64,000 nucleotides of DNA, from positions 1-64,000 of the forward strand of contig CAINLR010000131.1 of assembly GCA_903850425.1 (NCBI GenBank), written 5' to 3'. The notes below the pieces were generated by a model. It had not been told where the DNA came from and searched no databases. It worked only from the letters and a program-made list of their open reading frames with translations. Source of the stretch: an uncultured Verrucomicrobia subdivision 3 bacterium. Its GTDB lineage: Bacteria > Verrucomicrobiota > Verrucomicrobiia > Limisphaerales > UBA11358. Below are positions 1 through 64,000 of the stretch, one piece after another. The stretch's first letter is position 1. Each line of letters begins with the position of its first letter. The translations under genes and the position numbers were made by a program.

Positions 1-125
1 CGGACTATCTGGCCGAACGCAACCTGAACCCCAAACGGTATGTCTGGCGTGCCGCAGGCGCTGACATCCTGGCCAAGCTCCAGCGCGCCCGCCAAAAACT
101 CACACAGTTAAAATCACGGTCTTGA
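1..125 (+). CDS. IS630-family transposase, C-terminal fragment (runs off window)
   Basis: The first full codon is at position 3 and the frame ends with TGA at 123-125, giving 40 visible residues. They contain NLNPKRYVW followed by a short charged helix. This resembles the C-terminal end of IS630/Tc1-mariner-type DDE transposases, where an NPKPFVW-like motif precedes the last helix. The catalytic domain lies outside the window, so I cannot tell whether the element is intact. No terminal inverted repeat could be placed with confidence in the following bases. Confidence 0.6.
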   Translation, partial: DYLAERNLNPKRYVWRAAGADILAKLQRARQKLTQLKSRS

Positions 126-190
126 AGGACACTACACTAGTTCCATTCCTCTAATTGTAATGAGCGTTCAAGTTGAGTCTATCATCAGCG

Positions 191-318
191 CCGGGCTTCG
201 GCCCGGTGTCGCCCAGAGCAATCAAAATCGAGCCGCTTCAGCGGCTTTGGCTCACAGATAGAAGGCGTTTAAACGGCTATCGCCTCCGGGCAACCCACCA
301 CCGGGCTGAAGCCTGGTG
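191..318. repeat. Cluster of small palindromes in the gap before the fucosidase gene
   Basis: The gap 126-372 holds no convincing gene. It carries three short hairpins: CCGGGCTTCGGCCCGG at 191-206, GAGCCGCTTCAGCGGC followed by TTTGGCTC at 230-253, and CACCGGGCTGAAGCCTGGTG at 299-318. A similar CGGGCTTCAGCCCG palindrome recurs at 63581-63594, so these look like members of a dispersed palindromic family rather than a dedicated operator. One could also terminate transcription from the transposase side. Confidence 0.5.
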
Positions 319-372
319 CTAATATGAGGGCCGGGCTAAGGCTCAACTTGAACGCGAACCAGCACGAGCTCC

Positions 373-1722
373 ATGACCAAAACCGCCACGCTACTTTTCC
401 TTTTGCTGAGTTTGTTCGTTGCCTCCGCCGCCGATACCAACGGTCAGGCCGATCTCTCCAAAAGTCTCGGGGACGCGCACCGCAGCGATACCCGCGAATA
501 TACCCGCCGCGCCGACGCCGCGATGGATCAATGGCGTGCCGACCGCTTCGGCATCATGATTCACTGGGGCGTGTATGCCATTCCCGGCGGATGGTGGAAT
601 GGCCAGGAGGTCAAATACGCCGCCGAGTGGATCAAGGTTGGCGGCCACGTTCCAGCGGCGGACTACGACGCCTTGTTGCCGCAGTTTAACCCGACCAACT
701 ACCATCCGCAGGCGTGGGCGAAATTGTTCAAGGCTGCCGGCGCGAAATATGTGGTCATCACCACCAAGCATCACGATGGCTTTTGTCTGTGGGACTCCAA
801 GTTCACGGACTATGACATCGGCGGCACGCCGTGGAAAAAGGACTTGCTCAGGCCGCTGGCGGAAGCCTTGCGCGCCGAGGGCATAGACGTGGGCTTCTAC
901 TATTCAATCATAGACTGGCATCACCCCGACTTTCGCGCGGTGTTGAAGACTGCGGCAGACGAGGCGGCCTATGCGCGCTATATCCAATTCATGAAAGACC
1001 AGATCAAGGAACTGCTCACGGAGTATGGTCCGATCATGACGTTATGGTTCGATGGTCGCTGGGATCCGGCTTACAAGACGAATCCGCAAATCGGCAAAGA
1101 CCTTGAAGCCTACTGTCGCAGTCTCTCGCCCGGACTCGTCCTCGGGGACCGGGTCCGCGCCTATGATTCCGTGGCCGACTATGACTCTGGCTTTGAGCGT
1201 CGCCTTCCCAAGCGTAAACCGGAAACTGACTGGGAAGCCTGCATGACCATGACGGAAAACTCCTGGGGCTACCATGCAAGTTGGACGGGTGCGGGCTGGA
1301 AAACGCCACGCTATCTGTGCGAACTGCTCACGCGCTGCTCGGCGATGAGTGGCAATTTCCTTGTCAACATTGGCCCGCGCGCCGATGGCACCATCCGCCC
1401 GGAGGAAACCCAGCGCCTCGAACACATGGGCCGCTGGCTGGCGGTGAATGGTGAAGCCATCTACGGCACCGAAGCCGGCCCCGCTTTGGAACTACCTGAT
1501 GGTATCTATGCCACCCGCAGAGGTAATCGCGTCTTCATCCACGTCTATCGCTGGCCCGACACGGACAAGCTCAAGCTCAAAGGATTGAATATCACCTCGG
1601 CCACCCTGCTGACAGGCCACGGTCCGCAGCCCGTCGTGGTGGAAAATGGCGATACAATATCAGGCCTGGCGCAGAGCCCGCCGGACGACATCGCCACCAT
1701 CTTCGCGCTCAAGGTGAAATGA
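373..1722 (+). CDS. Secreted alpha-L-fucosidase, GH29
   Basis: 449 residues, normal for GH29. The N-terminus (MTKTATLLFLLLSLFVASA) is a signal peptide, so the enzyme is exported. Family signatures seen in order are IHWGVYAIPGGWW, VVITTKHHDGFCLW, GFYYSIIDWHHPDF, and LWFDGRWD with the likely catalytic nucleophile Asp at residue 227, then ENSWGY. GH29 enzymes retain configuration and release terminal alpha-L-fucose from plant, algal or host glycans. The acid/base residue is poorly conserved in this family and I did not assign it. The gene stands alone, with a convergent radical SAM gene 15 bp downstream. Its function fits the carbohydrate-degrading character of the rest of the window. Confidence 0.93.
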   Translation: MTKTATLLFLLLSLFVASAADTNGQADLSKSLGDAHRSDTREYTRRADAAMDQWRADRFGIMIHWGVYAIPGGWWNGQEVKYAAEWIKVGGHVPAADYDALLPQFNPTNYHPQAWAKLFKAAGAKYVVITTKHHDGFCLWDSKFTDYDIGGTPWKKDLLRPLAEALRAEGIDVGFYYSIIDWHHPDFRAVLKTAADEAAYARYIQFMKDQIKELLTEYGPIMTLWFDGRWDPAYKTNPQIGKDLEAYCRSLSPGLVLGDRVRAYDSVADYDSGFERRLPKRKPETDWEACMTMTENSWGYHASWTGAGWKTPRYLCELLTRCSAMSGNFLVNIGPRADGTIRPEETQRLEHMGRWLAVNGEAIYGTEAGPALELPDGIYATRRGNRVFIHVYRWPDTDKLKLKGLNITSATLLTGHGPQPVVVENGDTISGLAQSPPDDIATIFALKVK

Positions 1723-1737
1723 GGCAACCCACCGCGA

Positions 1738-2931
1738 CTACACCCCGCCAATCCACTTGCGGTCTTCCCAAACGGCTTTGAGGGAGGTCAGGTTGCGCGG
1801 ATCAAAAATATTTTTGGCGGCGGCGGCAACGTTGCCTTTCTTCAAATGGTGGTAGGCGTCGCTCGCGCTGATGGCGACGAATTGCAGGACGCTTGGGTCG
1901 CGATAGCAATCAATCATGCAGCGCGTGCAGCCGTCGCGGATGAGTTTGGAATCGTCCCAGTCCCGGACCTTGCACATCGGCGTTTCCCAGAAATGGCAGC
2001 GATACAAATCCAGATTCCAGTCGAGGTAAAAATACTTGTGGCCGCCCAGACAGCCGAACTTTTCTTTTTCCCCGCGCAGATGCCGCTGCATTTCCTCGAG
2101 CGATGCCATCGGGTTCACCACTGGATAGCCGCTGTTCTTTTTCAACTGCTTGATGTTCTCAAACAGGGCGATGAGTTCCTGGTTATTGAACTTCACCAGG
2201 CCGCTGTCGCTGAAACTCAGATAGCTGCTCGCCAGCGCGGTCAGCGGATAACTGAACGTGCAGCTCTTGAATGCGAGCGATTCGAGAAAGGCCGGGAGCT
2301 TCGCGTAATCTTCAATCAGCCGGCTCGCCGTGATGCTCGCGGTGGTCTGGATGCCGACGGAATGAAAAAACTGATTGGCCTTTTTGATCTTCTGGCAGAC
2401 GTCCGGCAGGCCGCGATTTTTCTCGTGCGCCGTGAGGTCGTGCGCGTCAATGGACATGATGACGCTCGTCAGGCCGTCGCTGGCGAGGGCGCGCAGGTTC
2501 TCCTCGTTCCACAAAGCGCCATTCGTGCAGATCATCGGGTGGAGGCCGCGCTCGGCCGCGTAGCGCGTCATGGCGCGCAGATCGCGATGCACCATCGGCT
2601 CGCCCCCGACGAAGAGCAGGTAGCCGATGTGATTTTTGACGGCGATATCAATGACCTCACGCGCTTCCGCCAAGGTGACACTGCGCCGCGCTTTTGGATC
2701 AAACTGCGAGCGCGCAAAACCGCAGAAGCCGCAGTCGGCATTGCAGATGTTGGTGATGGCGAATTGCAGATAGCCCGGCCCGCCGTGCTGGAGAACTTCC
2801 TGGAACAGGGTGAACGCGGTTTTTTTCGGGCGGACGACCGGCGCAGAAAAATCCGCCGCCGCCGCCGTAGTGCGCTCGGCGGGGTTCGGGCGGGTTGTCG
2901 TTGTGGGCTGGCTGGCCACCGGTAGCCGCAT
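1738..2931 (-). CDS. Radical SAM protein with C-terminal cysteine cluster
   Basis: The [4Fe-4S]-SAM motif is CNADCGFC, inside AITNICNADCGFCGFARS, followed by LLFVGGEPMVHRDL (the SAM-binding GGE motif) and MICTNGALW. The C-terminal third has further cysteines (FGCLGGHKYFYLDWN, YRCHFWE, CTRCMIDC), suggesting a SPASM/twitch-like auxiliary cluster. The closest general resemblance is to radical SAM proteins of the HpnH/MoaA-like fold, but the substrate is not evident. I start at 2931 (MRLPVASQP); an in-frame ATG at 3102 would overlap the divergent TonB-like gene and adds only low-complexity sequence. About 157 bp separate the two divergent starts and must hold both promoters. Confidence 0.83.
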   Translation of the reverse strand: MRLPVASQPTTTTRPNPAERTTAAAADFSAPVVRPKKTAFTLFQEVLQHGGPGYLQFAITNICNADCGFCGFARSQFDPKARRSVTLAEAREVIDIAVKNHIGYLLFVGGEPMVHRDLRAMTRYAAERGLHPMICTNGALWNEENLRALASDGLTSVIMSIDAHDLTAHEKNRGLPDVCQKIKKANQFFHSVGIQTTASITASRLIEDYAKLPAFLESLAFKSCTFSYPLTALASSYLSFSDSGLVKFNNQELIALFENIKQLKKNSGYPVVNPMASLEEMQRHLRGEKEKFGCLGGHKYFYLDWNLDLYRCHFWETPMCKVRDWDDSKLIRDGCTRCMIDCYRDPSVLQFVAISASDAYHHLKKGNVAAAAKNIFDPRNLTSLKAVWEDRKWIGGV

Positions 2932-3088
2932 TGTGTCGGCAAGAAATCTGGCCGGCAAACCTTCTTTGCGCGGCGGCTCCTGGCCCCGCCCCTGATTGGA
3001 AAATCGTCGGTGTGCGGATGCGGCCGCCGGTCCGGCACCGGACTTTGCCAGTTGCCCCGTCCGCGCGCGTGCGGCAAACTGGACGGTC

Positions 3089-4078
3089 ATGGCCCGCGCC
3101 AAACAGGATTCCCTGCGCTACAGCCGCTTCGAAACGGAGCGGTTGACGCTGGCCCTGTTGATCTCGCTGCTGCTGCATCTCGCGGTTTGGGGCGGTTACA
3201 AAGGCGGGGAAAAACTCGGCTGGTGGGAAAAGCTGCACAAGCTGACGCTGCTGCACCAGGCGGCCCAAAAAAATCCGCCGCCGAAACCGCCGCCGGCGAT
3301 GGAGCCGGAAATTTTCGTGGAGGTGGACCATGTGGAACCCGATCCGCCGAAGCAGACGAAGTTTTATTCCAACAAGAATTCCATCGCCGCCAATCCGGTC
3401 GCCGGGCGCGATGAAAAGCAGCCGAAGATTGACGGCACGCAGAAGCTCGTGCCAAAAACCACCGAGGCGCCGCGACTGGTCAAGTTGCAACCGACGCCAC
3501 CACCGCAGCAACCGGCACCGGAAACGCCGCCGGAAAAACCGGCTCCGGTTAAACCCGCGCCGCCGGCTTCGCCCTTTAACATGGGTGACTTGCAACTCGC
3601 CAAAGTCACTGATCCCAAGGTGGCCAATCCGCCGCCAGCGCAGCCGCCAAAGGAACGTCCGCGCACGCTCAAGGCCGCCCAAGCCCAGCAGCCGCAGCCG
3701 TTGCCGGGTCAGAAGTTGGAACAGAAAGGCGGCGTGCGGCGGGAGCGCGTGTGGACCTCGCTGGATGTCAAAGCCACGGCGTTCGGCGAATACGATCGCG
3801 CCATTGTCGAGGCGGTCACGCAGCGCTGGTATGATTTGCTCGACAGCCGCAAGTTCGCGCAGGACCGCACGGGCAAGGTCATTTTGCATTTTAAGTTGAA
3901 ATTCGACGGCACGATCACCGAAATGCGGACGCTCGAATATACCGTCGGCGAAACGCTCAACTACGTCTGCCAGGAGGCGGTCGCAGAGGCCGCGCCCTTT
4001 GCCGCCTGGCCGGCGGACATGCGCCGGATGATTGCGGATAATTATCGGGAAATTTCGTTTGTATTTTATTATTATTGA
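3089..4078 (+). CDS. TonB/TolA-like energy-transducing protein
   Basis: 329 residues with TonB architecture: a short cytoplasmic N-terminus, one membrane helix (LTLALLISLLLHLAVWGGY, about residues 17-35), a long Pro/Ala/Lys-rich periplasmic linker (about 55-215, with PPPKPPP and EKPAPVKPAPP), then a C-terminal globular domain (about 235-329) including VILHFKLKFDGTITEM. The linker spans the periplasm and the C-terminal domain would contact outer-membrane receptors. ExbB- and ExbD-like genes follow directly (12 bp to the next start), supporting a proton-motive-force transducer. TolA-like function is an alternative because the C-terminal domain is divergent. The start at 3089 puts the helix at a normal depth. 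Confidence 0.78.
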   Translation: MARAKQDSLRYSRFETERLTLALLISLLLHLAVWGGYKGGEKLGWWEKLHKLTLLHQAAQKNPPPKPPPAMEPEIFVEVDHVEPDPPKQTKFYSNKNSIAANPVAGRDEKQPKIDGTQKLVPKTTEAPRLVKLQPTPPPQQPAPETPPEKPAPVKPAPPASPFNMGDLQLAKVTDPKVANPPPAQPPKERPRTLKAAQAQQPQPLPGQKLEQKGGVRRERVWTSLDVKATAFGEYDRAIVEAVTQRWYDLLDSRKFAQDRTGKVILHFKLKFDGTITEMRTLEYTVGETLNYVCQEAVAEAAPFAAWPADMRRMIADNYREISFVFYYY

Positions 4079-4090
4079 ACCGGACAAATT

Positions 4091-4681
4091 ATGGAAAACA
4101 TCATCTACCTCATGCTCGGCCTGACCTCGCTCGTCGGCCTGACCTTCATCGCCGAGCGCGCCTGGTGCCTGCGCTGGAGCAAAGTCGTGCCGCTGGCCAT
4201 CGCCAACGCCGTGGCCGACTGCCACACGCCCGAAGATGTGGCAGCGTTGCGCCAACTGTGCGAGTCCAAACCGTCGCCGCTGGGACGGCTGCTACTGACC
4301 GCTTCCAATCATCTCGCCTGGCCGAAAATTGAGAACGTCAGTTCGCTCGAAACCGCCGCGCGCCACGAGATCGTCCGGCTGGAACGCGGCCTCGTGGTCC
4401 TGGAAATCATCATTGGCATTGCGCCGCTGCTTGGTCTCGTCGGCACCATCATCGGCATGATGACGCTCTTCGGTGACATCGGGCAGACCGGCTTGAACGA
4501 CGCCGCGCGGCTGGCGCAAGGCATTTCATTGATCCTGCGCGCCACGCTGATCGGCTTGCTGATCGCCATTCCCGCGCTGGTCTTCTGGAGTTATTTCAGC
4601 AAGAAAGTCGAAGTGCTGGCGGTGGAAATGGAAGCGTTGTGCGACGAGTTTATCCGCCGCCAATACGCCGATAAGAAATGA
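4091..4681 (+). CDS. ExbB/TolQ/MotA-family proton channel protein
   Basis: 196 residues. Three membrane segments are visible: residues about 4-21 (IIYLMLGLTSLVGLTFIAE), about 98-122 containing APLLGLVGTIIGMM, the family hallmark, and about 142-168 (LILRATLIGLLIAIPALVF). The family forms the pentameric channel that couples the proton gradient to TonB or TolA. It sits between the TonB-like gene and the ExbD-like gene, the order expected for a complete module. Start at 4091, 12 bp after the previous stop. Confidence 0.88.
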   Translation: MENIIYLMLGLTSLVGLTFIAERAWCLRWSKVVPLAIANAVADCHTPEDVAALRQLCESKPSPLGRLLLTASNHLAWPKIENVSSLETAARHEIVRLERGLVVLEIIIGIAPLLGLVGTIIGMMTLFGDIGQTGLNDAARLAQGISLILRATLIGLLIAIPALVFWSYFSKKVEVLAVEMEALCDEFIRRQYADKK

Positions 4682-4682
4682 A

Positions 4683-4790
4683 GAGACATTCGACATTCAA
4701 CATTCAACGCCCAACTTTCAATGTTGCGGCGGGCATCCCTGCTTTGGGTGTTGGATGTTGGGTGTTGGATGTTGGTTGTTTTCCTATTTA
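4683..4790. repeat. Word-like inverted repeat between exbB- and exbD-like genes
   Basis: The left side repeats ACATTCAAC (GACATTCAACATTCAACG) and the right side repeats GTTGGATGTTGG-type words (about 4747-4777), which are roughly complementary, so the transcript can fold back. The middle carries TTGCGGCGGGCATCCCTGC. Because it is read in the same operon, it may attenuate or separate translation of the two genes. The style matches the repeat at 42868-42987. An open frame runs from it into the exbD-like gene, but I regard that extension as fortuitous. Confidence 0.65.
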
Positions 4791-4795
4791 TTAAT

Positions 4796-5233
4796 ATGCG
4801 CTTTCTCGTCCGCAAACGCCGCACCGCGCCCGCCGTCATCATCGTCGCGCTGATTGACGTGCTGATCGTGCTGCTGATTTTCCTGATGGTCACCACGACC
4901 TTCAAGCAGCAGCCGTTCATGAAGCTCACGCTGCCGGAAGCCACCGCCGCGCTGAATTCCGGGGCGAACGAAAACCCGCCGCTGATCGTGAACATTGCGG
5001 CGGACGGTCAGATTCGTTTCGGTCCGAAAGGCGACGCGGTGACGGCCGACCAGTTGCTCCAGCAGTTGCAGACGCGCGTGGCGGAGGCACGCCTGGTGCG
5101 GAAGGAGATCAAGCTCGCCATTCGCGCCGACAAAGGGGCGGCATGGGGGAAAGTCGTGCAAGTGATGGATATTGCCAAGAAAGCCAACATCAAAGTCATG
5201 AGCGCCTTCACCAAAGAACCGGGCAAGCCGTAG
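4796..5233 (+). CDS. ExbD/TolR-family biopolymer transport protein
   Basis: 145 residues with the typical layout: a short basic N-terminus (MRFLVRKRR), one membrane helix with the conserved protonatable Asp (ALIDVLIVLLIFLMVTT), and a periplasmic domain with LTLPEA and VNIAADGQIRFG, ending in a VMSAF strand. ExbD works with ExbB as the stator that uses proton flow to energise TonB. I start at 4796; an upstream in-frame ATG at 4721 would add 25 residues translated from a repeat, which is not typical of the family. The intergenic spacing of 114 bp is filled by that repeat. Confidence 0.87.
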   Translation: MRFLVRKRRTAPAVIIVALIDVLIVLLIFLMVTTTFKQQPFMKLTLPEATAALNSGANENPPLIVNIAADGQIRFGPKGDAVTADQLLQQLQTRVAEARLVRKEIKLAIRADKGAAWGKVVQVMDIAKKANIKVMSAFTKEPGKP

Positions 5234-5246
5234 GAAAATCCAAATC

Positions 5247-5300
5247 AAAAGCTCCAAACCTCAGCCCGTGGCGGCTTGAAGTTTGGAATTTGGAGCTTTT
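5247..5300. terminator. Bidirectional hairpin terminator between convergent genes
   Basis: Perfect 12-bp arms AAAAGCTCCAAA (5247-5258) and TTTGGAGCTTTT (5289-5300) flank a GC-rich loop, with T runs at both ends. It lies between the exbD-like stop (5233) and the asd stop (5299), so it can terminate both. The right arm overlaps the asd stop codon. The wording (GCTCCAAA / TTTGGAGC) is shared with the repeat near the GH53 gene. Confidence 0.7.
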
Positions 5301-6306
5301 ACCTCATCAGCTCTTCCGCGATCTGCACCGCATTGAGCGCCGCGCCTTTGAGCAGTTGATCGCCACTGACCCAGAAACACAGGCCGTTGTCCAACGCGCA
5401 GTCCAGCCGCAGCCGACCGACTTCGCAGTTGTATTGTTCGGAGGTGTGGAGCGGCATCGGATATTTTTTGTTCTCCGGCTCATCCACGACATCCAAGCCG
5501 GGCGCTTTGAGCAGCACGGCGCGCGCGGCGGCCAGGCTGACGGGCTTTTCAAATTCGGCGCTGACGGCGATGGAATGGGAGCGATAGACCGGCACGCGCA
5601 CGCAGGTCACGCTGGCGCGGAACGCCGGGTGATGCATGATCTTGCGGCCTTCATTTTCCATCTTCATCTCTTCCTTCGTGTAACCGCTCGGCAGGAATGA
5701 ATCCACATGCGGCAGCACGTTGAAAGCGATCTGATGTGGATACACTTCCTTCGTCACGGGCTGCTTATTGACGATCTGGCCGACCTGGCGCTCGAGTTCT
5801 TCCAACGCCTTCGCGCCGGTGCCGCTGACGGCCTGGTAGCTGGAGGCAAAAATCCGTTTCACGCCGAAGGCCTGATGCAGCGGATACAAGGCCATGAGCG
5901 TGATCGCCGTGGTGCAGTTTGGATTGGCGATGATGCCCTTGTGCTTCTTCACGTCCTCGGCATTGATCTCGGGCACGACGAGCGGGACGTTGTCGTCCTG
6001 CCGGAACACGCTGGAATTGTCCACGACCACGCAGCCGGCCTGGACGGCGATGGGCGCGAATTCCCGCGAGATGCTGCCGCCCGCGCTGAAGAGCGCGATG
6101 TCAATGCCCGCAAAAGAATCCTTCGTTAGCTCGGTGACGGTGATGTCGGTGCCGCGAAATTTCAACTTCTTGCCGACGGAACGCGCCGAGGCGAGCAGGG
6201 TGAGTTTGCCGACCGGAAAATTTCTTTTTTCCAGCGTCTTGATCATTTCGATGCCGACGGCGCCCGTCGCGCCGACCACGGCCACATGCGGATTGCGATT
6301 CATCAT
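5299..6306 (-). CDS. asd: Aspartate-semialdehyde dehydrogenase
   Basis: 335 residues, the usual length. It reduces L-aspartyl-4-phosphate to aspartate semialdehyde with NADPH, the branch step to lysine/diaminopimelate, threonine and methionine. Seen: the nucleotide-binding loop VAVVGATGAVG near the N-terminus, the SAGGSISREFAP segment, the catalytic cysteine motif IIANPNCTT, SSYQAVSGTGAKAL, and the C-terminal RVPVYRSHS with the active-site His region. Two adjacent ATGs begin the gene (MMNRN); either could be used. It is monocistronic here, convergent with exbD and followed by a hairpin. Confidence 0.95.
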   Translation of the reverse strand: MMNRNPHVAVVGATGAVGIEMIKTLEKRNFPVGKLTLLASARSVGKKLKFRGTDITVTELTKDSFAGIDIALFSAGGSISREFAPIAVQAGCVVVDNSSVFRQDDNVPLVVPEINAEDVKKHKGIIANPNCTTAITLMALYPLHQAFGVKRIFASSYQAVSGTGAKALEELERQVGQIVNKQPVTKEVYPHQIAFNVLPHVDSFLPSGYTKEEMKMENEGRKIMHHPAFRASVTCVRVPVYRSHSIAVSAEFEKPVSLAAARAVLLKAPGLDVVDEPENKKYPMPLHTSEQYNCEVGRLRLDCALDNGLCFWVSGDQLLKGAALNAVQIAEELMR

Positions 6307-6378
6307 TGAACGGGCAATTTAGCAAAAAAAACGCCAGCGTCAATCCACACGCACCGCCGACCGTGTCCGCAGTTGAAG

Positions 6379-6489
6379 TTAATCTCTTTGCGACCACCAA
6401 TAGGCGACGCAAAGTAAAGCGGCTATCACCACGCCGAGCAGGGTGCCGCGCCAATTATTATGGAGGATGATTCCCAAGATCGGATTCAT
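6379..6489 (-). CDS. Possible 36-residue membrane protein
   Basis: An ATG at 6489 opens a 36-codon frame ending at TAA (6379-6381). The product begins MNPILGIILHNNWRG and contains one hydrophobic stretch, TLLGVVIAALLCVAYWW, followed by a charged end, SQRD. That is the look of small single-pass membrane proteins common in this kind of genome. No strong ribosome-binding site is visible and no family is recognised, so it may be spurious. It lies between asd and the large RCC1-like gene on the same strand. The rest of the gap 6490-6660 shows only weak inverted repeats (CCGGCTT...AAGCCGG). Confidence 0.35.
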   Translation of the reverse strand: MNPILGIILHNNWRGTLLGVVIAALLCVAYWWSQRD

Positions 6490-6660
6490 GGTCGAATCAA
6501 TTTCATTTTGAATAACCGGCTTCGGCGGCTTTGTCGCTTACCGTGAATTCAAGCCGGAGCCGGAACTCCTAAAGCTCCAGCAATGCGGTAGCTGGTTTGG
6601 AATTTCAAATTAGCCTCACCGAATGGCAACCGCACCGAAAGCTAACTTCAGATTTCATTT

Positions 6661-9600
6661 TCAATAGACCACCACGCGGAAATACATCTGCGTGGGCGTG
6701 GCCATGATGCGATTGTCCGTGATGGTCACGTCGCCGCCGGTGCCGGCGATACCGCTTTGTAGCGGCTGCCACGTCACGAGGTTGGTGGAGGCGTCCACGC
6801 GGTAAGTCCGGAGCAGCGCGGTGCTGAACGTGATCTGATAATGGCTCGGGCTGCCCACCGGTGCCAGATTGCGCACGACGAAGACGGAGCTGGTGTTGGT
6901 TGGATTCAATCCGGCCAGATAATCCTGCCAGGTCGGGAAGCCATTTCCGTTCGCGTCGTTCGTTTCGGCCGCAGCCCAGCTATTCGGATCCGTGAAGCCA
7001 TAACTTATCAGCCACGGCACGGGCGTGCCATGCGCCAGCACGGGATAGGCGGTGATGAAGGCGTTGGTGTTCTCAAACACAAAACTCTGGTTGCCGGTGT
7101 TCGTATAAATCGTGTTGTCCAATTCGAAAACGCTGAAGGCATTGCTGGCATTCAGCACGTCGTGGAAAGCGAACGTCAGCAGCGGCCCGAAGGAGGCGAA
7201 GGGGATGCTCGTGGCCAGGAGCAGTTTATTGGAACTGGTGAGCTGGGCCCATTGTCCGCCCGCGCCATCGTTGGTTTGCGTCAGGCTCCAGCCCGCCAGT
7301 TGTTCGCCGACGTTGGTGGAATCCAAACTGAGCGTGCAGGGCCAGTTGGCCCGGTAGTGCAGACGGAGCTGGCGGATGTAACGCGGCGCATAGGTCGCCC
7401 GCAGCGTGAGGGTGGAAGGTTTCACGACGGCGTCGGAAACGAGCCGCAACGAGCCGATCTTGACGTCGCCGGCAAAGGTGGCCGGCAGAAAGGTGGAGAT
7501 AATGATGTTGGTGGTTAAGATCGTCAGATTGGTGGTAACGGCCACACCGTTGTTGGTCAGGGGAATTCCGTTTGTGTCAAGCACGGCGACATTGGTGATG
7601 CTGCTAAAAATCGGATTGGTGGGCGAGTAAGCGAGGTTGCCTTGATAACTAATCTGGAACGACGGCATGAAGGCGTTGGTGGAACGGTTAAGCGTGGCCC
7701 AGCGCAAAAAGTATTGGCCGCTGAGATCCTTGCCAATCTGCGCGAAATCATCCGCCAGTGCCGCCAGATTGGTCGCCTCGTAGTAGCGGCCCGAAGTCTG
7801 GGCGGTGATGGCCTGGAGCGTGGTCGTGTCAATCTCATCGCCGAACCCGACACAATACACCTGCACGTTCGCCTTGTTGGCGGCCGTGATGATGTTTTTG
7901 AAAGTGCTCGTGCTGGAGGTGTCATTGCCATCGGAACAGAGAATGACGACGTGCTCCTCATCGCTGTTATTGGTGCCCACTGCTTGAATCGCCGCGACCA
8001 CGGCATCCCAACTGCGTGAGCCGGCGGGAAAATCCTGGACGTAATTGGTCCAGATGCCGGCAATGGCATTGTTTAAGAGCGTCTTGTCGGTGGTCAGCGA
8101 CATGACCTGCTGCGGATCCAGATCGTCGCGATGGAATTCATAGACGCCGAATTGGGCGTCGGCGGGCTGTGCGTTGACCAACTCCTGAGCGGCGGCTATC
8201 TCAGTGTCCACGGCGTCGGAAAGGCCGTTGAAGTTTGTGTCGCCATTGGCCAGCGAGGCAATGCTCTCGCTGAAGTCCAGCACGAGATAGGCTTTGAGCA
8301 CTTTCGCGGCGACGCCTTGATTGACGCCTTGGAAGATGACCGGGTTTTCCGAAGGGCTCACCGGAACGCCATCTTCAAATGCGGTGACGGTGAAGAGTCG
8401 CGGATCAGCAACCACGGCGTGACCCACCGCCGGGTCGCTGTCATCGCGCAGCGAAAACTGGAAGTTCAGCAGATAGGGCGCGGAGTAATTGGTGATCAGG
8501 TTGGCAATGGCCAACCCGGCGACGGGGGCGTTGGTAATCGTCAGCCGCAGGCTGGCCGAGCCGGTGCCCCAGGTGTTGCTGGCGGAAATCGTCACGAAAT
8601 AAATCCCGGCATAAAGCGGGCTGCCTGAAATGATGCCGGTGGTCGGCGCGAGACTCAAACCTTGCGGCAGATTGGCCGCGCCGAATCCCGTGGGCGTTTT
8701 CGAGCCGCGGATGCGATACGTGAACGGGGTCTGCTCCTGGCCGGAAGCCGTGAGCGCGCTGGTGATGACGGGAATCGAAGAAGCGATCGTCATCACCAGG
8801 TTGGTTTGCGCCGAGGCGCAGAGATTGGCCGTGCCGAGCGTCACGTTGAAAACACCGCTCTGCAAAGGCGTTCCCTGAATGGCTCCGTTGGTCGCGTTCA
8901 CGCCCAGTCCCAGCGGCAGACCGACGGCCGTGAAGGCAATGGGATTATGCAGTGCCGTGATGGAATAGCTGAGCGGTGTGCCTTGGTTGCCCGCAATCGT
9001 CAGCAAACTGGTGATCGACGGCGGCTGGCCAATCACCGTCAAGGTGGCCACTTGACTGGTTACCGAACCGCTGAAATTGGTCACGATCAAAGTGTAATCG
9101 CCCGCATCGGCACCGGTGGCATTCGCGATCGCCAGCGAGGTGTTCGTGGCCCCCGCCACGCTGATTCCGCTCAGCTGCCATTGGTAGTTCAATACCTTGG
9201 TGCCGTCCGCGGTGGATTGAAAGGAAACCGGATCGCTGCAAACGACCGTTCGCCCCAGCGGTTGGGTCAGAAAGTAAGGCCGGTGCCACGCGGGCGGCAA
9301 TTTCACGCCGGCACTGGTGACGGTGCCGAGTGCATTGCTGATTGTCACCGAATAAGTGCCCGCTTGGGAGGTGGGCAGATTCGGGAGCCGGAGCTGCGAA
9401 TTGGTGGCGCCGACAATATTCGTGCCGTCTTGCTGCCACTGATAACTGAGCGGAGCCAAGCCCGCGACCATGACGCAAAAGCTCGCCTCGCCGGTGCTGG
9501 CATCGTATTGGCCGATGGGCGGCACCGTGATGATCGGCCAGCCCCCACCGATGACGGCCAGGTTATGGTAACTGCCGGCGGCAATCGCGACGACATTCGT

Positions 9601-10500
9601 CACGCCGGCAGGAATCGTGGTCTCAGCATAAGTGCTGTCGCCCCAGGCCACCACGGTGCCGTTCTGCTTCAGAGCCAGATTGTGACGCGCACCCGCCGCG
9701 ATGGCCACGACATTGGACAAGCCGGCGGGCACGTCCAGTTGTCCCAAGTTGTTGTTGCCCCAAACGACCACCGTGCCATCACCTTTCAGCGCCAGACTAT
9801 GATACTCGCCACCGGCCAGCACCACCACGTTTGCCAGATTGTTGGGAATATCGGTTTGGCCCCAAGTGTTGTCGCCCCAGCCCACCACACTGCCATCGCC
9901 TCTCAGCGCGAGACTGTGCTGATAGCCGGCGCCCATCGCCACGACATTGGTTACGGTGGCGGGCGGCGCCCCCACCACGCCCCAGGAAATCACGTTGCCC
10001 TCGCGGGTCAGGGCCATGACATTGTTGTTGGCGGCGGCAATCGCGAGCGCGTTGGTCAATCCTACCGGCGTGAGCGGAATATTTCCCCAGCCCACCACCA
10101 GGCCGTTGCTTTGCAGCGCCACACTCAACCCATTGCCGGCAGCCACCGCCACCACGTTCGACAAGCCGGCGGGAGCCACGGTCTGCCCATAAGTGTTGTA
10201 GTGGATTTTATCGCCCCAACCCACCACCGCGTTGGGGGTGGTAAGCGCCAGACTGTGAGCCGGCCCGGCGGCGACGCCGAAGACGTTCGTCAACTGGTTG
10301 GGAACATTAGTCTGGGCCGCGTCATTATTGCCCCAAGCGACCACGGTGCCGGCACCACGCCCGGTTTCAACGGCAAAAATAAATAAGCAAATGAAGGCCC
10401 CGACCAAACTGGCGGTCGAAAAACGGGGGAAGGTAATGCCAAGCGAAGAACGTCCTTGCAGGGGACTAAAGGCAGGATTCATGCAGGGAGGATCGTTCAA
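6661..10500 (-). CDS. Large secreted protein: RCC1-type propeller, Ig-like domains, VWA domain
   Basis: 1279 residues with an N-terminal signal segment (STASLVGAFICLFIFAVE). Residues about 50-325 carry repeated VVAWGNN / HSLAL units of the RCC1 propeller type. Two Ig-like domains follow (about 325-495; YQWQQDGTNI and YQWQLSG motifs), then putative-Ig repeats (about 500-660). Residues about 733-930 form a von Willebrand A domain with a MIDAS motif (VLDFSES) and VVILCSDGND. The C-terminus contains YRVDASTNLVTWQPL, a module frequent in secreted verrucomicrobial proteins. The role is probably cell-surface or extracellular binding; no enzymatic domain is seen. A second ATG six codons in (MNPAFSP) is an equally good start. 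Confidence 0.83.
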   Translation of the reverse strand: MNDPPCMNPAFSPLQGRSSLGITFPRFSTASLVGAFICLFIFAVETGRGAGTVVAWGNNDAAQTNVPNQLTNVFGVAAGPAHSLALTTPNAVVGWGDKIHYNTYGQTVAPAGLSNVVAVAAGNGLSVALQSNGLVVGWGNIPLTPVGLTNALAIAAANNNVMALTREGNVISWGVVGAPPATVTNVVAMGAGYQHSLALRGDGSVVGWGDNTWGQTDIPNNLANVVVLAGGEYHSLALKGDGTVVVWGNNNLGQLDVPAGLSNVVAIAAGARHNLALKQNGTVVAWGDSTYAETTIPAGVTNVVAIAAGSYHNLAVIGGGWPIITVPPIGQYDASTGEASFCVMVAGLAPLSYQWQQDGTNIVGATNSQLRLPNLPTSQAGTYSVTISNALGTVTSAGVKLPPAWHRPYFLTQPLGRTVVCSDPVSFQSTADGTKVLNYQWQLSGISVAGATNTSLAIANATGADAGDYTLIVTNFSGSVTSQVATLTVIGQPPSITSLLTIAGNQGTPLSYSITALHNPIAFTAVGLPLGLGVNATNGAIQGTPLQSGVFNVTLGTANLCASAQTNLVMTIASSIPVITSALTASGQEQTPFTYRIRGSKTPTGFGAANLPQGLSLAPTTGIISGSPLYAGIYFVTISASNTWGTGSASLRLTITNAPVAGLAIANLITNYSAPYLLNFQFSLRDDSDPAVGHAVVADPRLFTVTAFEDGVPVSPSENPVIFQGVNQGVAAKVLKAYLVLDFSESIASLANGDTNFNGLSDAVDTEIAAAQELVNAQPADAQFGVYEFHRDDLDPQQVMSLTTDKTLLNNAIAGIWTNYVQDFPAGSRSWDAVVAAIQAVGTNNSDEEHVVILCSDGNDTSSTSTFKNIITAANKANVQVYCVGFGDEIDTTTLQAITAQTSGRYYEATNLAALADDFAQIGKDLSGQYFLRWATLNRSTNAFMPSFQISYQGNLAYSPTNPIFSSITNVAVLDTNGIPLTNNGVAVTTNLTILTTNIIISTFLPATFAGDVKIGSLRLVSDAVVKPSTLTLRATYAPRYIRQLRLHYRANWPCTLSLDSTNVGEQLAGWSLTQTNDGAGGQWAQLTSSNKLLLATSIPFASFGPLLTFAFHDVLNASNAFSVFELDNTIYTNTGNQSFVFENTNAFITAYPVLAHGTPVPWLISYGFTDPNSWAAAETNDANGNGFPTWQDYLAGLNPTNTSSVFVVRNLAPVGSPSHYQITFSTALLRTYRVDASTNLVTWQPLQSGIAGTGGDVTITDNRIMATPTQMYFRVVVY

Positions 10501-10777
10501 AAAAAACTATTTGCAATACACTTTGCCAAAACTTTGCCAAAGCGTTGTTCCGGTGCGCTGGTTGAACCACCTCAAGCACGCTGGCCAAAGCTGGCATGAA
10601 CCCGGGTGCCGCTGATCGTGGCGCCGGCAGTTACCGGCGGCAACCACGCCAGCGGGGCAGAGCAAAGTCCCTGCGAAAATCGGCAGCGCCGCGCGCACCC
10701 AATCAAAATAATGTGTCTTTCCGATTGACCGGCGTTGCCGCTTATGAGGAAATGATAAAACTAATTTTTATCGTCAG
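10501..10777. other. Divergent intergenic region, no gene seen
   Basis: 277 bp between the RCC1-like gene (leftward) and the SNF2 helicase gene (rightward). It contains a direct repeat CTTTGCCAAAA / CTTTGCCAAAG at about 10520-10540 and a GC-rich self-complementary stretch near 10620-10660. AT-rich sequence just before the helicase start (10752-10775) may hold its promoter. Nothing more specific is supported. Confidence 0.4.
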
Positions 10778-13700
10778 ATGCCGAAAACTTCAGCCAAGAA
10801 CGGGAACGGCGCGCGGAACGGCGCGACCAAATATGATGCGCACCACAAGGTGTTGTCGCAAACTTACGGGGCTTTCGCGGACCTGCGTCGCGAGTTGTCC
10901 GATTCCAAAACCACCGTCGGCGAGCGTGAGGAAATCCTGCGAATTTTCGCGACCTGCCCCGATTCGCAGCGCGCCTGGCTCGCGCTGGAAGATTATTTTG
11001 AGAAGCTCTCGCTCTCCCGCCGCGATTTTCCACAGACGGATTGGTGGACCAAGATGCTGGCCGCCACCGGCAAAGCGCGACTGGAGGAGCTCGCGTTTTT
11101 ATTTTTGCGCGCCAAGCGTTCCGTGCCGCCCGAGTTGCAGCCGCACGCCAGCCTGGATCGTTTTGCCCAGGCGGAGGAAGTCGAACAGGAAATGCAGCTC
11201 GTGCGCGAATTGGAGAACTGGCTCTCGCCGCCCGCGCCGCTGCACCTCGACACGCCGCGCGCCACGTTGCGCGTCGTCTGTCGGCCGCAGCCGGACGAAG
11301 ATGAACCGTCGCGGCACCGACTCGAACTGCAATTTCTGCTGCTGCGTCCGCGCACGGGCGAAAAGGCGCGTTCGCTCCGGGATCTCGTGGACCTCGTCGT
11401 CCGCGCCGCGCACGAGCAGGAGTTGTTCACGCCCGCCGACTGGGAGTTCATCCAGTGGATTTATGACACGCACCGCGAACGCGCCGATGACGCCGACTCG
11501 CTGCTGCTCACCGACGCGGAGTTGCTGCAATGGCTCGCGCGCTGGGGCAACACGAGCCGGCTCGAATCTGCCGCCAATGGCCAGCCGCTGCATTTTCAAG
11601 GCGAAGTCATCGCGCTGACGCCGCATCTGGAAAACGGCACGCAGGAACTGTCCTTTACGCATCGCATCACGCTGCCGGATGGCACCATTCACTCCGTCGC
11701 CGAAGCCCGCTTTTTCAACCGCCAGTCGCCGCTCGCGCTGGTGGGCAATTCCTTTTTCCTGCTGCGCAACGCCCCGCCCGGCGGCGTGCTGAAATTTCTC
11801 GCGCAGAAACCGTCCGTGCCCGTCCGCAAGCTGAGTCATCGGCTGCTCCTGCACCTGCGCAAGTCGCAAACGAACCATGGCGTGGACTGGGACCAACTCT
11901 GCGTCGCCCACGCGGCTTCTCCGCAATTTGTTTTTGAATTGCTCGAAGACACGGTGCAGTTGCGCCTGTTCGGCAAAAGCCAGCGCGACAAATCCACCTG
12001 GATTTGGAACGGCCACGAATGGGTGCGCAGCAATAGTGGCACAGGCGTTCCGCCTGTGAGTTCCAACCCGCATCGGACTGAATCACCCGGGCGGGACGCC
12101 CACGCCACCAGCAAACCGGAGATTCTCGACGACCCGCGCCTGGATCCCGCCGTGCAATGGCTGCGCAAACTCGACTGGTTCATGCAGGAGCCCGGGCTGT
12201 GGATCGGCGATGCGAATGAAAATTTCCTCGGCTCGCTCGCCGAAGCCTGGGCGTCCAAACCGCACGACGCCGAATTTCTCGGCAACGCCGCGTTTCACCG
12301 TTTGTTCCTTACGCCGCGTCTGCTGAAGCCGCGACTCGTCGTCAAGGGCAGCGGCATTGACTGGCTCGCAGTGTCCGCGGAATGGGAAGCCGAAGGGCTG
12401 AAACTTTCCAAGACGGATCTCGAACGCCTCGCCGCCGCCACCGGGCGTTTCGTCAAATTGCCCAATGCCGGCTGGGTCGAACTCGACACCGCCGCCGTGC
12501 AGGGCGCGCACGAAGCGATGGCCGACATGGGCGTCGAGGGTCTCATCGCCGTGCCACAGAAGGTCGGCCTCGAACACATCGCGCATTTGGATGACGATGG
12601 GCTGGGCCGTTTCGCCGATTCGCCCGAAGCGATTGCGTTGCGCGAACGGGTCCGCGATTTCAAAGGCGTTCCGTCGGCGGATTTGCCGAAGATTTTGCAG
12701 GCGGATTTGCGCCCGTATCAAAAGGAAGGTTTCGATTTTCTCGCGCATCTCGTCCATGTGAAGCTTGGCGGCATTCTCGCCGACGACATGGGCCTCGGCA
12801 AAACCTTGCAGACGTTGACCTGGCTTGCGTGGCTGAAGGAACAAAACAAAAAGAATCCCAAGCCGTCGCTCGTCATCTGCCCCGCATCCGTGCTGCACAA
12901 CTGGCGGCGCGAGGCGGAGAAGTTCACGCCCGGCATGAAAGTGCTCGTGCTCGAAAGCGGTGCGGCGCGGCACAATCTGCGCAAACAAATTCCGCAGCAC
13001 GATCTCATCGTCACCAACTACGCGCTGCTCCGGCGCGATCTCGAGGAGTTCCACAAGTTCGCTTTCCGCGCCGTCATCCTTGACGAAGCGCAGTTCATCA
13101 AAAATCCCGGCGCGCAGGTCACGCAGTCCGTGAAGCAGTTGAAGTGCGAAAACAAAATCGCGCTCACCGGCACGCCGCTGGAAAATCGCCTGCTCGATTT
13201 GTGGAGCATCGTGGATTTCATCCAGCCCGGCTACCTCGGCAACCAGGAACATTTCCTCGACACCTACGAACCCAAGGGCGGCGAGAATGCCGAGTCCGCC
13301 CAGCGCATCGCGCGGCGACGTTTGTCGGCAAAGTTGCGTCCGCTGCTGCTGCGCCGCTTGAAGAAGCACGTCGCGAAAGATTTGCCGGACCGCATCGAAG
13401 AGCGCCGCGATTGTCCGCTCGGGGACGAACAGCGGAAACTTTACCTCGCCGAACTGCGCCGCAGCCGCGAACAGATCCAGACCGCCGTCGCCGAACAGGG
13501 CCTCAACAAAAGCAAGATGCACGTCCTCGCCGCGCTTACGCGTCTGCGGCAGGTGTGTTGTCATCCGTCGCTGGTCGGCAGCGACACCGCCAGCGGCAAG
13601 ACCGAGACGCTGTTTGAACTGCTCGACACGCTGGTGGCCGACGGCCAGAAAGTTTTGGTCTTCTCGCAGTTCGTGCAGATGCTGCACATCCTCGAAAAGG

Positions 13701-14101
13701 AATGTCACGCGCGCAACATCCGCACGCACATCCTCACCGGCCAGACCAAGGACCGCCAGTCGGTCGTCAACGATTTCCAGAAAGACACCGGCGCGAGCGT
13801 GTTCCTCCTGAGTTTGCGCGCGGCGGGCACCGGCTTGAACCTCACCAACGCCAGCTATGTGGTCCTCTACGATCCATGGTGGAATCCGGCGGTCGAGGCG
13901 CAGGCCATTGACCGTTCGCATCGCATCGGCCAGACGCAGACCGTCAATGCCTATCGCCTCATCGCGCCCGGCACCGTGGAGGAAAAAATCTGGGAACTAC
14001 AACAGAGCAAGGCGCAGACAATCGCCGACGTGCTCGGCGAAGAAGGCTTCGCCCGCAGCCTCACGGCGACGGACTTGGAATACTTGTTCGCCGAAGACTG
14101 A
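10778..14101 (+). CDS. SNF2-family DEAD/DEAH-box helicase
   Basis: 1107 residues. The C-terminal half is a complete Swi2/Snf2 ATPase: Walker A in DDMGLGKT (residues 669-676), motif II DEAQ (769-772), LTGTPLENRLLDLWSI, VLVFSQF, and the SNF2-specific HRIGQ (1048-1052). The N-terminal ~640 residues are the bacterial SNF2-associated region. Such proteins act as ATP-driven DNA or nucleoprotein translocases; the cellular target is unknown. Residues about 420-444 are encoded by a palindromic repeat inserted in frame. The last 18 codons recur downstream three more times, so this 3' end is a rearrangement point. Start at MPKTSAKNG. Confidence 0.9.
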   Translation: MPKTSAKNGNGARNGATKYDAHHKVLSQTYGAFADLRRELSDSKTTVGEREEILRIFATCPDSQRAWLALEDYFEKLSLSRRDFPQTDWWTKMLAATGKARLEELAFLFLRAKRSVPPELQPHASLDRFAQAEEVEQEMQLVRELENWLSPPAPLHLDTPRATLRVVCRPQPDEDEPSRHRLELQFLLLRPRTGEKARSLRDLVDLVVRAAHEQELFTPADWEFIQWIYDTHRERADDADSLLLTDAELLQWLARWGNTSRLESAANGQPLHFQGEVIALTPHLENGTQELSFTHRITLPDGTIHSVAEARFFNRQSPLALVGNSFFLLRNAPPGGVLKFLAQKPSVPVRKLSHRLLLHLRKSQTNHGVDWDQLCVAHAASPQFVFELLEDTVQLRLFGKSQRDKSTWIWNGHEWVRSNSGTGVPPVSSNPHRTESPGRDAHATSKPEILDDPRLDPAVQWLRKLDWFMQEPGLWIGDANENFLGSLAEAWASKPHDAEFLGNAAFHRLFLTPRLLKPRLVVKGSGIDWLAVSAEWEAEGLKLSKTDLERLAAATGRFVKLPNAGWVELDTAAVQGAHEAMADMGVEGLIAVPQKVGLEHIAHLDDDGLGRFADSPEAIALRERVRDFKGVPSADLPKILQADLRPYQKEGFDFLAHLVHVKLGGILADDMGLGKTLQTLTWLAWLKEQNKKNPKPSLVICPASVLHNWRREAEKFTPGMKVLVLESGAARHNLRKQIPQHDLIVTNYALLRRDLEEFHKFAFRAVILDEAQFIKNPGAQVTQSVKQLKCENKIALTGTPLENRLLDLWSIVDFIQPGYLGNQEHFLDTYEPKGGENAESAQRIARRRLSAKLRPLLLRRLKKHVAKDLPDRIEERRDCPLGDEQRKLYLAELRRSREQIQTAVAEQGLNKSKMHVLAALTRLRQVCCHPSLVGSDTASGKTETLFELLDTLVADGQKVLVFSQFVQMLHILEKECHARNIRTHILTGQTKDRQSVVNDFQKDTGASVFLLSLRAAGTGLNLTNASYVVLYDPWWNPAVEAQAIDRSHRIGQTQTVNAYRLIAPGTVEEKIWELQQSKAQTIADVLGEEGFARSLTATDLEYLFAED
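12035..12108. repeat. Palindromic element inserted in frame in the helicase gene
   Basis: The left half AGTGGCACAGGCG-TTC-CGCCTGTG (12035-12058) is itself a hairpin. The right half contains CGGGCGGGACGCCCACGCCAC (12088-12108). GTGGC and GCCAC form the outer ends. It is read through as GTGVPPV ... GRDAHATS without breaking the frame. The peptide is low-complexity and lies between the N-terminal region and the motor domain, where an insert would be tolerated. Confidence 0.75.
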
Positions 14102-14118
14102 CGCACGAAGACGCTTTT

Positions 14119-14216
14119 GTAGCACCCGCCTCCGGCGGGTCTCAAGCCGGCGTCTCGCCGGATTGCGCGGGCCCACGGCTCGAATTGTCATCGGGGCCTC
14201 CGCGAAGCAAGCGTTT
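14119..14216. repeat. Truncated copy of a GTAGCACC-ended palindromic element
   Basis: The sequence begins GTAGCACCCGCCTCCGGCGG and follows the two full copies at 15157-15314 and 18362-18518 for about 98 bp, with scattered substitutions. It then stops at GGCTTCGCC, where it joins directly to a second copy of the helicase 3' end. In the full copies the corresponding bases are GGGTTCGCC, so the junction lies in a short shared sequence. The right terminal repeat is missing. Confidence 0.75.
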
Positions 14217-14273
14217 GGCTTCGCCCGCAGCCTCACGGCGACGGACTTGGAATATCTGTTTGCGGAGGATTAA
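14217..14273 (+). pseudogene. Second copy of the helicase 3' end (18 codons plus stop)
   Basis: This 57-bp copy encodes exactly the same peptide as the real end of the helicase at 14045-14101 (GFARSLTATDLEYLFAED). The first 36 bases are identical. In the last seven codons, stop included, every codon differs and every change is synonymous (TAC/TAT, TTG/CTG, TTC/TTT, GCC/GCG, GAA/GAG, GAC/GAT, TGA/TAA). That pattern means this end was once under protein-level selection, so it is likely the stranded end of an older or paralogous helicase allele. Confidence 0.8.
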
Positions 14274-14309
14274 TCCGAAGCTTGCAACAGGCCAAAGGTG
14301 AATTGCAAT

Positions 14310-14337
14310 TTGACAATAGTAACCTAAATGATACTTT
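14310..14337 (+). promoter_or_regulatory. Candidate promoter of the toxin-antitoxin pair
   Basis: TTGACA at 14310-14315 is followed after 16 bp by TACTTT (14332-14337), in a locally AT-rich stretch unlike the GC-rich surroundings. The toxin start is about 105 bp downstream, after AAAGGAAAAAATG. The -10 match is weak. Confidence 0.35.
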
Positions 14338-14441
14338 CACTCTGCGTAGTGAACCGAGGTTCGCGCCCGAACGGCGGACGGAAAATTCCACCGCAACAGA
14401 CAACGAAAGGAAAAAATGAAAAATCAAAAAACTAAAAAAAT

Positions 14442-14768
14442 ATGGAAACGGCATTTGAAATTAAGGAATACGTTGAATCTGGAAATTCACCTTTCGCAGA
14501 CTGGTTCGATGCACTCGATGCCGTAACCGCTGCACGCGTTGACAAATACGTTCGCCGACTTGAAGCGGGAAATTTTGGCGCAGCGAAAGCGCTTCAAGAA
14601 GGAGTTTCAGAACTGAAATTAGATTTTGGACCCGGCTACCGGGTTTATTTTGGACGAGACGGAAAGACGATCATCATTTTATTGGGCGGCGGCAGCAAGC
14701 GCCGACAATCCGCTGACATAGCAGCCGCCATCGAGCGCTGGAAGAAATACAAACAAACAAAGAATTAA
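14442..14768 (+). CDS. RelE/ParE-superfamily toxin (HigB/Gp49-like)
   Basis: 108 residues, typical for the family. Features are FADWFDALDAVTAARV near the N-terminus, LKLDFGPGYRVYFGRDG, and ILLGGGSKRRQSADIAAA, which match the addiction-module killer / phage Gp49-like subgroup of RelE toxins. These act as ribosome-dependent or free mRNA endonucleases. The antitoxin gene starts one base after its stop, giving the toxin-first order of HigBA-type modules. Another ATG at 14416, right after a good AAAGGA box, opens a 36-codon frame overlapping the toxin start; it could influence toxin translation. The module lies between two copies of the helicase 3' end, suggesting it was inserted there. Confidence 0.85.
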   Translation: METAFEIKEYVESGNSPFADWFDALDAVTAARVDKYVRRLEAGNFGAAKALQEGVSELKLDFGPGYRVYFGRDGKTIIILLGGGSKRRQSADIAAAIERWKKYKQTKN

Positions 14769-14769
14769 C

Positions 14770-15087
14770 ATGGCCCTGACCCGAGAATACAAAGCGACCG
14801 TCCTCGCCCGCATCAAACGCGATCCGAAGTTTGCAAAAGCGTTGTATGCCGAGGCCGTCAACGCGCTGCTTGAAGGCGAAACAGACGAAGGTCTTTCCAT
14901 GCTGCGCGACCTGGTTCATGCCGGCATCACTTTCAAGGAACTCTCAAAACAGACCGGCTTGGGCGAAAAAACTCTGCATCGCATGTTGAGCCCGCGCGGC
15001 AATCCCACTACCCGCAATTTATTCACCGTCACGAAGGCTATTTGTGAAAGCATGGGAATCACGCCGCAATGCAAGTTTGCCGTTTAA
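14770..15087 (+). CDS. Helix-turn-helix antitoxin (HigA-like)
   Basis: 105 residues. The N-terminal part (YKATVLARIKRDPKFAKALY ...) resembles addiction-module antidote proteins that wrap the toxin. The C-terminal part has an HTH: GITFKELSKQTGLGEKTLHR, then PTTRNLFTVTKAI. It should neutralise the upstream RelE-like toxin and repress the shared promoter. It is separated from the toxin by a single base, so the two are translationally coupled. A third copy of the helicase 3' end begins four bases after its stop. Confidence 0.85.
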   Translation: MALTREYKATVLARIKRDPKFAKALYAEAVNALLEGETDEGLSMLRDLVHAGITFKELSKQTGLGEKTLHRMLSPRGNPTTRNLFTVTKAICESMGITPQCKFAV

Positions 15088-15091
15088 GAAT

Positions 15092-15139
15092 CACAGCCTC
15101 ACGGTGACGGATTTGGAATGTCTCTTCGCCGAAGACTGA
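15092..15139 (+). pseudogene. Third copy of the helicase 3' end
   Basis: The frame reads SLTVTDLECLFAED followed by TGA, against SLTATDLEYLFAED in the helicase. The bases after the stop (TGACGCGTGACAACGC...) match those after the real helicase stop and lead into the palindromic element, so the unit copied is gene end plus downstream element. There are two amino-acid changes and no upstream coding region. Confidence 0.75.
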
Positions 15140-15156
15140 CGCGTGACAACGCTGGT

Positions 15157-15314
15157 GTAGCACCTGCCTCCGGCGGGTCTCAATTCGGCGTCCCGCCATA
15201 TTGCGCGGGCCCAGCGGCCTAGATTGGCATCGCTGCCTCCGCGAAGAAAGCGTCTGGGTTCGCCACGCGTTTCGGGTGCGACGCCCCAAACTACCCGCGC
15301 GACGCGGGTGCTAC
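15157..15314. repeat. Full palindromic element with GTAGCACC/GGTGCTAC ends
   Basis: 158 bp with terminal inverted repeats (GTAGCACC at 15157-15164; GGTGCTAC at 15307-15314) and inner palindromes such as CGCGACGCGGG. It is nearly identical to the copy at 18362-18518. It encodes no transposase, so any movement would need an enzyme supplied in trans; MITE-like or REP-like are the two fair descriptions. Confidence 0.75.
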
Positions 15315-15338
15315 ATGAATCGTTTCACATGAACAGCT

Positions 15339-18215
15339 TCAAGCCGATGTAGCGTTGCTGCGTCCGCGCTTTCTCGACTTGAAGTAGGCAAAAGCGAAGG
15401 GCGATCCCGCCAGCAATCCCAGGAAGACGCCGGCCACCGCGCCGAGAAACATGTTTTTGTCCTTGTTCGGCTTCACCGGCGCTTTTCCAGGTTCGGCCGG
15501 GTCGGTGATTTGCACGAGTGAAGTCTTTGGCATTTCCAAGGCCAGCTTCTCGGCCTGCATTTTGGCGAAGCGGGTCTTATGCGCTTCGAGGATTTGGTCC
15601 AGATTGCGCTTTCTATCCGCAAAATCTTTTTCGTCCGGCGAAGGGTTGGCCGGACTATCACTCCCGGGTCTGATCTTCTGCCGCGACTCATCCATGCCGG
15701 CCTGCACTTGCTGAATCTGTGTTTCCTCGTCCGCATACTGTTTCTCCACCGCCTTGAGCGCGGCGCTTTGGGTTGCCTGAAGCGATTCCAGCCGGAACTT
15801 CTTATAGCCAACCGCCATGGCATTGGCGATTGCGGCGGCCTCATTTCTGTCATCGCTGTAAGCCGTGATCGTCACCAGCATGGTGTTCCGCATTTGGGCA
15901 AGGCGGAGGCGGGCTTTTAGCATTTCCATCAGCTGGCTCGTCTCGAGTGCCTCAAGGTCAAAATGTTTTTTGCCCCACTCCACATTCAAGTTCAGCGCCG
16001 CGATGACGTTGCTCAGAACCACTGGCGACTGCAAGTTCGTCAGCGTGGTCTGGATGCAAGGCAGGTCATAAGCGTCCGCGCCTTGAACCGGATAGTCCGG
16101 CTCCAAGCTGTCCGGTTTTACTTTGACGCGAGCTGTGCTGGCCCAACTTTTTGGCAATGATAAAGTGATGATAACACTCGACATCAGCACCAACAAAAAC
16201 ACCGTGATGAAAACCCCGAAAAACGCCGACAGCGGTGAGGTGGGGCGGTTTGATGGCGCGGAGGTATCGTCGGGCATTTCAATCTCCACTCCCGAGGTTG
16301 CGGCACAATCTTCACACCAACGATTCCAATACTTGTGGACGAAAAAAACGGCCCCGGACCCAGCTAGCAACCCCAGGATGGCGCCTTTAATCACGCCCAA
16401 GAAAATATCCACCGGCTTGTTCGGCCGCACCGGCTCTCTTCCGGGTTCGGCGCGGTCGGTGATTTGCACTAGCGAAGTTTTTGGCATTTCCAAGGCCAGC
16501 CGTTCCGCTTGAATTCTGGAAAAGAGGTTGTTATGCGCTTCGAGGATTTGGTCCAAATGGCGCCTTCTATCCGCATACAGTTTTTCGTCTGGCGATGCGT
16601 TGGCCGAACTATCACTCCCGGGTCTGATCTTCTGCCGCAACTCCTCTATGCCGGCCTGAACTTGCTGAAGCTGTGCTTGCTCCTGCGCATACTGCCGCTC
16701 CATGGCTTGAAGCGTGGAACTTAGCTTGGCTTGGATGGATTCCCACCGGAACTTCTGGTAGGCATCCGCGATCGCATTGGCGATCATGGCGGCTTCCTTC
16801 TTGTCATCGTTGTAACTATTGATCCATATCAGCATGGTGTTCGTCTTCGGAGCAAGCCAGATGCGGCCTCTGAGAATTTCCATCGTCTCGCGGGTCTTCA
16901 GTGTTTCACCGTTAAAGAACTTTTTGCCCCACTCCACATTCAAGTTCAGCGTCGCGATGACGTTGCTCAGAACCAGTTGCGACTCCATCACCGCTATCGT
17001 CGTCCGGATGAAATGCGGATCGTATGCCTCGGACCCCAGCGCCGGATTATCCGGCTCCAAGCTGTCCGGTTTTACCTGGATGCGTGCCGTGCTGCCATAC
17101 TGCTCAGGCAAAATAAAAGTGACGGCGACACTCGCCATCACCACCAACAGAAACACCACTGTGGACACTCCCCAAAAAACCTTCGGGAGGGAGCGGCGCG
17201 GCCTGGCCAAGGCGGAAGTTGCGCCGTGTGGAGGCGGACGGCACAGCCCGGAGCCACTCGCACTGTCAATGTTCATCCCCTGATTGTCGCTCGGACGGGA
17301 AAGCGACATCGCCCGCAGTTTCGCCGTGACGAACTTGCAGAAAACGCGGGCGACTCCCGCCATCAACCCCAAAAAAACGCCGGCCGCCAAGCCAACAAAT
17401 AGGCTCATTTTCATTCTCGGCTTCACTGGGACCAGGCCGGGTTTGGCGGTCTCGGTGATTTGCACGAACGCCGTTTGGGGTTTTTGCAGAGCCAATTGCC
17501 CAGCCTCGATTTTTGACCGGAGCAGCTTGTGACCATCGAGCATTTGGGACAATGCCTGTTGCTTTTCCCAGTAGGGCTGTCCTTGTGGTGCCGGACTGGC
17601 GTTGGTCTCACCGCCTACGTTGAGCCTTTGGCGTAGCGCTTCCACTTCAGATTCGACGCCGTGGACTCGGTCCGCTTGAGTTTTGTATTGCTGCTCCAAC
17701 ACTGCCATTCCTTTCGCGATCAAGTTCGAGTAAGTTTTGACGCGGTAATCCCGGTAACATTCGGCGACGGCATTGGCGATCTGTGCCGCCTCCTTTGGAT
17801 CGGCGCTGTAAACCGTGATGTCAACGAGGTTAGTATTGCAAACCGGAGCGATCTCCAGCCAACCCTTGAGAATCGCCATCGCCTCATTGGTCCTCAGCGT
17901 CTCACCATTAAAAAATTTCTTACCCCACACAACATTCAGCTTCAGCCTTTCTACGACCAAATCGAGAACCACCTGGGATTGGATGATTTCAATCGCTGTC
18001 TGGATGACATACGGATCATCAGCCACCTGCTTAGCCACTGGGGGTGCATCGGATTCGACTTTGATGCGGGCGGTGCTGGCATACTGCTCCGGCAAAATAA
18101 ATGTGATGACGACACTCGCCATCACCACCAGCAAAAACACCACGGTGAACACACCAAAAAATGCGGTCCAGAGCGAGCGGAGGCGTCTTGGCGGGGCGGG
18201 AGTGGCGTCGGGCAT
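15339..18215 (-). CDS. Triple-fused Wzz-type polysaccharide co-polymerase protein
   Basis: 958 residues made of three tandem, complete chain-length-determinant modules: about 1-313, 314-646 and 647-958. Each has an N-terminal membrane helix (for example FFGVFTVVFLLVVMASVVIT), a periplasmic segment starting with STARI(K/Q)V, an NLNVEWGKKFF-like motif, a coiled-coil region, a proline-rich stretch (EPGREPVRPNKP) and a second helix (LGLLAG). Wzz proteins control O-antigen or exopolysaccharide chain length and normally hold one such module. No tyrosine-kinase domain is attached. The start at 18215 (MPDATPAPPRR) is chosen because upstream codons are an antisense reading of a repeat. Modules 2 and 3 also begin with Met, so internal initiation is possible. 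Confidence 0.8.
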   Translation of the reverse strand: MPDATPAPPRRLRSLWTAFFGVFTVVFLLVVMASVVITFILPEQYASTARIKVESDAPPVAKQVADDPYVIQTAIEIIQSQVVLDLVVERLKLNVVWGKKFFNGETLRTNEAMAILKGWLEIAPVCNTNLVDITVYSADPKEAAQIANAVAECYRDYRVKTYSNLIAKGMAVLEQQYKTQADRVHGVESEVEALRQRLNVGGETNASPAPQGQPYWEKQQALSQMLDGHKLLRSKIEAGQLALQKPQTAFVQITETAKPGLVPVKPRMKMSLFVGLAAGVFLGLMAGVARVFCKFVTAKLRAMSLSRPSDNQGMNIDSASGSGLCRPPPHGATSALARPRRSLPKVFWGVSTVVFLLVVMASVAVTFILPEQYGSTARIQVKPDSLEPDNPALGSEAYDPHFIRTTIAVMESQLVLSNVIATLNLNVEWGKKFFNGETLKTRETMEILRGRIWLAPKTNTMLIWINSYNDDKKEAAMIANAIADAYQKFRWESIQAKLSSTLQAMERQYAQEQAQLQQVQAGIEELRQKIRPGSDSSANASPDEKLYADRRRHLDQILEAHNNLFSRIQAERLALEMPKTSLVQITDRAEPGREPVRPNKPVDIFLGVIKGAILGLLAGSGAVFFVHKYWNRWCEDCAATSGVEIEMPDDTSAPSNRPTSPLSAFFGVFITVFLLVLMSSVIITLSLPKSWASTARVKVKPDSLEPDYPVQGADAYDLPCIQTTLTNLQSPVVLSNVIAALNLNVEWGKKHFDLEALETSQLMEMLKARLRLAQMRNTMLVTITAYSDDRNEAAAIANAMAVGYKKFRLESLQATQSAALKAVEKQYADEETQIQQVQAGMDESRQKIRPGSDSPANPSPDEKDFADRKRNLDQILEAHKTRFAKMQAEKLALEMPKTSLVQITDPAEPGKAPVKPNKDKNMFLGAVAGVFLGLLAGSPFAFAYFKSRKRGRSNATSA

Positions 18216-18292
18216 AGGCCGACTGCATAACCCAAGTTGATTTAACAAGCAATCTTCATCACCAATTTTCAATCTGGTTGGTAAACGGCCGC

Positions 18293-18342
18293 GCCCGCAG
18301 CCACGCGGCGACGCACTTGGAAAATTGGTTTGCAGAAGATAG
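18293..18342 (+). pseudogene. Fourth, degenerate copy of the helicase 3' end
   Basis: The frame reads RSHAATHLENWFAED, against RSLTATDLEYLFAED in the helicase, and the stop has become part of a serine codon (GAT AGC). It is again followed by the palindromic element. It is the most diverged copy and probably the oldest or least constrained. Confidence 0.65.
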
Positions 18343-18361
18343 CCACGCAAAAATCGCTTGG

Positions 18362-18518
18362 GTAGCACCCGCCTCCGGCGGGTCTCAATTCGGCGTCCCG
18401 CCATATTGCGCGGGCCCACGGCTCGAATTGGCATCGCTGCCTCCGCGAAGAAAGCGTCTGGGTTCGCCACGCGTTTCGGGCGCGACGCCCGAAATTACCC
18501 GCGCGACGCGGGTGCTAC
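18362..18518. repeat. Second full palindromic element with GTAGCACC ends
   Basis: 157 bp from GTAGCACCC (18362-18370) to GGGTGCTAC (18510-18518). Apart from a few substitutions it matches the copy at 15157-15314. As in that copy, a Wzz-type gene ends about 25 bp beyond it, so element and gene end were duplicated together. Confidence 0.77.
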
Positions 18519-18542
18519 CGGAGTCATTTCACGCGACTCGCT

Positions 18543-19721
18543 TCAAGCCGCCGCAATGTTATTTCGTCCGCGATTTCCCAGCTTGGCGGCGAGTAACGCC
18601 GAAGCGCCGCCGGCCATCAGCCCCAGAAAACCGCCGGCCACCACGCCGATCACAATGTTCAACGGCTTGTTCGGTTTCACCGGTGCGCGACCCGGTTCGG
18701 CGGTGTCGGTGATTTGCACGAGCGGATCTATTGGAATCGCTATGGCCAATTTTATAGTTGTGATTTTGGCATAGATTGCGTCTTGCGTTTCAAGCAATCC
18801 ATCCAAATGCTTTTTCTTATCCCAATAAGCCTGCTCCTGCGGCGATGGATTGTCAGAAATTTCACTTCCAGTTTTTAATGGCTGCGGCAATAAATTTAGC
18901 GCGGCGCGAGTTTGCTCGATTTGCTTTTCATTCTGCTGATAATCCTGTTGCAACTTTGCCAGGCTAGGTGCCGCCAGTGCGGCAGCGGCTTTTACGCGAT
19001 AATCCCGGTAAGCTTCCGCGATGGTATCGGCAATCTGCGCCGCCTCGTTGCGATCATCGCTGTAAATCGTGATGGCAATGAGCTTGGTATCATGCCAGGT
19101 CTCGAGCTTAAGTCGTTGTTTGAGAATTTTCATCGTTTCACTGCTCTTTAAAGTCTCGCCAGCAAAGTATTTTTTACCCCACTGCACATTTAAATTCAGT
19201 TTGTCGACAACCGGTTCGAGCACGAGTTGAGATTCGATTACTTCCATCGCCGTCCAGATGTAATTGCGGCCACCGGAAACTAGGCCGGTGGCGGGTGACG
19301 CATCCGCTTCCACCTTGATGCGTGCCGTGCTGGCATAAGTCTCCGGCAAAATAAATGTAATCAGCGTGGCGGCGATGACGGTGATCAAAAACACCGCGAT
19401 GAAGACGCGGATGAAGATGGCGGTGGGCGTCGTGCGGTCGCTCGATAGACTGGCAATTTTTTCATTCATAGATTTTCTCTCTTTCAAAGCGGCGAGCCGT
19501 TCCTGAATGGACGTGCTCACCAAATCCGGCAGCACGCGTAGCCAGAGTTTGGTCAGGCCCCAGCCGCGAGCTTCATTCCATTCGTCGCGGCATTGATCGC
19601 GGAATAATTGCGCCATCGCCAGGCCATATTCCGCGCGATGCGCCGGCGGATACGCCCGCAGCAGCCAGGCGTAAACCTGTTGCGAAACCGTCAGCGCGCG
19701 ATGGTTGAAAGGATCGGCCAT
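18543..19721 (-). CDS. Wzz-type membrane protein with an N-terminal permease-prefix-like domain
   Basis: 392 residues. The N-terminal ~80 residues (YAWLLRAYPPAHRAEYGLAM, LFRDQCRDEW) resemble the short prefix found in front of MacB/FtsX-like permeases that are often paired with PadR regulators. The rest is one Wzz module: membrane helix at about 100-125 (IFIRVFIAVFLITVIAATL), YASTARIKVEAD, NLNVQWGKKYF, a coiled coil, APVKPNKPLN and a second helix (VAGGFLGLMAGGASALLA). It begins three bases after the PadR stop, so the pair is translationally coupled. A Met at the second segment (MNEKIASLSS) could give a shorter Wzz-only product. Confidence 0.72.
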   Translation of the reverse strand: MADPFNHRALTVSQQVYAWLLRAYPPAHRAEYGLAMAQLFRDQCRDEWNEARGWGLTKLWLRVLPDLVSTSIQERLAALKERKSMNEKIASLSSDRTTPTAIFIRVFIAVFLITVIAATLITFILPETYASTARIKVEADASPATGLVSGGRNYIWTAMEVIESQLVLEPVVDKLNLNVQWGKKYFAGETLKSSETMKILKQRLKLETWHDTKLIAITIYSDDRNEAAQIADTIAEAYRDYRVKAAAALAAPSLAKLQQDYQQNEKQIEQTRAALNLLPQPLKTGSEISDNPSPQEQAYWDKKKHLDGLLETQDAIYAKITTIKLAIAIPIDPLVQITDTAEPGRAPVKPNKPLNIVIGVVAGGFLGLMAGGASALLAAKLGNRGRNNIAAA

Positions 19722-19724
19722 GAT

Positions 19725-20087
19725 TCAGGCGGGTTTGCGGATGAGCTTTTTCCCGCGCGCCAGTTCCACAATCGCCGCGTAACGCTGCGCCTCGGCCCGG
19801 ACCACCTGTTCGCCCACGCCCGTGAGCCGGTAATAGCGCCGGCGCTCATCGTCCAAATGCGGATCGGGGCGCTCGTCCGATTCCTCGATCAACTGCGCTT
19901 CGAGCAGGCGCTTGATCGTGCCATACAAAGTCCCCGGCCCCAGTTTGATCTGGCCATCGGTGTGCTCCGCCACCTCCTGCATGATGGCGTAACCGTGGCG
20001 TTCGCCGCCCGCCAGCGCGAGCAGCACATGAAACACCGCCGGCGTGAGCGGCAGCAAACTACCGGGATCGGTCTGGGGCTTTGCCAT
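19725..20087 (-). CDS. PadR-family transcriptional regulator
   Basis: 120 residues. The winged-helix signature is clear: LTPAVFHVLLALAGGERHGY, IKLGPGTLYGTIKRLLEA, then the wing DDERRRYYRLTGVGE. PadR proteins are dimeric repressors that respond to ligands or stress. It is the first gene of a two-gene unit with the Wzz-type protein and probably controls it. I start at 20087 (MAKPQTDPGS); the frame stays open upstream but reads into intergenic sequence. Confidence 0.9.
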   Translation of the reverse strand: MAKPQTDPGSLLPLTPAVFHVLLALAGGERHGYAIMQEVAEHTDGQIKLGPGTLYGTIKRLLEAQLIEESDERPDPHLDDERRRYYRLTGVGEQVVRAEAQRYAAIVELARGKKLIRKPA

Positions 20088-20261
20088 TTTAACGGATGTA
20101 TCGGTTGCGGATATATTTAACCAAAGGCGCATTTCTGTCAACCTCGTTTTGAAAACCAGCGCGGAGAAGTTGCCAAAGGGCCTGGCAGGTGGCGCGTGAC
20201 GCGTGACGCGCGCAGCGGCACGGGCCACGGGTCACCCGGCACCTCGCCGTCGGGCGCGGGT

Positions 20262-20600
20262 TCATGCGGCCACGAGTTCACGGCTGTGGGCGTAAATGCG
20301 GGCCTGGCGCTTGGCCTGCCGCACAGCGGCCGCAATTTTTTCCTCGAACAAGGCCGGGAACACGAGCAGCGGGTAGCGTGTGACCCACGCCAGCGCGGCG
20401 GCCTCGTTGGCGGCCCGGCGCAGCGGCGCGCTCAGTTCAGCGGCTTCGTTGACGTCGAGCTGTTCGTCGAGGAGTTGGTTTTTGAGCAGCTCGAAATCGC
20501 TTTCGAGGCTGGCGCGGAACGGCGCGGGCGGCACGAGCCGCAGTTCGAACCGCGTTTCGGGGGCGAAGCGGGCCGTCATCTGGTTGTTATTTGCATTCAT
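20262..20600 (-). CDS. Hypothetical 112-residue protein
   Basis: Start at 20600 (MNANNNQMTARF) with an AAGAGAAAG purine-rich box about 8 bases upstream. The product has no signal peptide or membrane helix. It contains ESDFELLKNQLLDEQ, ANEAAALAWVTRYPLLVFPALFEEK and a basic end (RQAKRQARIYAHSREL). It looks like a small soluble helical protein; I recognise no family. Upstream on the same strand are a strong hairpin (20637-20670) and a 36-codon frame, which may form its leader. Confidence 0.6.
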   Translation of the reverse strand: MNANNNQMTARFAPETRFELRLVPPAPFRASLESDFELLKNQLLDEQLDVNEAAELSAPLRRAANEAAALAWVTRYPLLVFPALFEEKIAAAVRQAKRQARIYAHSRELVAA

Positions 20601-20636
20601 TTGGTTGCTTTCTCTTGGGGCTGGGGTTGAAAACAG

Positions 20637-20670
20637 AAAACCCGCGACTGCCTGGGCAATCGCGGGTTTT
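20637..20670 (-). terminator. Strong hairpin terminator/attenuator
   Basis: Perfect 11-bp arms AAAACCCGCGA (20637-20647) and TCGCGGGTTTT (20660-20670), with an inner TGCC/GGCA stem. Read on the minus strand, the T run TTTTCTGTTTT follows. It lies 16 bases after the stop of a 36-codon frame and 37 bases before the start of the next gene, so it either ends a short transcript or attenuates the downstream gene. Confidence 0.75.
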
Positions 20671-20685
20671 AGAAAATTATTGGCT

Positions 20686-20796
20686 TTAGAATTTCTTTCC
20701 CACGACGCCGATGGAACGGGACGCGCGCTGACAAATGGCCATCCAGCCATTGCTCGGCGCGTGCATCGTTACTTGGTTGACGAACGTAGTTTTCAT
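20686..20796 (-). CDS. Candidate 36-residue small protein or leader peptide
   Basis: ATG at 20796, TAA at 20686-20688. The peptide begins MKTTFVNQVTMHAPSNGW and ends with the basic SIGVVGKKF. There is no run of one amino acid, so it is not a classical amino-acid attenuator peptide. Its tight placement before a textbook terminator and the next same-strand gene suggests a real short transcript. No family recognised. Confidence 0.45.
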   Translation of the reverse strand: MKTTFVNQVTMHAPSNGWMAICQRASRSIGVVGKKF

Positions 20797-20926
20797 TACG
20801 ACGCCAACATTAAACAATAAACGGCGAGGTTTGTCAAATTCCGGCCGGGGTGCAGCCCGGGCGGGGCGGGTGGAAAATTTCCCCGCTTGTCGGATTCGGC
20901 GAGCGTGGTAGATTGGAATTACTTAC

Positions 20927-21937
20927 ATGAGCGACGCCAACCGACCTTTGAAGATGGTGACGTGTCCCGGCTGTGACGCGAAGGCGTTCATTGCCGGCGA
21001 CCTGCCGCCGCTGGGCACGGAACCGTGCAAAAAATGCGGGCACGCCATCATGATGCCGATGCTGCTGCGGCAGTTTGAACTGCGTGCCAAGGTCGGCTCC
21101 GGCGGCATGGCCATTGTTTACCGTGCGTGGGACATGATGCTGGAACGCTTCGTGGCGGTGAAGCTGATGAAGAAGGAGATTCAGGCGGAACCGAAGTCGC
21201 TCGAAATGTTCCGGCGCGAGGCCTGTGCCTGCGCCAAATTGAATCACACCAACATCATCCACATCTATACGTTTGATGAATGGGAGGAGCAGAGTTACCT
21301 CGTCATGGAACTTGCGGATCAGGGCAGCCTCGATACGCGCATCGAAAAACTCCACCAACTGCCGGAGCTGAAGGTGCTCGACATCGGCATCAGCATTGCC
21401 GAGGCGCTGAACATGGCGTTGAAACACGATCTGCTCCATTGCGACATCAAGCCGGGCAACATTTTATTCAACGCGGATCACGATCCCAAGCTGGTGGACT
21501 TCGGGCTGGCCCGCAAAACGGATGCGGAGCAGGAATCCGGCGAGTTCACGCGCGGCACCCCATTTTACGTCGCGCCGGAAAAAATCAAGCGCGAGCCGGA
21601 AACCTTCTTGTCGGACATGTATAGTCTGGGCGCGACCCTGTATCATGCCATCACGGGCCATGTGCCGTTCGACGCCCCCACGCCGGAAGAAGTAGTGCAG
21701 GCGCATGTTTATACGCCCCTGACGCCGGCCAACCAAGTCGTGCCGGACATTTCCCAGCCCACGAGTGATGCCCTGAGCCGCGCCCTGGCCAAGAATCCCG
21801 GCGACCGCTTTTTAAGCTACGACGAATTCATCATGGTGTTGGAAGCCGCGCGCAGTGAGTTGCTGGTGCGCCAATATTCTTCGCCCGAGGAGCCGCAACA
21901 GCCCAAACGCATGACTGGCTGGTGGCGGCGCCAATAA
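20927..21937 (+). CDS. Serine/threonine protein kinase with N-terminal zinc ribbon
   Basis: 336 residues. A zinc ribbon (CPGCDAKA ... CKKCGH, residues about 9-38) precedes a Hanks-type kinase: glycine loop VGSGGMAIVYRA, lysine in VAVKLMKK (about 78), catalytic loop HCDIKPGN with Asp173, DFG Asp191, and GTPFYVAPE activation/P+1 segment. There is no membrane helix or sensor domain, so the kinase is likely cytoplasmic and its ligand may act through the ribbon. It stands alone; the next gene is convergent. HCD replaces the common HRD, a tolerated variant. Confidence 0.93.
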   Translation: MSDANRPLKMVTCPGCDAKAFIAGDLPPLGTEPCKKCGHAIMMPMLLRQFELRAKVGSGGMAIVYRAWDMMLERFVAVKLMKKEIQAEPKSLEMFRREACACAKLNHTNIIHIYTFDEWEEQSYLVMELADQGSLDTRIEKLHQLPELKVLDIGISIAEALNMALKHDLLHCDIKPGNILFNADHDPKLVDFGLARKTDAEQESGEFTRGTPFYVAPEKIKREPETFLSDMYSLGATLYHAITGHVPFDAPTPEEVVQAHVYTPLTPANQVVPDISQPTSDALSRALAKNPGDRFLSYDEFIMVLEAARSELLVRQYSSPEEPQQPKRMTGWWRRQ

Positions 21938-21984
21938 GTTCCTTTTTGGGCCGCACCCAAGGACCGGATCAGCCGCCCCGGGAT

Positions 21985-22497
21985 CTACCAGGCACCTTCA
22001 GTTAGCAGTTCGGTGATGCTCTGCGCGAGACTGTCCGCCAGCAGAGGCAGCGCTTGGCGTTCGGCGCTCGCGAGGTCACTGCCGATATGGACGAGCGAGT
22101 GGCCTTTCACCTCTTTGTCCAACAGCAGCTTGCCGGAAGCGCGCTCGCGCACGGTGACGTGAACGGCCGCCCCGACGCGGTAATTCTCCGGCGTGGCGAA
22201 ATCCGTGGCCGAGGAACCCAGGCTTTCGCGGGCGTAAAGGTGAATGACGCCGGTGACGACGACATCGCCCGCCGCGTGCTTGGCCAGATGGTAGGTGCCA
22301 TCCACCTGCAACCGTTCGCGCAGGGATTGCGTCAGCGCGTCACCGAGCCGCGGCTGGAGGGTCTGATTGTTGAACGGCAAAACCTCGATGGACTTTTCGC
22401 CTGGCACCGTGCCGTTCACCGCGCCGAGGTGATAACTGGCGCAACTGGTAACGGTGGCGGTGACGAGGCAGAGCAGAAAAAACTTCAGCGCACGCAT
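21985..22497 (-). CDS. lptE: LptE-like LPS-assembly lipoprotein
   Basis: 170 residues. A lipoprotein signal peptide ends in VTSCAS (Cys about 19). The mature part starts SYHLG, then IEVLPFNNQTLQPRLGDALTQSL and DGTYHL, the order typical of LptE. LptE plugs the LptD barrel that inserts lipopolysaccharide in the outer membrane. It lies six bases after a BamD-like gene, so envelope-assembly genes are co-transcribed here. The assignment rests on pattern and length, as LptE proteins diverge widely. Confidence 0.8.
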   Translation of the reverse strand: MRALKFFLLCLVTATVTSCASYHLGAVNGTVPGEKSIEVLPFNNQTLQPRLGDALTQSLRERLQVDGTYHLAKHAAGDVVVTGVIHLYARESLGSSATDFATPENYRVGAAVHVTVRERASGKLLLDKEVKGHSLVHIGSDLASAERQALPLLADSLAQSITELLTEGAW

Positions 22498-22503
22498 GAG
22501 AAA

Positions 22504-23493
22504 TTATTTTTCCGGCGGCGACGTCAGCCGGGGCTTCAAAACATCAATGCGTTGGCGGGCGGAGGTGGCCAGCGGGGAGTTGGCATCCAACTGCAGCACG
22601 TCGCTGTAATAGACGACCGCGCCGGCCCATTTGTGGATTTTCTCGTAGTATTGCGCGATCTGATAACTGCCGCGCACCTGTTCGGCCTTGAGCTTGGTGA
22701 TGGCGGTCTGGGCCGCCGCCGCGCGCTTGTCATCGGGATAATACGAGACGAAATCCGTGTAGGCGGCGATGGCCTGCGCGGCGGCGCTTTGATCGTATTC
22801 GGCCGTGTCGGCCTGTTTTTCCCAAGCGGCCCCGGCGCGATACATCGCATCGGCGGCGATGGCCGGCTGATCATGGTAACGATCGGCCGCCGTTTCGTAA
22901 GCCTTCACGGCGCTGCTGAAATCCTTCTGTTTCTCGCGCGCCGCGCCGATGCGCATTTGCGCGTGCGGTGCCACGTCGCTGTAAGGTCCGTCGCTGACAA
23001 TCTTGTCGTAGAGCTTGGCGGTCTCATCCATCGAGGGATACAGCGGAATGGTGTTCCACAGCCGGAACCATTCGCCGGCGAGGAAGCGGTTGGCGATTTC
23101 GTATTGGCGTGAGAGCACTTCCTTGTATTCACCGCTCTTGGGATATTTCTCGATGATCTGCTGGTAGGCGTTGAAGGCGGCTTCGTCCCGGCCTGAATTT
23201 TCCAGGCAGCGCCCGACGAGATAGGCGGCGTGCGGGGCATAATCCGACATCGGCCAGACGCGCAACACGCGGTGCGCCGCGTGCAGGGTGATCTTGTAAT
23301 CCTTGTTGGTGAAAGCCGTGTCGGCCACTTCGAGCTGGTCCTTGGCGCGGGGGCGCTGCCACTTGGCGTTTTCGCCGTGGGGTTCGTAATACCAGCCCTC
23401 GCCCGGCACATAGAGCAACGGCGCGGGGGAACGAAACGGCGTCAGCGCCAGAAGCGCGACGAACAAAATCAGATATGCCAGACGGCTTGCCAT
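22504..23493 (-). CDS. BamD-like periplasmic TPR protein
   Basis: 329 residues with a signal peptide (LAYLILFVALLALTPF). TPR-type helices follow throughout: NAYQQIIEKYPKSGEYKEVL, APHAQMRIGAA, AVKAYETAADRY, YYSDVLQLDANSPLATSARQRI. This spacing of tetratricopeptide units with a YPKS motif is that of BamD/YfiO-type outer-membrane assembly factors. BamD is usually ~250 residues and a lipoprotein; this one is longer and I see no lipobox cysteine, so a general periplasmic TPR role is the alternative. Start at 23493 (MASRLAYL). It forms a two-gene unit with the LptE-like gene. Confidence 0.72.
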   Translation of the reverse strand: MASRLAYLILFVALLALTPFRSPAPLLYVPGEGWYYEPHGENAKWQRPRAKDQLEVADTAFTNKDYKITLHAAHRVLRVWPMSDYAPHAAYLVGRCLENSGRDEAAFNAYQQIIEKYPKSGEYKEVLSRQYEIANRFLAGEWFRLWNTIPLYPSMDETAKLYDKIVSDGPYSDVAPHAQMRIGAAREKQKDFSSAVKAYETAADRYHDQPAIAADAMYRAGAAWEKQADTAEYDQSAAAQAIAAYTDFVSYYPDDKRAAAAQTAITKLKAEQVRGSYQIAQYYEKIHKWAGAVVYYSDVLQLDANSPLATSARQRIDVLKPRLTSPPEK

Positions 23494-23534
23494 GTGTGAA
23501 CGGTATCGCTCGGTTCTTGCCAAGTCAAAACGAT

Positions 23535-24038
23535 TCAACCCCGATAAGCAATCAAGACCCCGTAGTCGGTCATGATCTTCTGGATGCCCACATCAAACTG
23601 CTCGTAAACGATGGTGTGGATGCCGATCAGGTTGGCTTCGGTGACTTCCTGCAAGAACGCCGACACCTTTTCATCGAACAGATCGTGGCCGTTTTCGATG
23701 CAGCTCGCGCGGCGGATGGTGTGAATGCGCAGCCGTTTGTCGCCGCCTTTCTGCACCGCATTCAGCGGCGGCTTGGGTTTGCCAATCAACGATTCCGGCG
23801 GCGTGTTGCGCACCGGCACTTTCAAATGCAGTTCCACTTTGGCCGCCGCCGAGGTGGAAATGGTGCTCGGCGCCGGTGCCGGGGCGGCCGGCGTTGGCAG
23901 CGCGCTGGTGGTCACCTTGGCAGTGGACGGAATGGTGATTTTTTCGCCGCAGGCCGGACAATCAATCTGGGAGCCGGCTCCCGTTTGATCCACGGCCAGT
24001 TCCTGCTCGCAGTTCGGACAATTGAATACGATATCCAT
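23535..24038 (-). CDS. Zinc-ribbon protein of unknown function
   Basis: 167 residues. The N-terminus is a two-CxxC zinc ribbon (FNCPNCEQEL ... IDCPACGEKI). An Ala/Pro/Thr-rich linker follows (about 40-65), then a compact C-terminal domain with LRIHTIRRASCIENGH, FLQEVTEANLIGIHTIVYE and IMTDYGVLIAYRG. The C-terminal half looks like a small alpha/beta domain but matches nothing I know. It may be co-transcribed with the BamD-like gene, which starts 42 bases downstream. Confidence 0.6.
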   Translation of the reverse strand: MDIVFNCPNCEQELAVDQTGAGSQIDCPACGEKITIPSTAKVTTSALPTPAAPAPAPSTISTSAAAKVELHLKVPVRNTPPESLIGKPKPPLNAVQKGGDKRLRIHTIRRASCIENGHDLFDEKVSAFLQEVTEANLIGIHTIVYEQFDVGIQKIMTDYGVLIAYRG

Positions 24039-24717
24039 AATGGGTGGGCTTGAGTTCGGGAGAGCCTATGTCCGCACTGCCCGGCAAACCAGAAAAAAAT
24101 CGCTAAACTACGCAATAAAAATCATGCCCCGGCCAGTCCAATCAATGCGCTGCCCAGCCTAATCAATCTGCACTCGGCACCAAGAACTGCGACCGCCAGC
24201 GCAAGAAATCGCCACGCCCCCTTAAGAAACCACCTCGCCGGTTCAAGCCATCCACTCGCGAACCTTGATGCTGCAATTCGATGCGCTGATGCCGGGAAGC
24301 GTTTCATCGAAGCCTGGAAAAGCGCCCGCATCATTGTGGACACCGGCGGCGGATGTGGCAACGGCACCACCCCACCAACGCCAACCCCGCCGAACCCGTA
24401 ACCAGGCTTAAACTAACAAAGCTAAAACAGACTAAACAAACTTTCCGCGGGTTCAAACAATTGGGATGGCTGACCGCCGGAGCAGGATTTTCCACATCGC
24501 GGATGCAGAACGGCAGTCGTGATTTTGTTCACTCATACAAATAAATGAACTCCGCTCGCTGATTTCCGTTGCTGCGCACCAGAATTCAAAACGAAAACAG
24601 CGGTCTCCGGCGCTCCAGCCTCCTGGTTGCGCTCTCCGTTTGGATTTTCGCGGGGGGGGAGGACGACCGCAAACCGGAAGCGACTGTATCGCTGGGCCGC
24701 CACCGAGCAGTCCCGCT
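24039..24717. other. 679-bp gap without a convincing gene
   Basis: Several short frames are open on both strands, but none has a credible start, composition or motif. The longest minus-strand frame (24122-24370) encodes an Ala/Arg-rich peptide with one hydrophobic patch and is not supported. The region ends with a run of eight G near 24651-24658. It may be decayed sequence. Confidence 0.4.
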
Positions 24718-25077
24718 TCAGGGCTGCGTCCACCCACACTTCGGGCAGACTTTAAGTTCGGGATTGATCAACTCGTCACAGCTCACACAGCGTGGATCGT
24801 TCGTAATCAACTCCGCATGGCCCGTGAGAATTTTGTGTCGCATCCAAAGATACCAAGGGAAGCCGATGATCCAGAGCAACGAACATAGGACGAAGAAAGC
24901 AACCGGCCCAACGCCAGACCGGTAACGCTTGAGTTGAATCTTGGACGAATCAATCGCCGCCCAGAGGGTGGTGCCGGGAATGAGATACCACATGACATTG
25001 TGGTGGATCAGACCTGAAAAAACGATGCCTCCCAAGTAGAGAAACAGGGTCAGCAGAATGGCATTCCATAATTTCAT
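24718..25077 (-). CDS. Small membrane protein with C-terminal zinc ribbon
   Basis: 119 residues from MKLWNAILLT. Three or four hydrophobic segments are seen (LLTLFLYLGGIVFSGLIHH, VMWYLIPGTTLWAAI, GPVAFFVLCSLLWIIGFPWYLW). A zinc ribbon then closes the protein: CVSCDELINPELKVCPKCG. The ribbon-plus-membrane layout is common in small uncharacterised bacterial proteins. A longer start at 25110 exists but adds nothing family-like. No function can be named. Confidence 0.6.
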   Translation of the reverse strand: MKLWNAILLTLFLYLGGIVFSGLIHHNVMWYLIPGTTLWAAIDSSKIQLKRYRSGVGPVAFFVLCSLLWIIGFPWYLWMRHKILTGHAELITNDPRCVSCDELINPELKVCPKCGWTQP

Positions 25078-25180
25078 GGTAGCGTATTGCTCCAGTCCTT
25101 TGACCGACAATGGCCAACCGGCTCGCGCTGGAGTGCAAGCTTTAGCTTACTGAAACAACCTGTAGGTTGAACTCCAGCAA

Positions 25181-26422
25181 TTACCGTCTCCGTCCGCCCG
25201 GCGCAAAATGGTAGCCGCCGTGGACGCGGCCGCCGCGCACTTTGCCAGGGAAGCCGCCCGCCGCCGCGCCGGGCTTGGCTTCTTCAAATAACGCCGTGTA
25301 GGTGTAGGTGAAATTTTCCAGCTTCACGCGCGGGATTTTCTGGCTGATGAAACGTTCGATGGCGAACACATGCGGCGCATCCTCGGCCACCATGATGGTA
25401 AAGGCGTCGCCACTATGCTCGGCGCGGCCGGTGCGGCCAATGCGGTGGATGTAATCCTCGGGATGCTGCGGCACGTCGTAGTTGATGACGTGGCTGACGT
25501 CGGCGATGTCCAGCCCGCGCGCGGCGATGTCGGTGGCGACGAGGACTTCGTATTTGCCTTCGCGGAAACCTTCCAGCGCCTGCTCGCGTTCCTTCTGCGT
25601 GCGGTTGGAATGCAGCACGGCCACGGCGTGTTGGTTGCGCTTGAGCAGCGCGGCCACGCGGTCGGCCCCGTGCTTGGTGCGGCAGAAAACGAGCACGGAG
25701 TTGTAATTGACGCGCTTCAAAAGTTCGAGCAGCAGGTCGGTCTTTTGCGAATCGGAAACCGGATAAATGACATGCTTCACCGTCTCGGCCACGGTGCGGC
25801 GCGCGCCGATCTCAATTGTTTCCGGGTTGTGCATCGCCCACTGGATGAGCGTTTCGATCTGCGGCGGAATGGTGGCCGAGAACAGCGCGCTGTGGCGGGC
25901 GCGCGGACATTTTTCCACGAGGCGGCGGACATCCGGCAGGAAACCCATGTCCAACATGCGGTCGGCTTCGTCGAGGACGAGAAACTCCACCTTGTCCAAA
26001 CGCAGCGTGCCCTGTTCGAGATGATCGAGCAGGCGGCCGGGCGTGGCGGCGACGATGTCCGCGCCGGCGCGCAGTTCGTCGTTCTGCTTGCCATAACCCA
26101 CGCCGCCATAGACGACGGTGACTTTCAAATCGGTGAAGCGCGCGTAATCGCGGATGGCGGTCTCGACTTGCGAAGCGAGTTCGCGCGTCGGCTCCAGGAT
26201 GAGCGCGCGCGGGCCGACGGGATTGTGTTTGCCGAGTTTGGAAAGGATCGGCAGGGCGAACGCGGCGGTTTTGCCGGTGCCGGTTTGCGCGCTGCCGATG
26301 ACGTCCTTGCCGGACAAAACCAGTGGAATGGCGCGAAGTTGGATGGGGGTCGGATCTACATATCCCATCGCCTTCACACCTTCAAGAATGACAGGCGAAA
26401 GGCCTAATTTGCTAAAAGGCAT
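25181..26422 (-). CDS. DEAD-box RNA helicase (RhlE-like)
   Basis: 413 residues. All core motifs are present: Q motif (GYVDPTPIQ), I (AQTGTGKT), Ia (PTRELASQ), II (DEAD in VLDEADRMLDMGF), III (SAT), IV/V (TDIAARGLDIADV) and VI (HRIGRTGR). The C-terminal tail is short and basic, Gly/Arg-rich (GKVRGGRVHGGYH), as in RhlE-type proteins that remodel RNA during ribosome assembly or decay. I start at 26422 (MPFSKLGLSP); an ATG eight codons earlier is possible. Confidence 0.93.
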   Translation of the reverse strand: MPFSKLGLSPVILEGVKAMGYVDPTPIQLRAIPLVLSGKDVIGSAQTGTGKTAAFALPILSKLGKHNPVGPRALILEPTRELASQVETAIRDYARFTDLKVTVVYGGVGYGKQNDELRAGADIVAATPGRLLDHLEQGTLRLDKVEFLVLDEADRMLDMGFLPDVRRLVEKCPRARHSALFSATIPPQIETLIQWAMHNPETIEIGARRTVAETVKHVIYPVSDSQKTDLLLELLKRVNYNSVLVFCRTKHGADRVAALLKRNQHAVAVLHSNRTQKEREQALEGFREGKYEVLVATDIAARGLDIADVSHVINYDVPQHPEDYIHRIGRTGRAEHSGDAFTIMVAEDAPHVFAIERFISQKIPRVKLENFTYTYTALFEEAKPGAAAGGFPGKVRGGRVHGGYHFAPGGRRR

Positions 26423-26722
26423 GAGGCAGGTTAGCAGTTGCGGCAATTAAGGAAAGCAGGGAATTTGGCGGGCGCGGGTGGAACGCGGCAGGGTTTGGTC
26501 GCCGGCAAAAAAGCGGCGGCGGCGGTGGCACCCGGCCAAACATCTGTTGCCGCACGCCCACGCCACGATTGATCACCCCCCGTTTCGCCTTCCGGTCACG
26601 CCGCCGGTGCATATTAGTTTTGGGGGGTAAACGGAGACGAATCCGGGCTTTGCATTGGGACTGGGATCAAGCCCGATGCTCATGCTGGACACAGCTGAAA
26701 TGCGCCTCCGAATCACCCTTTT
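26423..26722. other. 300-bp intergenic region, no gene seen
   Basis: The interval between the pseudopilin stop and the DEAD-box helicase start contains several GC-rich imperfect palindromes (for example around 26505-26570) and a G run followed by TAAACGG near 26623-26634, which weakly recalls the GGGTAAACACC motif seen at 63646. Nothing supports a coding region. Confidence 0.35.
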
Positions 26723-27586
26723 TTATTTCGCCGCGTTTTCCAGGATTTGCAGGAACGAGGTGTTGATGGTCGGCATGTTGATGCTGGCGGACATGTTCAC
26801 GATGTTGTTGTAGGTGGTGGGATCCGGTTTGCTAAACCCAACCGATCCATCAGTAAAATTGATGTTCCAGCCTTTGGATTTAAGATGAGCACAGTTGACC
26901 GGGTCATTCATGCCCGCGTCCAAGTAGTCCATGATAAAGGCCCGGCGACCTTTGACCGAGCTGGCTTTTTGGAACGAACGCAACCCAGCGGCGTCACACA
27001 CCGGGTTGTAGGTATAGCTGCCACGCACGGCCACATTGCCGTTGGGCGATTGGACGATGGTCATCAAGGGACCAGCTTTGGCCGGTGCGGGCGCGCCGCC
27101 GGAATAATACCAGGCCCCCAATTGCGAAGCAGGCACATAGCTGGGACAAAAGAAAACGCCGCCGTCGCCGCCGGCCAGCTTGGCTGGATAGAGATAACCC
27201 AGATTGTCAAAGTTGCCGCCGAGCGGCTTCAGCGCCGCCGTATCCATGGGCACATGAACCCCAATGGCCGCCGCGTTGTTGTTTTCAAAAAAGACCATCC
27301 AGCGAACATAGGAAGGCAGATTGATATTGTTCAAGGTGCGAGGATTGAAGGGTGCCTGGTTTCCGCCCCACGGAGGAAACGCGTCATCGTTGTCGCCGGC
27401 GTAGATGGTGCAGCCCAGATACAGCTGGCGCAGGTTGTTGATACATTGCGTGCGTTTGGCACGCTCCTTCGCCGAAGCCAAAGCTGGCAACAGCATGGCC
27501 GCGAGGATCGCGATGATGGCGATGACCACGAGCAGTTCGATCAAGGTGAATCCGCCACGGGCGGGAGAGAGTTGATGTCGTTTCAA
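26723..27586 (-). CDS. Prepilin-type secreted protein (type II pseudopilin-like)
   Basis: 287 residues. The class III signal is textbook: [20 protein letters not shown], with cleavage after Gly and Glu at +5, then [24 protein letters not shown]. The C-terminal part has the heavily expanded pseudopilin family look with [14 protein letters not shown] near the end. Such proteins are very numerous in Verrucomicrobia and Planctomycetes and are processed by a PilD-like peptidase; most have no known role. It lies 67 bp downstream of the giant beta-repeat gene and is probably co-transcribed with it. Confidence 0.88.
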
Positions 27587-27653
27587 GATGGAGTTGGGTT
27601 GAATTTGAACGGGAAAGGCGCGCGGCAGTTTGGGTGCCGCGCGCCGGTTTAAC

Positions 27654-30600
27654 TTATAATTTCAAGCGATAGAACACCGTCGGCTTGGCCGGGTCCACCG
27701 TGATGTTGGTGCTGGTGATGGCCGTGCTGCCGGGCACATCCACCCAGTTGCTGCCGAGTCCGGTGGTGAGGCTGTTCGTCTGCTGTTGCAGCGTCCAGCC
27801 CGCGTTGGTCGGCCAGCTCAAGGCCAAGATCGTGCCGTTGAAACTGGCGAGGAGCGGCGGACGGTTGGAGTTCACCGTGGACACCACCGCGATGGTGCCG
27901 TTGAGCGCCAGCGCGTTCGTCCAATACATGCCGGCCGTCAGCGCCGGCAGGTTCGTTACGGTGAACCCGGTGACGCCGGCACTGAACAACTGGAACGTGT
28001 CGCCACCTTGGAGCGCCGGACCGACATTCGTGACCGTCAGCGCCGAAGCGTTGACGAGGCTGGCGGCGGTGAGCTTGGCGGCAGTGATGGCGTTCGTGCG
28101 GTTCAACTGCATGACCAGCGCGCCGTTCAACGTGGCCGTGCCGGTCACGTTGAGGCTGCCGAGGCCGACGCGGACGAAGGAATTAGCCAGTTCGTTCAGG
28201 CTGCCGTTGATGGTGCCATAACCGGCCAAGGTTTGCGCGATGGAATTGCCCAGATTCAGCGTGCCATCCGCGCGGCCCGAAACATCAAGGATCGCCGTGC
28301 TGGAACGCACATTGAGGCTCGCGCTGCTGTCCAGGGAGACGGGTTCGATCAACGCCAGCACGCCGTTGCTGACCGTGGTGCTGCCGGTGTTGGTGACCGT
28401 GCCCGACAAAGTCAACGTGCCGGTGCCCGACTTAACGAAACTAATAATACCGCCCGCGCCGGCTCCGCCATCCCGGATGGTGCCGGAGAAGGTGGTGTTG
28501 AGATTCTTGAGGCCGACGGTGTAAGCAATGGCTCCGGCCGTTCCGCCGCCATCAATGATGCCGGCGCCGGACAGAGCGCCGAGACTGACCGCGCCGGCCT
28601 TGCTGGACATCGTGCCTTCAATGTCAAACGTGGTGAAGTCGCCACCGTTAGCCGTCGTGTTGGCCGACCAGCGCAAACTGCCGTCGGCCGGAATCAACAC
28701 GGTGCCCAGCATGGCTTGGAACTGTTTGGTGCCAGTGGAAGAGTAGCTGACCGTTCCGCTGGTCGCGCCACCGATGACGTTGGTGGTGGTGGCGCTGCCA
28801 ATCACCGTGCCGGCAAAACCGTTGGCGATCTGCTGGGAGGAGAACGTGACGGTCGCGGCATCCACGAGGGTCACGGGATTGCCCGGGAAGACCGACGGAT
28901 CAACGCCGCTGCCAGCCGCGTTCATCCGCAGCGTGGTGCCGTTGCTCATCAGGATGCCGCCGTTGTGCGACGCCGCGTCACTGTTGTGCAGGGCCAGTGT
29001 GGCCGTGTCCCCGACAATCGTGCCGCCGCTATAGTTGTTGGCGCTGCGGAGTTCCAACGTGTTCGGGCTGGCCCCGAGCACGCTCAGCGCCAGTTTTCCC
29101 CCGCCGTTAGTGTTCTCGAAGATGGTTCCCCAATAGGTGTTCGTGCCGCCACCACTACCCAGCACCGTCAACCGGTTGGTCAAAGTGGGCGAAGCCGCGC
29201 TGTTGGTGATAAGGCCGTTGACCGTGCCGTTGATGCCGCTCAACGCATTCACCGTCTGGTTGAAACCGTTCACGTCGAGGGTGCCCGCCGCCGTAGTGCT
29301 GCCATCCAACACCAGCCAACCGGTGGAACCGGCGACCGTGGCCGCGCTGGGAATCGCTTCCGCCGCCCCCAACACCACCGTGCCGTTGTTGATGACGGTG
29401 TTGTTGATGTAGGTGTTGCCGCCGGTGAGCGTCACGCTGGCCGCGCCGGTGAAATCCACTTCGCCTCCATTGGCCGGACCAGTCTTGATGTTGGCGGCGG
29501 TGAAGCTGCCGGTTTTATTGTAAACGAGCTTGCCGTCATTGGTCACCGCGCCCGAACCGAGGCTGCCCACGGCACCGCCGGTGCCCACTTGCACGGTGGC
29601 GCCGGAACCGATGGTGGTCCAGTTGTAAGTGTTGTTGGCCGTCAGCGTCAACGTGCTGTTGCCGTTTTTCGTCAAGGTGCCGGCACCCGTGCCGACCATG
29701 TTGGTGAGTGAAATGTTGTTGGTCTGGTTGAAGACCAGCGTGCCGTTATTAGTGATGAGACCGCTGCCGAGGCTGGCGGAAACCGCGCCATTGCCAACGG
29801 TCAACGTGGCCCCGCTGCCGATGGTGGTCGGCCCGCCGAAGTCACTCAAGATGTCGAGTTCCAAACTGCTCGTGCCGCTGACCACCAAACTATTGGTCGC
29901 GCCGGAAAGTTTGCCGCCGCCGGTGGTGCTTTGAAAAACGTAAGCCGACGAGCCCGTCACCAGTGTAGTGGCCGGTTGCACAATCGCCCGCACATCCACG
30001 GGATTATTGCCCGCGCCGGAATTGTTGAAGGTGACATGATCGCCCGGGGTGAAGGTGGTCAGGCTGGCACCATTGTTCCAATTGACCGAGTTGGCAATAT
30101 TCCAGATGTTGTCCTGCGCTCCGGCCGAAGCCCAAATCAAATTGGCGCCGCCGCTGGAAGCGACGATCAGATCAATTTCATTGGCGATCGCATCGGACAA
30201 TACGGCGACCTGGCCCGCCTGCGAGAAGCCGCTCAACGTCAGATTGCCCGCCGAGCCGCTCAACGTGCCGGTGTAGCCGATCAACTTGTAAGTGCCGTTG
30301 GTCAACGGGTTGCCGACCACCAGCCGCACGGCACCCGACATCAGATTCAAATTGCCGCCGACCAGGATGAGATCCTTGTTGGTCGTGCTGATCTGCGCCA
30401 GATTGGTGCCGCCGTTAAAGGTCCAGTCGCTGGCGGAGGTCAACGTGCCATAGTCGTTCACGCCGGGCGAAACGGTGCTGCCGGCTTCGAGGTCGGCCGA
30501 GAACAAAGTGCCCGTGCCGGCCAGAATCGTGCCGGTGTAATTCGTCACCGGGCTGGCATCCAACTGGCCGATCACCGTCAGCGTGCCGCCATTCACCCAA

Positions 30601-33600
30601 GTCGGACCGGTGTAAGTGGCGGTGCCGGGCGCGCTGGAAATGGTGAGGTTGCCAGCGCCCGTCTTGGTGATGCGCGTGGTGCCCTGAACCGAGCCGGCGA
30701 TGAGATCATTCTGATTCAAGCCACCGATGATGAAGTTCGGAAAGTTGCCCTGATACGGTCCGAGGATCGTGGCCGTGGAATCCACATTGATCGCGCCGAC
30801 GTTGAAGCTGTTGCCAGTGGAATTGTCCGACACCGACAACGAGACGTTCGTCATCGTGACCGCAGCGGCACCGAAGCCATTGAAACTACCACCGTTGATG
30901 ACGAGGCGGAAAGTGCCGCCGCCAAAAAGGTTGATCTGGCCGGCATAAGTATTCCAACCACCGCCGATGTCATCCTGTGTTCCCGGCGCGTTGATGTTCA
31001 AAATACCGTTGCCCGTCACTGTGCCATTCAAACGGTTCAAGGTGGACATGACAATCGTGCCGACGTTGCCCGCCGGAACAAAAATGTTGTTCGCCAAAGT
31101 CAAACGGGTGCCGGCCGCGTAGCCCGAAGCCAGCGTGCCGCCGGCCAAGGTAATTTGACCGCCGCCGATGCCAGCAAGTTGGTCAATCATCAGCGTGCCG
31201 TTGCTCACGGTCGTGTTGCCGGTGTAAGCATTCGCACCGCTGCCCAAATGCAACGTGGCCGGCCCCATCTTCGTCAAGCCGCCGCCGTTCACGGCGCCGC
31301 CGAGCGTGAGGTCACCGGCGAGCGTGTTCACCATCTGCGTGGCCACGAGCACCACCGGCACGTTGAGGATTTGCGCATTGGCGGATTCATTGGTCATCGC
31401 CCCGGCCAAAGTCAGGGCGCTGCTGTTCGCCGTGCCGATGACGAAGGCACCCGCTGTGCTGGCGAAGTCCAGCGACGCGACGCTGTAAGAGTTATCCAGG
31501 TTGTTCGGGGCCGCCTGCGTGCTGCCGTCGAATACGAGCGCATCCCCGGCGAAGCCCGGTGCCAGCCCGGAAACCCAGTTGGGATTCTCGCTCCAGTTAT
31601 CCGTGCTGCCCAAACCGGACCAGACTTCCGTGGTGGCGTTGATGGTCAGGGCGAGGTTGCCCGACCCGGTCAACGGCGCGGTATCCGTGGCGTAGGCCAC
31701 CACATGGGTGCTGCCCACCGGAGCCGCCGCCGGAATGACGATCGTGTTCGTGTAAACATTGGGCGTGCCGGAGAGCACCAACGGGATGGCGCTGGCACCG
31801 TTGATCAAAGTCAGATCCACATAGACATTGGTCACCGTGCCGCCGCCCGGCGTGACCGTGACGCTGACAAACGTGCTCTGATTGCGCACCAGCGTGGCCG
31901 GCGTCGCCGTCCCGACCACCGTGGGCGCAATGGCCGCCGAGCGATGCAAGCGGACGTTTTTGTTCACCACGTCAGTGATGATGGAGTAGCTGCCGGAATT
32001 GGCCGGCACGGTTCCCAGCCAAGTCGGCACGGAATTAAACGTGCCGGAAATACTGGCCGCACCGCCGGTCAATTTGAACAGCACATAATCCGTGGTGCCA
32101 TCCAGCGTGGCCCCCATGAGATTGATGTTGATGGCCACGCCGCCACACGTGAGCACGCTGCTGGCCCCGCTCAAAACGATCCGGTCGTTGGGGCCGGCGG
32201 TGGCACTGGTGTTCAAATCAAAATCTGCCTTCGCCCCGGTGGCGTAGGTGAGATTGCCCGTAATGGTATTCGTCACACCCGTTGCGCCGGGCCGCGTGTG
32301 CGCGCCGCTGACGGCCGTCACATTGCCGGCCACGATGCCGCTGCCGCTCAACATTTGCGGACTCGTCAAGACCAGCGTGCTGTTCGTCAGCGCGGTCGCA
32401 TCCAAGGTGCCATTCACGGCGTAGCTGGAGGTGTTGGTCGCCGGGGTAGTTAATGCCAGTGTGCCCGCGCTGACCGTGGTCGAACCGCTGTAGCTCAAGG
32501 TGCCGCCAATCGTTTGCGCACTGGCACCGTTTTTGACGAGGCTCAACGCGCCGCCCGCGCCATCTTGCAACGTGCCGGTGAAACTCGTCGTGGCCGCACC
32601 GTTCACGGTCAACGTAGCCGGGGTCGCATTGGCATTCTGAACCGTGGCCGTGCCGGCGGAATCCGCGCTGGCGGTGAGTGACGCGACCGACACACTGTTA
32701 CCATTCAGGTTCAACGTGCCATTGGCATAGACCATCGCGCCGTTGGTGAAGGTCTGGCTCATGCCGCCGAACACCAACGCCGGAGCACCGTTCAGCGCAT
32801 TGGCGTTGCCCAGCGTCGTCGTGCCGGCATTCAACGTCAGCGGGCCGGTGAACGTATTCGCCGTGTTGGGCGTGAGCGTCAGCGCGCCCTGACCGCTCTT
32901 GGTCAAACCAATCGCGCCGTTGTTGTCCACGATGTTCGCGCCGATGGTCAGCGTGCCCAGCGTATTGTATTGGTGAATGATCAAATCCTGGCCGTTGCCC
33001 GAGGTCAGATTGTTGTTGTTGATGGCCACGTCGTTGGCCCCCACCTTCGCGCATTCCAAAATGCCGCCGGTGGCGTTCGTAATATTTCCAGCCGTATTGA
33101 CTGTGTAGGCACCCACGGCGCTGAAGCGCAGCGAGTTGATCGTCAGGTCGCCCGGGGTCGAGATGCCGATGGCGGCATCCACATCCTTGGCGGCGGCAAA
33201 GCCAGCGTTGTAGGCTCCCAAACCCGCGATGGTTTTGGCCGTGTTGGCCGTGTTGCCGCTCACCGCCCAACCGCCGACGCTCGTTGGGCCGCCGCAGTTG
33301 ATCGTGGCATAGCCGCCCAGGATGGTGGTCTGCCCGCCGGTGAAATTGGCATTGATATTCGTCGTGGTGTCCGTCCCGTCAGCCCCGCCAATTTTTTGAT
33401 TGGACGAAGCACCGTTGGGCCGCGATTGAAAATCAATCGTCGAACCGGCGTTGCGCGTGATGCCCCCCAGCGTCAACGTGTAGGTGGTGCTGGACTGACG
33501 ATAATTGCCGATGTGCGACGCGCCGGGATTCAAAACCAATCCGGCCAGCGTTTGCGACGGGCTGACCCCGGAAGGCCCGTCCATGATCAAATCGCCGCCC

Positions 33601-34628
33601 GCGAGCATCAGCGTCGAAGTGGATGGCAGGATGTTGGCCAGAATGGCGGAGCCACCGTTGTTGGCATTGTTGAAATTCAGCTCCACCACGCCGCCGTTGA
33701 TGGCCGTCGGACCGGAATAGGTGTTGGCATTGATCAAACGCAGTAAGGCTGAACCACCCAAGTAACTCAAAGAGGTGACGATGCCGGCCGACTGGCCGGC
33801 AGCCGCAACTTTCGTCAAGCCCACTGTGCCGGTTGTGTTCTTAATAATGCCAGAGAAGGAGTCCACGGCGGTATAAGTGCCGCTAGCCGCGCCCACGCCG
33901 CCCACGCCGCCGCCCACTTTCAAGGTCACACTGCCGCCCGCGCTTACATTGTCAATGATGCCAGCGGTGAGCGCTGCCGAGTTGTTGATGAACGCCACGG
34001 AAAGATTGTTGCCGTTCAAATCAATCGTCGCGCCGTTCGCCAGGTTGACGCGGCTCGCCCCGAACGCGGTGGCGTTGCCGACTTTCACCGTGCCGGCGTT
34101 GATCAGCGTCGTGCCCGCATAGGTGTTCGCGCCGGCAAGCGTCAAGTTTTGCCCGTCCGAAATCGAGAGGGTGTTGCCGCCGCCGCTCACCACGCCGCCG
34201 AGGGTCAGACTGCCGCCCGCGAGAGAGATCGTCTGGGCCGCGTTGCCCAGCGTGATGTTATTGAAGATGGTTTGCGCGTTGGCGGAGTTGACGGCGAGGA
34301 TCGTTCCCGCCGTGCCGAGGGTGAACGGATTGCCGCTCAGCGTGAAACCAGGCGCGCCGCCGTTGTAGGTGAGGTTGGGAAAAGCCAGGCTGGTCAGATC
34401 ATTGAACGGCGTGGTGGAGCCAACGGTGTCGAACACCAGCGAATCGCCCGCAGCCACCGGGCCGGAACCGACGCTATAAGACCAGTTGCCGAGGGCGCTG
34501 AAATTGTTGCCCGAGCCGCCGACCCAGGTGTCGGTGGATTGCGCGGTGGCGTTCAGCGCGGTGAATCCGCTGGCAGCGACGAGCAGGCTGGTGAGGAGTG
34601 AGGGCATGGGACGATGGTGCGTTTTCAT
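27654..34628 (-). CDS. Giant autotransporter-associated beta-strand repeat protein
   Basis: 2324 residues with a signal peptide ([20 protein letters not shown]). The body is many copies of the autotransporter-associated repeat, for example [20 protein letters not shown] and [19 protein letters not shown]. Three segments begin with a Trp-rich module: STDTWVGG (about 30), [20 protein letters not shown] (about 1000) and [14 protein letters not shown] (about 1500). The C-terminus ([16 protein letters not shown], about 2265) is a short sandwich module and not an outer-membrane barrel, so it cannot secrete itself as a classical autotransporter. A long extracellular beta-helix is expected, serving in adhesion or polysaccharide binding. 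The gene follows the galactan locus on the same strand. Confidence 0.88.
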
Positions 34629-34860
34629 GATAGCAATGCGGACGGTTGTCAGCGAATAACGGTGAACTCGGTTTGAAACATATGATATGGAATTGGGCGT
34701 AATCTACTTTAACACCTGGGAAAGCTTAAGCCATCGCCAGTTCTGGCGATTGGAGCGCGCGCGGCGCATTCAGCCACGGAGGGCCAACTGCGGCGCACCC
34801 TCCGCAACTTCGCGCGGCTGGCGAACGGGAGGTTTCGCCACATCCCGCGCCGTGCGCCCG
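34629..34860. other. Intergenic region upstream of the giant repeat gene
   Basis: 232 bp. The half next to the giant gene is AT-rich (around 34655-34725) and is the natural place for its promoter. The other half is GC-rich with imperfect palindromes near 34740-34850. An open frame on the plus strand has no support. Confidence 0.35.
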
Positions 34861-35862
34861 CTACTGCTGGAGCAGCTCCGCCGGTGCGCGCTTCGTCACG
34901 CCGAAGCTGAATGACTGGCCCGCTTTGAAGTCGGCGACGAGTTCAAAGTTTTCGAAGGCCAGCCCGCCCGGAACGGGAGTGTGCGACATCCAATACATGA
35001 ACCGGGCATTGACCGCGCAGCGCAGCGTAGCGCTCAGATCCGCCGCCGGCAGGCGCCAGTATTGGGTGACCTTTTCGCCGCGATATTTCCAGAAGTTGGC
35101 CGGATCCAAGGCGGCGGCCGGATTCGTTTCATCATTGGAGATGGCCACCAGCGCATCGCCGGCGGCGTTTTGCCGCAGCCAGGTGGACGGAAAAAAAGCC
35201 GCAGGCGCGAACCCCGCTCCCGTGTAGTCGCCAAAAATCTTGGCGCTGGAGACCGGCCCGTCTTTCAGCCACAGCCAGCGTGCCCGCGCCTTGTTGCCCA
35301 TCGTCGCGGTGAGGATGCAGGCTTTGATGGGCGCACTGTCCGGCTCCGCCCACACTGTCAACCGCAGTTCATCCGGCGCATCGCTGCGCTGGCTCAGTGC
35401 CAGCCGGACATGCGCGCCATTGCCAAACTTCTCGACCCGCACGGGCAGGGTCAATTCCTCCACGCCTGAATTAGCGGCTCGCGCTGCCACATTGGTGATC
35501 AACGCCGGACCACTCCAAAACATTTTGCCTTGGTGTCCATCAACGCCACTTTTTTCCAACTCGCTGTAACCCCGCGCCGCGCCGACCACAGGCTCAACGG
35601 CGATGAAGTTGATCAGGTCATAGCCGCCGTTGGTCAAGGTGGGATAGCCGATCCGGATCAAACCGCGCGGACCGCCCGGACCTTCCGGGAAGCCACCCGG
35701 AAAAATGGCAAACTGCAAACCGCCGCGCAGTCCCCAGACGGATTGATTGGTGCTGCCGTGGCCAACCCAATCTGCCCCGAGCGCCACCCCGGCACCGAAC
35801 AGGAGGCCCGACCAGCCGAGCCAGCGCTGGAACCGTCGTGCGAGTTGAGGCGTAAAGGCCAT
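34861..35862 (-). CDS. Hypothetical secreted protein of the galactan locus
   Basis: 333 residues from MAFTPQLARR, with a signal peptide (GWSGLLFGAGVALGA). The mature part is beta-rich, with LRGGLQFAIFPGGFPEGPGGPRGLI, RLTVWAEPDSAPIKACILTA and FENFELVADFKAGQSFSFG. I recognise no catalytic motif. The pattern suggests a carbohydrate-related beta-sandwich fold. Its place 33 bp after a PD40 protein, in line with esterases and galactosidases, points to a role in glycan use. Confidence 0.6.
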   Translation of the reverse strand: MAFTPQLARRFQRWLGWSGLLFGAGVALGADWVGHGSTNQSVWGLRGGLQFAIFPGGFPEGPGGPRGLIRIGYPTLTNGGYDLINFIAVEPVVGAARGYSELEKSGVDGHQGKMFWSGPALITNVAARAANSGVEELTLPVRVEKFGNGAHVRLALSQRSDAPDELRLTVWAEPDSAPIKACILTATMGNKARARWLWLKDGPVSSAKIFGDYTGAGFAPAAFFPSTWLRQNAAGDALVAISNDETNPAAALDPANFWKYRGEKVTQYWRLPAADLSATLRCAVNARFMYWMSHTPVPGGLAFENFELVADFKAGQSFSFGVTKRAPAELLQQ

Positions 35863-35895
35863 GACCAGATAAATCAATTAGATTGCCGCCGACGG

Positions 35896-36942
35896 TTAAG
35901 GTTTTCCCGCCGGCATCTTTTCAAGATCGAGCACGAAAATCCCGTGGCCAACTCCGGCCGCCTCGCGGGAGGTTGCCATTTGAAACGCGATGAATCTTCC
36001 ATCGTCGCTCACCACCGGGTTGGACGCCTTGTAGCCGGGATAATCGCTGAAGTAGGTAAGCCGCTCGTAAGCGCCGCCGCCATCGAGTTTCAGTTTCCAA
36101 AGATCCACGAAGCTCGGCCCTTTGTGATTCTGTTTGTCACATTCGACGAGCGTGAATTGGCCGTCGGGAAAGATTCCTTCGGGTTCATCATATTGCCCGG
36201 GCGAATTGGAATAGTTCGTCACCTTTTTCGTGGTGAGATCAATGCCGCACACCTCCGTGCCCTGATAACCATAGGCGCTGAAAGTCATTTCCTTCTCGTC
36301 CGGCGGCCGGAAATTTTGCGTCTCCAGCGTGCAGCGAAACGGCAGGTCGCCGCTGTTGAGAATGAGCTTTTGATTGGCCAATTGGGGAACGCCATTTTCA
36401 AAAATGATGTCCGCTTCCTGCATCCGCGAACTTCCGGCCGGCATCTCCGCCGGATACTCGGCGGCCACGTGCGTCCAGGCGATGTGCAACCGCTGGCGCG
36501 AGACGGCGGCTCCTTCGCTGCATTTGGTGCCGAGCGGCGCGGCGGGCTTGGTCAGGCTGTGATCGAGCACGGAGAGCCAGCATTGTTCACGCGCTTCCCC
36601 GAGGTGTCGGGGATCGAAAACGGCGGGCCCTGACAGCAAAATGTCGCCATTCGCCAGATACGTCGCCCGGGTGTAGCCGGGATGCGGATAGTGGGCGGTC
36701 AGGTTGCGAATGCGCTTCGTCGCGAGATCCAGTTCCATCGCATCGCCAAATGTTTTCGAGAGGAAAAGAAGCTTCTTCCCATCGCGCGACCAGTCGGCGC
36801 GTTCACCGAACCAGGCCACTTGCGTGATGTGCGGCGGCAGATGATCCGCCGGGCTTTCACCGGCCTTGGGTTCAGCGGCGCGCGCGGACCAAGCCGCACC
36901 CAGAACGGCCACCAGCACGGCGGTCCAATTGATTTTATTCAT
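35896..36942 (-). CDS. Secreted PD40/TolB-like beta-propeller protein
   Basis: 348 residues from MNKINWTAVL, with a signal peptide ending near SARAAEP. Repeated WD40-like beta-propeller (PD40) blades are seen: WSRDGKKLLFLSKTFGDAMELDL, YLANGDILLSG, IFPDGQFTLVEC, NPVVSDDGRFIAFQMA. The family occurs in TolB and in oligogalacturonate lyases; the His-rich catalytic set of the lyases cannot be confirmed here. In this locus a binding or pectin-fragment role is plausible. A frame upstream to 37044 overlaps the previous gene's end and looks non-coding. Confidence 0.72.
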   Translation of the reverse strand: MNKINWTAVLVAVLGAAWSARAAEPKAGESPADHLPPHITQVAWFGERADWSRDGKKLLFLSKTFGDAMELDLATKRIRNLTAHYPHPGYTRATYLANGDILLSGPAVFDPRHLGEAREQCWLSVLDHSLTKPAAPLGTKCSEGAAVSRQRLHIAWTHVAAEYPAEMPAGSSRMQEADIIFENGVPQLANQKLILNSGDLPFRCTLETQNFRPPDEKEMTFSAYGYQGTEVCGIDLTTKKVTNYSNSPGQYDEPEGIFPDGQFTLVECDKQNHKGPSFVDLWKLKLDGGGAYERLTYFSDYPGYKASNPVVSDDGRFIAFQMATSREAAGVGHGIFVLDLEKMPAGKP

Positions 36943-37040
36943 GGCGTTGTTCGGTTGGGCTGCGCCAGCGTAAGGCCACGGACAGCGGTTTGAAAAGCTT
37001 TGCCACCCGCGCCCGCCTCGGCGGACATCGGGCAGCGGTG

Positions 37041-38288
37041 TCAATTCCCCAGCGGCTTCTCTGTTGAAACCGTCGGACTCGCGGGCATCTCAAACGTGTT
37101 CACGTCGTCCGGCTTGGCCGGATCAAAAACACCGAAGTCGTCCACGATGAATTTCGCCAGCGGCAACTGGTCCTGCTTGATGCGGGCGATAATGCACTTC
37201 GCCAGTTCGTAGCTGCCGTAATTATTGTGGTGCGTGCCGTCCTGAAAAGCCTTGCCCAAATCGGCCTTGAGCGCGCGATAGAAAGTCCGGCTCATCGCAT
37301 GCAAGTCAATCAGCGCGCACTTGTCCTCCGCGGCCACATCGCGCACCGTTTGCGGATAACCGGCGAGCGTATCCTGTTCCACGCCGCCCTTGCGTTCCAT
37401 CGAAGTCACCAAGACGGGCGTGCCGCCCAGCTCGCGCGTGCGGGCGATAATCTTCTTCAAGTTTGCTTTGTAAGTCTCCAGCGCGTTCGTGGCTTTATCC
37501 TTCATGTCGTTGTGGCCGAATTGCACGAACAGATAATCGCCCGGTTTCATCAGGCTGAAAACCTTGTCGAAGCGGTGCGCGCCGAGCGAACTCCGGATGC
37601 TCTCGCCGGATTCGGCGTAGTTCGCCACGGCCACGCCGGCATTGAAAAAGCGCGGCAGCATCTGGCCCCAACTGTTCCACGGTTCGGCAGGCTGATCGCA
37701 CACGGTCGAATCGCCAGCGATGAAAATGGTCGGCACCTCCACCTTTTCAACTTTCAATTGGGTCAGGCATGGTTTTGCGTCGTTAAACTCCAAAGTCAGC
37801 TTTTCATCCCAATCCACCGTCTCGGTTTCCAGCTCGCGCTTCTTGAGGCTCACTTTCGCAGCCGCCGAAATGCGCGGCGTGCGGACGTTCACCACAAACG
37901 ACCACGTCGCCGTTTTGCCCTTAGCCGTCAGTTTATGTTCCAACATCAACCGGCGCTGCTCGGCCTTGATGGTGGTCACCGAACCTTCGTCGAGCGTCAC
38001 GGTGACCTGGTAATTGCCGGCGGGCACTTTGACGGAAAAATAAAACGGATTGGTGCTGGTGAGCGAAGGAACCTTCAAATTTTCAAAAAACATTTTGGCA
38101 CCTGGTTCAAATCCATAACCCATCTCCCGCGAATACAAGTTCGTCGGCGAAACTTGAATCCAGCCGGCTGCCGGTTTGCCGTTGCCAAAATCAAATTTGA
38201 AACTGGTCTGGGCGCACAACGTCGCGCTGCCGGTGATCACTAGCAGCGCGGGCAGAATTCCGGTTGAGAAACAGTGGCGAAGGTTCAT
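37041..38288 (-). CDS. Rhamnogalacturonan acetylesterase, CE12-type with N-terminal beta domain
   Basis: 415 residues, signal peptide (LPALLVITGSATLCAQ). Residues about 28-185 form a beta-sandwich (FDFGNGKPAAGWIQVSP). The GDSL/SGNH hydrolase follows, with catalytic Ser in FIAGDSTVCDQ, block III in QFGHNDMKD, and the Asp/His pair in DGTHHN. These enzymes remove O-acetyl groups from rhamnogalacturonan I, which opens it to glycosidases. Its start overlaps the end of the next upstream esterase by four bases (ATGA-type), showing tight coupling within the block. Confidence 0.87.
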   Translation of the reverse strand: MNLRHCFSTGILPALLVITGSATLCAQTSFKFDFGNGKPAAGWIQVSPTNLYSREMGYGFEPGAKMFFENLKVPSLTSTNPFYFSVKVPAGNYQVTVTLDEGSVTTIKAEQRRLMLEHKLTAKGKTATWSFVVNVRTPRISAAAKVSLKKRELETETVDWDEKLTLEFNDAKPCLTQLKVEKVEVPTIFIAGDSTVCDQPAEPWNSWGQMLPRFFNAGVAVANYAESGESIRSSLGAHRFDKVFSLMKPGDYLFVQFGHNDMKDKATNALETYKANLKKIIARTRELGGTPVLVTSMERKGGVEQDTLAGYPQTVRDVAAEDKCALIDLHAMSRTFYRALKADLGKAFQDGTHHNNYGSYELAKCIIARIKQDQLPLAKFIVDDFGVFDPAKPDDVNTFEMPASPTVSTEKPLGN

Positions 38289-39259
38289 GGCTGGGTTGGC
38301 CGTGTCGGCGGGTGGTTTGAATTGATTTGGGCGGTTGGTTGATACGGTTCAATCGCCTCGCCCTTTTCGGAAAGGAATTTACCGAGCGGACCACTCGGCA
38401 AACTTTTCAATCCGGCCATGACGCGCGCGGCGTTGAACTGCGCGCCGAGGTCGCTCGTGTGCGTGCCTTTGTCGGCGAACAAAGTGGCCACCTTGTCCGC
38501 GCCTTCTTTTTTGTAGGCATCGGTGATGACCATGGTGAGATCGAAATAAAGTGCGCCATTATTTTTCGCCACTTGCTGATCCCATTCGGCGAGCTTTTCG
38601 AAATCACGTCCGGTTTCCCAGCGCTGCTTGTGCGGAATCGGCGAGCACAAAATCACTGTCGCGCCTTTGGCCTTTGCGTCGGTGACGAACTTCGCCATAT
38701 ACCAGCCGAAGGTGTGGACGAGTTCCTTCGTGCCGTCAGGCTTGGTGTCCTCGACCGTTTCGTCGCCAATGCCCTTGCCGTCCGCGCGACCTTTCATCGC
38801 CGGATCGCCGATGCGGCCCTGGTCATTGTGGCCGAATTGAATGATGACAAAATCACCGGGCCTGATCGCGTCCGCGACTTTTTGCCAGCGGCCTTCCGTG
38901 AAAAATGTCCGTGCGCTGCGGCCGCCGATGGCGTGGTTGACGACGTTGATTTTGTTCGTGTCGAAAAACGGCGTGATGCGCTCGCCCCAGCCCCACAAGC
39001 CCGCGCCCGTGCCGCCGCTGCGCACCGTCGAGTCGCCGACGAGGTGCAGCGTGGGCAGCGCGGCGTCGCGGGCTTTTTCCACGGTCACCTTCGCGGCGTC
39101 CACCACCGGCCGCTCATCCTCGGCGGCGCGGAGAATTCCCGGAACGGCGAGCGCGGCGATCACCAGCCAACGGAGCGCCGGTCTCCGCCCCAGCGCGTTG
39201 GTGAACAGTTTTGAAACGGGCCGGGGCGGAGACCGGCGCTCCAATGGTAGTTGCTCCAT
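38285..39259 (-). CDS. Rhamnogalacturonan acetylesterase, CE12-type
   Basis: 324 residues. Signatures: catalytic Ser in LVGDSTVRSGG, Asn in QFGHNDQGR, and catalytic Asp/His region FADKGTHTSDLGA. The substrate is probably acetylated rhamnogalacturonan. The first ~30 residues, before the signal helix WLVIAALAVPGILRA, are encoded by one arm and the loop of a perfect 20-bp inverted repeat, giving an unusual Arg/Pro-rich n-region (ERRSPPRP). A shorter start without the repeat is not available as ATG, so the repeat seems to have supplied the start region. Stop and next start overlap by four bases. Confidence 0.86.
   Translation of the reverse strand: MEQLPLERRSPPRPVSKLFTNALGRRPALRWLVIAALAVPGILRAAEDERPVVDAAKVTVEKARDAALPTLHLVGDSTVRSGGTGAGLWGWGERITPFFDTNKINVVNHAIGGRSARTFFTEGRWQKVADAIRPGDFVIIQFGHNDQGRIGDPAMKGRADGKGIGDETVEDTKPDGTKELVHTFGWYMAKFVTDAKAKGATVILCSPIPHKQRWETGRDFEKLAEWDQQVAKNNGALYFDLTMVITDAYKKEGADKVATLFADKGTHTSDLGAQFNAARVMAGLKSLPSGPLGKFLSEKGEAIEPYQPTAQINSNHPPTRPTQP
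39172..39242. repeat. Perfect 20-bp inverted repeat at the 5' end of an esterase gene
   Basis: Arms GGAGCGCCGGTCTCCGCCCC (39172-39191) and its exact complement (39223-39242) flank a 31-bp loop. The start codon of the esterase lies 15 bp beyond the right arm, so the whole element is translated as the N-terminus. The mRNA would form a strong hairpin right after the start. Confidence 0.8.
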
Positions 39260-39263
39260 AAAA

Positions 39264-40259
39264 TTACTTCGGTTCAGATTTCATTGTGGCGGCAACCACG
39301 TCCGCTGCCTTTTCCGAAAAAAATTTCGCCAGCGGATTATCCTTCACCGTCTTCAGCCCGGACACCACGCAGATCGCGTTGGTCTGCGCGCCGGATAAAC
39401 TCGTGTGGGGGCCGGCATTGGCAACGAACAGTTCATTCACCTTTTCCTGGCCAAGCGAATCGTATTGGCGCGCGGTGATGTCGTTGAGGTCAATGAACGG
39501 CGCGTTGGCTGCCTTCGCCGCCTCCGCTGCCCAGCCAGCCGCACTGTTTGTGCCGCCACGCGCGGTTTTGCCATCGCGCCAGGTGTTGCGCGGAATGAGC
39601 GAGCAGATCATCGCCGTCGCGCCTTTCGCCCGCGCCGCCGCAACCATCTGCAGCTCATACCAGCCGAACGTGTGGACGGTCTCGAACTTTTTCGTAACGA
39701 GGTTCGTGATGGCCTGCGACTCATCGCCAATCCCGGGCAGCTCGCCGCGTGCGCGCGCGGCGTCGTTGATCGGTCCGCCGTTCGTGCCAAACTGCATGAT
39801 GACCACATCGCCGCGCTTCATGAGCGCGAGCGTGCGCGTCCAGAAATCGCGGTAATAGGTGCGGGCCGTGGTGCCGCCGAGCGCACGGTTCACGACGTTG
39901 ATTTTGCTCGTGTCGAAGAACGGCGCGAGCTGGTCGCCCCAGCCCCATTGTCCACCGCCACCGTCGCCGCGGCCGTTGCGCACGGTGGAATCGCCGATGA
40001 GAAATAGCGACGGCAGGTTTGTGTTCGCAGGGAAATTTTCCCGGCGCGCGGAAACCTGCGTTTCGTTCTTCGGCTGGCCGTCCACAAGCTGCGCGAAGCC
40101 GGATGCGGGCAGAAGTCCCAAGAAAATGACTGCCGCAAGACCAGCCAACCGCCCTCTCATCCCGGCCTTTTCCCCCGCTGGGGGAGAAGGTGGCGGCCGG
40201 CCGGATGAGCCGGCAACCCGGCTGTTCTGATGTTTGAGGCGGGGCAAATGTATTTTCAT
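39264..40259 (-). CDS. GDSL/SGNH acetylesterase related to rhamnogalacturonan acetylesterases
   Basis: 331 residues from MKIHLPRLKH, or 298 from MRGRLAGLAA at 40160, which begins right at a good signal peptide (VIFLGLLPASGFAQ). Ser block FLIGDSTVRNG and Asp/His region ANAGPHTSLSGAQ are present. Block III reads QFGTNGGPIND instead of GHND: the Asn stays but His is replaced by Thr, so activity may differ. A hairpin repeat (40156-40209) is translated between the two possible starts. It sits in line with two other esterases and probably acts on acetylated pectin. Confidence 0.8.
   Translation of the reverse strand: MKIHLPRLKHQNSRVAGSSGRPPPSPPAGEKAGMRGRLAGLAAVIFLGLLPASGFAQLVDGQPKNETQVSARRENFPANTNLPSLFLIGDSTVRNGRGDGGGGQWGWGDQLAPFFDTSKINVVNRALGGTTARTYYRDFWTRTLALMKRGDVVIMQFGTNGGPINDAARARGELPGIGDESQAITNLVTKKFETVHTFGWYELQMVAAARAKGATAMICSLIPRNTWRDGKTARGGTNSAAGWAAEAAKAANAPFIDLNDITARQYDSLGQEKVNELFVANAGPHTSLSGAQTNAICVVSGLKTVKDNPLAKFFSEKAADVVAATMKSEPK
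40156..40209. repeat. Hairpin repeat within the 5' end of an esterase gene
   Basis: Outer arms CTCATCCCGGCC and GGCCGGATGAG enclose CTTTTCCCCCGCTGGGGGAG. It is read as SGRPPPSPPAGEKAGMR in the longer version of the esterase. The CCCCCGCTGGGGG core is characteristic of a dispersed repeat type in many bacterial genomes. It may have introduced a new in-frame start codon. Confidence 0.65.
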
Positions 40260-40278
40260 TTTCAGTTTTGGAAATAAA

Positions 40279-41835
40279 TTAATCCTGCAATTCAAACTTC
40301 GGTGCGTCCGTGCGGAATTGCGCCGCCGGCAATCCCGCCGCATTGTAAAGATGTCCGCCCTCTGGAAAATTCACCCAGGCCGAGCGCACCGCGACGGGTG
40401 CGGAAATGCCCGGGCTGCTGACGATGACCGATTGGCCGTCAATCTGCGCGTCAGCGGAAACAAACTTTCCATCCGCGCCCGCGAGGCTGAACCATTTCAA
40501 AGTTCCATCGCGCGCCACGAGTCCGTCGGCGTGAGAAAAATTCACGCGAATGGCCTGGCCTTCAATCTTCATGGCCTCATACACCGGGCCGGAGAACTCA
40601 ATCTTCTGGCCGTAAACATTGGCCCGCGCGAGGCGCGCCAGCCGGTCGCCCACGTCCTGCTTGTTGTGCGGATGCACGTTCTTGCGTTCGCCGATGTCGG
40701 TGGCGACGGCCATGCCGGTGTGCGGCAACCGGAGCGCGGTCGCTTGCGCCTCGCGCACGAGCGGACTGTTGCTGGCGGCTTCCTGACCGGCAAGCTGCAC
40801 GAGGTAAAACGGAAATTCACCTTCACCCCACAGCTTGCGCCAGTCGCGGATCAACGTCGCCTGCACGCGCGGATAAAGGTCAATGCCGCCCTTGTTCGCG
40901 TCCACGATGGATTCGCCCTGATACCAAATCGCGCCGCGCATCGCGAACGGGATCACTGGCGCGACCATGCCATTGAAGAGCACCGTGGCGTGATGCTGAT
41001 CCTGCACGGGATCGCGAGGTGGACCGCCGCGCCGACGGCTGGCCGGCGCAGCGTTAGTCGCACTCACGTCTTCGGAACGCGGCGGTGCGATGACCGGCGG
41101 CGGGTTGATGCGAAACTTTTCCACCGCCCCATCGAACCGGTCGAGCAGCGGTTTCAATTTGGGATCCGCCGCCAGCGCTTCGCGGCGAATCCACGCTTCC
41201 GCCGTGCTCGCGCCAAACGCCAGCGTGATGATGCCCACCGGCACTTTGATTTCCTTTTGCAAATCACGCGCGAAGCAATAGGCCACGGCGGAAAACGCCG
41301 GCGCGTTTGCCGACGTGCAAATTTTCCACTCGCCACCGACGCGATTGGTCGGGGCGTAAGTCTTTTGCGCCTCGCCGGTGAAGACGCGGATGAGCGGATA
41401 ATTGGCGGCGGCAATCTCCGCTTCCTCGTTTGCGACGCCGGCAAAATACTTCACCTTTTTTGACATGGAAAAATCCATGTTCGACTGGCCGGACGCGAGC
41501 CACACTTCGCCGACGAGCACGTCGTCGCATTTCAGACGGCCGATGGCTGATGACCGATTGCCGCGCACGAGCAATTCGCGCGGTTCGGCGCTGGCGGGCA
41601 TGGGCCTGAGTGTCACCCTCCAGTGGCCATTCGCATCCGCCATCGCGGAAACGTTCTGCCCGGCGAATTCGACGGTCACCGCCTCGCCTGCGTCCGCCGT
41701 GCCCCACACGGGCACCGGCAGATCGCGCTGCAAAACCATGTGGCTGGTGAATGGACTGGCGAGCTGCACCTCGGCCAGCAGCGGACTTGCCGTCAGGAAC
41801 AGGACTAACCAGCTGTTGGAAATAAATTTCAGCAT
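40279..41835 (-). CDS. Sialate O-acetylesterase-type esterase (SGNH)
   Basis: 518 residues from MLKFISNSW, signal peptide (WLVLFLTASPLLA). Motifs: VLQRDLPVPVWGTA, the catalytic Ser in WLASGQSNMDFSM, GAIWYQGESI and VREAQATALRLPHTGMAVATDIG. This is the 9-O-acetylesterase family found widely in plant-polysaccharide loci, where it deacetylates xylan, mannan or pectin rather than sialic acid. A 25-residue insert rich in Arg/Pro (ASRRRGGPPRDPV) lies near residue 275. It is 12 bp from the GH53 stop, so co-transcribed. Confidence 0.87.
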   Translation of the reverse strand: MLKFISNSWLVLFLTASPLLAEVQLASPFTSHMVLQRDLPVPVWGTADAGEAVTVEFAGQNVSAMADANGHWRVTLRPMPASAEPRELLVRGNRSSAIGRLKCDDVLVGEVWLASGQSNMDFSMSKKVKYFAGVANEEAEIAAANYPLIRVFTGEAQKTYAPTNRVGGEWKICTSANAPAFSAVAYCFARDLQKEIKVPVGIITLAFGASTAEAWIRREALAADPKLKPLLDRFDGAVEKFRINPPPVIAPPRSEDVSATNAAPASRRRGGPPRDPVQDQHHATVLFNGMVAPVIPFAMRGAIWYQGESIVDANKGGIDLYPRVQATLIRDWRKLWGEGEFPFYLVQLAGQEAASNSPLVREAQATALRLPHTGMAVATDIGERKNVHPHNKQDVGDRLARLARANVYGQKIEFSGPVYEAMKIEGQAIRVNFSHADGLVARDGTLKWFSLAGADGKFVSADAQIDGQSVIVSSPGISAPVAVRSAWVNFPEGGHLYNAAGLPAAQFRTDAPKFELQD

Positions 41836-41847
41836 AGAAACAATCAA

Positions 41848-43002
41848 TCAATGGCCGTCGGATCTCGGCAAGGGCCGCGTATATTTATCAAAGACCGAAA
41901 GGACGGGCAGCGCGTTTCCGGCTTCGTCAAAAAAACTGCGCGAGCCGAGGCCGCCGCGATGGCCCACCGCCGGTTCCCACCAGAAAATTCCCTTGCCGCG
42001 ACCGTTGGGTGTGGCCATCACGATACGCGTCACTTCGTCCAGATAATCACGCTGACCGGCGGGGGTTTCCGGAAACGGCCCGCCGCGCTCGCTGGCTTCG
42101 CGCGCCGGCCGCCAGTTATAGGCCGTCTCCACGACGATGATGTCTTTGCCATATTCACTGGCCGTGAAGGCCAGATTTTCCCGGAGTCCTTCGAGGTTCC
42201 CATGCCACCACGGATAATACGAGAAGCCGATCACGTCGTAGGCAATCTTGAAACGTTTGAGCTTGTCGAAAAAATATTTCGTCTGCGCGATGTTCGCGCC
42301 CTGATCGAAATGGATCATGATTTTCGGACGCGATAATTTTCCACGTCCAGCCTCCACGCCTTTGATTCCCGCGCGCAGGTAATCGGCGAAATTATCCCAA
42401 TGCTCCGGCAATTTCCCATCCGGCCAGAGCATGCCCACGCGAACTTCATTGCCGATCTGCACCATGTCCGGCAGAACGCCCGCGTCACGAAACGCAGCTA
42501 CCGTATCGCGCGTATAGGCAAAAACATTTTGCACGCGCTCCTGGTGCGCGAGATTTTTCCAGGCGTCCGGCGTCGGCTGTTTGCCGGGGTCGGCCCACGT
42601 GCTCGCATAATGAAAATCGAGCAGGAATTTGTAGCCCAGCTTTTTCGCGGCCTGCGCCATGGCCAAAGTATATTTCAAATCGTTCGGCAGATTGCCGCCG
42701 ACCGGCTCGACAAAAACGCGCAGGCGAATCCAGTTGTAACCGTGATTCTTGAAAAGCTGCAAGCCGGGCAAGGCGTTCGTGCCGTCCTTGAAGACAGTGC
42801 CGCGCGCTTCCGCCTGTTTCAGAAACGACAAGTCCGCGCCGAACGCGAAATCGGCAGCGCGGGCAGAAAAGCTCCAACCGCCCAGCACCAAGCTCCAGAG
42901 AAGCAGCAAGCGCCAAGCACGAAACAACCGCCGCGAAGTTTTTGGAGCTGGGCGGTTGGGATTTCTCTGGTGCTTGGATGTTGGTGTTTGGAATTTTTTC
43001 AT
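41848..43002 (-). CDS. Arabinogalactan endo-beta-1,4-galactanase, GH53
   Basis: 384 residues. The mature enzyme starts near ADFAFGADLS and shows GH53 motifs: YNWIRLRVFVEP, DFHYASTWADPGKQ, acid/base Glu186 in QIGNEVRVGMLWPDGK, FSYYPWW, and nucleophile Glu292 in VVETAYNW. It cuts beta-1,4-galactan side chains of rhamnogalacturonan I to galacto-oligosaccharides for the GH2 enzymes encoded next to it. The signal peptide (LLLLWSLVLGGWSFSARA) lies within a word-like inverted repeat. The start at 43002 lies two bases after the GH2 stop, indicating coupled translation. Confidence 0.92.
   Translation of the reverse strand: MKKFQTPTSKHQRNPNRPAPKTSRRLFRAWRLLLLWSLVLGGWSFSARAADFAFGADLSFLKQAEARGTVFKDGTNALPGLQLFKNHGYNWIRLRVFVEPVGGNLPNDLKYTLAMAQAAKKLGYKFLLDFHYASTWADPGKQPTPDAWKNLAHQERVQNVFAYTRDTVAAFRDAGVLPDMVQIGNEVRVGMLWPDGKLPEHWDNFADYLRAGIKGVEAGRGKLSRPKIMIHFDQGANIAQTKYFFDKLKRFKIAYDVIGFSYYPWWHGNLEGLRENLAFTASEYGKDIIVVETAYNWRPAREASERGGPFPETPAGQRDYLDEVTRIVMATPNGRGKGIFWWEPAVGHRGGLGSRSFFDEAGNALPVLSVFDKYTRPLPRSDGH
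42868..42987. repeat. Word-like inverted repeat encoding the GH53 signal peptide
   Basis: The left part holds GCTCCAACCGCCCAGCACC and AAGCTCCAGAGAA; the right part holds their complements in shuffled order (GGAGCTGGGCGGTTGG, TTTCTCTGG, TGCTTGGATGTTGG). The words match those of the repeats at 4683-4790 and 5247-5300. On the minus strand it is translated as most of residues 5-45 of GH53. Confidence 0.72.
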
Positions 43003-43004
43003 TC

Positions 43005-45359
43005 TTATTTTGCCGAAGCCTTGAACGAAATCTCGGTGCTTTGCAACCCCGGCGCAGTCGCCGACAAAATAATTTTGCCCTTCGCGGCCGTCGCCTTCAC
43101 AAACGCTACACCCTCGCCTTGGAACGCGCGGCGTTCGCTCGCTTGAAACGGCTCGTGGCTGATGGTGTCGCCGCTGTCCACGCACGCGATGACGCCGGGG
43201 CCGGAAATTTTGAATGACATCAAATTGTCCGCGCGCGGCACGGTGCTGCCGTCCGCATCCACAACCCGGGCGCGCACGATGGCCACCTCGTCCCACGTTG
43301 GTGAAAGTTTTTTGGTTTCTGAGGACAAAATAATTTTCCTCGCCGCGCCGGCGGTTTTCAATTCATCGGCGGCGACAATTTTTCCGTTTTGATTTTTCGC
43401 CACCGCCTTCAACGTTCCGGCCGCAAATGCAACTTTCCAAATGCGCGGCGACGCATCGCGATTAATTTTTTTCGCACCGAGCGATTTGCCGTTGAGGAAC
43501 AGCTCCACTTCCTCGCAGTTGGAATAAGCCTCCACCGTTTCATCGTGCGGCGCGGGATTGCGCGAGGTCCAATTAGCAAACTCCACCTGCGTGTGCAATT
43601 CCTCGCCGCCGTAGCCGGGATCCGTCGGCATCCGGTCGTCCGGCGCAGTGCGGCGCATGATGCGGACCATCGGCGCATCGCTCCACCAGCTTTGGCGCTC
43701 GAACGACCTCGACTTCACGGCACCCGTGCGGTCGAGCAAACCGGAAGAATGATTCACGACGGGCCAGCGGCGTGATTCGCCGAGATAATCCACGCCGGTC
43801 CAGAGGAATTGCCCGGCGTGCGACGGATTGTCGCGCAGCCAGAGCCACGTCTCCCGATCATGCCGCTGTTCCGTGCCGACAATTTTCCGCGAGGGTTTGG
43901 CCCGTTGCGCGGCGAGCAGTTCATTGTCGCGATAATTTGTGCCGACCACGTCAAGCAAATCCGCGAGGCCGTTGTCGTAATCGTGGCTCACGTTGGGGCG
44001 GAACAACGCCTGGGTGACGGGACGCGTCGGGTCGTTCTCGTGGCAGACTTGCACGAGGTTGCTGGCAATCGGAATCGCTATTTCCGGCTTGGGCGTATCG
44101 TGGATTTCATTGCCGATGGAATAAAGGATCACGCTTGGATGATTGCGGTCGCGGCGCACGGTGTCGGCGGCGTCAATCTTCGACCAGTCATTGAAAAACA
44201 GGTGATAGTCGAAGGGATTTTTGGCGACCGTCCAGCAGTCGAACAATTCGTCCATCACGAGAAAGCCCATGCGATCGCACAAATCCAGAAACTCCGGCGC
44301 GGGTGGATTATGCGCGGTGCGGATGGCGTTCACGCCAAGTTTGCGCAATTCATTCAGGCGCTGCTCCCAAATCGAAAGCGGCACCGCCGCGCCAAATGCG
44401 CCGCCGTCGTGGTGCAGGCAGACGCCGTAGAGCACCACTTTATTACCGTTGAGCACGAAGCCTTGGTTGGCGGTGAATTCAGCCGAGCGGATGCCGAAGG
44501 TGTTTGTCACGCAGTCCAAAACTTTTTTGCCAGCGCGCACTTCGCTGACGATGGAATAAAGCCTGGGGTCGTTCAGCTTCCAAAGCTGCGGATGGGAAAT
44601 GATGATCCGGTCCGAGAGCTTTTCCGAAACCCCGGCGATGATTTCTGCGCCCATCTCGGCGCCCGCGACCGTTGTTCCGTCCGGCGTGACCATCTGTGTC
44701 ACCAGAGAGATTTTGTGTTTGAAAGCGGAAGCATTGGTAATGGTGGTCACAATTTCCACCGTTGCCTGCTTCGCGGAAATTTCCGGCGTGGCAATAAACA
44801 CGCCGTTCTCCGCGATATGAATTGCATCCGTCACCATGAGCCGGACATGCCGGTAAATGCCCGCGCCCGAATACCACCGCGACGCCGGCTGCGCCGACGT
44901 GTCCGCGCGGACGGCGAGGACGTTGTCGTCGCCGAAATTCAAGTGGCCGGTGAGTTCGTAGCTGAAGCTGACGTAACCACTCGGGCGCTGGCCGAGGTGA
45001 AAACCGTTGATCCACACGTCGCTGTTTTGCATCACGCCGTCAAACTCCACTCGCACACGGCTGCCGGAATCACTTTTCGGCAGCGTAAAATGTTTCCGAT
45101 ACCAACCGATGCCGCTGGGCAGAAACGCGCCTGCGCCGCCGGTTTTATTAGTCTCGGCAAACGGACCCTCGATGCTCCAATCATGCGGCACATCCAGTTT
45201 GCGCCAGTTGCCATCGGCAAATTGCGGCTGTTCCGCGCCGGGCGCATCGGTTTTGAGAAAGCGCCAGTCGCGGTCAAAGGATGCAGCATTCGCCAAACCG
45301 ACTGTGGTAGCGAGGGCGAGACAGGCCAAAAGTGCCGCTGTAACTGTTTTAGCTTCCAT
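43005..45359 (-). CDS. Beta-galactosidase-like glycoside hydrolase, GH2 (first)
   Basis: 784 residues, signal peptide (LLACLALATTVGLANA). Domain order: sugar-binding jelly roll (FDRDWRFLK, VPHDWSIEGPF), Ig-like domain, TIM barrel (GVCLHHDGGAFG, AIRTAHNPPAPEFLDLCDRM), DUF4982 and a C-terminal beta domain (GPGVIACVDSGD). Acid/base is Glu418 in SIGNEIHD; the nucleophile is likely Glu497 in VGTEQRHD. Beside GH53 it probably releases galactose from galactan oligosaccharides; beta-glucuronidase or other GH2 specificity cannot be excluded. The next gene starts two bases after its stop. Confidence 0.88.
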   Translation of the reverse strand: MEAKTVTAALLACLALATTVGLANAASFDRDWRFLKTDAPGAEQPQFADGNWRKLDVPHDWSIEGPFAETNKTGGAGAFLPSGIGWYRKHFTLPKSDSGSRVRVEFDGVMQNSDVWINGFHLGQRPSGYVSFSYELTGHLNFGDDNVLAVRADTSAQPASRWYSGAGIYRHVRLMVTDAIHIAENGVFIATPEISAKQATVEIVTTITNASAFKHKISLVTQMVTPDGTTVAGAEMGAEIIAGVSEKLSDRIIISHPQLWKLNDPRLYSIVSEVRAGKKVLDCVTNTFGIRSAEFTANQGFVLNGNKVVLYGVCLHHDGGAFGAAVPLSIWEQRLNELRKLGVNAIRTAHNPPAPEFLDLCDRMGFLVMDELFDCWTVAKNPFDYHLFFNDWSKIDAADTVRRDRNHPSVILYSIGNEIHDTPKPEIAIPIASNLVQVCHENDPTRPVTQALFRPNVSHDYDNGLADLLDVVGTNYRDNELLAAQRAKPSRKIVGTEQRHDRETWLWLRDNPSHAGQFLWTGVDYLGESRRWPVVNHSSGLLDRTGAVKSRSFERQSWWSDAPMVRIMRRTAPDDRMPTDPGYGGEELHTQVEFANWTSRNPAPHDETVEAYSNCEEVELFLNGKSLGAKKINRDASPRIWKVAFAAGTLKAVAKNQNGKIVAADELKTAGAARKIILSSETKKLSPTWDEVAIVRARVVDADGSTVPRADNLMSFKISGPGVIACVDSGDTISHEPFQASERRAFQGEGVAFVKATAAKGKIILSATAPGLQSTEISFKASAK

Positions 45360-45386
45360 AAATTGAATGGTCGCGCCCTGCCCTCA

Positions 45387-48002
45387 TTACGGCTGCGCGG
45401 CAATCTGCGTCTTCGCTGCCTTCAGTCCATCAGCGTGGGCCGTGAGCGTGATTTTACCGGGCGAATTTGCACAGACGATGACGAGCGCAAGACCGTTGTA
45501 GGCATTGCGTTCCTTGGCTTGAAACGATTCGAAGCTGGTGGCGTCGCCGTTGTCCACCGCCACGATTTCGCCCGGTCCTTCGATTTCAAACTGGATGTGA
45601 TTCTTCGAGCGCGGCACGAGTTGGCCTTTGGCGTCGGCCACCGTCACGGTCACATACGACAAATCTTTTCCATCCGCTGTGATTTTTGCGCGGTCGGCTT
45701 TCAGCGTGAGTGCCGATGCCAGGCCGGTGGTGCGCACCACGTCGGTCGCCCATTTTTTGCCGTTCTTGTAGGCGACAACCTTGAGTTCGCCCGGCGCGTA
45801 TTTCACGTCATCCCAGCGCAGGCGATATTCGAACTGGCCTTTCGTTTTCCGACCGAGCGATTTGCCGTTGAGAAATAATTCCGCCGCATCACCGCTCGTA
45901 TAAACATGGACGGGCGTGATCTCGCCCTCGCGGCCCGGCCAGTTCCAATGCGGCAGGATGTGCGCCATCGGGAACTCTGGCCGCCAGTGCGCCTGATAAA
46001 GGTAGTAGCGATCTTTGGGAAAGCCCGCGAGGTCAATGATGCCAAAATAGCTGCTGCGCGACGGCGTGCGGATCTTGCCGATGGCGGCGAGTTCCTTTTC
46101 CGCGCGGGCCTTGTCCTCGGGATTGGAATAGTTGTTCAGGTTGCTCAAGTCCGAGTTGTAAGGCGTCGGCTCGCCGAGGTAATCAAAACCGGTCCAGACA
46201 AATTCGCCCGCGACCGACGGGTTTGCATCCTGGCCCTTGAATTCCGCGTCCGGAGTCGTCGCCCAGGGCGGCGCGTAAAGGTCATAGCTGCTCATCTGAA
46301 AATCCGCCAGTCCCTTGGACTTGTTATCGCTCACGGGGAAAAAATATTCGCCACGCGAACTGATGGTGGACGCCGTCTCGCTGCCAAACAGGGGAATGGT
46401 CGGATTCGCGGCGCGGAATCTGGCATACCCGAACGGTTTGTAGTTGTAGCCGAACACGTCCACGATTTTTTGAAAGCCGTTGAAGCCGGCGTTGGCGTTA
46501 TTGCACGCCGCCGTCACGCCGCGCGTCGGGTCTTCGGAGTGGACGATGTCCGCAAGATCATGCGCGATGTAAAAACGATTCGTGTTGCCCTGCTCGCTAA
46601 TTTCGTTGCCAATGCTCCACAGAATCACGCACGGATGATTCCGGTCGCGGCGAATGAGCATCCGCGTGTCGGCCTCGTGCCAGTCGCCGAAAAGCAGGTG
46701 GTAATCATTCGGCTTCTTCTGCGACCGCCAGCAATCAAATGTCTCATCCATCACCACAAAACCCATTTTATCGCACAGTTCGAGCAGTTCCGGCGCGGGC
46801 GGATTATGGCTGGTGCGGATGGCGTTGCCGCCCATGCCGCGCAAAATTTCCAACTGCCGTTCGAGGCCGCGCGTGTTGACCGCACTGCCGAGCGCGCCCA
46901 GGTCTGCATGATCGCAAACGCCGTTGAGCCGCACGCGTTCGCCGTTCAAAAGAAAACCATTGTCCGCCGTAAATTGAATCGTGCGGATGCCAAACGGCGT
47001 TTCATAAACGTCCACAACTTTTCCGCCCTGCGCAATCGTCGTGACCGCAACGTAGCGGTTCGGATGTTCGACGCCCCACAGTTTCGGGTTGGGAATCATG
47101 ATGGTCTGCGCCGTATCCGTCGTTGCGCCAGCGGCGATCTTAATTCCATCAGTTCCAATTTCAGCGACGGCATTTTTTGATTTCGCGCCGTCGGCCTTGA
47201 GTTCAAAAATCGCCGTCGCCACTTTCACTTCAGCTTCGGCGGCGGAATTGTTATCCACGCTGGTTCGCAGCGAAATGGTCGCGGCATCCTGGCTGACCTG
47301 CGGCGTGGTGATATATGTGCCCCAATGGCCGACGTGGACCGGCGAAGTTTTCGTGAGCCAGACGTTGCGGTAAATGCCGCCGCCCGGATACCAGCGCGAG
47401 GAGTCTTTGGGATTGTCGAGTCGGATGGCGAGCGTGTTCGCGCTGCCGAACTTCACGAACGGCGTCAGGTCCACGCGCCACGACGCGTAACCGTAAGGCC
47501 AGCCGCCGGCGCAATGACCGTTGATCCACACTGTCGCGTAAGCCATCGCGCCGTCCACATCGAGATAAAGCTGCTTGCCCGCGTCGCCCGCCGGCACGTC
47601 GAAGTGCTTGCGATACCACACGACACCGAACCACGGGAGCTTGCCGGTTTCGCCGGGCAACGCCTGTGCGAACGGCCCTTCGATGCCAAAGTCATGCGGC
47701 AGATTTAATTTGCGCCAGCCGCTGTCATCGAAGCCGGTTTGCGCAAAGGAAACGTCATCGCCAAAGTTCTCCGTCGGCCGCGCGAACGGCGCGTTGGTGG
47801 TGAATGCGTTTTGCGTCGGCAAAATCCACGCCCGCGCGGCGGCGTAATCGAGCCTTGTGCCCGCCGCAGGATCGCCTTTGGTGAAGCGCCAGTTGGCATT
47901 CAGCGATTCCTTGACGCGGTTATTTTGCGCCGAAGCGTTGATGGCTGGCAGCACCAAAGCAAAAGCCAGGGCGACGAACGAGAGGGTGGGCGTGAATTTC
48001 AT
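45387..48002 (-). CDS. Beta-galactosidase-like glycoside hydrolase, GH2 (second)
   Basis: 871 residues from MKFTPTLSFV, with a signal peptide (ALAFALVLPAINASAQ). Jelly-roll domain (NANWRFTKGD, LPHDFGIEGPF, WINGHCAGGWPYGYASW), barrel with GVCDHADLGALGSAV and AIRTSHNPPAPELLELCDKM, and C-terminal DUF4982/beta domains. Acid/base is Glu467 in SIGNEISEQ; nucleophile Glu542 in FGSETAS, the classical form. It is a paralogue of the GH2 genes on either side but not a recent copy. Its 5' leader resembles that of the third GH2 gene. Confidence 0.9.
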   Translation of the reverse strand: MKFTPTLSFVALAFALVLPAINASAQNNRVKESLNANWRFTKGDPAAGTRLDYAAARAWILPTQNAFTTNAPFARPTENFGDDVSFAQTGFDDSGWRKLNLPHDFGIEGPFAQALPGETGKLPWFGVVWYRKHFDVPAGDAGKQLYLDVDGAMAYATVWINGHCAGGWPYGYASWRVDLTPFVKFGSANTLAIRLDNPKDSSRWYPGGGIYRNVWLTKTSPVHVGHWGTYITTPQVSQDAATISLRTSVDNNSAAEAEVKVATAIFELKADGAKSKNAVAEIGTDGIKIAAGATTDTAQTIMIPNPKLWGVEHPNRYVAVTTIAQGGKVVDVYETPFGIRTIQFTADNGFLLNGERVRLNGVCDHADLGALGSAVNTRGLERQLEILRGMGGNAIRTSHNPPAPELLELCDKMGFVVMDETFDCWRSQKKPNDYHLLFGDWHEADTRMLIRRDRNHPCVILWSIGNEISEQGNTNRFYIAHDLADIVHSEDPTRGVTAACNNANAGFNGFQKIVDVFGYNYKPFGYARFRAANPTIPLFGSETASTISSRGEYFFPVSDNKSKGLADFQMSSYDLYAPPWATTPDAEFKGQDANPSVAGEFVWTGFDYLGEPTPYNSDLSNLNNYSNPEDKARAEKELAAIGKIRTPSRSSYFGIIDLAGFPKDRYYLYQAHWRPEFPMAHILPHWNWPGREGEITPVHVYTSGDAAELFLNGKSLGRKTKGQFEYRLRWDDVKYAPGELKVVAYKNGKKWATDVVRTTGLASALTLKADRAKITADGKDLSYVTVTVADAKGQLVPRSKNHIQFEIEGPGEIVAVDNGDATSFESFQAKERNAYNGLALVIVCANSPGKITLTAHADGLKAAKTQIAAQP

Positions 48003-48068
48003 GTGGAATTTGACGGCCAGTATCCCGCAAAGGTGACAGCGGCACAAGTCACCCGAACTGTGGATGGC
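48003..48068 (-). promoter_or_regulatory. Leader block shared by two GH2 genes (copy 1)
   Basis: Read on the minus strand, GCCATCCACAGTT is followed by CTGTCACCTTTGCGGGATAC and a CGTCAAA before the ATG. The same blocks in the same order precede the third GH2 gene (50475-50551). This may be a promoter/operator or simply sequence kept from the gene duplication. Confidence 0.45.
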
Positions 48069-48071
48069 CGC

Positions 48072-50474
48072 TTATCGGCTTTGCAAAATCACGCTGGCGG
48101 ATTCCAAGCCGGAAGCCGTGGCTTTCAACGCGATGCTGCCGGAAGTGGTCGTCGTTTGCAGAATGGCCAGTCCTCGGCCTTGAAACGTGCGGTGGGAGTT
48201 CGTCTTGCAATCCTCGACGCTGTTCAAATCGCCGTTGCCGATGCCGATGATGCCGGCCGCACCGGCGATTTCAAACTTCACTTCCACGTCCGCGTTCCGA
48301 ACGCAAACACCGTGTTCGTCAACGATCCGAAATTCAACATGGCTGATATCTTTCCCGTCGGCGTGGAGTTGCGCCGTGTCCGGCAAGAGTTCAATCCTGC
48401 TGGCCGCGCCTGCCGTTTTCAAAAGGTATTCGCAGGCCATGCCACCATTCGAGCGCCCGACGGCTTTGAGCGTGCCCGGCTCGAAAGGCACCGGCCAGCT
48501 CAAGACGCCGCGCACGGCTTCGGAAAGTTTTTTGGTGCCGATGATTTTGTCGTTCAGCAGCAAGGTGACTTCCGGGCAATTGGCGAAACAAAGAACCGTC
48601 ACGGTCGAATTCGTCGGCCAGTTCCAAGTTTCCGCGCCGGCGAAACCGCGTCGTCCGCCGCCGCCGGTGGAAGCACACAGATAAACCATCGGCTGTTCGC
48701 TCCAGAGACTTTGCCGGAACCAGGCGAGCGGTTTTTTGAAACCGCACAGGTCGAACAAGCCCGCGCCGTTGGCGCGATTCGGCCATTCCCGCGCCTCGCC
48801 CAGATAATCAATGCCGGTCCAGAGAAACTGGCCGGCGATAAAAGCGTTGCTCTGCACCGCCAGCCAGGCGGCGTATTGGTGGCTGTTCTCGCTGCCGTAA
48901 ATAATCCGCTGCGGATATTTCCGGTGGTCGTCGGCGTAACGGGCTTCCTGATAATTATAGCCGGCGGCATCGAGTCGTTGCGGCAACCCGACGGCATCGG
49001 ACATGGCCACGGTCGCCAGCGCCGCCGTGACAGGACGCGTGCGGTCCAGGGCTTTCACCGCGGCAATCAGCGGCTCGGCGCACGGCACGAGATTTTCCGC
49101 CGGTGGATTTTCGGGATGATAATTGTCACCCAGCACTGGATGTGAAAACGGATCGTTGGCGTAATCAACTTCGTTGCCGATGCTCCAGAGGATGATGCTG
49201 GGATGATTGCGGTCGCGGCGCACCATATCCGCCACATCCGTGACCGACCATTGCGCAAACAGCTCACCGTAGCCGAAACGGCTGGGCACGCCCGAATTCC
49301 AGCCAGCCACCCATTTGTTTTTGGACGGCGTGAATTCGTCAAACGCCTCGTCCATGACCAGAAAACCCAGCCGGTCGCACAGGTTCAACAGCTCCGGGTC
49401 CGGCGGATTGTGACTGGTGCGGATGGCGTTGACGCCGATTTCCTTCAACAAGCGCAACCGCCGTTCGAGCACTTTGTCCGGGACGGCCGCGCCGAGCGAA
49501 CCGGCGTCGTGATGCAGGCAAACGCCTTTGAGCTTGGTGGGTTTTCCATTGAGAGAAAATCCCTGGTTCGCGTCGAACACGGCACTGCGGATGCCAAACG
49601 GCGTTGCCGTTTCGTCAACAACGACTGCGCCGGTCTTGACCCAGCTTCGCAATGTGTAAAGCGCTGGCGAATCCGGCGACCATAATTGCGGCTGCGAAAT
49701 TTTTATTTCCTGCACCAAAATTTGGGGGGCATTGGTCCCTGCCGATTTGGCCGTCGTCATGCTCGCCACAACTTTTCCGTCCGGTGCAATGATGTCTGAT
49801 TGCAGTGAAACATATTTTGCCGTAGCGAAACTATTTTCAATCGTGGTTGCGATGCGGACGACGGCGGAATCGCTTTTGATTTTGGGCGTCGTCACGGAAG
49901 TGCCCCAGTGCGCGATGTGCAATTTGTCCGTGATGGCGAGCCGGACATTCCGATAAATGCCCGATCCGGTATAGAAACGTGAATCGGCAAAACGCGAATG
50001 ATCCACGCGCACGGCAACGACATTCTCGCCGGAGTCGAATTTCACGAACGGCGTCAGATCGTATTGAAAACTCGAAAATCCAAACGGTCGCGCGCCGACG
50101 AACTGACCGTTGAGCCAGACTTCGGAATGGTCATACACGCCGTCGAATTCAATCGTCACCAGCATCTTTTTCCGCGCCGCGTCGAGCCGGAAATGTTTGC
50201 GATACCAGCCGATGCCGCCGGGCACGAAGCCGTTGCCGCTGCCAAATTCCGCGCTGAACGGCCCCTCGCTGCTCCAATCGTGCGGCACGTTCAGCTTGCG
50301 CCAGTGGCTGTCATTGAACGCCGGCAGCATCGCCGACGCGAAATCGCCCTTGCTGAAAAGCCAGTTGGCGTCGAAATCTTCCGTCACCCGCGCGTCCGCC
50401 GCGGAGGCAAAATTGGCCAGCGCGGTGAAAAGCAGAACCTGGGTCGTCAGGAAAAGAAGGCGGGCGGTTTTCAT
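48072..50474 (-). CDS. Beta-galactosidase-like glycoside hydrolase, GH2 (third)
   Basis: 800 residues from MKTARLLFLT, signal peptide (TQVLLFTALANFASAAD). Jelly roll (DANWLFSKGDF, VPHDWSSEGPF), barrel (GVCLHHDAGSLGAAV, AIRTSHNPPDPELLNLCDRL) and C-terminal domains (EVTLLLNDKIIGTKKL; AAGIIGIGNGD). Acid/base is Glu435 in SIGNEVDYAND; nucleophile Glu529 in YGSENSH. It is the first gene of the long minus-strand block, so the main promoter probably lies in 50475-50589, shared with the divergent uracil-DNA glycosylase gene. Another in-frame ATG (MLHVKPQ) lies seven codons upstream. Confidence 0.9.
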   Translation of the reverse strand: MKTARLLFLTTQVLLFTALANFASAADARVTEDFDANWLFSKGDFASAMLPAFNDSHWRKLNVPHDWSSEGPFSAEFGSGNGFVPGGIGWYRKHFRLDAARKKMLVTIEFDGVYDHSEVWLNGQFVGARPFGFSSFQYDLTPFVKFDSGENVVAVRVDHSRFADSRFYTGSGIYRNVRLAITDKLHIAHWGTSVTTPKIKSDSAVVRIATTIENSFATAKYVSLQSDIIAPDGKVVASMTTAKSAGTNAPQILVQEIKISQPQLWSPDSPALYTLRSWVKTGAVVVDETATPFGIRSAVFDANQGFSLNGKPTKLKGVCLHHDAGSLGAAVPDKVLERRLRLLKEIGVNAIRTSHNPPDPELLNLCDRLGFLVMDEAFDEFTPSKNKWVAGWNSGVPSRFGYGELFAQWSVTDVADMVRRDRNHPSIILWSIGNEVDYANDPFSHPVLGDNYHPENPPAENLVPCAEPLIAAVKALDRTRPVTAALATVAMSDAVGLPQRLDAAGYNYQEARYADDHRKYPQRIIYGSENSHQYAAWLAVQSNAFIAGQFLWTGIDYLGEAREWPNRANGAGLFDLCGFKKPLAWFRQSLWSEQPMVYLCASTGGGGRRGFAGAETWNWPTNSTVTVLCFANCPEVTLLLNDKIIGTKKLSEAVRGVLSWPVPFEPGTLKAVGRSNGGMACEYLLKTAGAASRIELLPDTAQLHADGKDISHVEFRIVDEHGVCVRNADVEVKFEIAGAAGIIGIGNGDLNSVEDCKTNSHRTFQGRGLAILQTTTTSGSIALKATASGLESASVILQSR

Positions 50475-50551
50475 TTGCGGTTTGACGTGCAGCATCCGGC
50501 AAAGGTGACAGAAAGGCAATGGTTCAAACGGTGATTCAAACTGTGGATGGC
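50475..50551 (-). promoter_or_regulatory. Leader block shared by two GH2 genes (copy 2), head of the block
   Basis: GCCATCCACAGTT ... CTGTCACCTTTGCCGGATGC on the minus strand, then CGTCAAA and the start. It matches 48003-48068 apart from a longer middle. As it heads the galactan block and lies between divergent genes, a promoter or regulator site is likely here. Confidence 0.45.
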
Positions 50552-50589
50552 AGATTGCCGCTGTGCCGGGCAATCGTTACGATGATGGC

Positions 50590-51507
50590 ATGTCTGACAG
50601 TTACCAGCAATTGCTCGACGCGACGATCCAGCACGTCGAAGGTTTGAAAGCGCGCGGCGTGCGGCATGTGTCCGTCGCACCGGAAACCTTGCGGGCCTTG
50701 GCGCAGCCCGCGCCGCGCATCGCTGCGCCGCCGCCCGAAGTTCGTAGCCGCCGACGTGAGGAGGCTCCAGCATTTCAGCCTCCGGCCGCCACCCCCCCCG
50801 CGCAAAAAATTAGTCCGAGCCTCCTCACGTCGGCTGCCACCCAAATCAGTCCGCCATCGGCAGCGGCTCCGCTCAGTTCCGAAGCCAAAATCGTCGCGTT
50901 TGCCGCGCTGCGCGAACGCGCGCTGGCGTGCGTAAAATGTCCGAACCTCGCCGCCTCGCGCCAGAACGTGGTGTTTGGTGTGGGCAGTATTGATGCGCAG
51001 TTGATGTTTGTGGGTGAAGCGCCGGGCGCGGATGAAGATGAACAAGGCGAACCGTTCGTTGGTAAAGCCGGGCAGTTGCTCACAAAAATTATCCAGGCCA
51101 CCGGGCTTTCGCGCGCGGATGTTTACATCGCGAATATTTTAAAATGCCGCCCCGACACACCCGGTCAGTCTGCCGGCAATCGCAAACCCACGCCGGAAGA
51201 GATGCAGACCTGCATTCCTTATCTGCACGAGCAGATTGATTTGATCCAGCCCAAAGTCATCGTGGCCCTCGGCGCGACGGCGGTGGAAGGCTTGCTTGGC
51301 AAAACCGTCGGCATCACGAAGCTGCGCGGCCACTGGCAGACTTATCGCGGCACGCCGCTGATGCCGACGTATCATCCGGCCTATCTGCTGCGCAACCAGT
51401 CGTTGAGCGAAAAGCGCCGCGTCTGGGAGGACATGCTGGCCGCGATGGAAAAACTCGGCCTGCCCATCAGCGAGAAGCAGCGGAATTTCTTTTTGAAGGC
51501 GTCGTGA
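50590..51507 (+). CDS. Type-4 uracil-DNA glycosylase (Fe-S)
   Basis: 305 residues from MSDSYQQLLD. The core has CVKCPNLAASRQNVVFG with two cluster cysteines, the active-site loop FVGEAPGADEDEQGEPFVGKAG, ANILKCRPD with another cysteine, and the C-terminal LMPTYHPAYLLR. These enzymes excise uracil from deaminated DNA and carry a [4Fe-4S] cluster. Residues about 52-84, before the core, are encoded by a palindromic repeat inserted in frame. The gene diverges from the galactan block; the two starts are 115 bp apart. Confidence 0.92.
   Translation: MSDSYQQLLDATIQHVEGLKARGVRHVSVAPETLRALAQPAPRIAAPPPEVRSRRREEAPAFQPPAATPPAQKISPSLLTSAATQISPPSAAAPLSSEAKIVAFAALRERALACVKCPNLAASRQNVVFGVGSIDAQLMFVGEAPGADEDEQGEPFVGKAGQLLTKIIQATGLSRADVYIANILKCRPDTPGQSAGNRKPTPEEMQTCIPYLHEQIDLIQPKVIVALGATAVEGLLGKTVGITKLRGHWQTYRGTPLMPTYHPAYLLRNQSLSEKRRVWEDMLAAMEKLGLPISEKQRNFFLKAS
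50744..50840. repeat. Palindromic element inserted in frame in the uracil-DNA glycosylase gene
   Basis: Near-complementary 24-bp arms: GTAGCCGCCGACGTGAGGAG followed by GCTC (50744-50767), and GAGCCTCCTCACGTCGGCTG followed by CCAC (50817-50840), around a 49-bp loop. The frame stays open across it, adding about 33 residues (RSRRREEAP ... SLLTSAATQ) to the flexible N-terminal extension. Confidence 0.78.
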
Positions 51508-51592
51508 CTTTTGGTTTGGGCGGATATTCCAAGCCGTTCCGTGACTCAAGCCTGCTGGCTTGGTCCAATGGCTGGCACGGCACAAAAACTGA

Positions 51593-53134
51593 ATGAAATT
51601 CCTCTGGAAAATTTTGATCGGCGTCACTGCGTTGGTCGCGATGATTGCGCTCGTGGCCGTGGTTCATCATTTCCAGCTCAAGGCGGCGGTGAACCGTTAC
51701 CGGGCCGAGCTGAAAGCGCATGGCGCGCCGCTGGAGTTGGCTCAAGTGGTGCCGCGCCCGGTGCCGCCGGCGCAAAATGCCGCGCCGTTGTTTATGGAGG
51801 CGGCGGCGTTGCTCATGAACGACGACGATGTGTTGAGCACCAATCCGCCGCCGGCCATGCGCGGCGTGGCGCCGGGAAAGGCGATGGTTGGCTGGACGCA
51901 ACCGGAAGTTCGCAGCAGCTACGCGACGAATTCATGGTTGGAAGTCCAAGCCGCTTTGGAACATGACCGCAGCGCCCTGGCACTGCTGTTTCAAATCACC
52001 AATTCGGCGCGGTTCGATTTTGGCCTCCACTACGACCAGCGTTTTGACATGCTGCTCACGCATCTCAGCCTGGAGAAGAAAACCTCGCAGCGGCTGGCCG
52101 CTTTCGCCCTGCTGGATTTGCGTTCGGGCCATCCGGATGCGGCGGTTAGAAACCTGCGCACGCTCCTTGCGCTGGTGAATGGCACGCAGGAAGAGCGGAC
52201 CGCCATTTCCCAACTGGTGCGCATTGCCATTGCTCAAATCGGCGTCGGCGTGACGTGGGAACTGTTGCAATCGCCGAATCTGAACGATCAACAACTGGCC
52301 GATTTGCAGGCGGATTGGAGCCGGCTTGATTTTATTTTGGCGGCCGAAAATGTTCTGCCAGTGGAGCGCGAAGGGGACGAGACGACGGCGGCCAAATGGC
52401 GAAGTTCCAATGGCGAACTCAACCACTATTTTGAACTCCAAAAGAAAGCGCGCGCCAACTTGGATATGGCCGAGGAGGAAGATTCTTTTTGGCGCACGGC
52501 AACCATGAAAATGAAAATCATCGGCTGGCGCTATTGGTGGTCATACGAAGATGAACTACGGTATCTCAAGGGATGCGACGTCTTGCTCAACAGCCTGCGC
52601 CAGGCCCGCACCCATGGCGCTTTTCAAAAGGCACTGGCCACGCAGGACGAGCGCCTGGAGGAATTGGGAATCACCAAATTGAGAAATTCCGTGGATGCGA
52701 TTTTCTCCAGCACCGTAGATTTTCACGCTCTGCAATCGGAGTCCGTGGTGACCCTGGCGGGAGTCGTCCGCAAAGTCATGCGCGTGGAAGCAGCCAAGCA
52801 AACGGCCGTGGCGGCGCTCGCGCTGAAGCGGTATCAACTCAAGCACGGAAATTATCCGGCCGATTTGAATGAGCTGGTGCCCGAATTCGTTTCCCAAGTT
52901 CCGCCCGACCCGGTGGACGGCCAGCCGCTGCGTTATCACCGGAACACCGATGGCAGGTTCCGGCTGTATTCCGTGGGCGAAAATGGCCAGGACGACGGCG
53001 GTGATCCGGCGCTGGAAAAAAGCGCCACCAGCTCCAGTTTTATTTGGCAAAATCCTCAAACCCGCGACTGGGTCTGGCCGCAGCCGGCGACGGACGCAGA
53101 AGTTCAGTCATTTTTCGATCACCCGCCAAAATGA
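51593..53134 (+). CDS. Membrane-anchored hypothetical protein, paralogue A
   Basis: 513 residues. One N-terminal helix (FLWKILIGVTALVAMIALVAVV) anchors a large extracytoplasmic domain. It contains VAPGKAMVGWTQPEVRS, a helical middle, and a C-terminal part like pseudopilin tails: ALALKRYQLKHGNYPADLNELVPEF, then PPDPVDGQPLRYHR and SVGENGQDDGG, ending RDWVWPQPATDAEVQSFF. It is the first of three tandem paralogues. The function is not recognised; the tail is widespread in verrucomicrobial and planctomycete proteins. Confidence 0.75.
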   Translation: MKFLWKILIGVTALVAMIALVAVVHHFQLKAAVNRYRAELKAHGAPLELAQVVPRPVPPAQNAAPLFMEAAALLMNDDDVLSTNPPPAMRGVAPGKAMVGWTQPEVRSSYATNSWLEVQAALEHDRSALALLFQITNSARFDFGLHYDQRFDMLLTHLSLEKKTSQRLAAFALLDLRSGHPDAAVRNLRTLLALVNGTQEERTAISQLVRIAIAQIGVGVTWELLQSPNLNDQQLADLQADWSRLDFILAAENVLPVEREGDETTAAKWRSSNGELNHYFELQKKARANLDMAEEEDSFWRTATMKMKIIGWRYWWSYEDELRYLKGCDVLLNSLRQARTHGAFQKALATQDERLEELGITKLRNSVDAIFSSTVDFHALQSESVVTLAGVVRKVMRVEAAKQTAVAALALKRYQLKHGNYPADLNELVPEFVSQVPPDPVDGQPLRYHRNTDGRFRLYSVGENGQDDGGDPALEKSATSSSFIWQNPQTRDWVWPQPATDAEVQSFFDHPPK

Positions 53135-53180
53135 TTACCTCCGCCGCCATCCGCGATTATCCCGACTGCCGGCATCCATT

Positions 53181-54722
53181 ATGAAAACCCGCTGGAAAAT
53201 TTTGCTGATCATCTTCGCGTTTCTGACGTTGCTCGCCGGCAGCTCGCTGTTGACGATGCATGTGCAGCCCGCGAACAAGCTTGAGGCTTACAAGAAATTC
53301 CTGCGCGACCAAGGCGAGAAGCTCACCATCAGCGAAGTGCTGCCGCCGCCCGTGCCGGCCGAAAGCAACAGCGTCAGTGCGGTGGAAGCAGCGTTTAGTC
53401 TGCTCGGTGCCAGCTCGCAACAAGTTCCGGACGCCATGAAGATGGTCGCGCCCGGCAAGGCGCTCATTGGCTGGCGGCAGCCGGTGGCGCGCGGTGCGGA
53501 CTTCACGAATTCCTGGGACGATTTCAGGGGCGAACTCGCGCTCAGCCAGCCGGGCATCGAATTATTGCACCAGGTTTTGGAACGGCCAAAGCTGGATTTT
53601 CAATTGGATTACAAAAAGGGTGCCGAGTTGCTGCTACCCCATCTTGCGCCGATGAAGCGGGCGGCGCAAAAACTGGAGGCCGCCGCCGTCGGCGAGTTGC
53701 ACGGTGGCAACCCCGGGGAGGCGGCGACAAACATTCTGGCGCTGGTCGGTCTGGTGCAACGAAACGCGTCCGAGGGGTTGTTGATTTCGCATCTGGTGCG
53801 GATCGCCATCGCGGCCATCGCGGTGGCGCCGACCTGGGAATTGTTGCAGGCCACCAATGTCACGGACGCGCAGCTTGCCGCCGTGCAGCACGGCTGGGAG
53901 CAAATGAACTTTTTACGCGATGCGCAAAATGCCTTTGGGATGGAGCGCGCCTGGATGTTGGAAGCCATTCAAAAAGCCCGGTCGTCCCACGCGGAATTTG
54001 CGAAGATTGTTCCGCTGAGCGTTGGTAGTTCCAGCGGTTCCTCCAGTGTCTGGACGTGGCCTCCCGACTTGGAGGCCATGACCGAACAGTCGCGCGAGAC
54101 GGCAGGGGAAATGATGTGGCGCTCCTCCTGGAGTTATGCGGACGAACTCCGCTCGCTCCAGATCAATCAAACCATCTTGGAAACGTTGCGAATGATGCAG
54201 ACCAACCAGAGCCAGTTTTACAAGGCGGATTATGATGCGATGATTACACGCCTGTCGACGATAGGCCGCACCAATATCGGCGGCGCCCTCTTCCGGGCGC
54301 TGAAAATTCCCGACTTCGGCGAAATTTTTGGCGATTATGGTTTGGCTAGCGCTGTTTCCAAAGCGGTGCGGATGGAAACAGCGCGCCGCGTCGTGGCGAC
54401 GGCGGTCGCGCTGAAGCGGTTTCAACTCGCACACGGAAAACTCCCGGAAACTTTGAGCGCGCTGGTGCCGGATTTTCTCCAGGCCGTCCCCATTGATCCC
54501 AATGATGGCAAGCCGTTGCGGTATCATCCCAACGCGGACGGCAGCTATCTACTCTATTCCGTCGGCGAGGATGGCGTGGATGATGGCGGCGACGCCAATA
54601 TCCCCGCTGGCAGCGCGAGCAGTTCGCTTTACTGGCAGAACAACCACGCCCGCGACTGGGTCTGGCCGCAGCCGGCGACGGAAGCCGAGATCAAATTCTT
54701 CTACGAGCATCCGCCAAAATGA
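53181..54722 (+). CDS. Membrane-anchored hypothetical protein, paralogue B
   Basis: 513 residues from MKTRWKILLI. Its helix is ILLIIFAFLTLLAGSSLLTM. Shared features with its neighbours: KLTISEVLPPPVPAESN, MVAPGKALIGWRQP, VAPTWELLQATNVTDAQLAAVQ, and the tail ALKRFQLAHGKLPETLSALV, IDPNDGKPLRYHP, YSVGEDGVDDGGD, RDWVWPQPATEAEIKFFYEH. It lies 46 bp after paralogue A and is closer to C than to A. No catalytic motif is evident. An open frame extends upstream into A in another reading, but the start at 53181 aligns with paralogue C. Confidence 0.75.
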   Translation: MKTRWKILLIIFAFLTLLAGSSLLTMHVQPANKLEAYKKFLRDQGEKLTISEVLPPPVPAESNSVSAVEAAFSLLGASSQQVPDAMKMVAPGKALIGWRQPVARGADFTNSWDDFRGELALSQPGIELLHQVLERPKLDFQLDYKKGAELLLPHLAPMKRAAQKLEAAAVGELHGGNPGEAATNILALVGLVQRNASEGLLISHLVRIAIAAIAVAPTWELLQATNVTDAQLAAVQHGWEQMNFLRDAQNAFGMERAWMLEAIQKARSSHAEFAKIVPLSVGSSSGSSSVWTWPPDLEAMTEQSRETAGEMMWRSSWSYADELRSLQINQTILETLRMMQTNQSQFYKADYDAMITRLSTIGRTNIGGALFRALKIPDFGEIFGDYGLASAVSKAVRMETARRVVATAVALKRFQLAHGKLPETLSALVPDFLQAVPIDPNDGKPLRYHPNADGSYLLYSVGEDGVDDGGDANIPAGSASSSLYWQNNHARDWVWPQPATEAEIKFFYEHPPK

Positions 54723-54768
54723 CGACTTCAACCGTCAGCCGCCAGCCTCACCACCGCTGGCGGCAATC

Positions 54769-56382
54769 ATGAAAACGCGCTGGAAAATTTTACTGCTCGT
54801 CGCCGCATTGCTGCTGTTGCTCGCCGGCAGTTTGCTGTTGACGCTGAGCATGCAGCCGGCGAACCAGCTTGAGGCCTACAAAAAACTTCTGCGCGACCGA
54901 GGCGAGAAGCTGACGCTGAGCGAAGTGCTGCCGCCGCCGGTGCCGGATGAAAGCAACTGCGTGGAGGCGGTGCAGGCGGCCTTCGCGTTGCTCGGCTCAG
55001 GGCCGGGACACGTCCCTTATGCCATGCTCGGCGTGGCACCGGGCCGCGCGATGGTCGGTTGGCAGCAGCCGGTGGCGCACAATTATGTATTGACCAGCCG
55101 TTTCGTTGATTGGACCAACTCTTGGGATGAAGTGGCCGTGGAATTCGCCCAAGACGATCCGGCACTGGAACAGTTGCGGACGGTTTTCGAAAAGCCACAA
55201 CTAGACTTTCACCTGGATTACAAAAGGGAAGATTACCCGTTGCGGAAATTGCAGGGAGCGTTGATTATAAGCGGACGGAAGCTGTCCGCCGTGACCATGA
55301 ATAGCCTGCACGCACAAAACGCGGCGGACGCGGCGACGAACATCCTGACATTGCTGAAGTTGGTGCGGGCGGACGAAACCGACTTTTTGCTCGCCGCCCA
55401 TCTACAGAGAATCACGATGCTGGACATCGCGGTCGCGCCGACGTGGGAACTATTGCAAACCACCAATGTCACTGACGCGCAACTGGCCGCGCTGCAACAG
55501 GGCTGGGAGCAGATGGACCTGTTCCACGATGCCGAGAATGCCTTTGCCTTTGAGCGCGCGAGATTGTCCTTCCGGGTCCAAACAACGCGCGAGGCGCCCT
55601 CTGGCACAACCTTCAGTTCTCGTTCCAGCGGCAGTCCTGCGATGGCGTCGGGCATTGTGGCGTGGACCGCCGGACTGCGCAACGGCGCCGGCGAAATGAT
55701 GTGGCGTTCGTCGTGGAGCTTTCCGATAGAACTGACGGCGCTGCAGCGTGGGCAGATCGTTTTGGAAACCTTGCGGGCCATGCAGACCAATCAACTTGGC
55801 GGTTGCAAATCCAATTTTGACGGAATGAAAAAACGGCTGGCCCAAGTGCGGGATGATTTCAGAGGGGCGGCATTTTTTGGGGCGCTGAAGATTCCCGACC
55901 TGCGCCGAAATTATTATGATAATTTTTACGAGTCCCCGGTCGCACAAACCATCCGCATGGAAGCCGCGCGGCGCGTGGTCATCACAGCCATCGCGCTGAA
56001 ACGCTTTGAGCTGAAGCGCGGGAATGCGCGGGAAAATCTCGCCAGAATGGTGCCGGATTTATTATCCACCGTGCCGACGGAGGCGCAGGCTGGCGAGGCA
56101 TTGCCAAAAAACCTCTCCGAATTGGTGCCGGAATTTTTGTCCGCCGTGCCCGTGGATGCGTATGACGGCAAACCGCTGCGTTATCATCCGAATGGCGACG
56201 GAACGTATTTGCTGTATTGCATCGGCGCGGACGGCGTGGATGACGGCGGCGATGCCAGGATCCCCGGCACCAGTTCACCCGCCTATTATTACTGGCTGGA
56301 TATGCATGTCCGCGACTGGGTCTGGCCGCAGCCGGCGACGGAAGCCGAGATCAAACTCTTCTACGAGCATCCGCCAAAGTAA
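54769..56382 (+). CDS. Membrane-anchored hypothetical protein, paralogue C
   Basis: 537 residues from MKTRWKILLL, about 24 longer than its neighbours. The extra length comes partly from a doubled segment in the tail: NLARMVPDLLSTVPTEAQ followed by NLSELVPEFLSAVPVDAY, so the LVP-type helix occurs twice. Otherwise it follows paralogue B (LTLSEVLPPPVPDESN, GVAPGRAMVGWQQP, TWELLQTTNVTDAQLAALQ, RDWVWPQPATEAEIKLFYEH). Gene order, spacing (46 bp) and identity suggest recent tandem duplication. Function unknown. Confidence 0.75.
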   Translation: MKTRWKILLLVAALLLLLAGSLLLTLSMQPANQLEAYKKLLRDRGEKLTLSEVLPPPVPDESNCVEAVQAAFALLGSGPGHVPYAMLGVAPGRAMVGWQQPVAHNYVLTSRFVDWTNSWDEVAVEFAQDDPALEQLRTVFEKPQLDFHLDYKREDYPLRKLQGALIISGRKLSAVTMNSLHAQNAADAATNILTLLKLVRADETDFLLAAHLQRITMLDIAVAPTWELLQTTNVTDAQLAALQQGWEQMDLFHDAENAFAFERARLSFRVQTTREAPSGTTFSSRSSGSPAMASGIVAWTAGLRNGAGEMMWRSSWSFPIELTALQRGQIVLETLRAMQTNQLGGCKSNFDGMKKRLAQVRDDFRGAAFFGALKIPDLRRNYYDNFYESPVAQTIRMEAARRVVITAIALKRFELKRGNARENLARMVPDLLSTVPTEAQAGEALPKNLSELVPEFLSAVPVDAYDGKPLRYHPNGDGTYLLYCIGADGVDDGGDARIPGTSSPAYYYWLDMHVRDWVWPQPATEAEIKLFYEHPPK

Positions 56383-56465
56383 TGACGGCGGCGCAGCTTT
56401 TTCCGCCAGGCGACGCCGGCGCTCGCAAGAAACTTCACGGCGATTGGTCATTCGATAAGGCACGG

Positions 56466-56481
56466 TAGGGTTACACCCCAT
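56466..56481 (+). promoter_or_regulatory. TAGGGTTACACCCCAT motif before the coiled-coil lipoprotein gene
   Basis: TAGGGTTACACCCCAT ends 34 bases before the ATG at 56516. Related sequences lie at a similar distance before 60893 and 63698, and a perfect palindromic version precedes 57910. It may be an operator or the upstream half of an alternative promoter. Confidence 0.5.
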
Positions 56482-56515
56482 TTCATCCGCGAGGTAGTTT
56501 CGCCAGGCTGCGGTC

Positions 56516-56962
56516 ATGAAACAAAAGACCCTGTTCATCACGTTCCTTGCCGCCGCCGTTATTGCGATTGGCTGCGACAAGGAAAAAACGACCACCCAGC
56601 AGATTGAGGCGGTCAAAACCGAAACCAAGCAGGCGGCGCAGGACATGAAGGACTACACCTTCGCGCAGAAGGAGGAATTCGTGAAATTCATGTCGGGTCA
56701 GTTGACCACGCTGAACGCGGATTTAGACAAGCTCTCCGCCAAAATTGAAAGCTCCAGCGACGCCCTCAAGGCCGAGGCCAAACCGAAATTCCAGGCGCTG
56801 CGCGAGCAGGCCACCAAGTTGAATCAACAACTGGCCGAGGCCCAGAACGCCACGGAATCCACTTGGGACAGCGTCAAGGCCGGCACCAAATCCGCCTACG
56901 AGGCGACGGCGAAAGGCTTCAATGATGCCCGCCAATGGGTGAGCGACAAGATCGCGCCTTGA
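56516..56962 (+). CDS. Small coiled-coil lipoprotein
   Basis: 148 residues. The signal peptide ends in the lipobox AIGC (Cys about 20), so the protein is lipid-anchored. The mature part is almost wholly helical with heptad character: QQIEAVKTETKQAAQDMKDY, LNADLDKLSAKIESSSDALK, KLNQQLAEAQNATESTWDSV. Such apolipoprotein-like helices are found in stress-induced envelope proteins. It is preceded by the GGGTTACACCCC motif and followed by four tiny membrane or soluble genes, which suggests an envelope-stress module. Confidence 0.75.
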   Translation: MKQKTLFITFLAAAVIAIGCDKEKTTTQQIEAVKTETKQAAQDMKDYTFAQKEEFVKFMSGQLTTLNADLDKLSAKIESSSDALKAEAKPKFQALREQATKLNQQLAEAQNATESTWDSVKAGTKSAYEATAKGFNDARQWVSDKIAP

Positions 56963-57006
56963 GTTCAATCCGACTTACCATCAACCAATCGAAAGGAATA
57001 TTATTT

Positions 57007-57156
57007 ATGTTATACACAATTGCCATGGTGCTGCTGATCCTCTGGCTGCTGGGATTGGTGACGGGTGCCACGATGGGCGGCTTTGTTCACATCCTGCTCG
57101 TCATCGCCATTGTCATGGTGCTGCTCCGGGTCATCTCTGGAAGAAGAGTCATATGA
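57007..57156 (+). CDS. 49-residue membrane protein, lmo0937-like (DUF5670)
   Basis: The start at 57007 follows a good GAAAGGA box. The product is two hydrophobic helices (MLYTIAMVLLILWLLGLVTG and FVHILLVIAIVMVLLRVISG) with a short Gly turn, the exact layout of the lmo0937-like family of tiny membrane proteins common in stress-response clusters. No activity is known. Its stop overlaps the next start (ATGA, 57153-57156). Confidence 0.8.
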   Translation: MLYTIAMVLLILWLLGLVTGATMGGFVHILLVIAIVMVLLRVISGRRVI

Positions 57157-57368
57157 ATACTAAAACCATTGTTTCCGTCCTGCTGATCACGCTGGGCATC
57201 GTGGTGCTGGCCTATTCGGGCCTCAGCTTCACAACGCCGGGACAGACCATCAACTTTCTGGGAATGCACATTGCGACCACGGAAAGTCATTTTATCCCAC
57301 CCGCCGTCGGCGCGCTGATGCTCGTCGGTGGCATTGTGCTGATGCTCATCAAACCCAAGAGCGTCTGA
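57153..57368 (+). CDS. 71-residue membrane protein (DUF3185-like)
   Basis: Two membrane helices, TIVSVLLITLGIVVLAYSGL and IPPAVGALMLVGGIVLMLI, flank a loop with TTPGQTINFLGMHIATTE. The pattern resembles the DUF3185-type small membrane proteins. The start overlaps the previous gene by four bases, and the next gene starts on its last base, so translation is coupled in series. Confidence 0.75.
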   Translation: MNTKTIVSVLLITLGIVVLAYSGLSFTTPGQTINFLGMHIATTESHFIPPAVGALMLVGGIVLMLIKPKSV

Positions 57369-57586
57369 TGAGCGAAACCAATCCAATGGCCACCGCTGCC
57401 ATCCTCCCGGAAGGTCTGCGGCCTTTGAAATGGAACGAATTGGTGCGGCGCGGCGACTTCGTGGAAGACGGCCGCGCCGGGTTTGAACCGTGGGTTGGGC
57501 CGAGCGGGTTCCGCGCCGACGCATTTGTGAAACAGATTTTCCGGCGGCTGGCCCATCCGTCCGCGCCGAGTAAGAATGCCCTATGA
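57368..57586 (+). CDS. 72-residue hypothetical soluble protein
   Basis: Begins on the last base of the previous stop (TGATG). The product is soluble, with LRPLKWNELVRRGDFVEDGR and a WVGPSGFRADAFVKQIFRRL segment. I recognise no domain family. Its coupling to two membrane proteins and to the next tiny gene suggests a shared role, and the absence of a signal peptide places it in the cytoplasm. Confidence 0.65.
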   Translation: MSETNPMATAAILPEGLRPLKWNELVRRGDFVEDGRAGFEPWVGPSGFRADAFVKQIFRRLAHPSAPSKNAL

Positions 57587-57759
57587 AAATCTCGCATCAG
57601 GTCTGGCTAACACTGGTCCAGTGCTTCCGGCACCTTTCCCGGCTACCCCAGACTTTCGCCCAGGCGGCGGTGCAACGGCGGCAGCGAGCCGTGAATGACG
57701 AGTTGGAAACCGAGCGGCTCGACCGGATTTGCAACCCGTCGAAGTATCGTGGAAAATAA
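57583..57759 (+). CDS. 58-residue basic hypothetical protein
   Basis: ATG at 57583 overlaps the previous stop by four bases (ATGA). The frame runs 58 codons to TAA at 57757-57759. The peptide starts MKISHQVWLTLVQCFRHL and ends with a charged helix (RRQRAVNDELETERLDRI). No family recognised. The overlap is the main argument that it is real. Confidence 0.6.
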   Translation: MKISHQVWLTLVQCFRHLSRLPQTFAQAAVQRRQRAVNDELETERLDRICNPSKYRGK

Positions 57760-57798
57760 ACCCAGTTCATCCACGAGCTTTGCGGGAGCCCTCACGCA

Positions 57799-57816
57799 AT
57801 GGGGTGTTCACCCCAT
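57799..57816. promoter_or_regulatory. Perfect palindrome ATGGGGTG-TT-CACCCCAT
   Basis: Exact 8-bp arms with a 2-bp spacer, 93 bases before the start of the kinase-like gene at 57910. It is a symmetrical version of the GGGTTACACCCC motif found before three other genes, as expected of a dimeric regulator's site. Confidence 0.55.
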
Positions 57817-57909
57817 ATACAAAACGCGTCGCTGGCCTGAAGCTGAATCAGCCGTCCACCCGCGCGCGATAAAGCTTTCGCCACGATCAAACTGCACCAT
57901 GATGCCGCC

Positions 57910-58608
57910 ATGAAGCAAAAACCAACCACGTGGTCACAACGCTATGGCACGGCGTTGCGCGCGCACTTGCAGCAGCGGCGCGGCGCGAGTTTGCGGACGG
58001 CCTTGGAATTGGGACGCCGGGCGGTGACCCAAGGGTTGGAAACGCTGGAGCTGGCGCGGATTCATGAGCGGGCGCTGGCCACGATTGATTTATCCAAAAA
58101 CAAGGCGGGGCTCTGCGAGCGGGCGGAGATTTTTTTTAACGAAGTAAATATGCCGATCGAAGAAACCCATCGGGCAGGACACACGACGGAGATCCATTTG
58201 AACCGGTTGAAAGAGACGCTGGGTCAACGCACGGTGGAACTGGCCGCCACCAACCGCCAGTTGCGGCGCGGCGTGGACCGGCGCAAGGTCATGGAAGAAA
58301 CGGCCGCGAAGAACGGGCGGCATTATCGGAAATGCCTGGAAGAATCCCTGGAACTCCAAAAACGGCTGCGCCAGCTCACGCACCGGGTTTTGACGGCGCA
58401 AGAAGATGAGCGCAAGTGCATCAGCCGCGAGCTGCATGATGAGATTGCGCAAACATTGCTCGGCATCAATGTGCGGCTGCTGTCCTTGAAGCAGGGGGCG
58501 CGCATTAACCACAAGGGGTTCAAGCGCGACATCGCCAGCACGCGAAGGCTGGTGGCCAAGTCGGCACAATCGGTCCGCCGGGTGGCGCGAGAATTTGGCA
58601 GCCTATGA
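57910..58608 (+). CDS. Histidine-kinase-like protein lacking the ATPase domain
   Basis: 232 residues. The N-terminal region (RYGTALRAHLQQRRGASLRTALELGRRA) matches the RsbU-N-type helical domain seen in the next gene. A coiled coil (about 100-145) leads to a HisKA_3 dimerisation helix with the phospho-acceptor His176 in EDERKCISRELHDEIAQT. The protein stops after this domain: no HATPase N, G1 or G2 boxes. It cannot phosphorylate itself alone. Its stop overlaps the full kinase gene by four bases, so it may heterodimerise with that kinase, or be a decaying duplicate. Confidence 0.78.
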   Translation: MKQKPTTWSQRYGTALRAHLQQRRGASLRTALELGRRAVTQGLETLELARIHERALATIDLSKNKAGLCERAEIFFNEVNMPIEETHRAGHTTEIHLNRLKETLGQRTVELAATNRQLRRGVDRRKVMEETAAKNGRHYRKCLEESLELQKRLRQLTHRVLTAQEDERKCISRELHDEIAQTLLGINVRLLSLKQGARINHKGFKRDIASTRRLVAKSAQSVRRVAREFGSL

Positions 58609-59780
58609 AACGAGAACTTTTTGATTTATCACACCGCTATCAGGACACCTTGCGCGCCCACCTGAAGCAGGGGCGGCGTGCGAGCCTGGAATCGGCACGC
58701 GGCCTGGGCGGCAAAGCGCTGGCCGCCGGTCTGCAAACGCTGGACCTGGCCAAGCTCCACGAGAGAACTTTAATCACCGAACTGCTGCCAGCCTGTCCGC
58801 CAATTCAGCGCGCCGCACTCATCAAGCAGGCCGGCATCTTTTTCGCCGCCGCCGTGCTGCCGATTGAGAAGTCGCATCGCAACGAGCGTCAGGCCACGGC
58901 GCAATTGAAGAAATTCATCGAGGCGCTGAGCCAGCGGACCGTGGAGCTGGCGGCCGCGAATCTGGAGCTGGAACAGGAAATCGCCCAGCGCAAGGCGGTG
59001 GAGGCGGCGCTCAAAAAAAGCGAGCGCCACTATTCGGTTTTGCTGGCGCAGTCGGATCGGTTGCAGGAACAGTTGCGGCAGTTATCCCGCCAGATTTTGT
59101 CCGCGCAGGAGGACGAGCGGAAACGCATCAGCCGCGAGCTGCATGACGTCATCGCCCAGACGTTGACCGGCATCAACATCCGGCTCGCCACGCTCAAGAA
59201 AGAGGCTTCCGTGAACACCAAGGGGCTGGAGCAAAACATCGCCCGCACCCAAAAGCTGGTGGAAAAATCGGTGGACCTGGTGCATCGGTTCGCGCGCGAA
59301 CTGCGCCCGGCGGTGCTGGACGATCTGGGCTTGATCCCCGCGCTGCATTCGTTTGTGAAAACTTTTTCACAGCGCACGCGCATCCACGTTCAGTTGATTG
59401 CTTTTGCCGGGGTGGAAAGCCTGGACATCGCCAAACGCACGGTGCTTTTTCGCGTGGCGCAGGAGGCGCTCACCAATGTGGCCCGTCATGCCCAGGCCCG
59501 GCGCGTGGAGCTGAACATCAAAAAACTCGCCGCCGGCGTGGCCATGCAGATCAAGGACGACGGCAAATCGTTTCGGGTGGAACGCGTCCTGGGCGGCACG
59601 GGCAGCAAACGGCTCGGCTTGCTCGGCATGCGGGAACGTGTGGAAATGGTCGGCGGCACGCTTTATGTTGAGTCCGCGCCCGGGCAAGGCACCACCATCG
59701 CCGTGGAGGTGCCCTTCGCCAAGGAGCGTAAAGGCGCGTCGAAAAAATCCAGCCTGACCACCGCATTGAAATGCCCATGA
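58605..59780 (+). CDS. NarL-type sensor histidine kinase (HisKA_3)
   Basis: 391 residues: RsbU-N-like helical domain (RYQDTLRAHLKQGRRASLES), coiled coil (about 100-150), HisKA_3 with His180 in EDERKRISRELHDVIAQT, LRPAVLDDLGLIPAL, and a complete HATPase (N box VAQEALTNVARHA, then DDGKSF, GLLGMRERVEMVGG, GQGTTI). There is no membrane segment, so it senses a cytoplasmic signal. It should phosphorylate the NarL-type regulator encoded immediately downstream. Confidence 0.92.
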   Translation: MKRELFDLSHRYQDTLRAHLKQGRRASLESARGLGGKALAAGLQTLDLAKLHERTLITELLPACPPIQRAALIKQAGIFFAAAVLPIEKSHRNERQATAQLKKFIEALSQRTVELAAANLELEQEIAQRKAVEAALKKSERHYSVLLAQSDRLQEQLRQLSRQILSAQEDERKRISRELHDVIAQTLTGINIRLATLKKEASVNTKGLEQNIARTQKLVEKSVDLVHRFARELRPAVLDDLGLIPALHSFVKTFSQRTRIHVQLIAFAGVESLDIAKRTVLFRVAQEALTNVARHAQARRVELNIKKLAAGVAMQIKDDGKSFRVERVLGGTGSKRLGLLGMRERVEMVGGTLYVESAPGQGTTIAVEVPFAKERKGASKKSSLTTALKCP

Positions 59781-60454
59781 AACCCATCACTGTTCTACTT
59801 GCGGAGGATCACATGATCGTGCGCGAAGGCTTTCGCAAGATGCTCGAATTCGAGGATGACATCGAAGTGATCGGCGAAGCGGCCGACGGCCGCCAGGCGG
59901 TGGCACTGGCCATCAAACTGCGGCCGGCCGTGGTGTTGATGGATATCGCCATGCCCCAGCTCAACGGGCTGGAAGCCACGCGTCAATTGCTCAAGGCGGT
60001 TCCCACCATCAAGGTGCTGATGCTCTCCGCGCACAATGATGATGCGTATGTCACCAACGCCATCGAGTCCGGCGCGAAAGGTTTTCTGCTCAAACAAACG
60101 TCCGCCCACGACGTTTGCCGGGCGATTCGCGAAGTCCAAAAGGGAAATTCTTTCTTCAGTCCGTCAATTGCCCGGCGACGCGAACGGCTCAACGCCTCGG
60201 CGCTGGACCGCTCGGGCGCGGTCAAAAAGAAGGCGGCGGAACTGACCTCGCGCGAAATGGAGACGCTGCAATTGATCGCCGAAGGCAAGGCCAACAAGGA
60301 GATCGCCTCGGAACTCGGCATTGGCATCAAGACGGTCGAGAAGCATCGCGAACATCTCATGGCCAAGCTCGACATTCACGATACCGCCGGACTCACGCGC
60401 TATGCCATTGGCGCCGGCATCATCGAGAGCAGCGTGCAGTTGACGATTGTTTGA
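59777..60454 (+). CDS. NarL/FixJ-family response regulator
   Basis: 225 residues from MKPITVLLAE; ATGA overlaps the kinase stop, as in the other junctions of this cluster, so I prefer it over the ATG two codons earlier. The receiver has the acidic pair in LLAEDH, phospho-acceptor Asp56 in VLMDIAMP, Ser/Thr in MLSAHND and Lys in FLLKQT. The LuxR-type HTH is LTSREMETLQLIAEGKANKE to VEKHREHLMAKL. It binds DNA as a dimer once phosphorylated. The palindromic motif nearby could be its site; that is a guess. Confidence 0.93.
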   Translation: MKPITVLLAEDHMIVREGFRKMLEFEDDIEVIGEAADGRQAVALAIKLRPAVVLMDIAMPQLNGLEATRQLLKAVPTIKVLMLSAHNDDAYVTNAIESGAKGFLLKQTSAHDVCRAIREVQKGNSFFSPSIARRRERLNASALDRSGAVKKKAAELTSREMETLQLIAEGKANKEIASELGIGIKTVEKHREHLMAKLDIHDTAGLTRYAIGAGIIESSVQLTIV

Positions 60455-60571
60455 CGCCTGATTTCAGGAGCGGCTGCAAGGGCGTGGAGACGCGGTTGAG
60501 TGGGTCGGGTTATGCCCCAGGGCGAAGCACCTTGCGCCGGGAGTAAGCTTCTACTTGAAAATCTATCCACT

Positions 60572-60751
60572 ATGAAATTGATCCTTTCACTTACCTGTCT
60601 CTTCACACTTCTCGCAACGAACGGTTGTATTGTTGCAGAAGGCGGCCACCGTCATGCCCGCTACGAACGTCATGATGAAGTCATCGTCACTTCCCCGGTC
60701 ATGGTCGTGCGCCCGCCCGTGGTCGTTGTGCCGGTGGTGCGGGTGCATTAA
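60572..60751 (+). CDS. 59-residue small lipoprotein
   Basis: Starts MKLILSLTCLFTLLATNGC, a clear lipoprotein signal with lipobox TNGC (Cys 19). The mature part is His/Arg-rich and then Val/Pro-rich (VVRPPVVVVPVVRVH). No family recognised. A variant of the regulatory motif, GGGTTATGCCCCAG, lies at about 60508-60521. Such short surface lipoproteins often accompany envelope-stress genes. Confidence 0.65.
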   Translation: MKLILSLTCLFTLLATNGCIVAEGGHRHARYERHDEVIVTSPVMVVRPPVVVVPVVRVH

Positions 60752-60839
60752 CGCGATTTCAAATGCGGCTGGCAGTCGCTTCGCTAAGTCGGCATCGGTG
60801 TCAGTCCGGGGATGAACCGCGGGGTTACCTTCCGGCCAG

Positions 60840-60857
60840 TAGGGTTACACCTGATAG
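60840..60857 (+). promoter_or_regulatory. TAGGGTTACACCTGATAG motif before the single-receiver gene
   Basis: The first 13 bases match the motif at 56466. It ends 35 bases before the ATG at 60893. The right half has diverged (CTGAT in place of CCCAT). Confidence 0.45.
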
Positions 60858-60892
60858 CATTCCATCGCTTGCCGGCGTTATGTTCTCGAATC

Positions 60893-61384
60893 ATGACAAC
60901 ACGCCTTTGTTCCTCTAACAGCCTCTCCGATCCATGCGCAGCGCTTTCGCGCGGTCGGATTCTGGTGGCGGATGACGAGCCGTTGATCCGCAATCTCAAT
61001 GCCGAAGTGTTGCTGGACGCCGGCTATCAGGTGGACGTCGCGGAAGATGGGGCGGTGGCTTGGGCCGCATTGCAGCTTTACTCTTATGACTTGCTCATCA
61101 CCGATAACGCCATGCCGAGTGTGTCCGGCTTGGAATTGATCAAGCAGCTCAAAGCCGCCGGCCTCGAGCTGCCGATCATCATGGCGACCGGCTCCCTGCC
61201 GGAGGCGGAATTCGCCCGCAGCCCCTGGCTCCAGCCAAACGCCGTGCTGCTCAAACCTTATACCTTGAACGGATTGCTGGGCGTGGTGAGAAATGTGCTC
61301 AACCACTTCGCGAGTGCGCCTCCGGCAATCGCAGCTTTGTCCGGCTGGCAACCCCAGTTGGTCGCCATCGGCCTGCGCCTCTGA
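60893..61384 (+). CDS. Single-domain response regulator (CheY-like receiver)
   Basis: 163 residues from MTTRLCSSNS. The receiver has the acidic pair in RILVADDEPL, phospho-acceptor Asp71 in LLITDNAMP, Thr in IMATGS and Lys in VLLKPYTLNG. There is no output domain. It lies two bases before a hybrid histidine kinase that has its own receiver, so phosphate relay between the two receivers through the kinase is plausible. The frame is open upstream to 60812 but the extra part reads through the regulatory motif. Confidence 0.87.
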   Translation: MTTRLCSSNSLSDPCAALSRGRILVADDEPLIRNLNAEVLLDAGYQVDVAEDGAVAWAALQLYSYDLLITDNAMPSVSGLELIKQLKAAGLELPIIMATGSLPEAEFARSPWLQPNAVLLKPYTLNGLLGVVRNVLNHFASAPPAIAALSGWQPQLVAIGLRL

Positions 61385-61386
61385 TC

Positions 61387-63546
61387 ATGAGCCCGGACCA
61401 GCCAGCCGAAAAACTTCCCGACCACGACACGCAGTGGGTGCAGGCGAAAACGCGCACGGAACAAGCCGACACGCGCACGGCCCAGGCGGCGACGCAGACG
61501 GAGCAGGACCAGACGCGCATCCAGCAGACAGAAACGCGAGCGGAACAGGCCAATACTCGTTCGGCGCAGGCCGAGATCCAACTGGAGCAGACGATTACTC
61601 AGACCGCGCAGACCGAGACGCGAACCGAACAAGCGAAGACTCACACAATGGAGCGGGCGCTCCGCGTGTCCGAATTGCGTTATCGCCGGTTATTCGAAGC
61701 CGCCCAGGATGGCATCCTGATTTTGGAGATCGAGTCGGGACAGGTCACCGATGTGAATCCTTATCTGATGCGGCTGCTGGGATTTTCCTATGCCGAGATG
61801 GTGGGGAAGACCGTCGGCGAACTGAGCCCGTTCACGGATCTGGTTTCCAACCAGGCCATGTTGGAACGCCTGCAAAAAGAAGGGTATGTCCGCTATGATG
61901 ACCTGCCGCTGGAAACCCGGGATGGCCGGCATATCGCCGTGGAGTTTGTCAGCAACGTCTATGAGGCCGGCGACCAATGCGTGATCCAATGCAACATCCG
62001 CGATATCACCAAACACAAGGCGGCGGATGCCGCTTTGAATTTGCTCGCGGCCATTGTCGCCTCTTCGGAGGACGCGATCATCGGCAAGGATTTGAACGGT
62101 CTCATCACCAGTTGGAATCACGGCGCGGAGAAGATCTTTGGCTATCTGGCCGGCGAAATGTTGGGGACTTCCATTCTGCGACTGTTGCCCGCCGACCGGC
62201 AGGAAGAGGAACTTCACATTTTGGAGCGAATCGCCCGGGGCGAAAGTGTGCAGCATTTTGAGACGTTGCGCCGGACCAAGGACGGTCGGCTGATTGCCGT
62301 ATCGGTTACTGCTTCACCGATCAAAGACGCCAGCGGCAAAGCGGTTGGCGTGTCAAAAGTGTTGCGCGACATCACCGTGAGCCAGAAGCTGGAGCAGCAA
62401 TTGCGGCAGTCGCAAAAGATCGAATCCATTGGCCAGCTTGCCGGCGGCATTGCCCATGACTTCAACAATATCTTGGCCGCCATGGTGGGGTATATCTACC
62501 TGGTCAAAATGGAGGCCAACGGTAACGCGGCCATCCATGAATATTTGGAAGAGATCACCAAAGCCACCCAACGGGCAACGGATCTGGTCACGCAAATTCT
62601 GACCTTCAGTCGCCAGCACAAGCCGGAGCGCGAAGCGGTTCAACTTAACGACCTCGTGTTGGAGGCGCTCAAGCTGTTACGCGCCAGCGTGCCGGCCTCT
62701 ATTCGAATTCAGACTGAGTTGACTGCGACCCCAACCGTGCTGGCCAACCCCACCGCGATTCACCAGGTGATCATGAATCTCGGCACCAATGCCTGGCACG
62801 CCATGCGTGACCAACAGGGAGTATTGGGCGTGACCATGAAAGTGATGGAGGTGGATGCCGACTTCGTCAAAACCCATCCTGACCTGCATTCCGGCCACTA
62901 TGTGCAGCTCTCGGTCAGTGACACCGGTTGCAGCATGGATCGCGCCACCCAGGAACGCATCTTCGATCCGTTCTTCACCACCAAGGCCGTGGGTGAAGGC
63001 ACGGGGCTCGGGCTGGCCGTGGTGCATGGCATCATGAAAAGCCATGACGGCAGCATTTCCGTTTACAGCCAGGTGGGCGCCGGCACCGTATTCCATCTGT
63101 ATTTTCCGGTGTTTGAAAGCGGCGCGGTCATTCCAGAAGTCGAAGTCATGCCCATTCCGCGCGGCGAGGGCGAACATGTCTTGTTCGTGGACGATGAAGC
63201 AGTGCTGGCCAACCTTGGCAAACGATTGCTCGAACGGCTGGGCTATTCCGTAACCGTGAAGACCAGTCCGCTCGAAGCGCTGGCGGCCGTGCAAGCCCAA
63301 CCCGACGCGTTTGCTCTGGTCATCACCGATTTGACCATGCCCGGCATGGACGGGGCCCAGCTTGGCCGCCAGTTGCTGCAACTCCAACCGCGTCTGCCCA
63401 TCATCTTGACCACCGGTTACAGCGGCGCGATGACCGCCGAGAAAGTCCGCCAACTGGGCTTTCGCGAACTGTTGAGCAAACCCAGCACCGGCCGGACTTT
63501 GGGCGAAGTCGTGTATCGCGCGCTGCATCCGGTGGCTGGCGCTTGA
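61387..63546 (+). CDS. Hybrid histidine kinase with two PAS domains and a receiver
   Basis: 719 residues. The first ~85 are a perfect-looking heptad array (TRTEQAD TRTAQAA TQTEQDQ ...), a long coiled coil. Two PAS domains follow (about 95-205 with YRRLFEAAQDGILILE; about 215-335 with SWNHGAEKIFGY), then HisKA with His357 in GGIAHDFNNILAAMVG, HATPase (VIMNLGTNAWHAM, DTGCSM, GEGTGLGLAVVHG) and a C-terminal receiver with Asp648 in VITDLTMPGMDG. There is no membrane segment, so it is a cytoplasmic sensor. It is coupled to the single receiver encoded just before it. Confidence 0.93.
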   Translation: MSPDQPAEKLPDHDTQWVQAKTRTEQADTRTAQAATQTEQDQTRIQQTETRAEQANTRSAQAEIQLEQTITQTAQTETRTEQAKTHTMERALRVSELRYRRLFEAAQDGILILEIESGQVTDVNPYLMRLLGFSYAEMVGKTVGELSPFTDLVSNQAMLERLQKEGYVRYDDLPLETRDGRHIAVEFVSNVYEAGDQCVIQCNIRDITKHKAADAALNLLAAIVASSEDAIIGKDLNGLITSWNHGAEKIFGYLAGEMLGTSILRLLPADRQEEELHILERIARGESVQHFETLRRTKDGRLIAVSVTASPIKDASGKAVGVSKVLRDITVSQKLEQQLRQSQKIESIGQLAGGIAHDFNNILAAMVGYIYLVKMEANGNAAIHEYLEEITKATQRATDLVTQILTFSRQHKPEREAVQLNDLVLEALKLLRASVPASIRIQTELTATPTVLANPTAIHQVIMNLGTNAWHAMRDQQGVLGVTMKVMEVDADFVKTHPDLHSGHYVQLSVSDTGCSMDRATQERIFDPFFTTKAVGEGTGLGLAVVHGIMKSHDGSISVYSQVGAGTVFHLYFPVFESGAVIPEVEVMPIPRGEGEHVLFVDDEAVLANLGKRLLERLGYSVTVKTSPLEALAAVQAQPDAFALVITDLTMPGMDGAQLGRQLLQLQPRLPIILTTGYSGAMTAEKVRQLGFRELLSKPSTGRTLGEVVYRALHPVAGA

Positions 63547-63579
63547 ACTATTGAGGCTCTCCCAATGGCGTGACGGAGC

Positions 63580-63595
63580 GCGGGCTTCAGCCCGC
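63580..63595. repeat. GCGGGCTTCAGCCCGC palindrome
   Basis: A perfect short palindrome 34 bp after the hybrid-kinase stop, followed by further CAGCCCGCT copies up to about 63640. It can act as a terminator hairpin and belongs to the same type as the palindromes near 191-318. Confidence 0.5.
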
Positions 63596-63645
63596 TTCAG
63601 CGACCAGTGGCACGCCGCGCCGCGAACGTTCAGCCCGCTGGTAGA

Positions 63646-63662
63646 TAGGGTAAACACCCCAT
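63646..63662 (+). promoter_or_regulatory. TAGGGTAAACACCCCAT motif near the window end
   Basis: Differs from the motif at 56466 by one inserted A and one substitution. It ends 35 bases before an ATG at 63698, the same distance as at 56466 and 60840. Confidence 0.45.
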
Positions 63663-63697
63663 AGCTCTCCACCAGAAGTATGTGGTTATCTGCTGTT

Positions 63698-63919
63698 ATG
63701 AAAGAACCAAGCTTCTTCCACCATCCGACGCCCGGCGAGATCCTGCCGCCGCCCAGCCCAAACTGGACTTGCCTCTTGATCCACTGGAGTGAAGCGGTCA
63801 TGGAGCCCATAGCGATTCAGCATCATGCTGCAATGCCGGCGGTCCAGTCGTGCGGCCGTCAATCACGCGCGCTGAGTGCGATTTGTTGCAACAACAGAAC
63901 CGAAGGGCCACCAATTTGA
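63698..63919 (+). CDS. Possible 73-residue protein of unknown function
   Basis: A frame from MKEPSFFHHPTPGEILPPPS to TGA at 63917-63919. The composition is odd (Pro, His, Cys) and no domain is recognised. The only positive evidence is its start, placed 35 bases after a regulatory motif that stands at this distance before other genes. It may be the degenerate start of a lost gene. The remaining bases to 64000 show nothing further. Confidence 0.3.
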   Translation: MKEPSFFHHPTPGEILPPPSPNWTCLLIHWSEAVMEPIAIQHHAAMPAVQSCGRQSRALSAICCNNRTEGPPI

Positions 63920-64000
63920 AAACTTCAGCGCGCCGGCGCCTAACAGGTTCGCCGATGATGGCCTTGGCGTTTTGCCTCGTTCCGCTTATCCATGGCCAGG

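Follow-up and report, generated by a model that had tools for sequence, protein, structure and literature searches.

To our knowledge, it is poorly understood how chromosomal toxin-antitoxin (TA) pairs move when no plasmid or phage carries them. Restriction-modification systems, in work by Nobusato in 2000 and Furuta in 2010, were reportedly found to insert with a long and variable duplication of the target. Integron gene cassettes are compact cargo in one direction, with the newest in front of the older; the loci described here share this arrangement, but they dock at a core-gene end that differs from case to case. Excerpts from two papers on restriction-modification systems describe long, variable target duplications, which these excerpts do not state for other TA systems (PMC3874152, PMC3031569). 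Measured against the same excerpts, our loci are alike in their small addiction-type cargo, in direct target repeats of about 100 bases and in having no known mobile element tied to them, but differ in that the cargo consists of TA and TIR genes and the target is mostly the same-strand 3′ end of a core gene. For the type VI effector-immunity arrays of Vibrio cholerae, the available part of one report proposes homology-facilitated illegitimate recombination and names integron cassettes as a parallel (PMC5361080). There, as far as this part goes, a conserved gene anchors the incoming cargo, old 3′ parts are moved downstream and cassettes stack, as they do here; however, the anchor is a toxin gene cluster and the old effector is replaced, whereas here unrelated core genes stay functional. 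According to an excerpt on Dickeya dadantii, dhiTA, a DUF4160/DUF2442 pair, is among three type II TA systems of that species (PMC8198452), and the same domain pair is found here as cargo at gltX and in one relative, G010; the excerpt makes no mention of repeats flanking dhiTA. A search of published titles and abstract openings found nothing on TA pairs bracketed by duplicated core-gene ends. What is new here is the generality of the picture, with TA pairs bracketed by displaced core-gene ends at many loci of a genus and with two further families at the helicase site.

The window, a stretch of 64,000 nucleotides from an uncultured Verrucomicrobia subdivision 3 bacterium, contains the target core gene of the locus, an SNF2-family helicase gene of 1107 amino acids (10778–14101, plus strand; PF00176, PF00271). 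The helicase query was matched in 59 of 59 genomes searched, and the named records with a helicase 81–88% identical are labelled Verrucomicrobia (one 'subdivision 3'), Limisphaerales and, in one case, Methylacidimicrobium. The 3′ end of this gene occurs four times on the plus strand: copy 1 inside the gene (14045–14101; direct-repeat family D8), copy 2 leading into a TA pair (14217–14273; from the repeat comparison), copy 3 as a displaced end that starts a few bases past the antitoxin stop codon (15092–15139), and copy 4 at the opening of the second of two duplicated blocks (18287–18342). Aligned in register to 14045–14097, the stretches 14217–14269, 15083–15135 and 18287–18339 are 91%, 70% and 81% identical, and the last 120 bases of the helicase, used as a query, retrieved the three downstream copies at E-values of 1e-15, 2e-11 and 6e-11; both the alignment and this tail search confirm the four direct copies claimed in an earlier note on this DNA. 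When the 229-base stretch 14045–14273 was compared with the whole genome, it matched at three places, all within the helicase locus. The stop codon terminates copies 1, 2 and 3, and copy 4 is without an in-frame stop. A fifth, weak likeness inside the wzz gene (17309–17337; 79% of 29 bases) is near chance.

A truncated hairpin element (14112–14216, plus strand; repeat families D9 and D12) lies between copy 1 and copy 2 and meets the latter at a 9-base likeness (8/9). This junction is consistent with a short-homology event. The first 24 compared bases of copy 2 are those of copy 1, and the last 24 agree with it in 17; over these last positions copy 2 resembles some other genomes more closely (up to 23/24). 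From these comparisons, copy 2 looks like a mosaic.

Between copies 2 and 3 lie a toxin-like gene of the Gp49 family (14442–14768, plus strand; PF05973, 25.1 bits at a cut-off of 23.9) and an antitoxin-like HTH gene (14770–15087, plus strand; HTH_26, PF13443, 24.9 bits at a cut-off of 22); a match to dnstrm_HI1420 (PF21716) was below cut-off. With adjacent toxin and antitoxin domains on one strand, the two genes form a putative TA pair of the Gp49/HI1420 type. Pfam domains likewise bear out the contents that had been assigned to the two intervals, namely a TA pair in the interval from copy 2 to copy 3 and a triple-Wzz gene in that from copy 3 to copy 4. Relatives of the antitoxin are present in 13 of the 49 genus genomes. 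Bracketing repeats were not found around four relatives of the window's TA elsewhere (G028, G022, G009 and G064), and the class is therefore not uniform. In G009 and G064 (L081, L082), the TA relatives stand, by our reading, directly behind the C-terminal end of a putative tyrosine recombinase.

How does the helicase locus look in related genomes? The sample holds one genome per species, and for this reason no young insertion was seen. The window's TA stands behind the helicase in G000, G024 and G030, and the antitoxin of that TA in G021 and G060; in G021, G024, G060 and G030 the antitoxin is accompanied by a displaced helicase end. The toxin gene of G024 is split across two frames, and a helicase-end copy lies a few bases past the antitoxin stop codon (91% over 46 bases); G021 has kept the antitoxin and the toxin is gone; G060 has a stop inside the antitoxin and, by our reading, at most a remnant of the toxin; G030 has both TA genes plus an assembly gap; and G022 has a short partial end copy and no TA. 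Within one clade, then, the helicase-end TA is seen in stepwise decay (L055, L060, L079 and L059, in G024, G021, G060 and G022), the stages being toxin frameshift, toxin loss, antitoxin stop and a partial end copy alone. In the tree, which left out G030, these four genomes form a clade with G031 (95/93), and G000, G027 and G010 form another (95/84). The sister genome G027 has no TA, cargo, end copy or Wzz gene within about 8.5 kb behind the helicase. In G001 and G026, Wzz and then PadR follow directly behind the helicase, at 31 and 469 bases, with no end copy between.

We surveyed 116 helicase-like 3′ ends, among them a few paralogues; 44 belong to the genus, and 98 are followed by 3 kb of sequence or more. 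At eight of these ends the tail recurs in a copy that extends to within 4 bases of the end of the stop codon, and the remaining own-tail matches listed stop at other points of the tail; the cases in G030 and G133 were identified apart from this survey. A pattern search in 320 genomes gave a match in 147 and two or more in 7, and the two matches in G110 are on separate contigs and are followed by unlike sequences.

The same helicase stop codon is followed by other cargo in further genomes. In G010, DUF4160 and DUF2442 genes and a third ORF that matches no Pfam family precede a helicase-end copy, which is nearer to G027 (43/48) than the in-gene end is (40/48); a short flank likeness between this displaced copy and the G027 helicase was noticed by eye and is not claimed. 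In G126, which belongs to another family, RelB and YafQ genes (34.2 and 108.9 bits) are followed by a degenerate end copy (67% over 54 bases), Wzz and PadR, and in G147 two TIR_2 genes are flanked by helicase ends with 98 of 100 bases in common. The cargo has the same orientation as the helicase in G000, G024, G030, G021, G060, G010, G126 and G147. The cargo of G133 comprises a HEAT-repeat ORF and two ORFs that match no Pfam family, and beyond it stands a longer partial helicase; a full helicase was not found in this assembly, and the cargo was not recognised as TA. The contig concerned (L120) starts exactly at a helicase end, and the partial helicase, more than 500 bases about 3.9 kb on, is a longer displaced copy than at other loci, with the non-TA cargo between. 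Core-gene ends are recurrently occupied by different small cargo with displaced ends, and relatives lack them. For the helicase, insertion at the gene end, as the earlier note had it, agrees with relatives that show other cargo, no cargo, or Wzz and PadR directly behind the gene, and a static old duplication, with the same four copies and cargo clade-wide, was not seen in 44 genus loci.

We then considered TA loci at large, taking three TA-related families (PF10387, PF05973 and PF15738) in the 49 genus genomes. The family searches gave 77 loci, with the best 30 at most per search, and the 61 with at least 3 kb entered the comparison. Among these best matches, direct repeats bracket the TA in 19 of 61 loci and inverted repeats in 0 of 61. 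Control windows, which overlap and were drawn from helicase neighbourhoods and the window rather than from matched accessory genes, gave direct repeats in 9 of 232, three of the nine being helicase-TA events, and inverted repeats in 1 of 232. Fisher's test of 19/61 against 9/232 gives p = 1.5e-8, a descriptive figure only, since neither the homologous loci nor the overlapping windows are independent. Among the matches listed, the bracketing rate is 14/23 for PF10387, 4/13 for PF15738 and 1/25 for PF05973, so that the low-rate family is the window's own toxin family, Gp49.

The repeats are about 36–180 bases long, variable in length and locus-specific, and they are mostly core-gene 3′ ends (gltX, purQ-like, aspS, trpA, hisB, dus). 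Locus specificity was compared for 24 loci from a looser scan of 85, with L240, L256, L257 and L262 dropped as distant or short. One common attachment sequence was not found among them, as repeats of different genes do not match each other; exceptions are loci that share a gene and the two epimerase loci, which resemble each other over 39 bases. For the classification of the repeats 23 loci were used, with the hairpin-rich L235 dropped, and 5 of the 23 are unclassified (L225, L250, L267, L269 and L276); members of repeated gene sets were assigned by likeness. With the TA strand as reference, 12 of the 18 classified loci repeat the 3′ end of an intact same-strand upstream gene: gltX three times, a purQ-like glutamine amidotransferase three times, and aspS, an aldehyde dehydrogenase, hisB (IGPD), dus, a GHMP kinase and trpA. 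Two of the 18 are convergent 3′ ends (a DinG-like helicase and an ABC transporter). The TA is thus on the gene's strand in 12 of the 14 loci at 3′ ends (p = 0.006), or 8 of 10 when counted by distinct gene. The displaced copy lies at most 50 bases past the end of the last cargo ORF in 15 of 18 loci, and no ORFs of more than 170 amino acids are listed inside the 18 cassettes. The remaining 4 of 18 (L206, L211, L212 and L260) have a gene 5′ end, not a 3′ end, repeated around the TA, the genes being an epimerase, a second epimerase (by reading), rsmB/F and an N-acetylglutamate-synthase-like gene.

The gltX gene served as a second test locus, with 40 ends, 32 of them with at least 2.9 kb behind. 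A displaced own copy is present at 5 of the 40 (G000, G013, G019, G064 and G066), the repeats stopping 7–16 bases short of the stop codon, and partial gltX ends are also found on other contigs of G026 and G070. A DUF4160-DUF2442 cassette stands behind gltX in G000 and G013 (89% over 466 bases); its second half is common to G019, a 73% stretch is found in G022, and in G025 the flank, 37 bases long, starts similarly, as judged by eye. On the 3′ side of gltX in G019 (L282), two cassettes are stacked, the first common to G008 and G069 and the second (DUF2442) to G000 and G013. Compared with G001, the gltX tail of G013 is 95% identical in its displaced copy and 88.5% in the gene. Both tails of G000 are near G001 (displaced 93% and in-gene 96%), which indicates the opposite of import or nothing. 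Import of the end was supported in 1 of the 5 genomes by this test, G019, G064 and G066 being uninformative.

In these loci the core gene is intact, and direct repeats of its tail stand on either side of the cargo. We think that the TA pair of the window was probably acquired horizontally as a module with a gene end, that it entered by homology-assisted recombination, and that the native end was displaced. Such a module would consist of a core-gene 3′ end and a compact TA pair directly behind it. Its entry would keep or renew the end of the gene and push the native end behind the cargo, hence a whole gene and a cargo between tail repeats. The likeliest route would be recombination of the incoming with the resident copy of a conserved gene end; the far junction could be made by illegitimate joining or by a single crossover of a circle, and no recombinase of the module's own would be needed. 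Our analysis suggests that TA pairs can enter chromosomes without one. Recombination between the copies could plausibly delete or amplify the cargo, and addictive or defensive cargo might then withstand loss through recombination between the repeats. Several results count against this module explanation: judged from tail identities, imported ends appear indicated in G013 and, weakly, in G010 only, and there are the 5′-end repeats (4/18), the convergent loci (2/18), the strand bias of no more than 8/10 by distinct gene, the family-dependent rate among the matches listed, the four relatives of the window's TA without bracketing repeats and the cargo of G133, which is not recognised as TA.

A further step would be that TA cassettes perpetuate themselves without a recombinase: host recombination would free a circle of gene end and TA, the circle would re-insert at the same gene in another cell, and addiction would punish loss. 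We consider this step unlikely; if it were true, core-gene ends would be distributed docking sites for TA and defence cargo. Could addiction protect cargo that is otherwise lost between repeats? The displaced gene ends allow this question to be asked, as they are readable scars from which entry site, orientation, donor and age become measurable.

Another explanation is that the TA pairs insert in a transposon-like manner with a long staggered cut, so that both repeats come from the same genome. Long, variable repeats (about 36–180 bases) around addiction-type genes are what the excerpts on restriction-modification systems describe (PMC3874152, PMC3031569), long direct repeats of the target bracket the helicase cargo and the 19 of 61 TA loci among the best matches listed, and the ends in G147 are nearly identical (98/100). 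Arguments against such a duplication are the bias towards core-gene 3′ ends and a single strand, the recurrence of one cassette behind gltX in several species, and the mosaic copy 2, but none of them is decisive. We regard it as possible, though on the unlikely side.

Gene ends are classical attachment sites of integrases, and displaced helicase copies often begin about 40–57 bases before the stop codon. Both points would suit an integrase, of the tyrosine or another type, that targets gene 3′ ends site-specifically and is now lost or acts in trans. However, no Phage_integrase (PF00589) gene was found near the helicase in the nine genomes searched, and the only PF00589 genes on helicase contigs lie at distances of about 160 kb in G000 and 41 kb in G021. 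Moreover, the targets are many and unrelated, the repeat lengths vary and some repeats are 5′ ends. A reading as an integrase target site has lost ground because the repeats occur at unrelated genes and the nine genomes searched have no PF00589 gene near the helicase, and we now consider it very unlikely; the classical integrating element that the earlier note had in mind is not supported, as the same picture is seen at many unrelated genes.

The module explanation accounts for the TA interval, and a separate event is seen further downstream. Hairpin elements stand behind copy 3 (15150–15315, plus strand; D9, I5) and copy 4 (18355–18529, plus strand; D9, I1); with the truncated one there are three copies, placed between convergent helicase and Wzz genes, with arms GTAGCACCCGCC.../...GGGTGCTAC. 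That the hairpin is a dispersed element was rejected, as a genome search with the first copy gave matches in the helicase locus only. On the minus strand follow a triple-Wzz ORF of 1043 amino acids (15339–18470), with three Wzz and three GNVR stretches and a true start that is probably near 18216, a single Wzz gene (18543–19721; PF02706, PF13807) and a PadR-family gene (19725–20228; PF03551). The last two are native neighbours of the helicase, the single Wzz gene being placed as in G001, G026 and G126. Internal repeats spaced about 954–996 bases in the triple-Wzz ORF indicate a triplication of the Wzz domain inside a single gene. Both Wzz genes do end just beyond a hairpin element, as had been claimed. 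The block of copy 3, hairpin and Wzz is colinear with that of copy 4, hairpin and single Wzz over about 0.9 kb, at an offset of 3204–3205 bases as far as about 16.0 kb and of 3192 bases further on, and one alignment across the two blocks covers 906 bases at 67%. This colinearity indicates that copies 3 and 4 arose by tandem duplication of the end, hairpin and Wzz block, separately from the TA insertion. In the window, the duplication would have multiplied this block to give copies 3 and 4, with the Wzz domain triplicated. The four helicase-end copies have two origins, TA insertion for copies 2 and 3 and block duplication for copies 3 and 4, and the two readings offered in the earlier note divide accordingly: insertion with the end restored stands for the TA pair, and tandem duplication for copies 3 and 4. 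That all four copies came from duplication of a block with the helicase end, the TA being incidental, is most improbable: it is true of copies 3 and 4, and a 172-base duplication or a deletion at the 9-base likeness could account for copies 1 and 2, but the sequences behind copies 2 (TA) and 3 (hairpin) are unrelated and relatives have a displaced copy and other cargo without the duplicated block, which contradicts it for the TA interval.

Further direct repeats in the window, at about 43777–44882 and 47354–49223, are 42–54 bases long, 83–86% identical and about 2.5–5 kb apart, and are perhaps paralogous genes.

Follow-up and report, generated by a model that had tools for sequence, protein, structure and literature searches.

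A Limisphaerales intercistronic palindrome likely co-opted as the signal peptide of a GH53 galactanase

An interspersed palindromic element of about 130 bp, found mostly between adjacent genes across the order Limisphaerales, supplies nearly all of the N-terminus that precedes the catalytic domain of a GH53 endo-β-1,4-galactanase, and the likely explanation is that this intercistronic spacer has been co-opted as the signal peptide of the enzyme. The element is fused in frame to the GH53 gene, most orthologues have ordinary signals at that place, and the same arrangement recurs in other exported proteins. The sequence analysed (‘the window’) is a 64,000-nt stretch of contig CAINLR010000131.1 (assembly GCA_903850425.1) from an uncultured Verrucomicrobia subdivision 3 bacterium.

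The GH53 locus and its N-terminus

The relevant features of the window, all on the minus strand, are as follows.

41848..43002 (−): GH53 endo-β-1,4-galactanase gene, 384 aa (Pfam PF07745, PDB galactanases)
43000..43002 (−): ATG start of GH53, between the upstream TAA stop (TAAGAATG) and the element (sequence)
43005..45359 (−): upstream GH2 glycosidase gene (Pfam GH2 domains)
42868..42997 (−): interspersed palindromic element, full length, GH53 frame codons 2–45 (covariance model R1; 24-copy alignment)
42942..42997 (−): left arm (5′ in the gene), polar basic n-region KKFQTPTSKHQRNPNRPAP (sequence, translation, repeat search)
42868..42925 (−): right arm (3′ in the gene), hydrophobic core FRAWRLLLLWSLVLGGWSF (translation, core hydropathy)
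42856..42867 (−): c-region SARA, cleavage motif of A-x-A type, outside the repeat (translation, orthologue comparison)

Pfam PF07745 (Glyco_hydro_53) covers GH53 residues 54–371 (E=1.8e-89), and the closest solved relatives are β-1,4-galactanases (PDB E-values down to 1.5e-49). Two bases separate the GH2 stop codon TAA from the GH53 ATG at 43000–43002, and the element starts about 7 nt from the same stop codon. From this ATG the N-terminus reads MKKFQTPTSKHQRNPNRPAPKTSRRLFRAWRLLLLWSLVLGGWSFSARA-ADFAFGADLSF, with the hydrophobic core LLLLWSLVLGGWSF encoded inside the element; the element leaves out of the signal no more than the start codon and the c-region SARA (residues 46–49). The initial annotation had assigned most of residues 5–45, core included, to an inverted repeat, which held, the extent being slightly larger (codons 2–45). 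A downstream start with its own signal, named there as a refutation, was not found: neither an ATG nor a GTG start codon occurs after the repeat and before the GH53 catalytic domain, and the post-repeat residues SARAADFAFGADLSF lead directly into that domain.

The window copy is built of heptad words, CCAAnnn and nnnTTGG, and was recovered by covariance model R1 at 42868–42997 on both strands (E=2.8e-25 minus, 1.5e-22 plus), although it was itself among the 24 training sequences of the model. Its inverted repeat has 28-nt arms (42864–42891 and 42942–42969) that are 82% complementary, with a better fold for the region than for its dinucleotide-shuffled versions (z=−3.45). No second full copy is present in the window. 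A weak, short member of the family lies at 5234–5299 (E=0.0018), directly after a stop codon. Another inverted repeat of the word type (CCAACA/TGTTGG words) lies at approximately 4690–4785 between two tandem genes; its stop-to-start layout matches that of the element studied here, and a similar one occurs at G000:C45:12315 (L032).

Assignment of the signal peptide rests on hydropathy, charge and the A-x-A motif, with neither a signal predictor nor export data. The first 30 residues carry a net charge of +9, as required of a positively charged n-region; core hydropathy is 0.82 (Eisenberg, 12 aa), compared with 0.64–0.98 in ordinary GH53 signals; and the A-x-A requirement is satisfied by ARA-AD directly before the mature domain, a c-region motif common to orthologues that lack the repeat (ARA-AE, SRA-AD). 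The n-region is the feature that does not conform, being approximately 30 residues, far longer than usual, if ATG 43002 is the start. A short n-region is usual in Sec-type signals but does not strictly define them. Conceivably, initiation at a later TTG within the repeat would bring the n-region to the usual length, and the signal would still be repeat-derived. No good Shine-Dalgarno match precedes ATG 43002 in the window gene; good matches precede the ATG in G016, L402, L404, L362 and L393, and are absent in others. Translation from ATG 43002, export and cleavage after ARA are inferred from sequence alone, there being no export data.

In-frame elements were found at the GH53 N-terminus in the window genome G000, in G026 (MRKHQAPTSKLQRNSNLQHPKKRSRTFGVWSVVFLWSLVLGIWSFPVHA-ADFAF) and G016 (MKFQAPTTKHQKSSNIQTPIAARRMFAAWRLMFLWSLVVGAWCFSARA-SEFAI), in each case with the start at the edge of the element and the c-region directly after it. 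The frame is open, and its length conserved, through the left arm in these three orthologues, and in G016 the start reads GGAGG-CGAA-ATG, with GGAGG four bases upstream of the ATG. Comparison with further orthologues, a check proposed in the initial annotation, showed ordinary signals at that place in most: about ten GH53 orthologues of the family (including L042–L051) have ordinary signals with a similar c-region, as in G015 (MNFKIKPVLLAVIALGGTAENFARA-AEFAF).

The repeat family, its placement and its coding potential

Non-self BLAST matches to the element occur on other contigs of the window genome (E down to 1.9e-9), and these similar copies, found by both BLAST and the covariance model, place the window repeat far beyond chance. 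The consensus of 24 aligned copies is AAAGCTCCAAGCACCAAnCTCCAAGCTCCAGAGAAACTCCAAGCTCCAAGCTCCAAA - loop - TTTGGAGnTTGGAGCTTGGAGnTTCTCTGGAGCTTGGAGnTTGGAGnTTGGAGCTTn, in which CCAA or TTGG tetranucleotides recur approximately every seven bases and are nearly constant, while the three letters between them vary; between copies the scaffold is constant, and the loop and length are variable. Because the words vary, a count of GGTGCTTGG, a short word, gave no genome-wide excess, and searching with the whole element was required. At E<1e-9 the covariance model detected 14 copies in the window genome, 8 in G016 and 29 in G026, and the element was found in 78/245 sampled genomes and 37/115 genera of Limisphaerales, records of near relatives carrying the names Limisphaerales or Verrucomicrobia subdivision 3. 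In being an interspersed, multi-copy inverted repeat, it resembles families of the MITE/palindromic class. A consensus hairpin maintained by compensatory changes was considered and is unsupported: the constant scaffold letters pair, and the variable slots hardly co-vary. No Rfam covariance model matched above its gathering score (best, a microRNA family, 24.7 vs 140 bits), and no paper describing the repeat in Verrucomicrobia was found in the literature searched, which omits most subscription journals; the intercistronic element has apparently not been described so far.

Placement was strongly intercistronic. Over both sets of copies (n=129; the sets are defined below), 103 lay between tandem genes, whereas convergent and divergent pairs flanked 12 each, and in tandem pairs the median distance from the upstream stop to the element start was 6 nt (quartiles 0 and 14). 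None of 71 first-set copies lay in the middle of a gene, and insertion into gene bodies was thus not seen among them; the sole copy flagged within a coding ORF was a degenerate one in G015, at the N-terminus of a GH115 gene. Where genes start after the element, the first in-frame ATG or GTG is often 4–8 nt past its end (...TTTGGAGCTTT). In many operons, for example L253, L258, L261 and L263, this constant 3′ end TTTGGAGCTTT was observed 5–6 nt before the downstream ATG. It is possible, judging from this spacing, that the element supplies a Shine-Dalgarno sequence for the downstream gene, GGAG being at a suitable distance. Positions are common to distant genomes at murB (G000, G016, G019), ispF (G000, G026), and kdsC and pilC (G026, G023), these names being assigned by reading the sequences. 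Copy number is very patchy in family f1 genomes, with dozens in some of a genus and none detected in many; positions are nevertheless shared between distant carriers.

The element readily reads like a signal peptide. Among 318 frames of 53 non-coding elements, 48% were open throughout vs 30% of shuffled ones, and 26% averaged above 0.55 on the Eisenberg scale over 15 residues vs 1.8% of shuffled ones, the right half being the hydrophobic one. Owing to the seven-base length of the words, whichever frame is read, polar, basic residues tend to come from the left arm and Leu, Trp, Gly, Val and Phe from the right arm, and a signal-like peptide is encoded on either strand of the palindrome. The hydrophobic core was stronger in coding elements than in the open frames of non-coding ones (p=0.003, in a small and partly related sample). 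In the GH53 elements of the window and G026, divergence at the three codon positions was 0.32, 0.28 and 0.19, compared with 0.17, 0.11 and 0.49 in the mature part; across the three GH53 elements compared, codon positions differed about equally, and coding selection was not seen in the repeat. There is thus no codon-type purifying selection on the repeat-encoded GH53 peptide beyond frame and hydrophobicity, although the even divergence arises partly because the scaffold letters are constant.

Recurrence in other exported proteins

Two sets of loci were analysed for read-through. The first consists partly of loci found by peptide search, and exported status within it was partly judged by reading; the independent set comprises 60 regions from ten other genomes, picked by covariance score alone and blind to reading frames. 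Read-through was scored by rule (a frame open from approximately the element start, a start codon before it, and no ATG or GTG within the next 15 codons), and gene calls were based on a simple codon score. By this rule 22/111 downstream genes read through the element, 9 of them from the first set and 13 from the independent one; nearly all are exported by family or by reading. Pfam families among them are GH59, GH2, GH32, PSCyt1/PSCyt2, MbnP/MauG, DUF3999, DUF362 and a multihaem cytochrome. Eight more were added by reading (GH115, NodT, a second GH2, a second MbnP/MauG, two DctP, a third DUF3999, and L400; loci L247, L254, L286, L287/L409, L369, L376, L381 and L400), the rule having missed them because a GTG or ATG lies within or beyond the hydrophobic stretch, or because the element is degenerate. 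GH53 appears three times among the combined cases. Two rule-based frames (L377, L387) look antisense, a third (L386) is uncertain, and several long open frames from the peptide search were rejected as antisense or as terminating in the repeat.

Element-encoded N-termini in the first set belong to GH59 (G023), a multihaem cytochrome (G026), PSCyt1 (G022, G023), a NodT-type outer-membrane lipoprotein (G018), GH2 (G016, G026) and MbnP/MauG (G000, G026). The independent set yielded PSCyt1/PSCyt2, GH32, two DctP, DUF362, three related DUF3999 from three genomes, and others, so the search for further exported proteins whose signals overlap the repeat, as initially suggested, gave many positives. Genes for cytosolic proteins (read as dnaG, mdh, murB, ispF, prfA, iscU and gltA/citrate synthase) start after the element, and their frames often have stops inside it. 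In a hand count of the first set, 13/18 exported genes had an open frame through the element compared with 7/33 other genes (Fisher p=0.0007, which is optimistic, orthologues having been counted separately). The initial description of the repeat as non-coding elsewhere is accordingly true of most copies, not all. It is likely, with export inferred, that the element has been used recurrently as an export signal, in some two dozen other exported proteins of about 15 families across the order. The leaders of two prepilin-like genes (L362, L385; FTLVELL-type motif) also read through the element.

The cleanest case of a signal ‘born from the repeat’ is PSCyt1, in which the G022/G023 pair forms one clade (support 100/99) nested among relatives with ordinary signals, indicating one derived gain kept over 32% protein divergence. 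Proximity of the start to the upstream stop recurs (TGA-ATG in G022/G023, ATGA in G015). Residues resembling a native core are still present after the element in L400, L376, L402 and L369; GH53 keeps the c-region only. These four loci suggest, by inference, insertion beside a start codon, after which the native core eroded.

The succession of insertion, fusion and erosion that we propose is likewise inferred. The element would be a Limisphaerales intercistronic palindrome filling the gap from a stop codon to the next ribosome-binding site or start. With a start codon just before it and an open frame, it would provide a ready-made n-region and h-region of a Sec-type signal; only exported proteins would tolerate such fusions, whose survival would be limited to exported genes, and the native hydrophobic core would then erode until the native c-region (here SARA) alone remained. 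In the window, translation of GH53 would begin at ATG 43002, immediately behind the stop of GH2.

Alternative explanations, precedents and significance

Within this explanation the history at GH53 remains unresolved, with repeated gains and a single gain followed by several losses both admissible. Monophyly of the three carriers is not recovered in the GH53 tree, which implies 3 changes and gives a single origin in 0% of bootstrap trees. The initial claim of a secretion signal born from repeat DNA is supported in silico, with export inferred and with carriers that do not form one group. The similarity among the three GH53 elements barely exceeds their similarity to unrelated copies, and pairwise similarity could not separate one ancient insertion from several. 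The genes flanking the element are informative. G015 and G016 have sister GH53 genes; in G015, GH2 and GH53 are separated by a GH115 gene whose ATG overlaps the GH2 stop (ATGA), and a degenerate element copy forms the GH115 signal, MKNLPAPKKSPGALGAWCWLLLGSLALGGGSFFARA-AD. The element after GH2 was thus observed as the GH115 signal in G015:C192 (L409) and the GH53 signal in G016:C162 (L284). The element seems to be anchored to the end of GH2, serving whichever exported gene follows (export again being inferred), and its presence in the common ancestor of G015 and G016 is therefore favoured. Whether it stood beside GH2 ancestrally and was lost many times, rather than being inserted three times, is a question compatible with the main explanation on which the evidence is evenly poised. 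In favour are the element positions shared by divergent genomes at murB, ispF, kdsC and pilC, the element common to G016 and G015 after GH2 that now serves different genes, and the fact that the window and G016 GH53 elements are mutual best matches among the copies compared; against it, the scattered carriers require several losses, and outgroup GH53 genes have ordinary signals.

An alternative to translation of the whole element is that the true GH53 start is a TTG in the right half (for example codon 26, MFRAWRLLLLWSLVLGGWSFSARA), the left arm being untranslated spacer and the signal of ordinary length. The lack of a strong Shine-Dalgarno before ATG 43002, the more typical signal of the shorter product, and an ATG at the matching place in the G016 loop speak for this. 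We consider it unlikely, however, given GGAGG four bases before the upstream ATG in G016, the open and length-conserved left-arm frame in three orthologues, and the stop-start proximity repeated in many cases, including G022/G023 and G015.

A less tenable possibility is that the open frame is accidental, the repeat a mere spacer, the N-terminus an artefact, and GH53 cytoplasmic or without a cleavable signal. The 48% of non-coding element frames that are open anyway and the even divergence across codon positions are consistent with this, but it is very unlikely: no ATG or GTG start intervenes before the catalytic domain, the orthologues examined have a signal peptide at the same place, the pattern recurs almost exclusively with exported proteins, in the independent sample too, and coding copies are more hydrophobic than non-coding ones. 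The reverse direction, in which the repeat descended from spreading signal-peptide coding DNA and intergenic copies are derived, is suggested by the signal-like peptides of both palindrome strands but is all but excluded by the mostly intercistronic copies, many with stops in the downstream gene's frame, by the constant CCAA/TTGG scaffold against a variable loop and length, and by the nesting of the PSCyt1 repeat-encoded signal inside ordinary ones.

The proposed co-option of the intercistronic element has one close precedent among the systems found, a single Yersinia protein. In putative exported protein YPO1552, residues 1–30 of a predicted signal (1–41), with its hydrophobic stretch, derive from a short palindromic repeat, the RU-2/YPAL palindromic MITE, and homologues have unrelated signals (Delihas 2007; PMC2759123, PMC2229807). 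That case concerns one putative protein of 144 aa in closely related genomes and a repeat unlike ours in sequence, whereas the Limisphaerales element recurs order-wide, in proteins of about 15 families that for the most part have a known exported function. Rickettsia palindromic elements (Ogata et al. 2000, described in PMC2229807 and PMC10969869) are likewise palindromes, of 100–150 bp, translated in frame in conserved proteins, and the 22 rule-based read-through N-termini share this property of lying in frame in protein genes; but those are neutral-looking inserts inside genes of many kinds, whereas the Limisphaerales element is almost never in a gene body and is N-terminal, where it apparently serves as a signal for export. 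ERIC/RU-1, Correia/NEMIS and REP/REPIN elements are also interspersed, intergenic and capable of folding into long hairpins, some with open frames fused to genes (PMC2229807), but lack the combination of heptad CCAAnnn words, ~130 bp length and location between a stop codon and the next start. The GTAG-tagged REPs of the verrucomicrobium O. terrae (PMC3733652) are short, and their tag is not in the Limisphaerales consensus. What is new here is the apparent recurrent, order-wide use, with a different repeat sequence and layout.

Random or repetitive DNA has often been proposed as raw material for targeting signals, and natural bacterial cases are few. On balance we lean, without great confidence, towards a bolder reading in which the element is a portable signal-peptide cassette for the whole order, with one half tending to be polar/basic and the other hydrophobic in any frame or strand, for which exported neighbours have repeatedly swapped their own signals, and which in one operon serves GH53 or GH115, after GH2, depending on the genome. 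The element may itself affect translation of operon genes, which is no more than a possibility, and gene callers may clip or misplace N-termini in Limisphaerales. A repeat family apparently used many times as an export signal, with ordinary-signal orthologues as controls and with apparent intermediates, allows direct tests of how signal peptides arise and are replaced.
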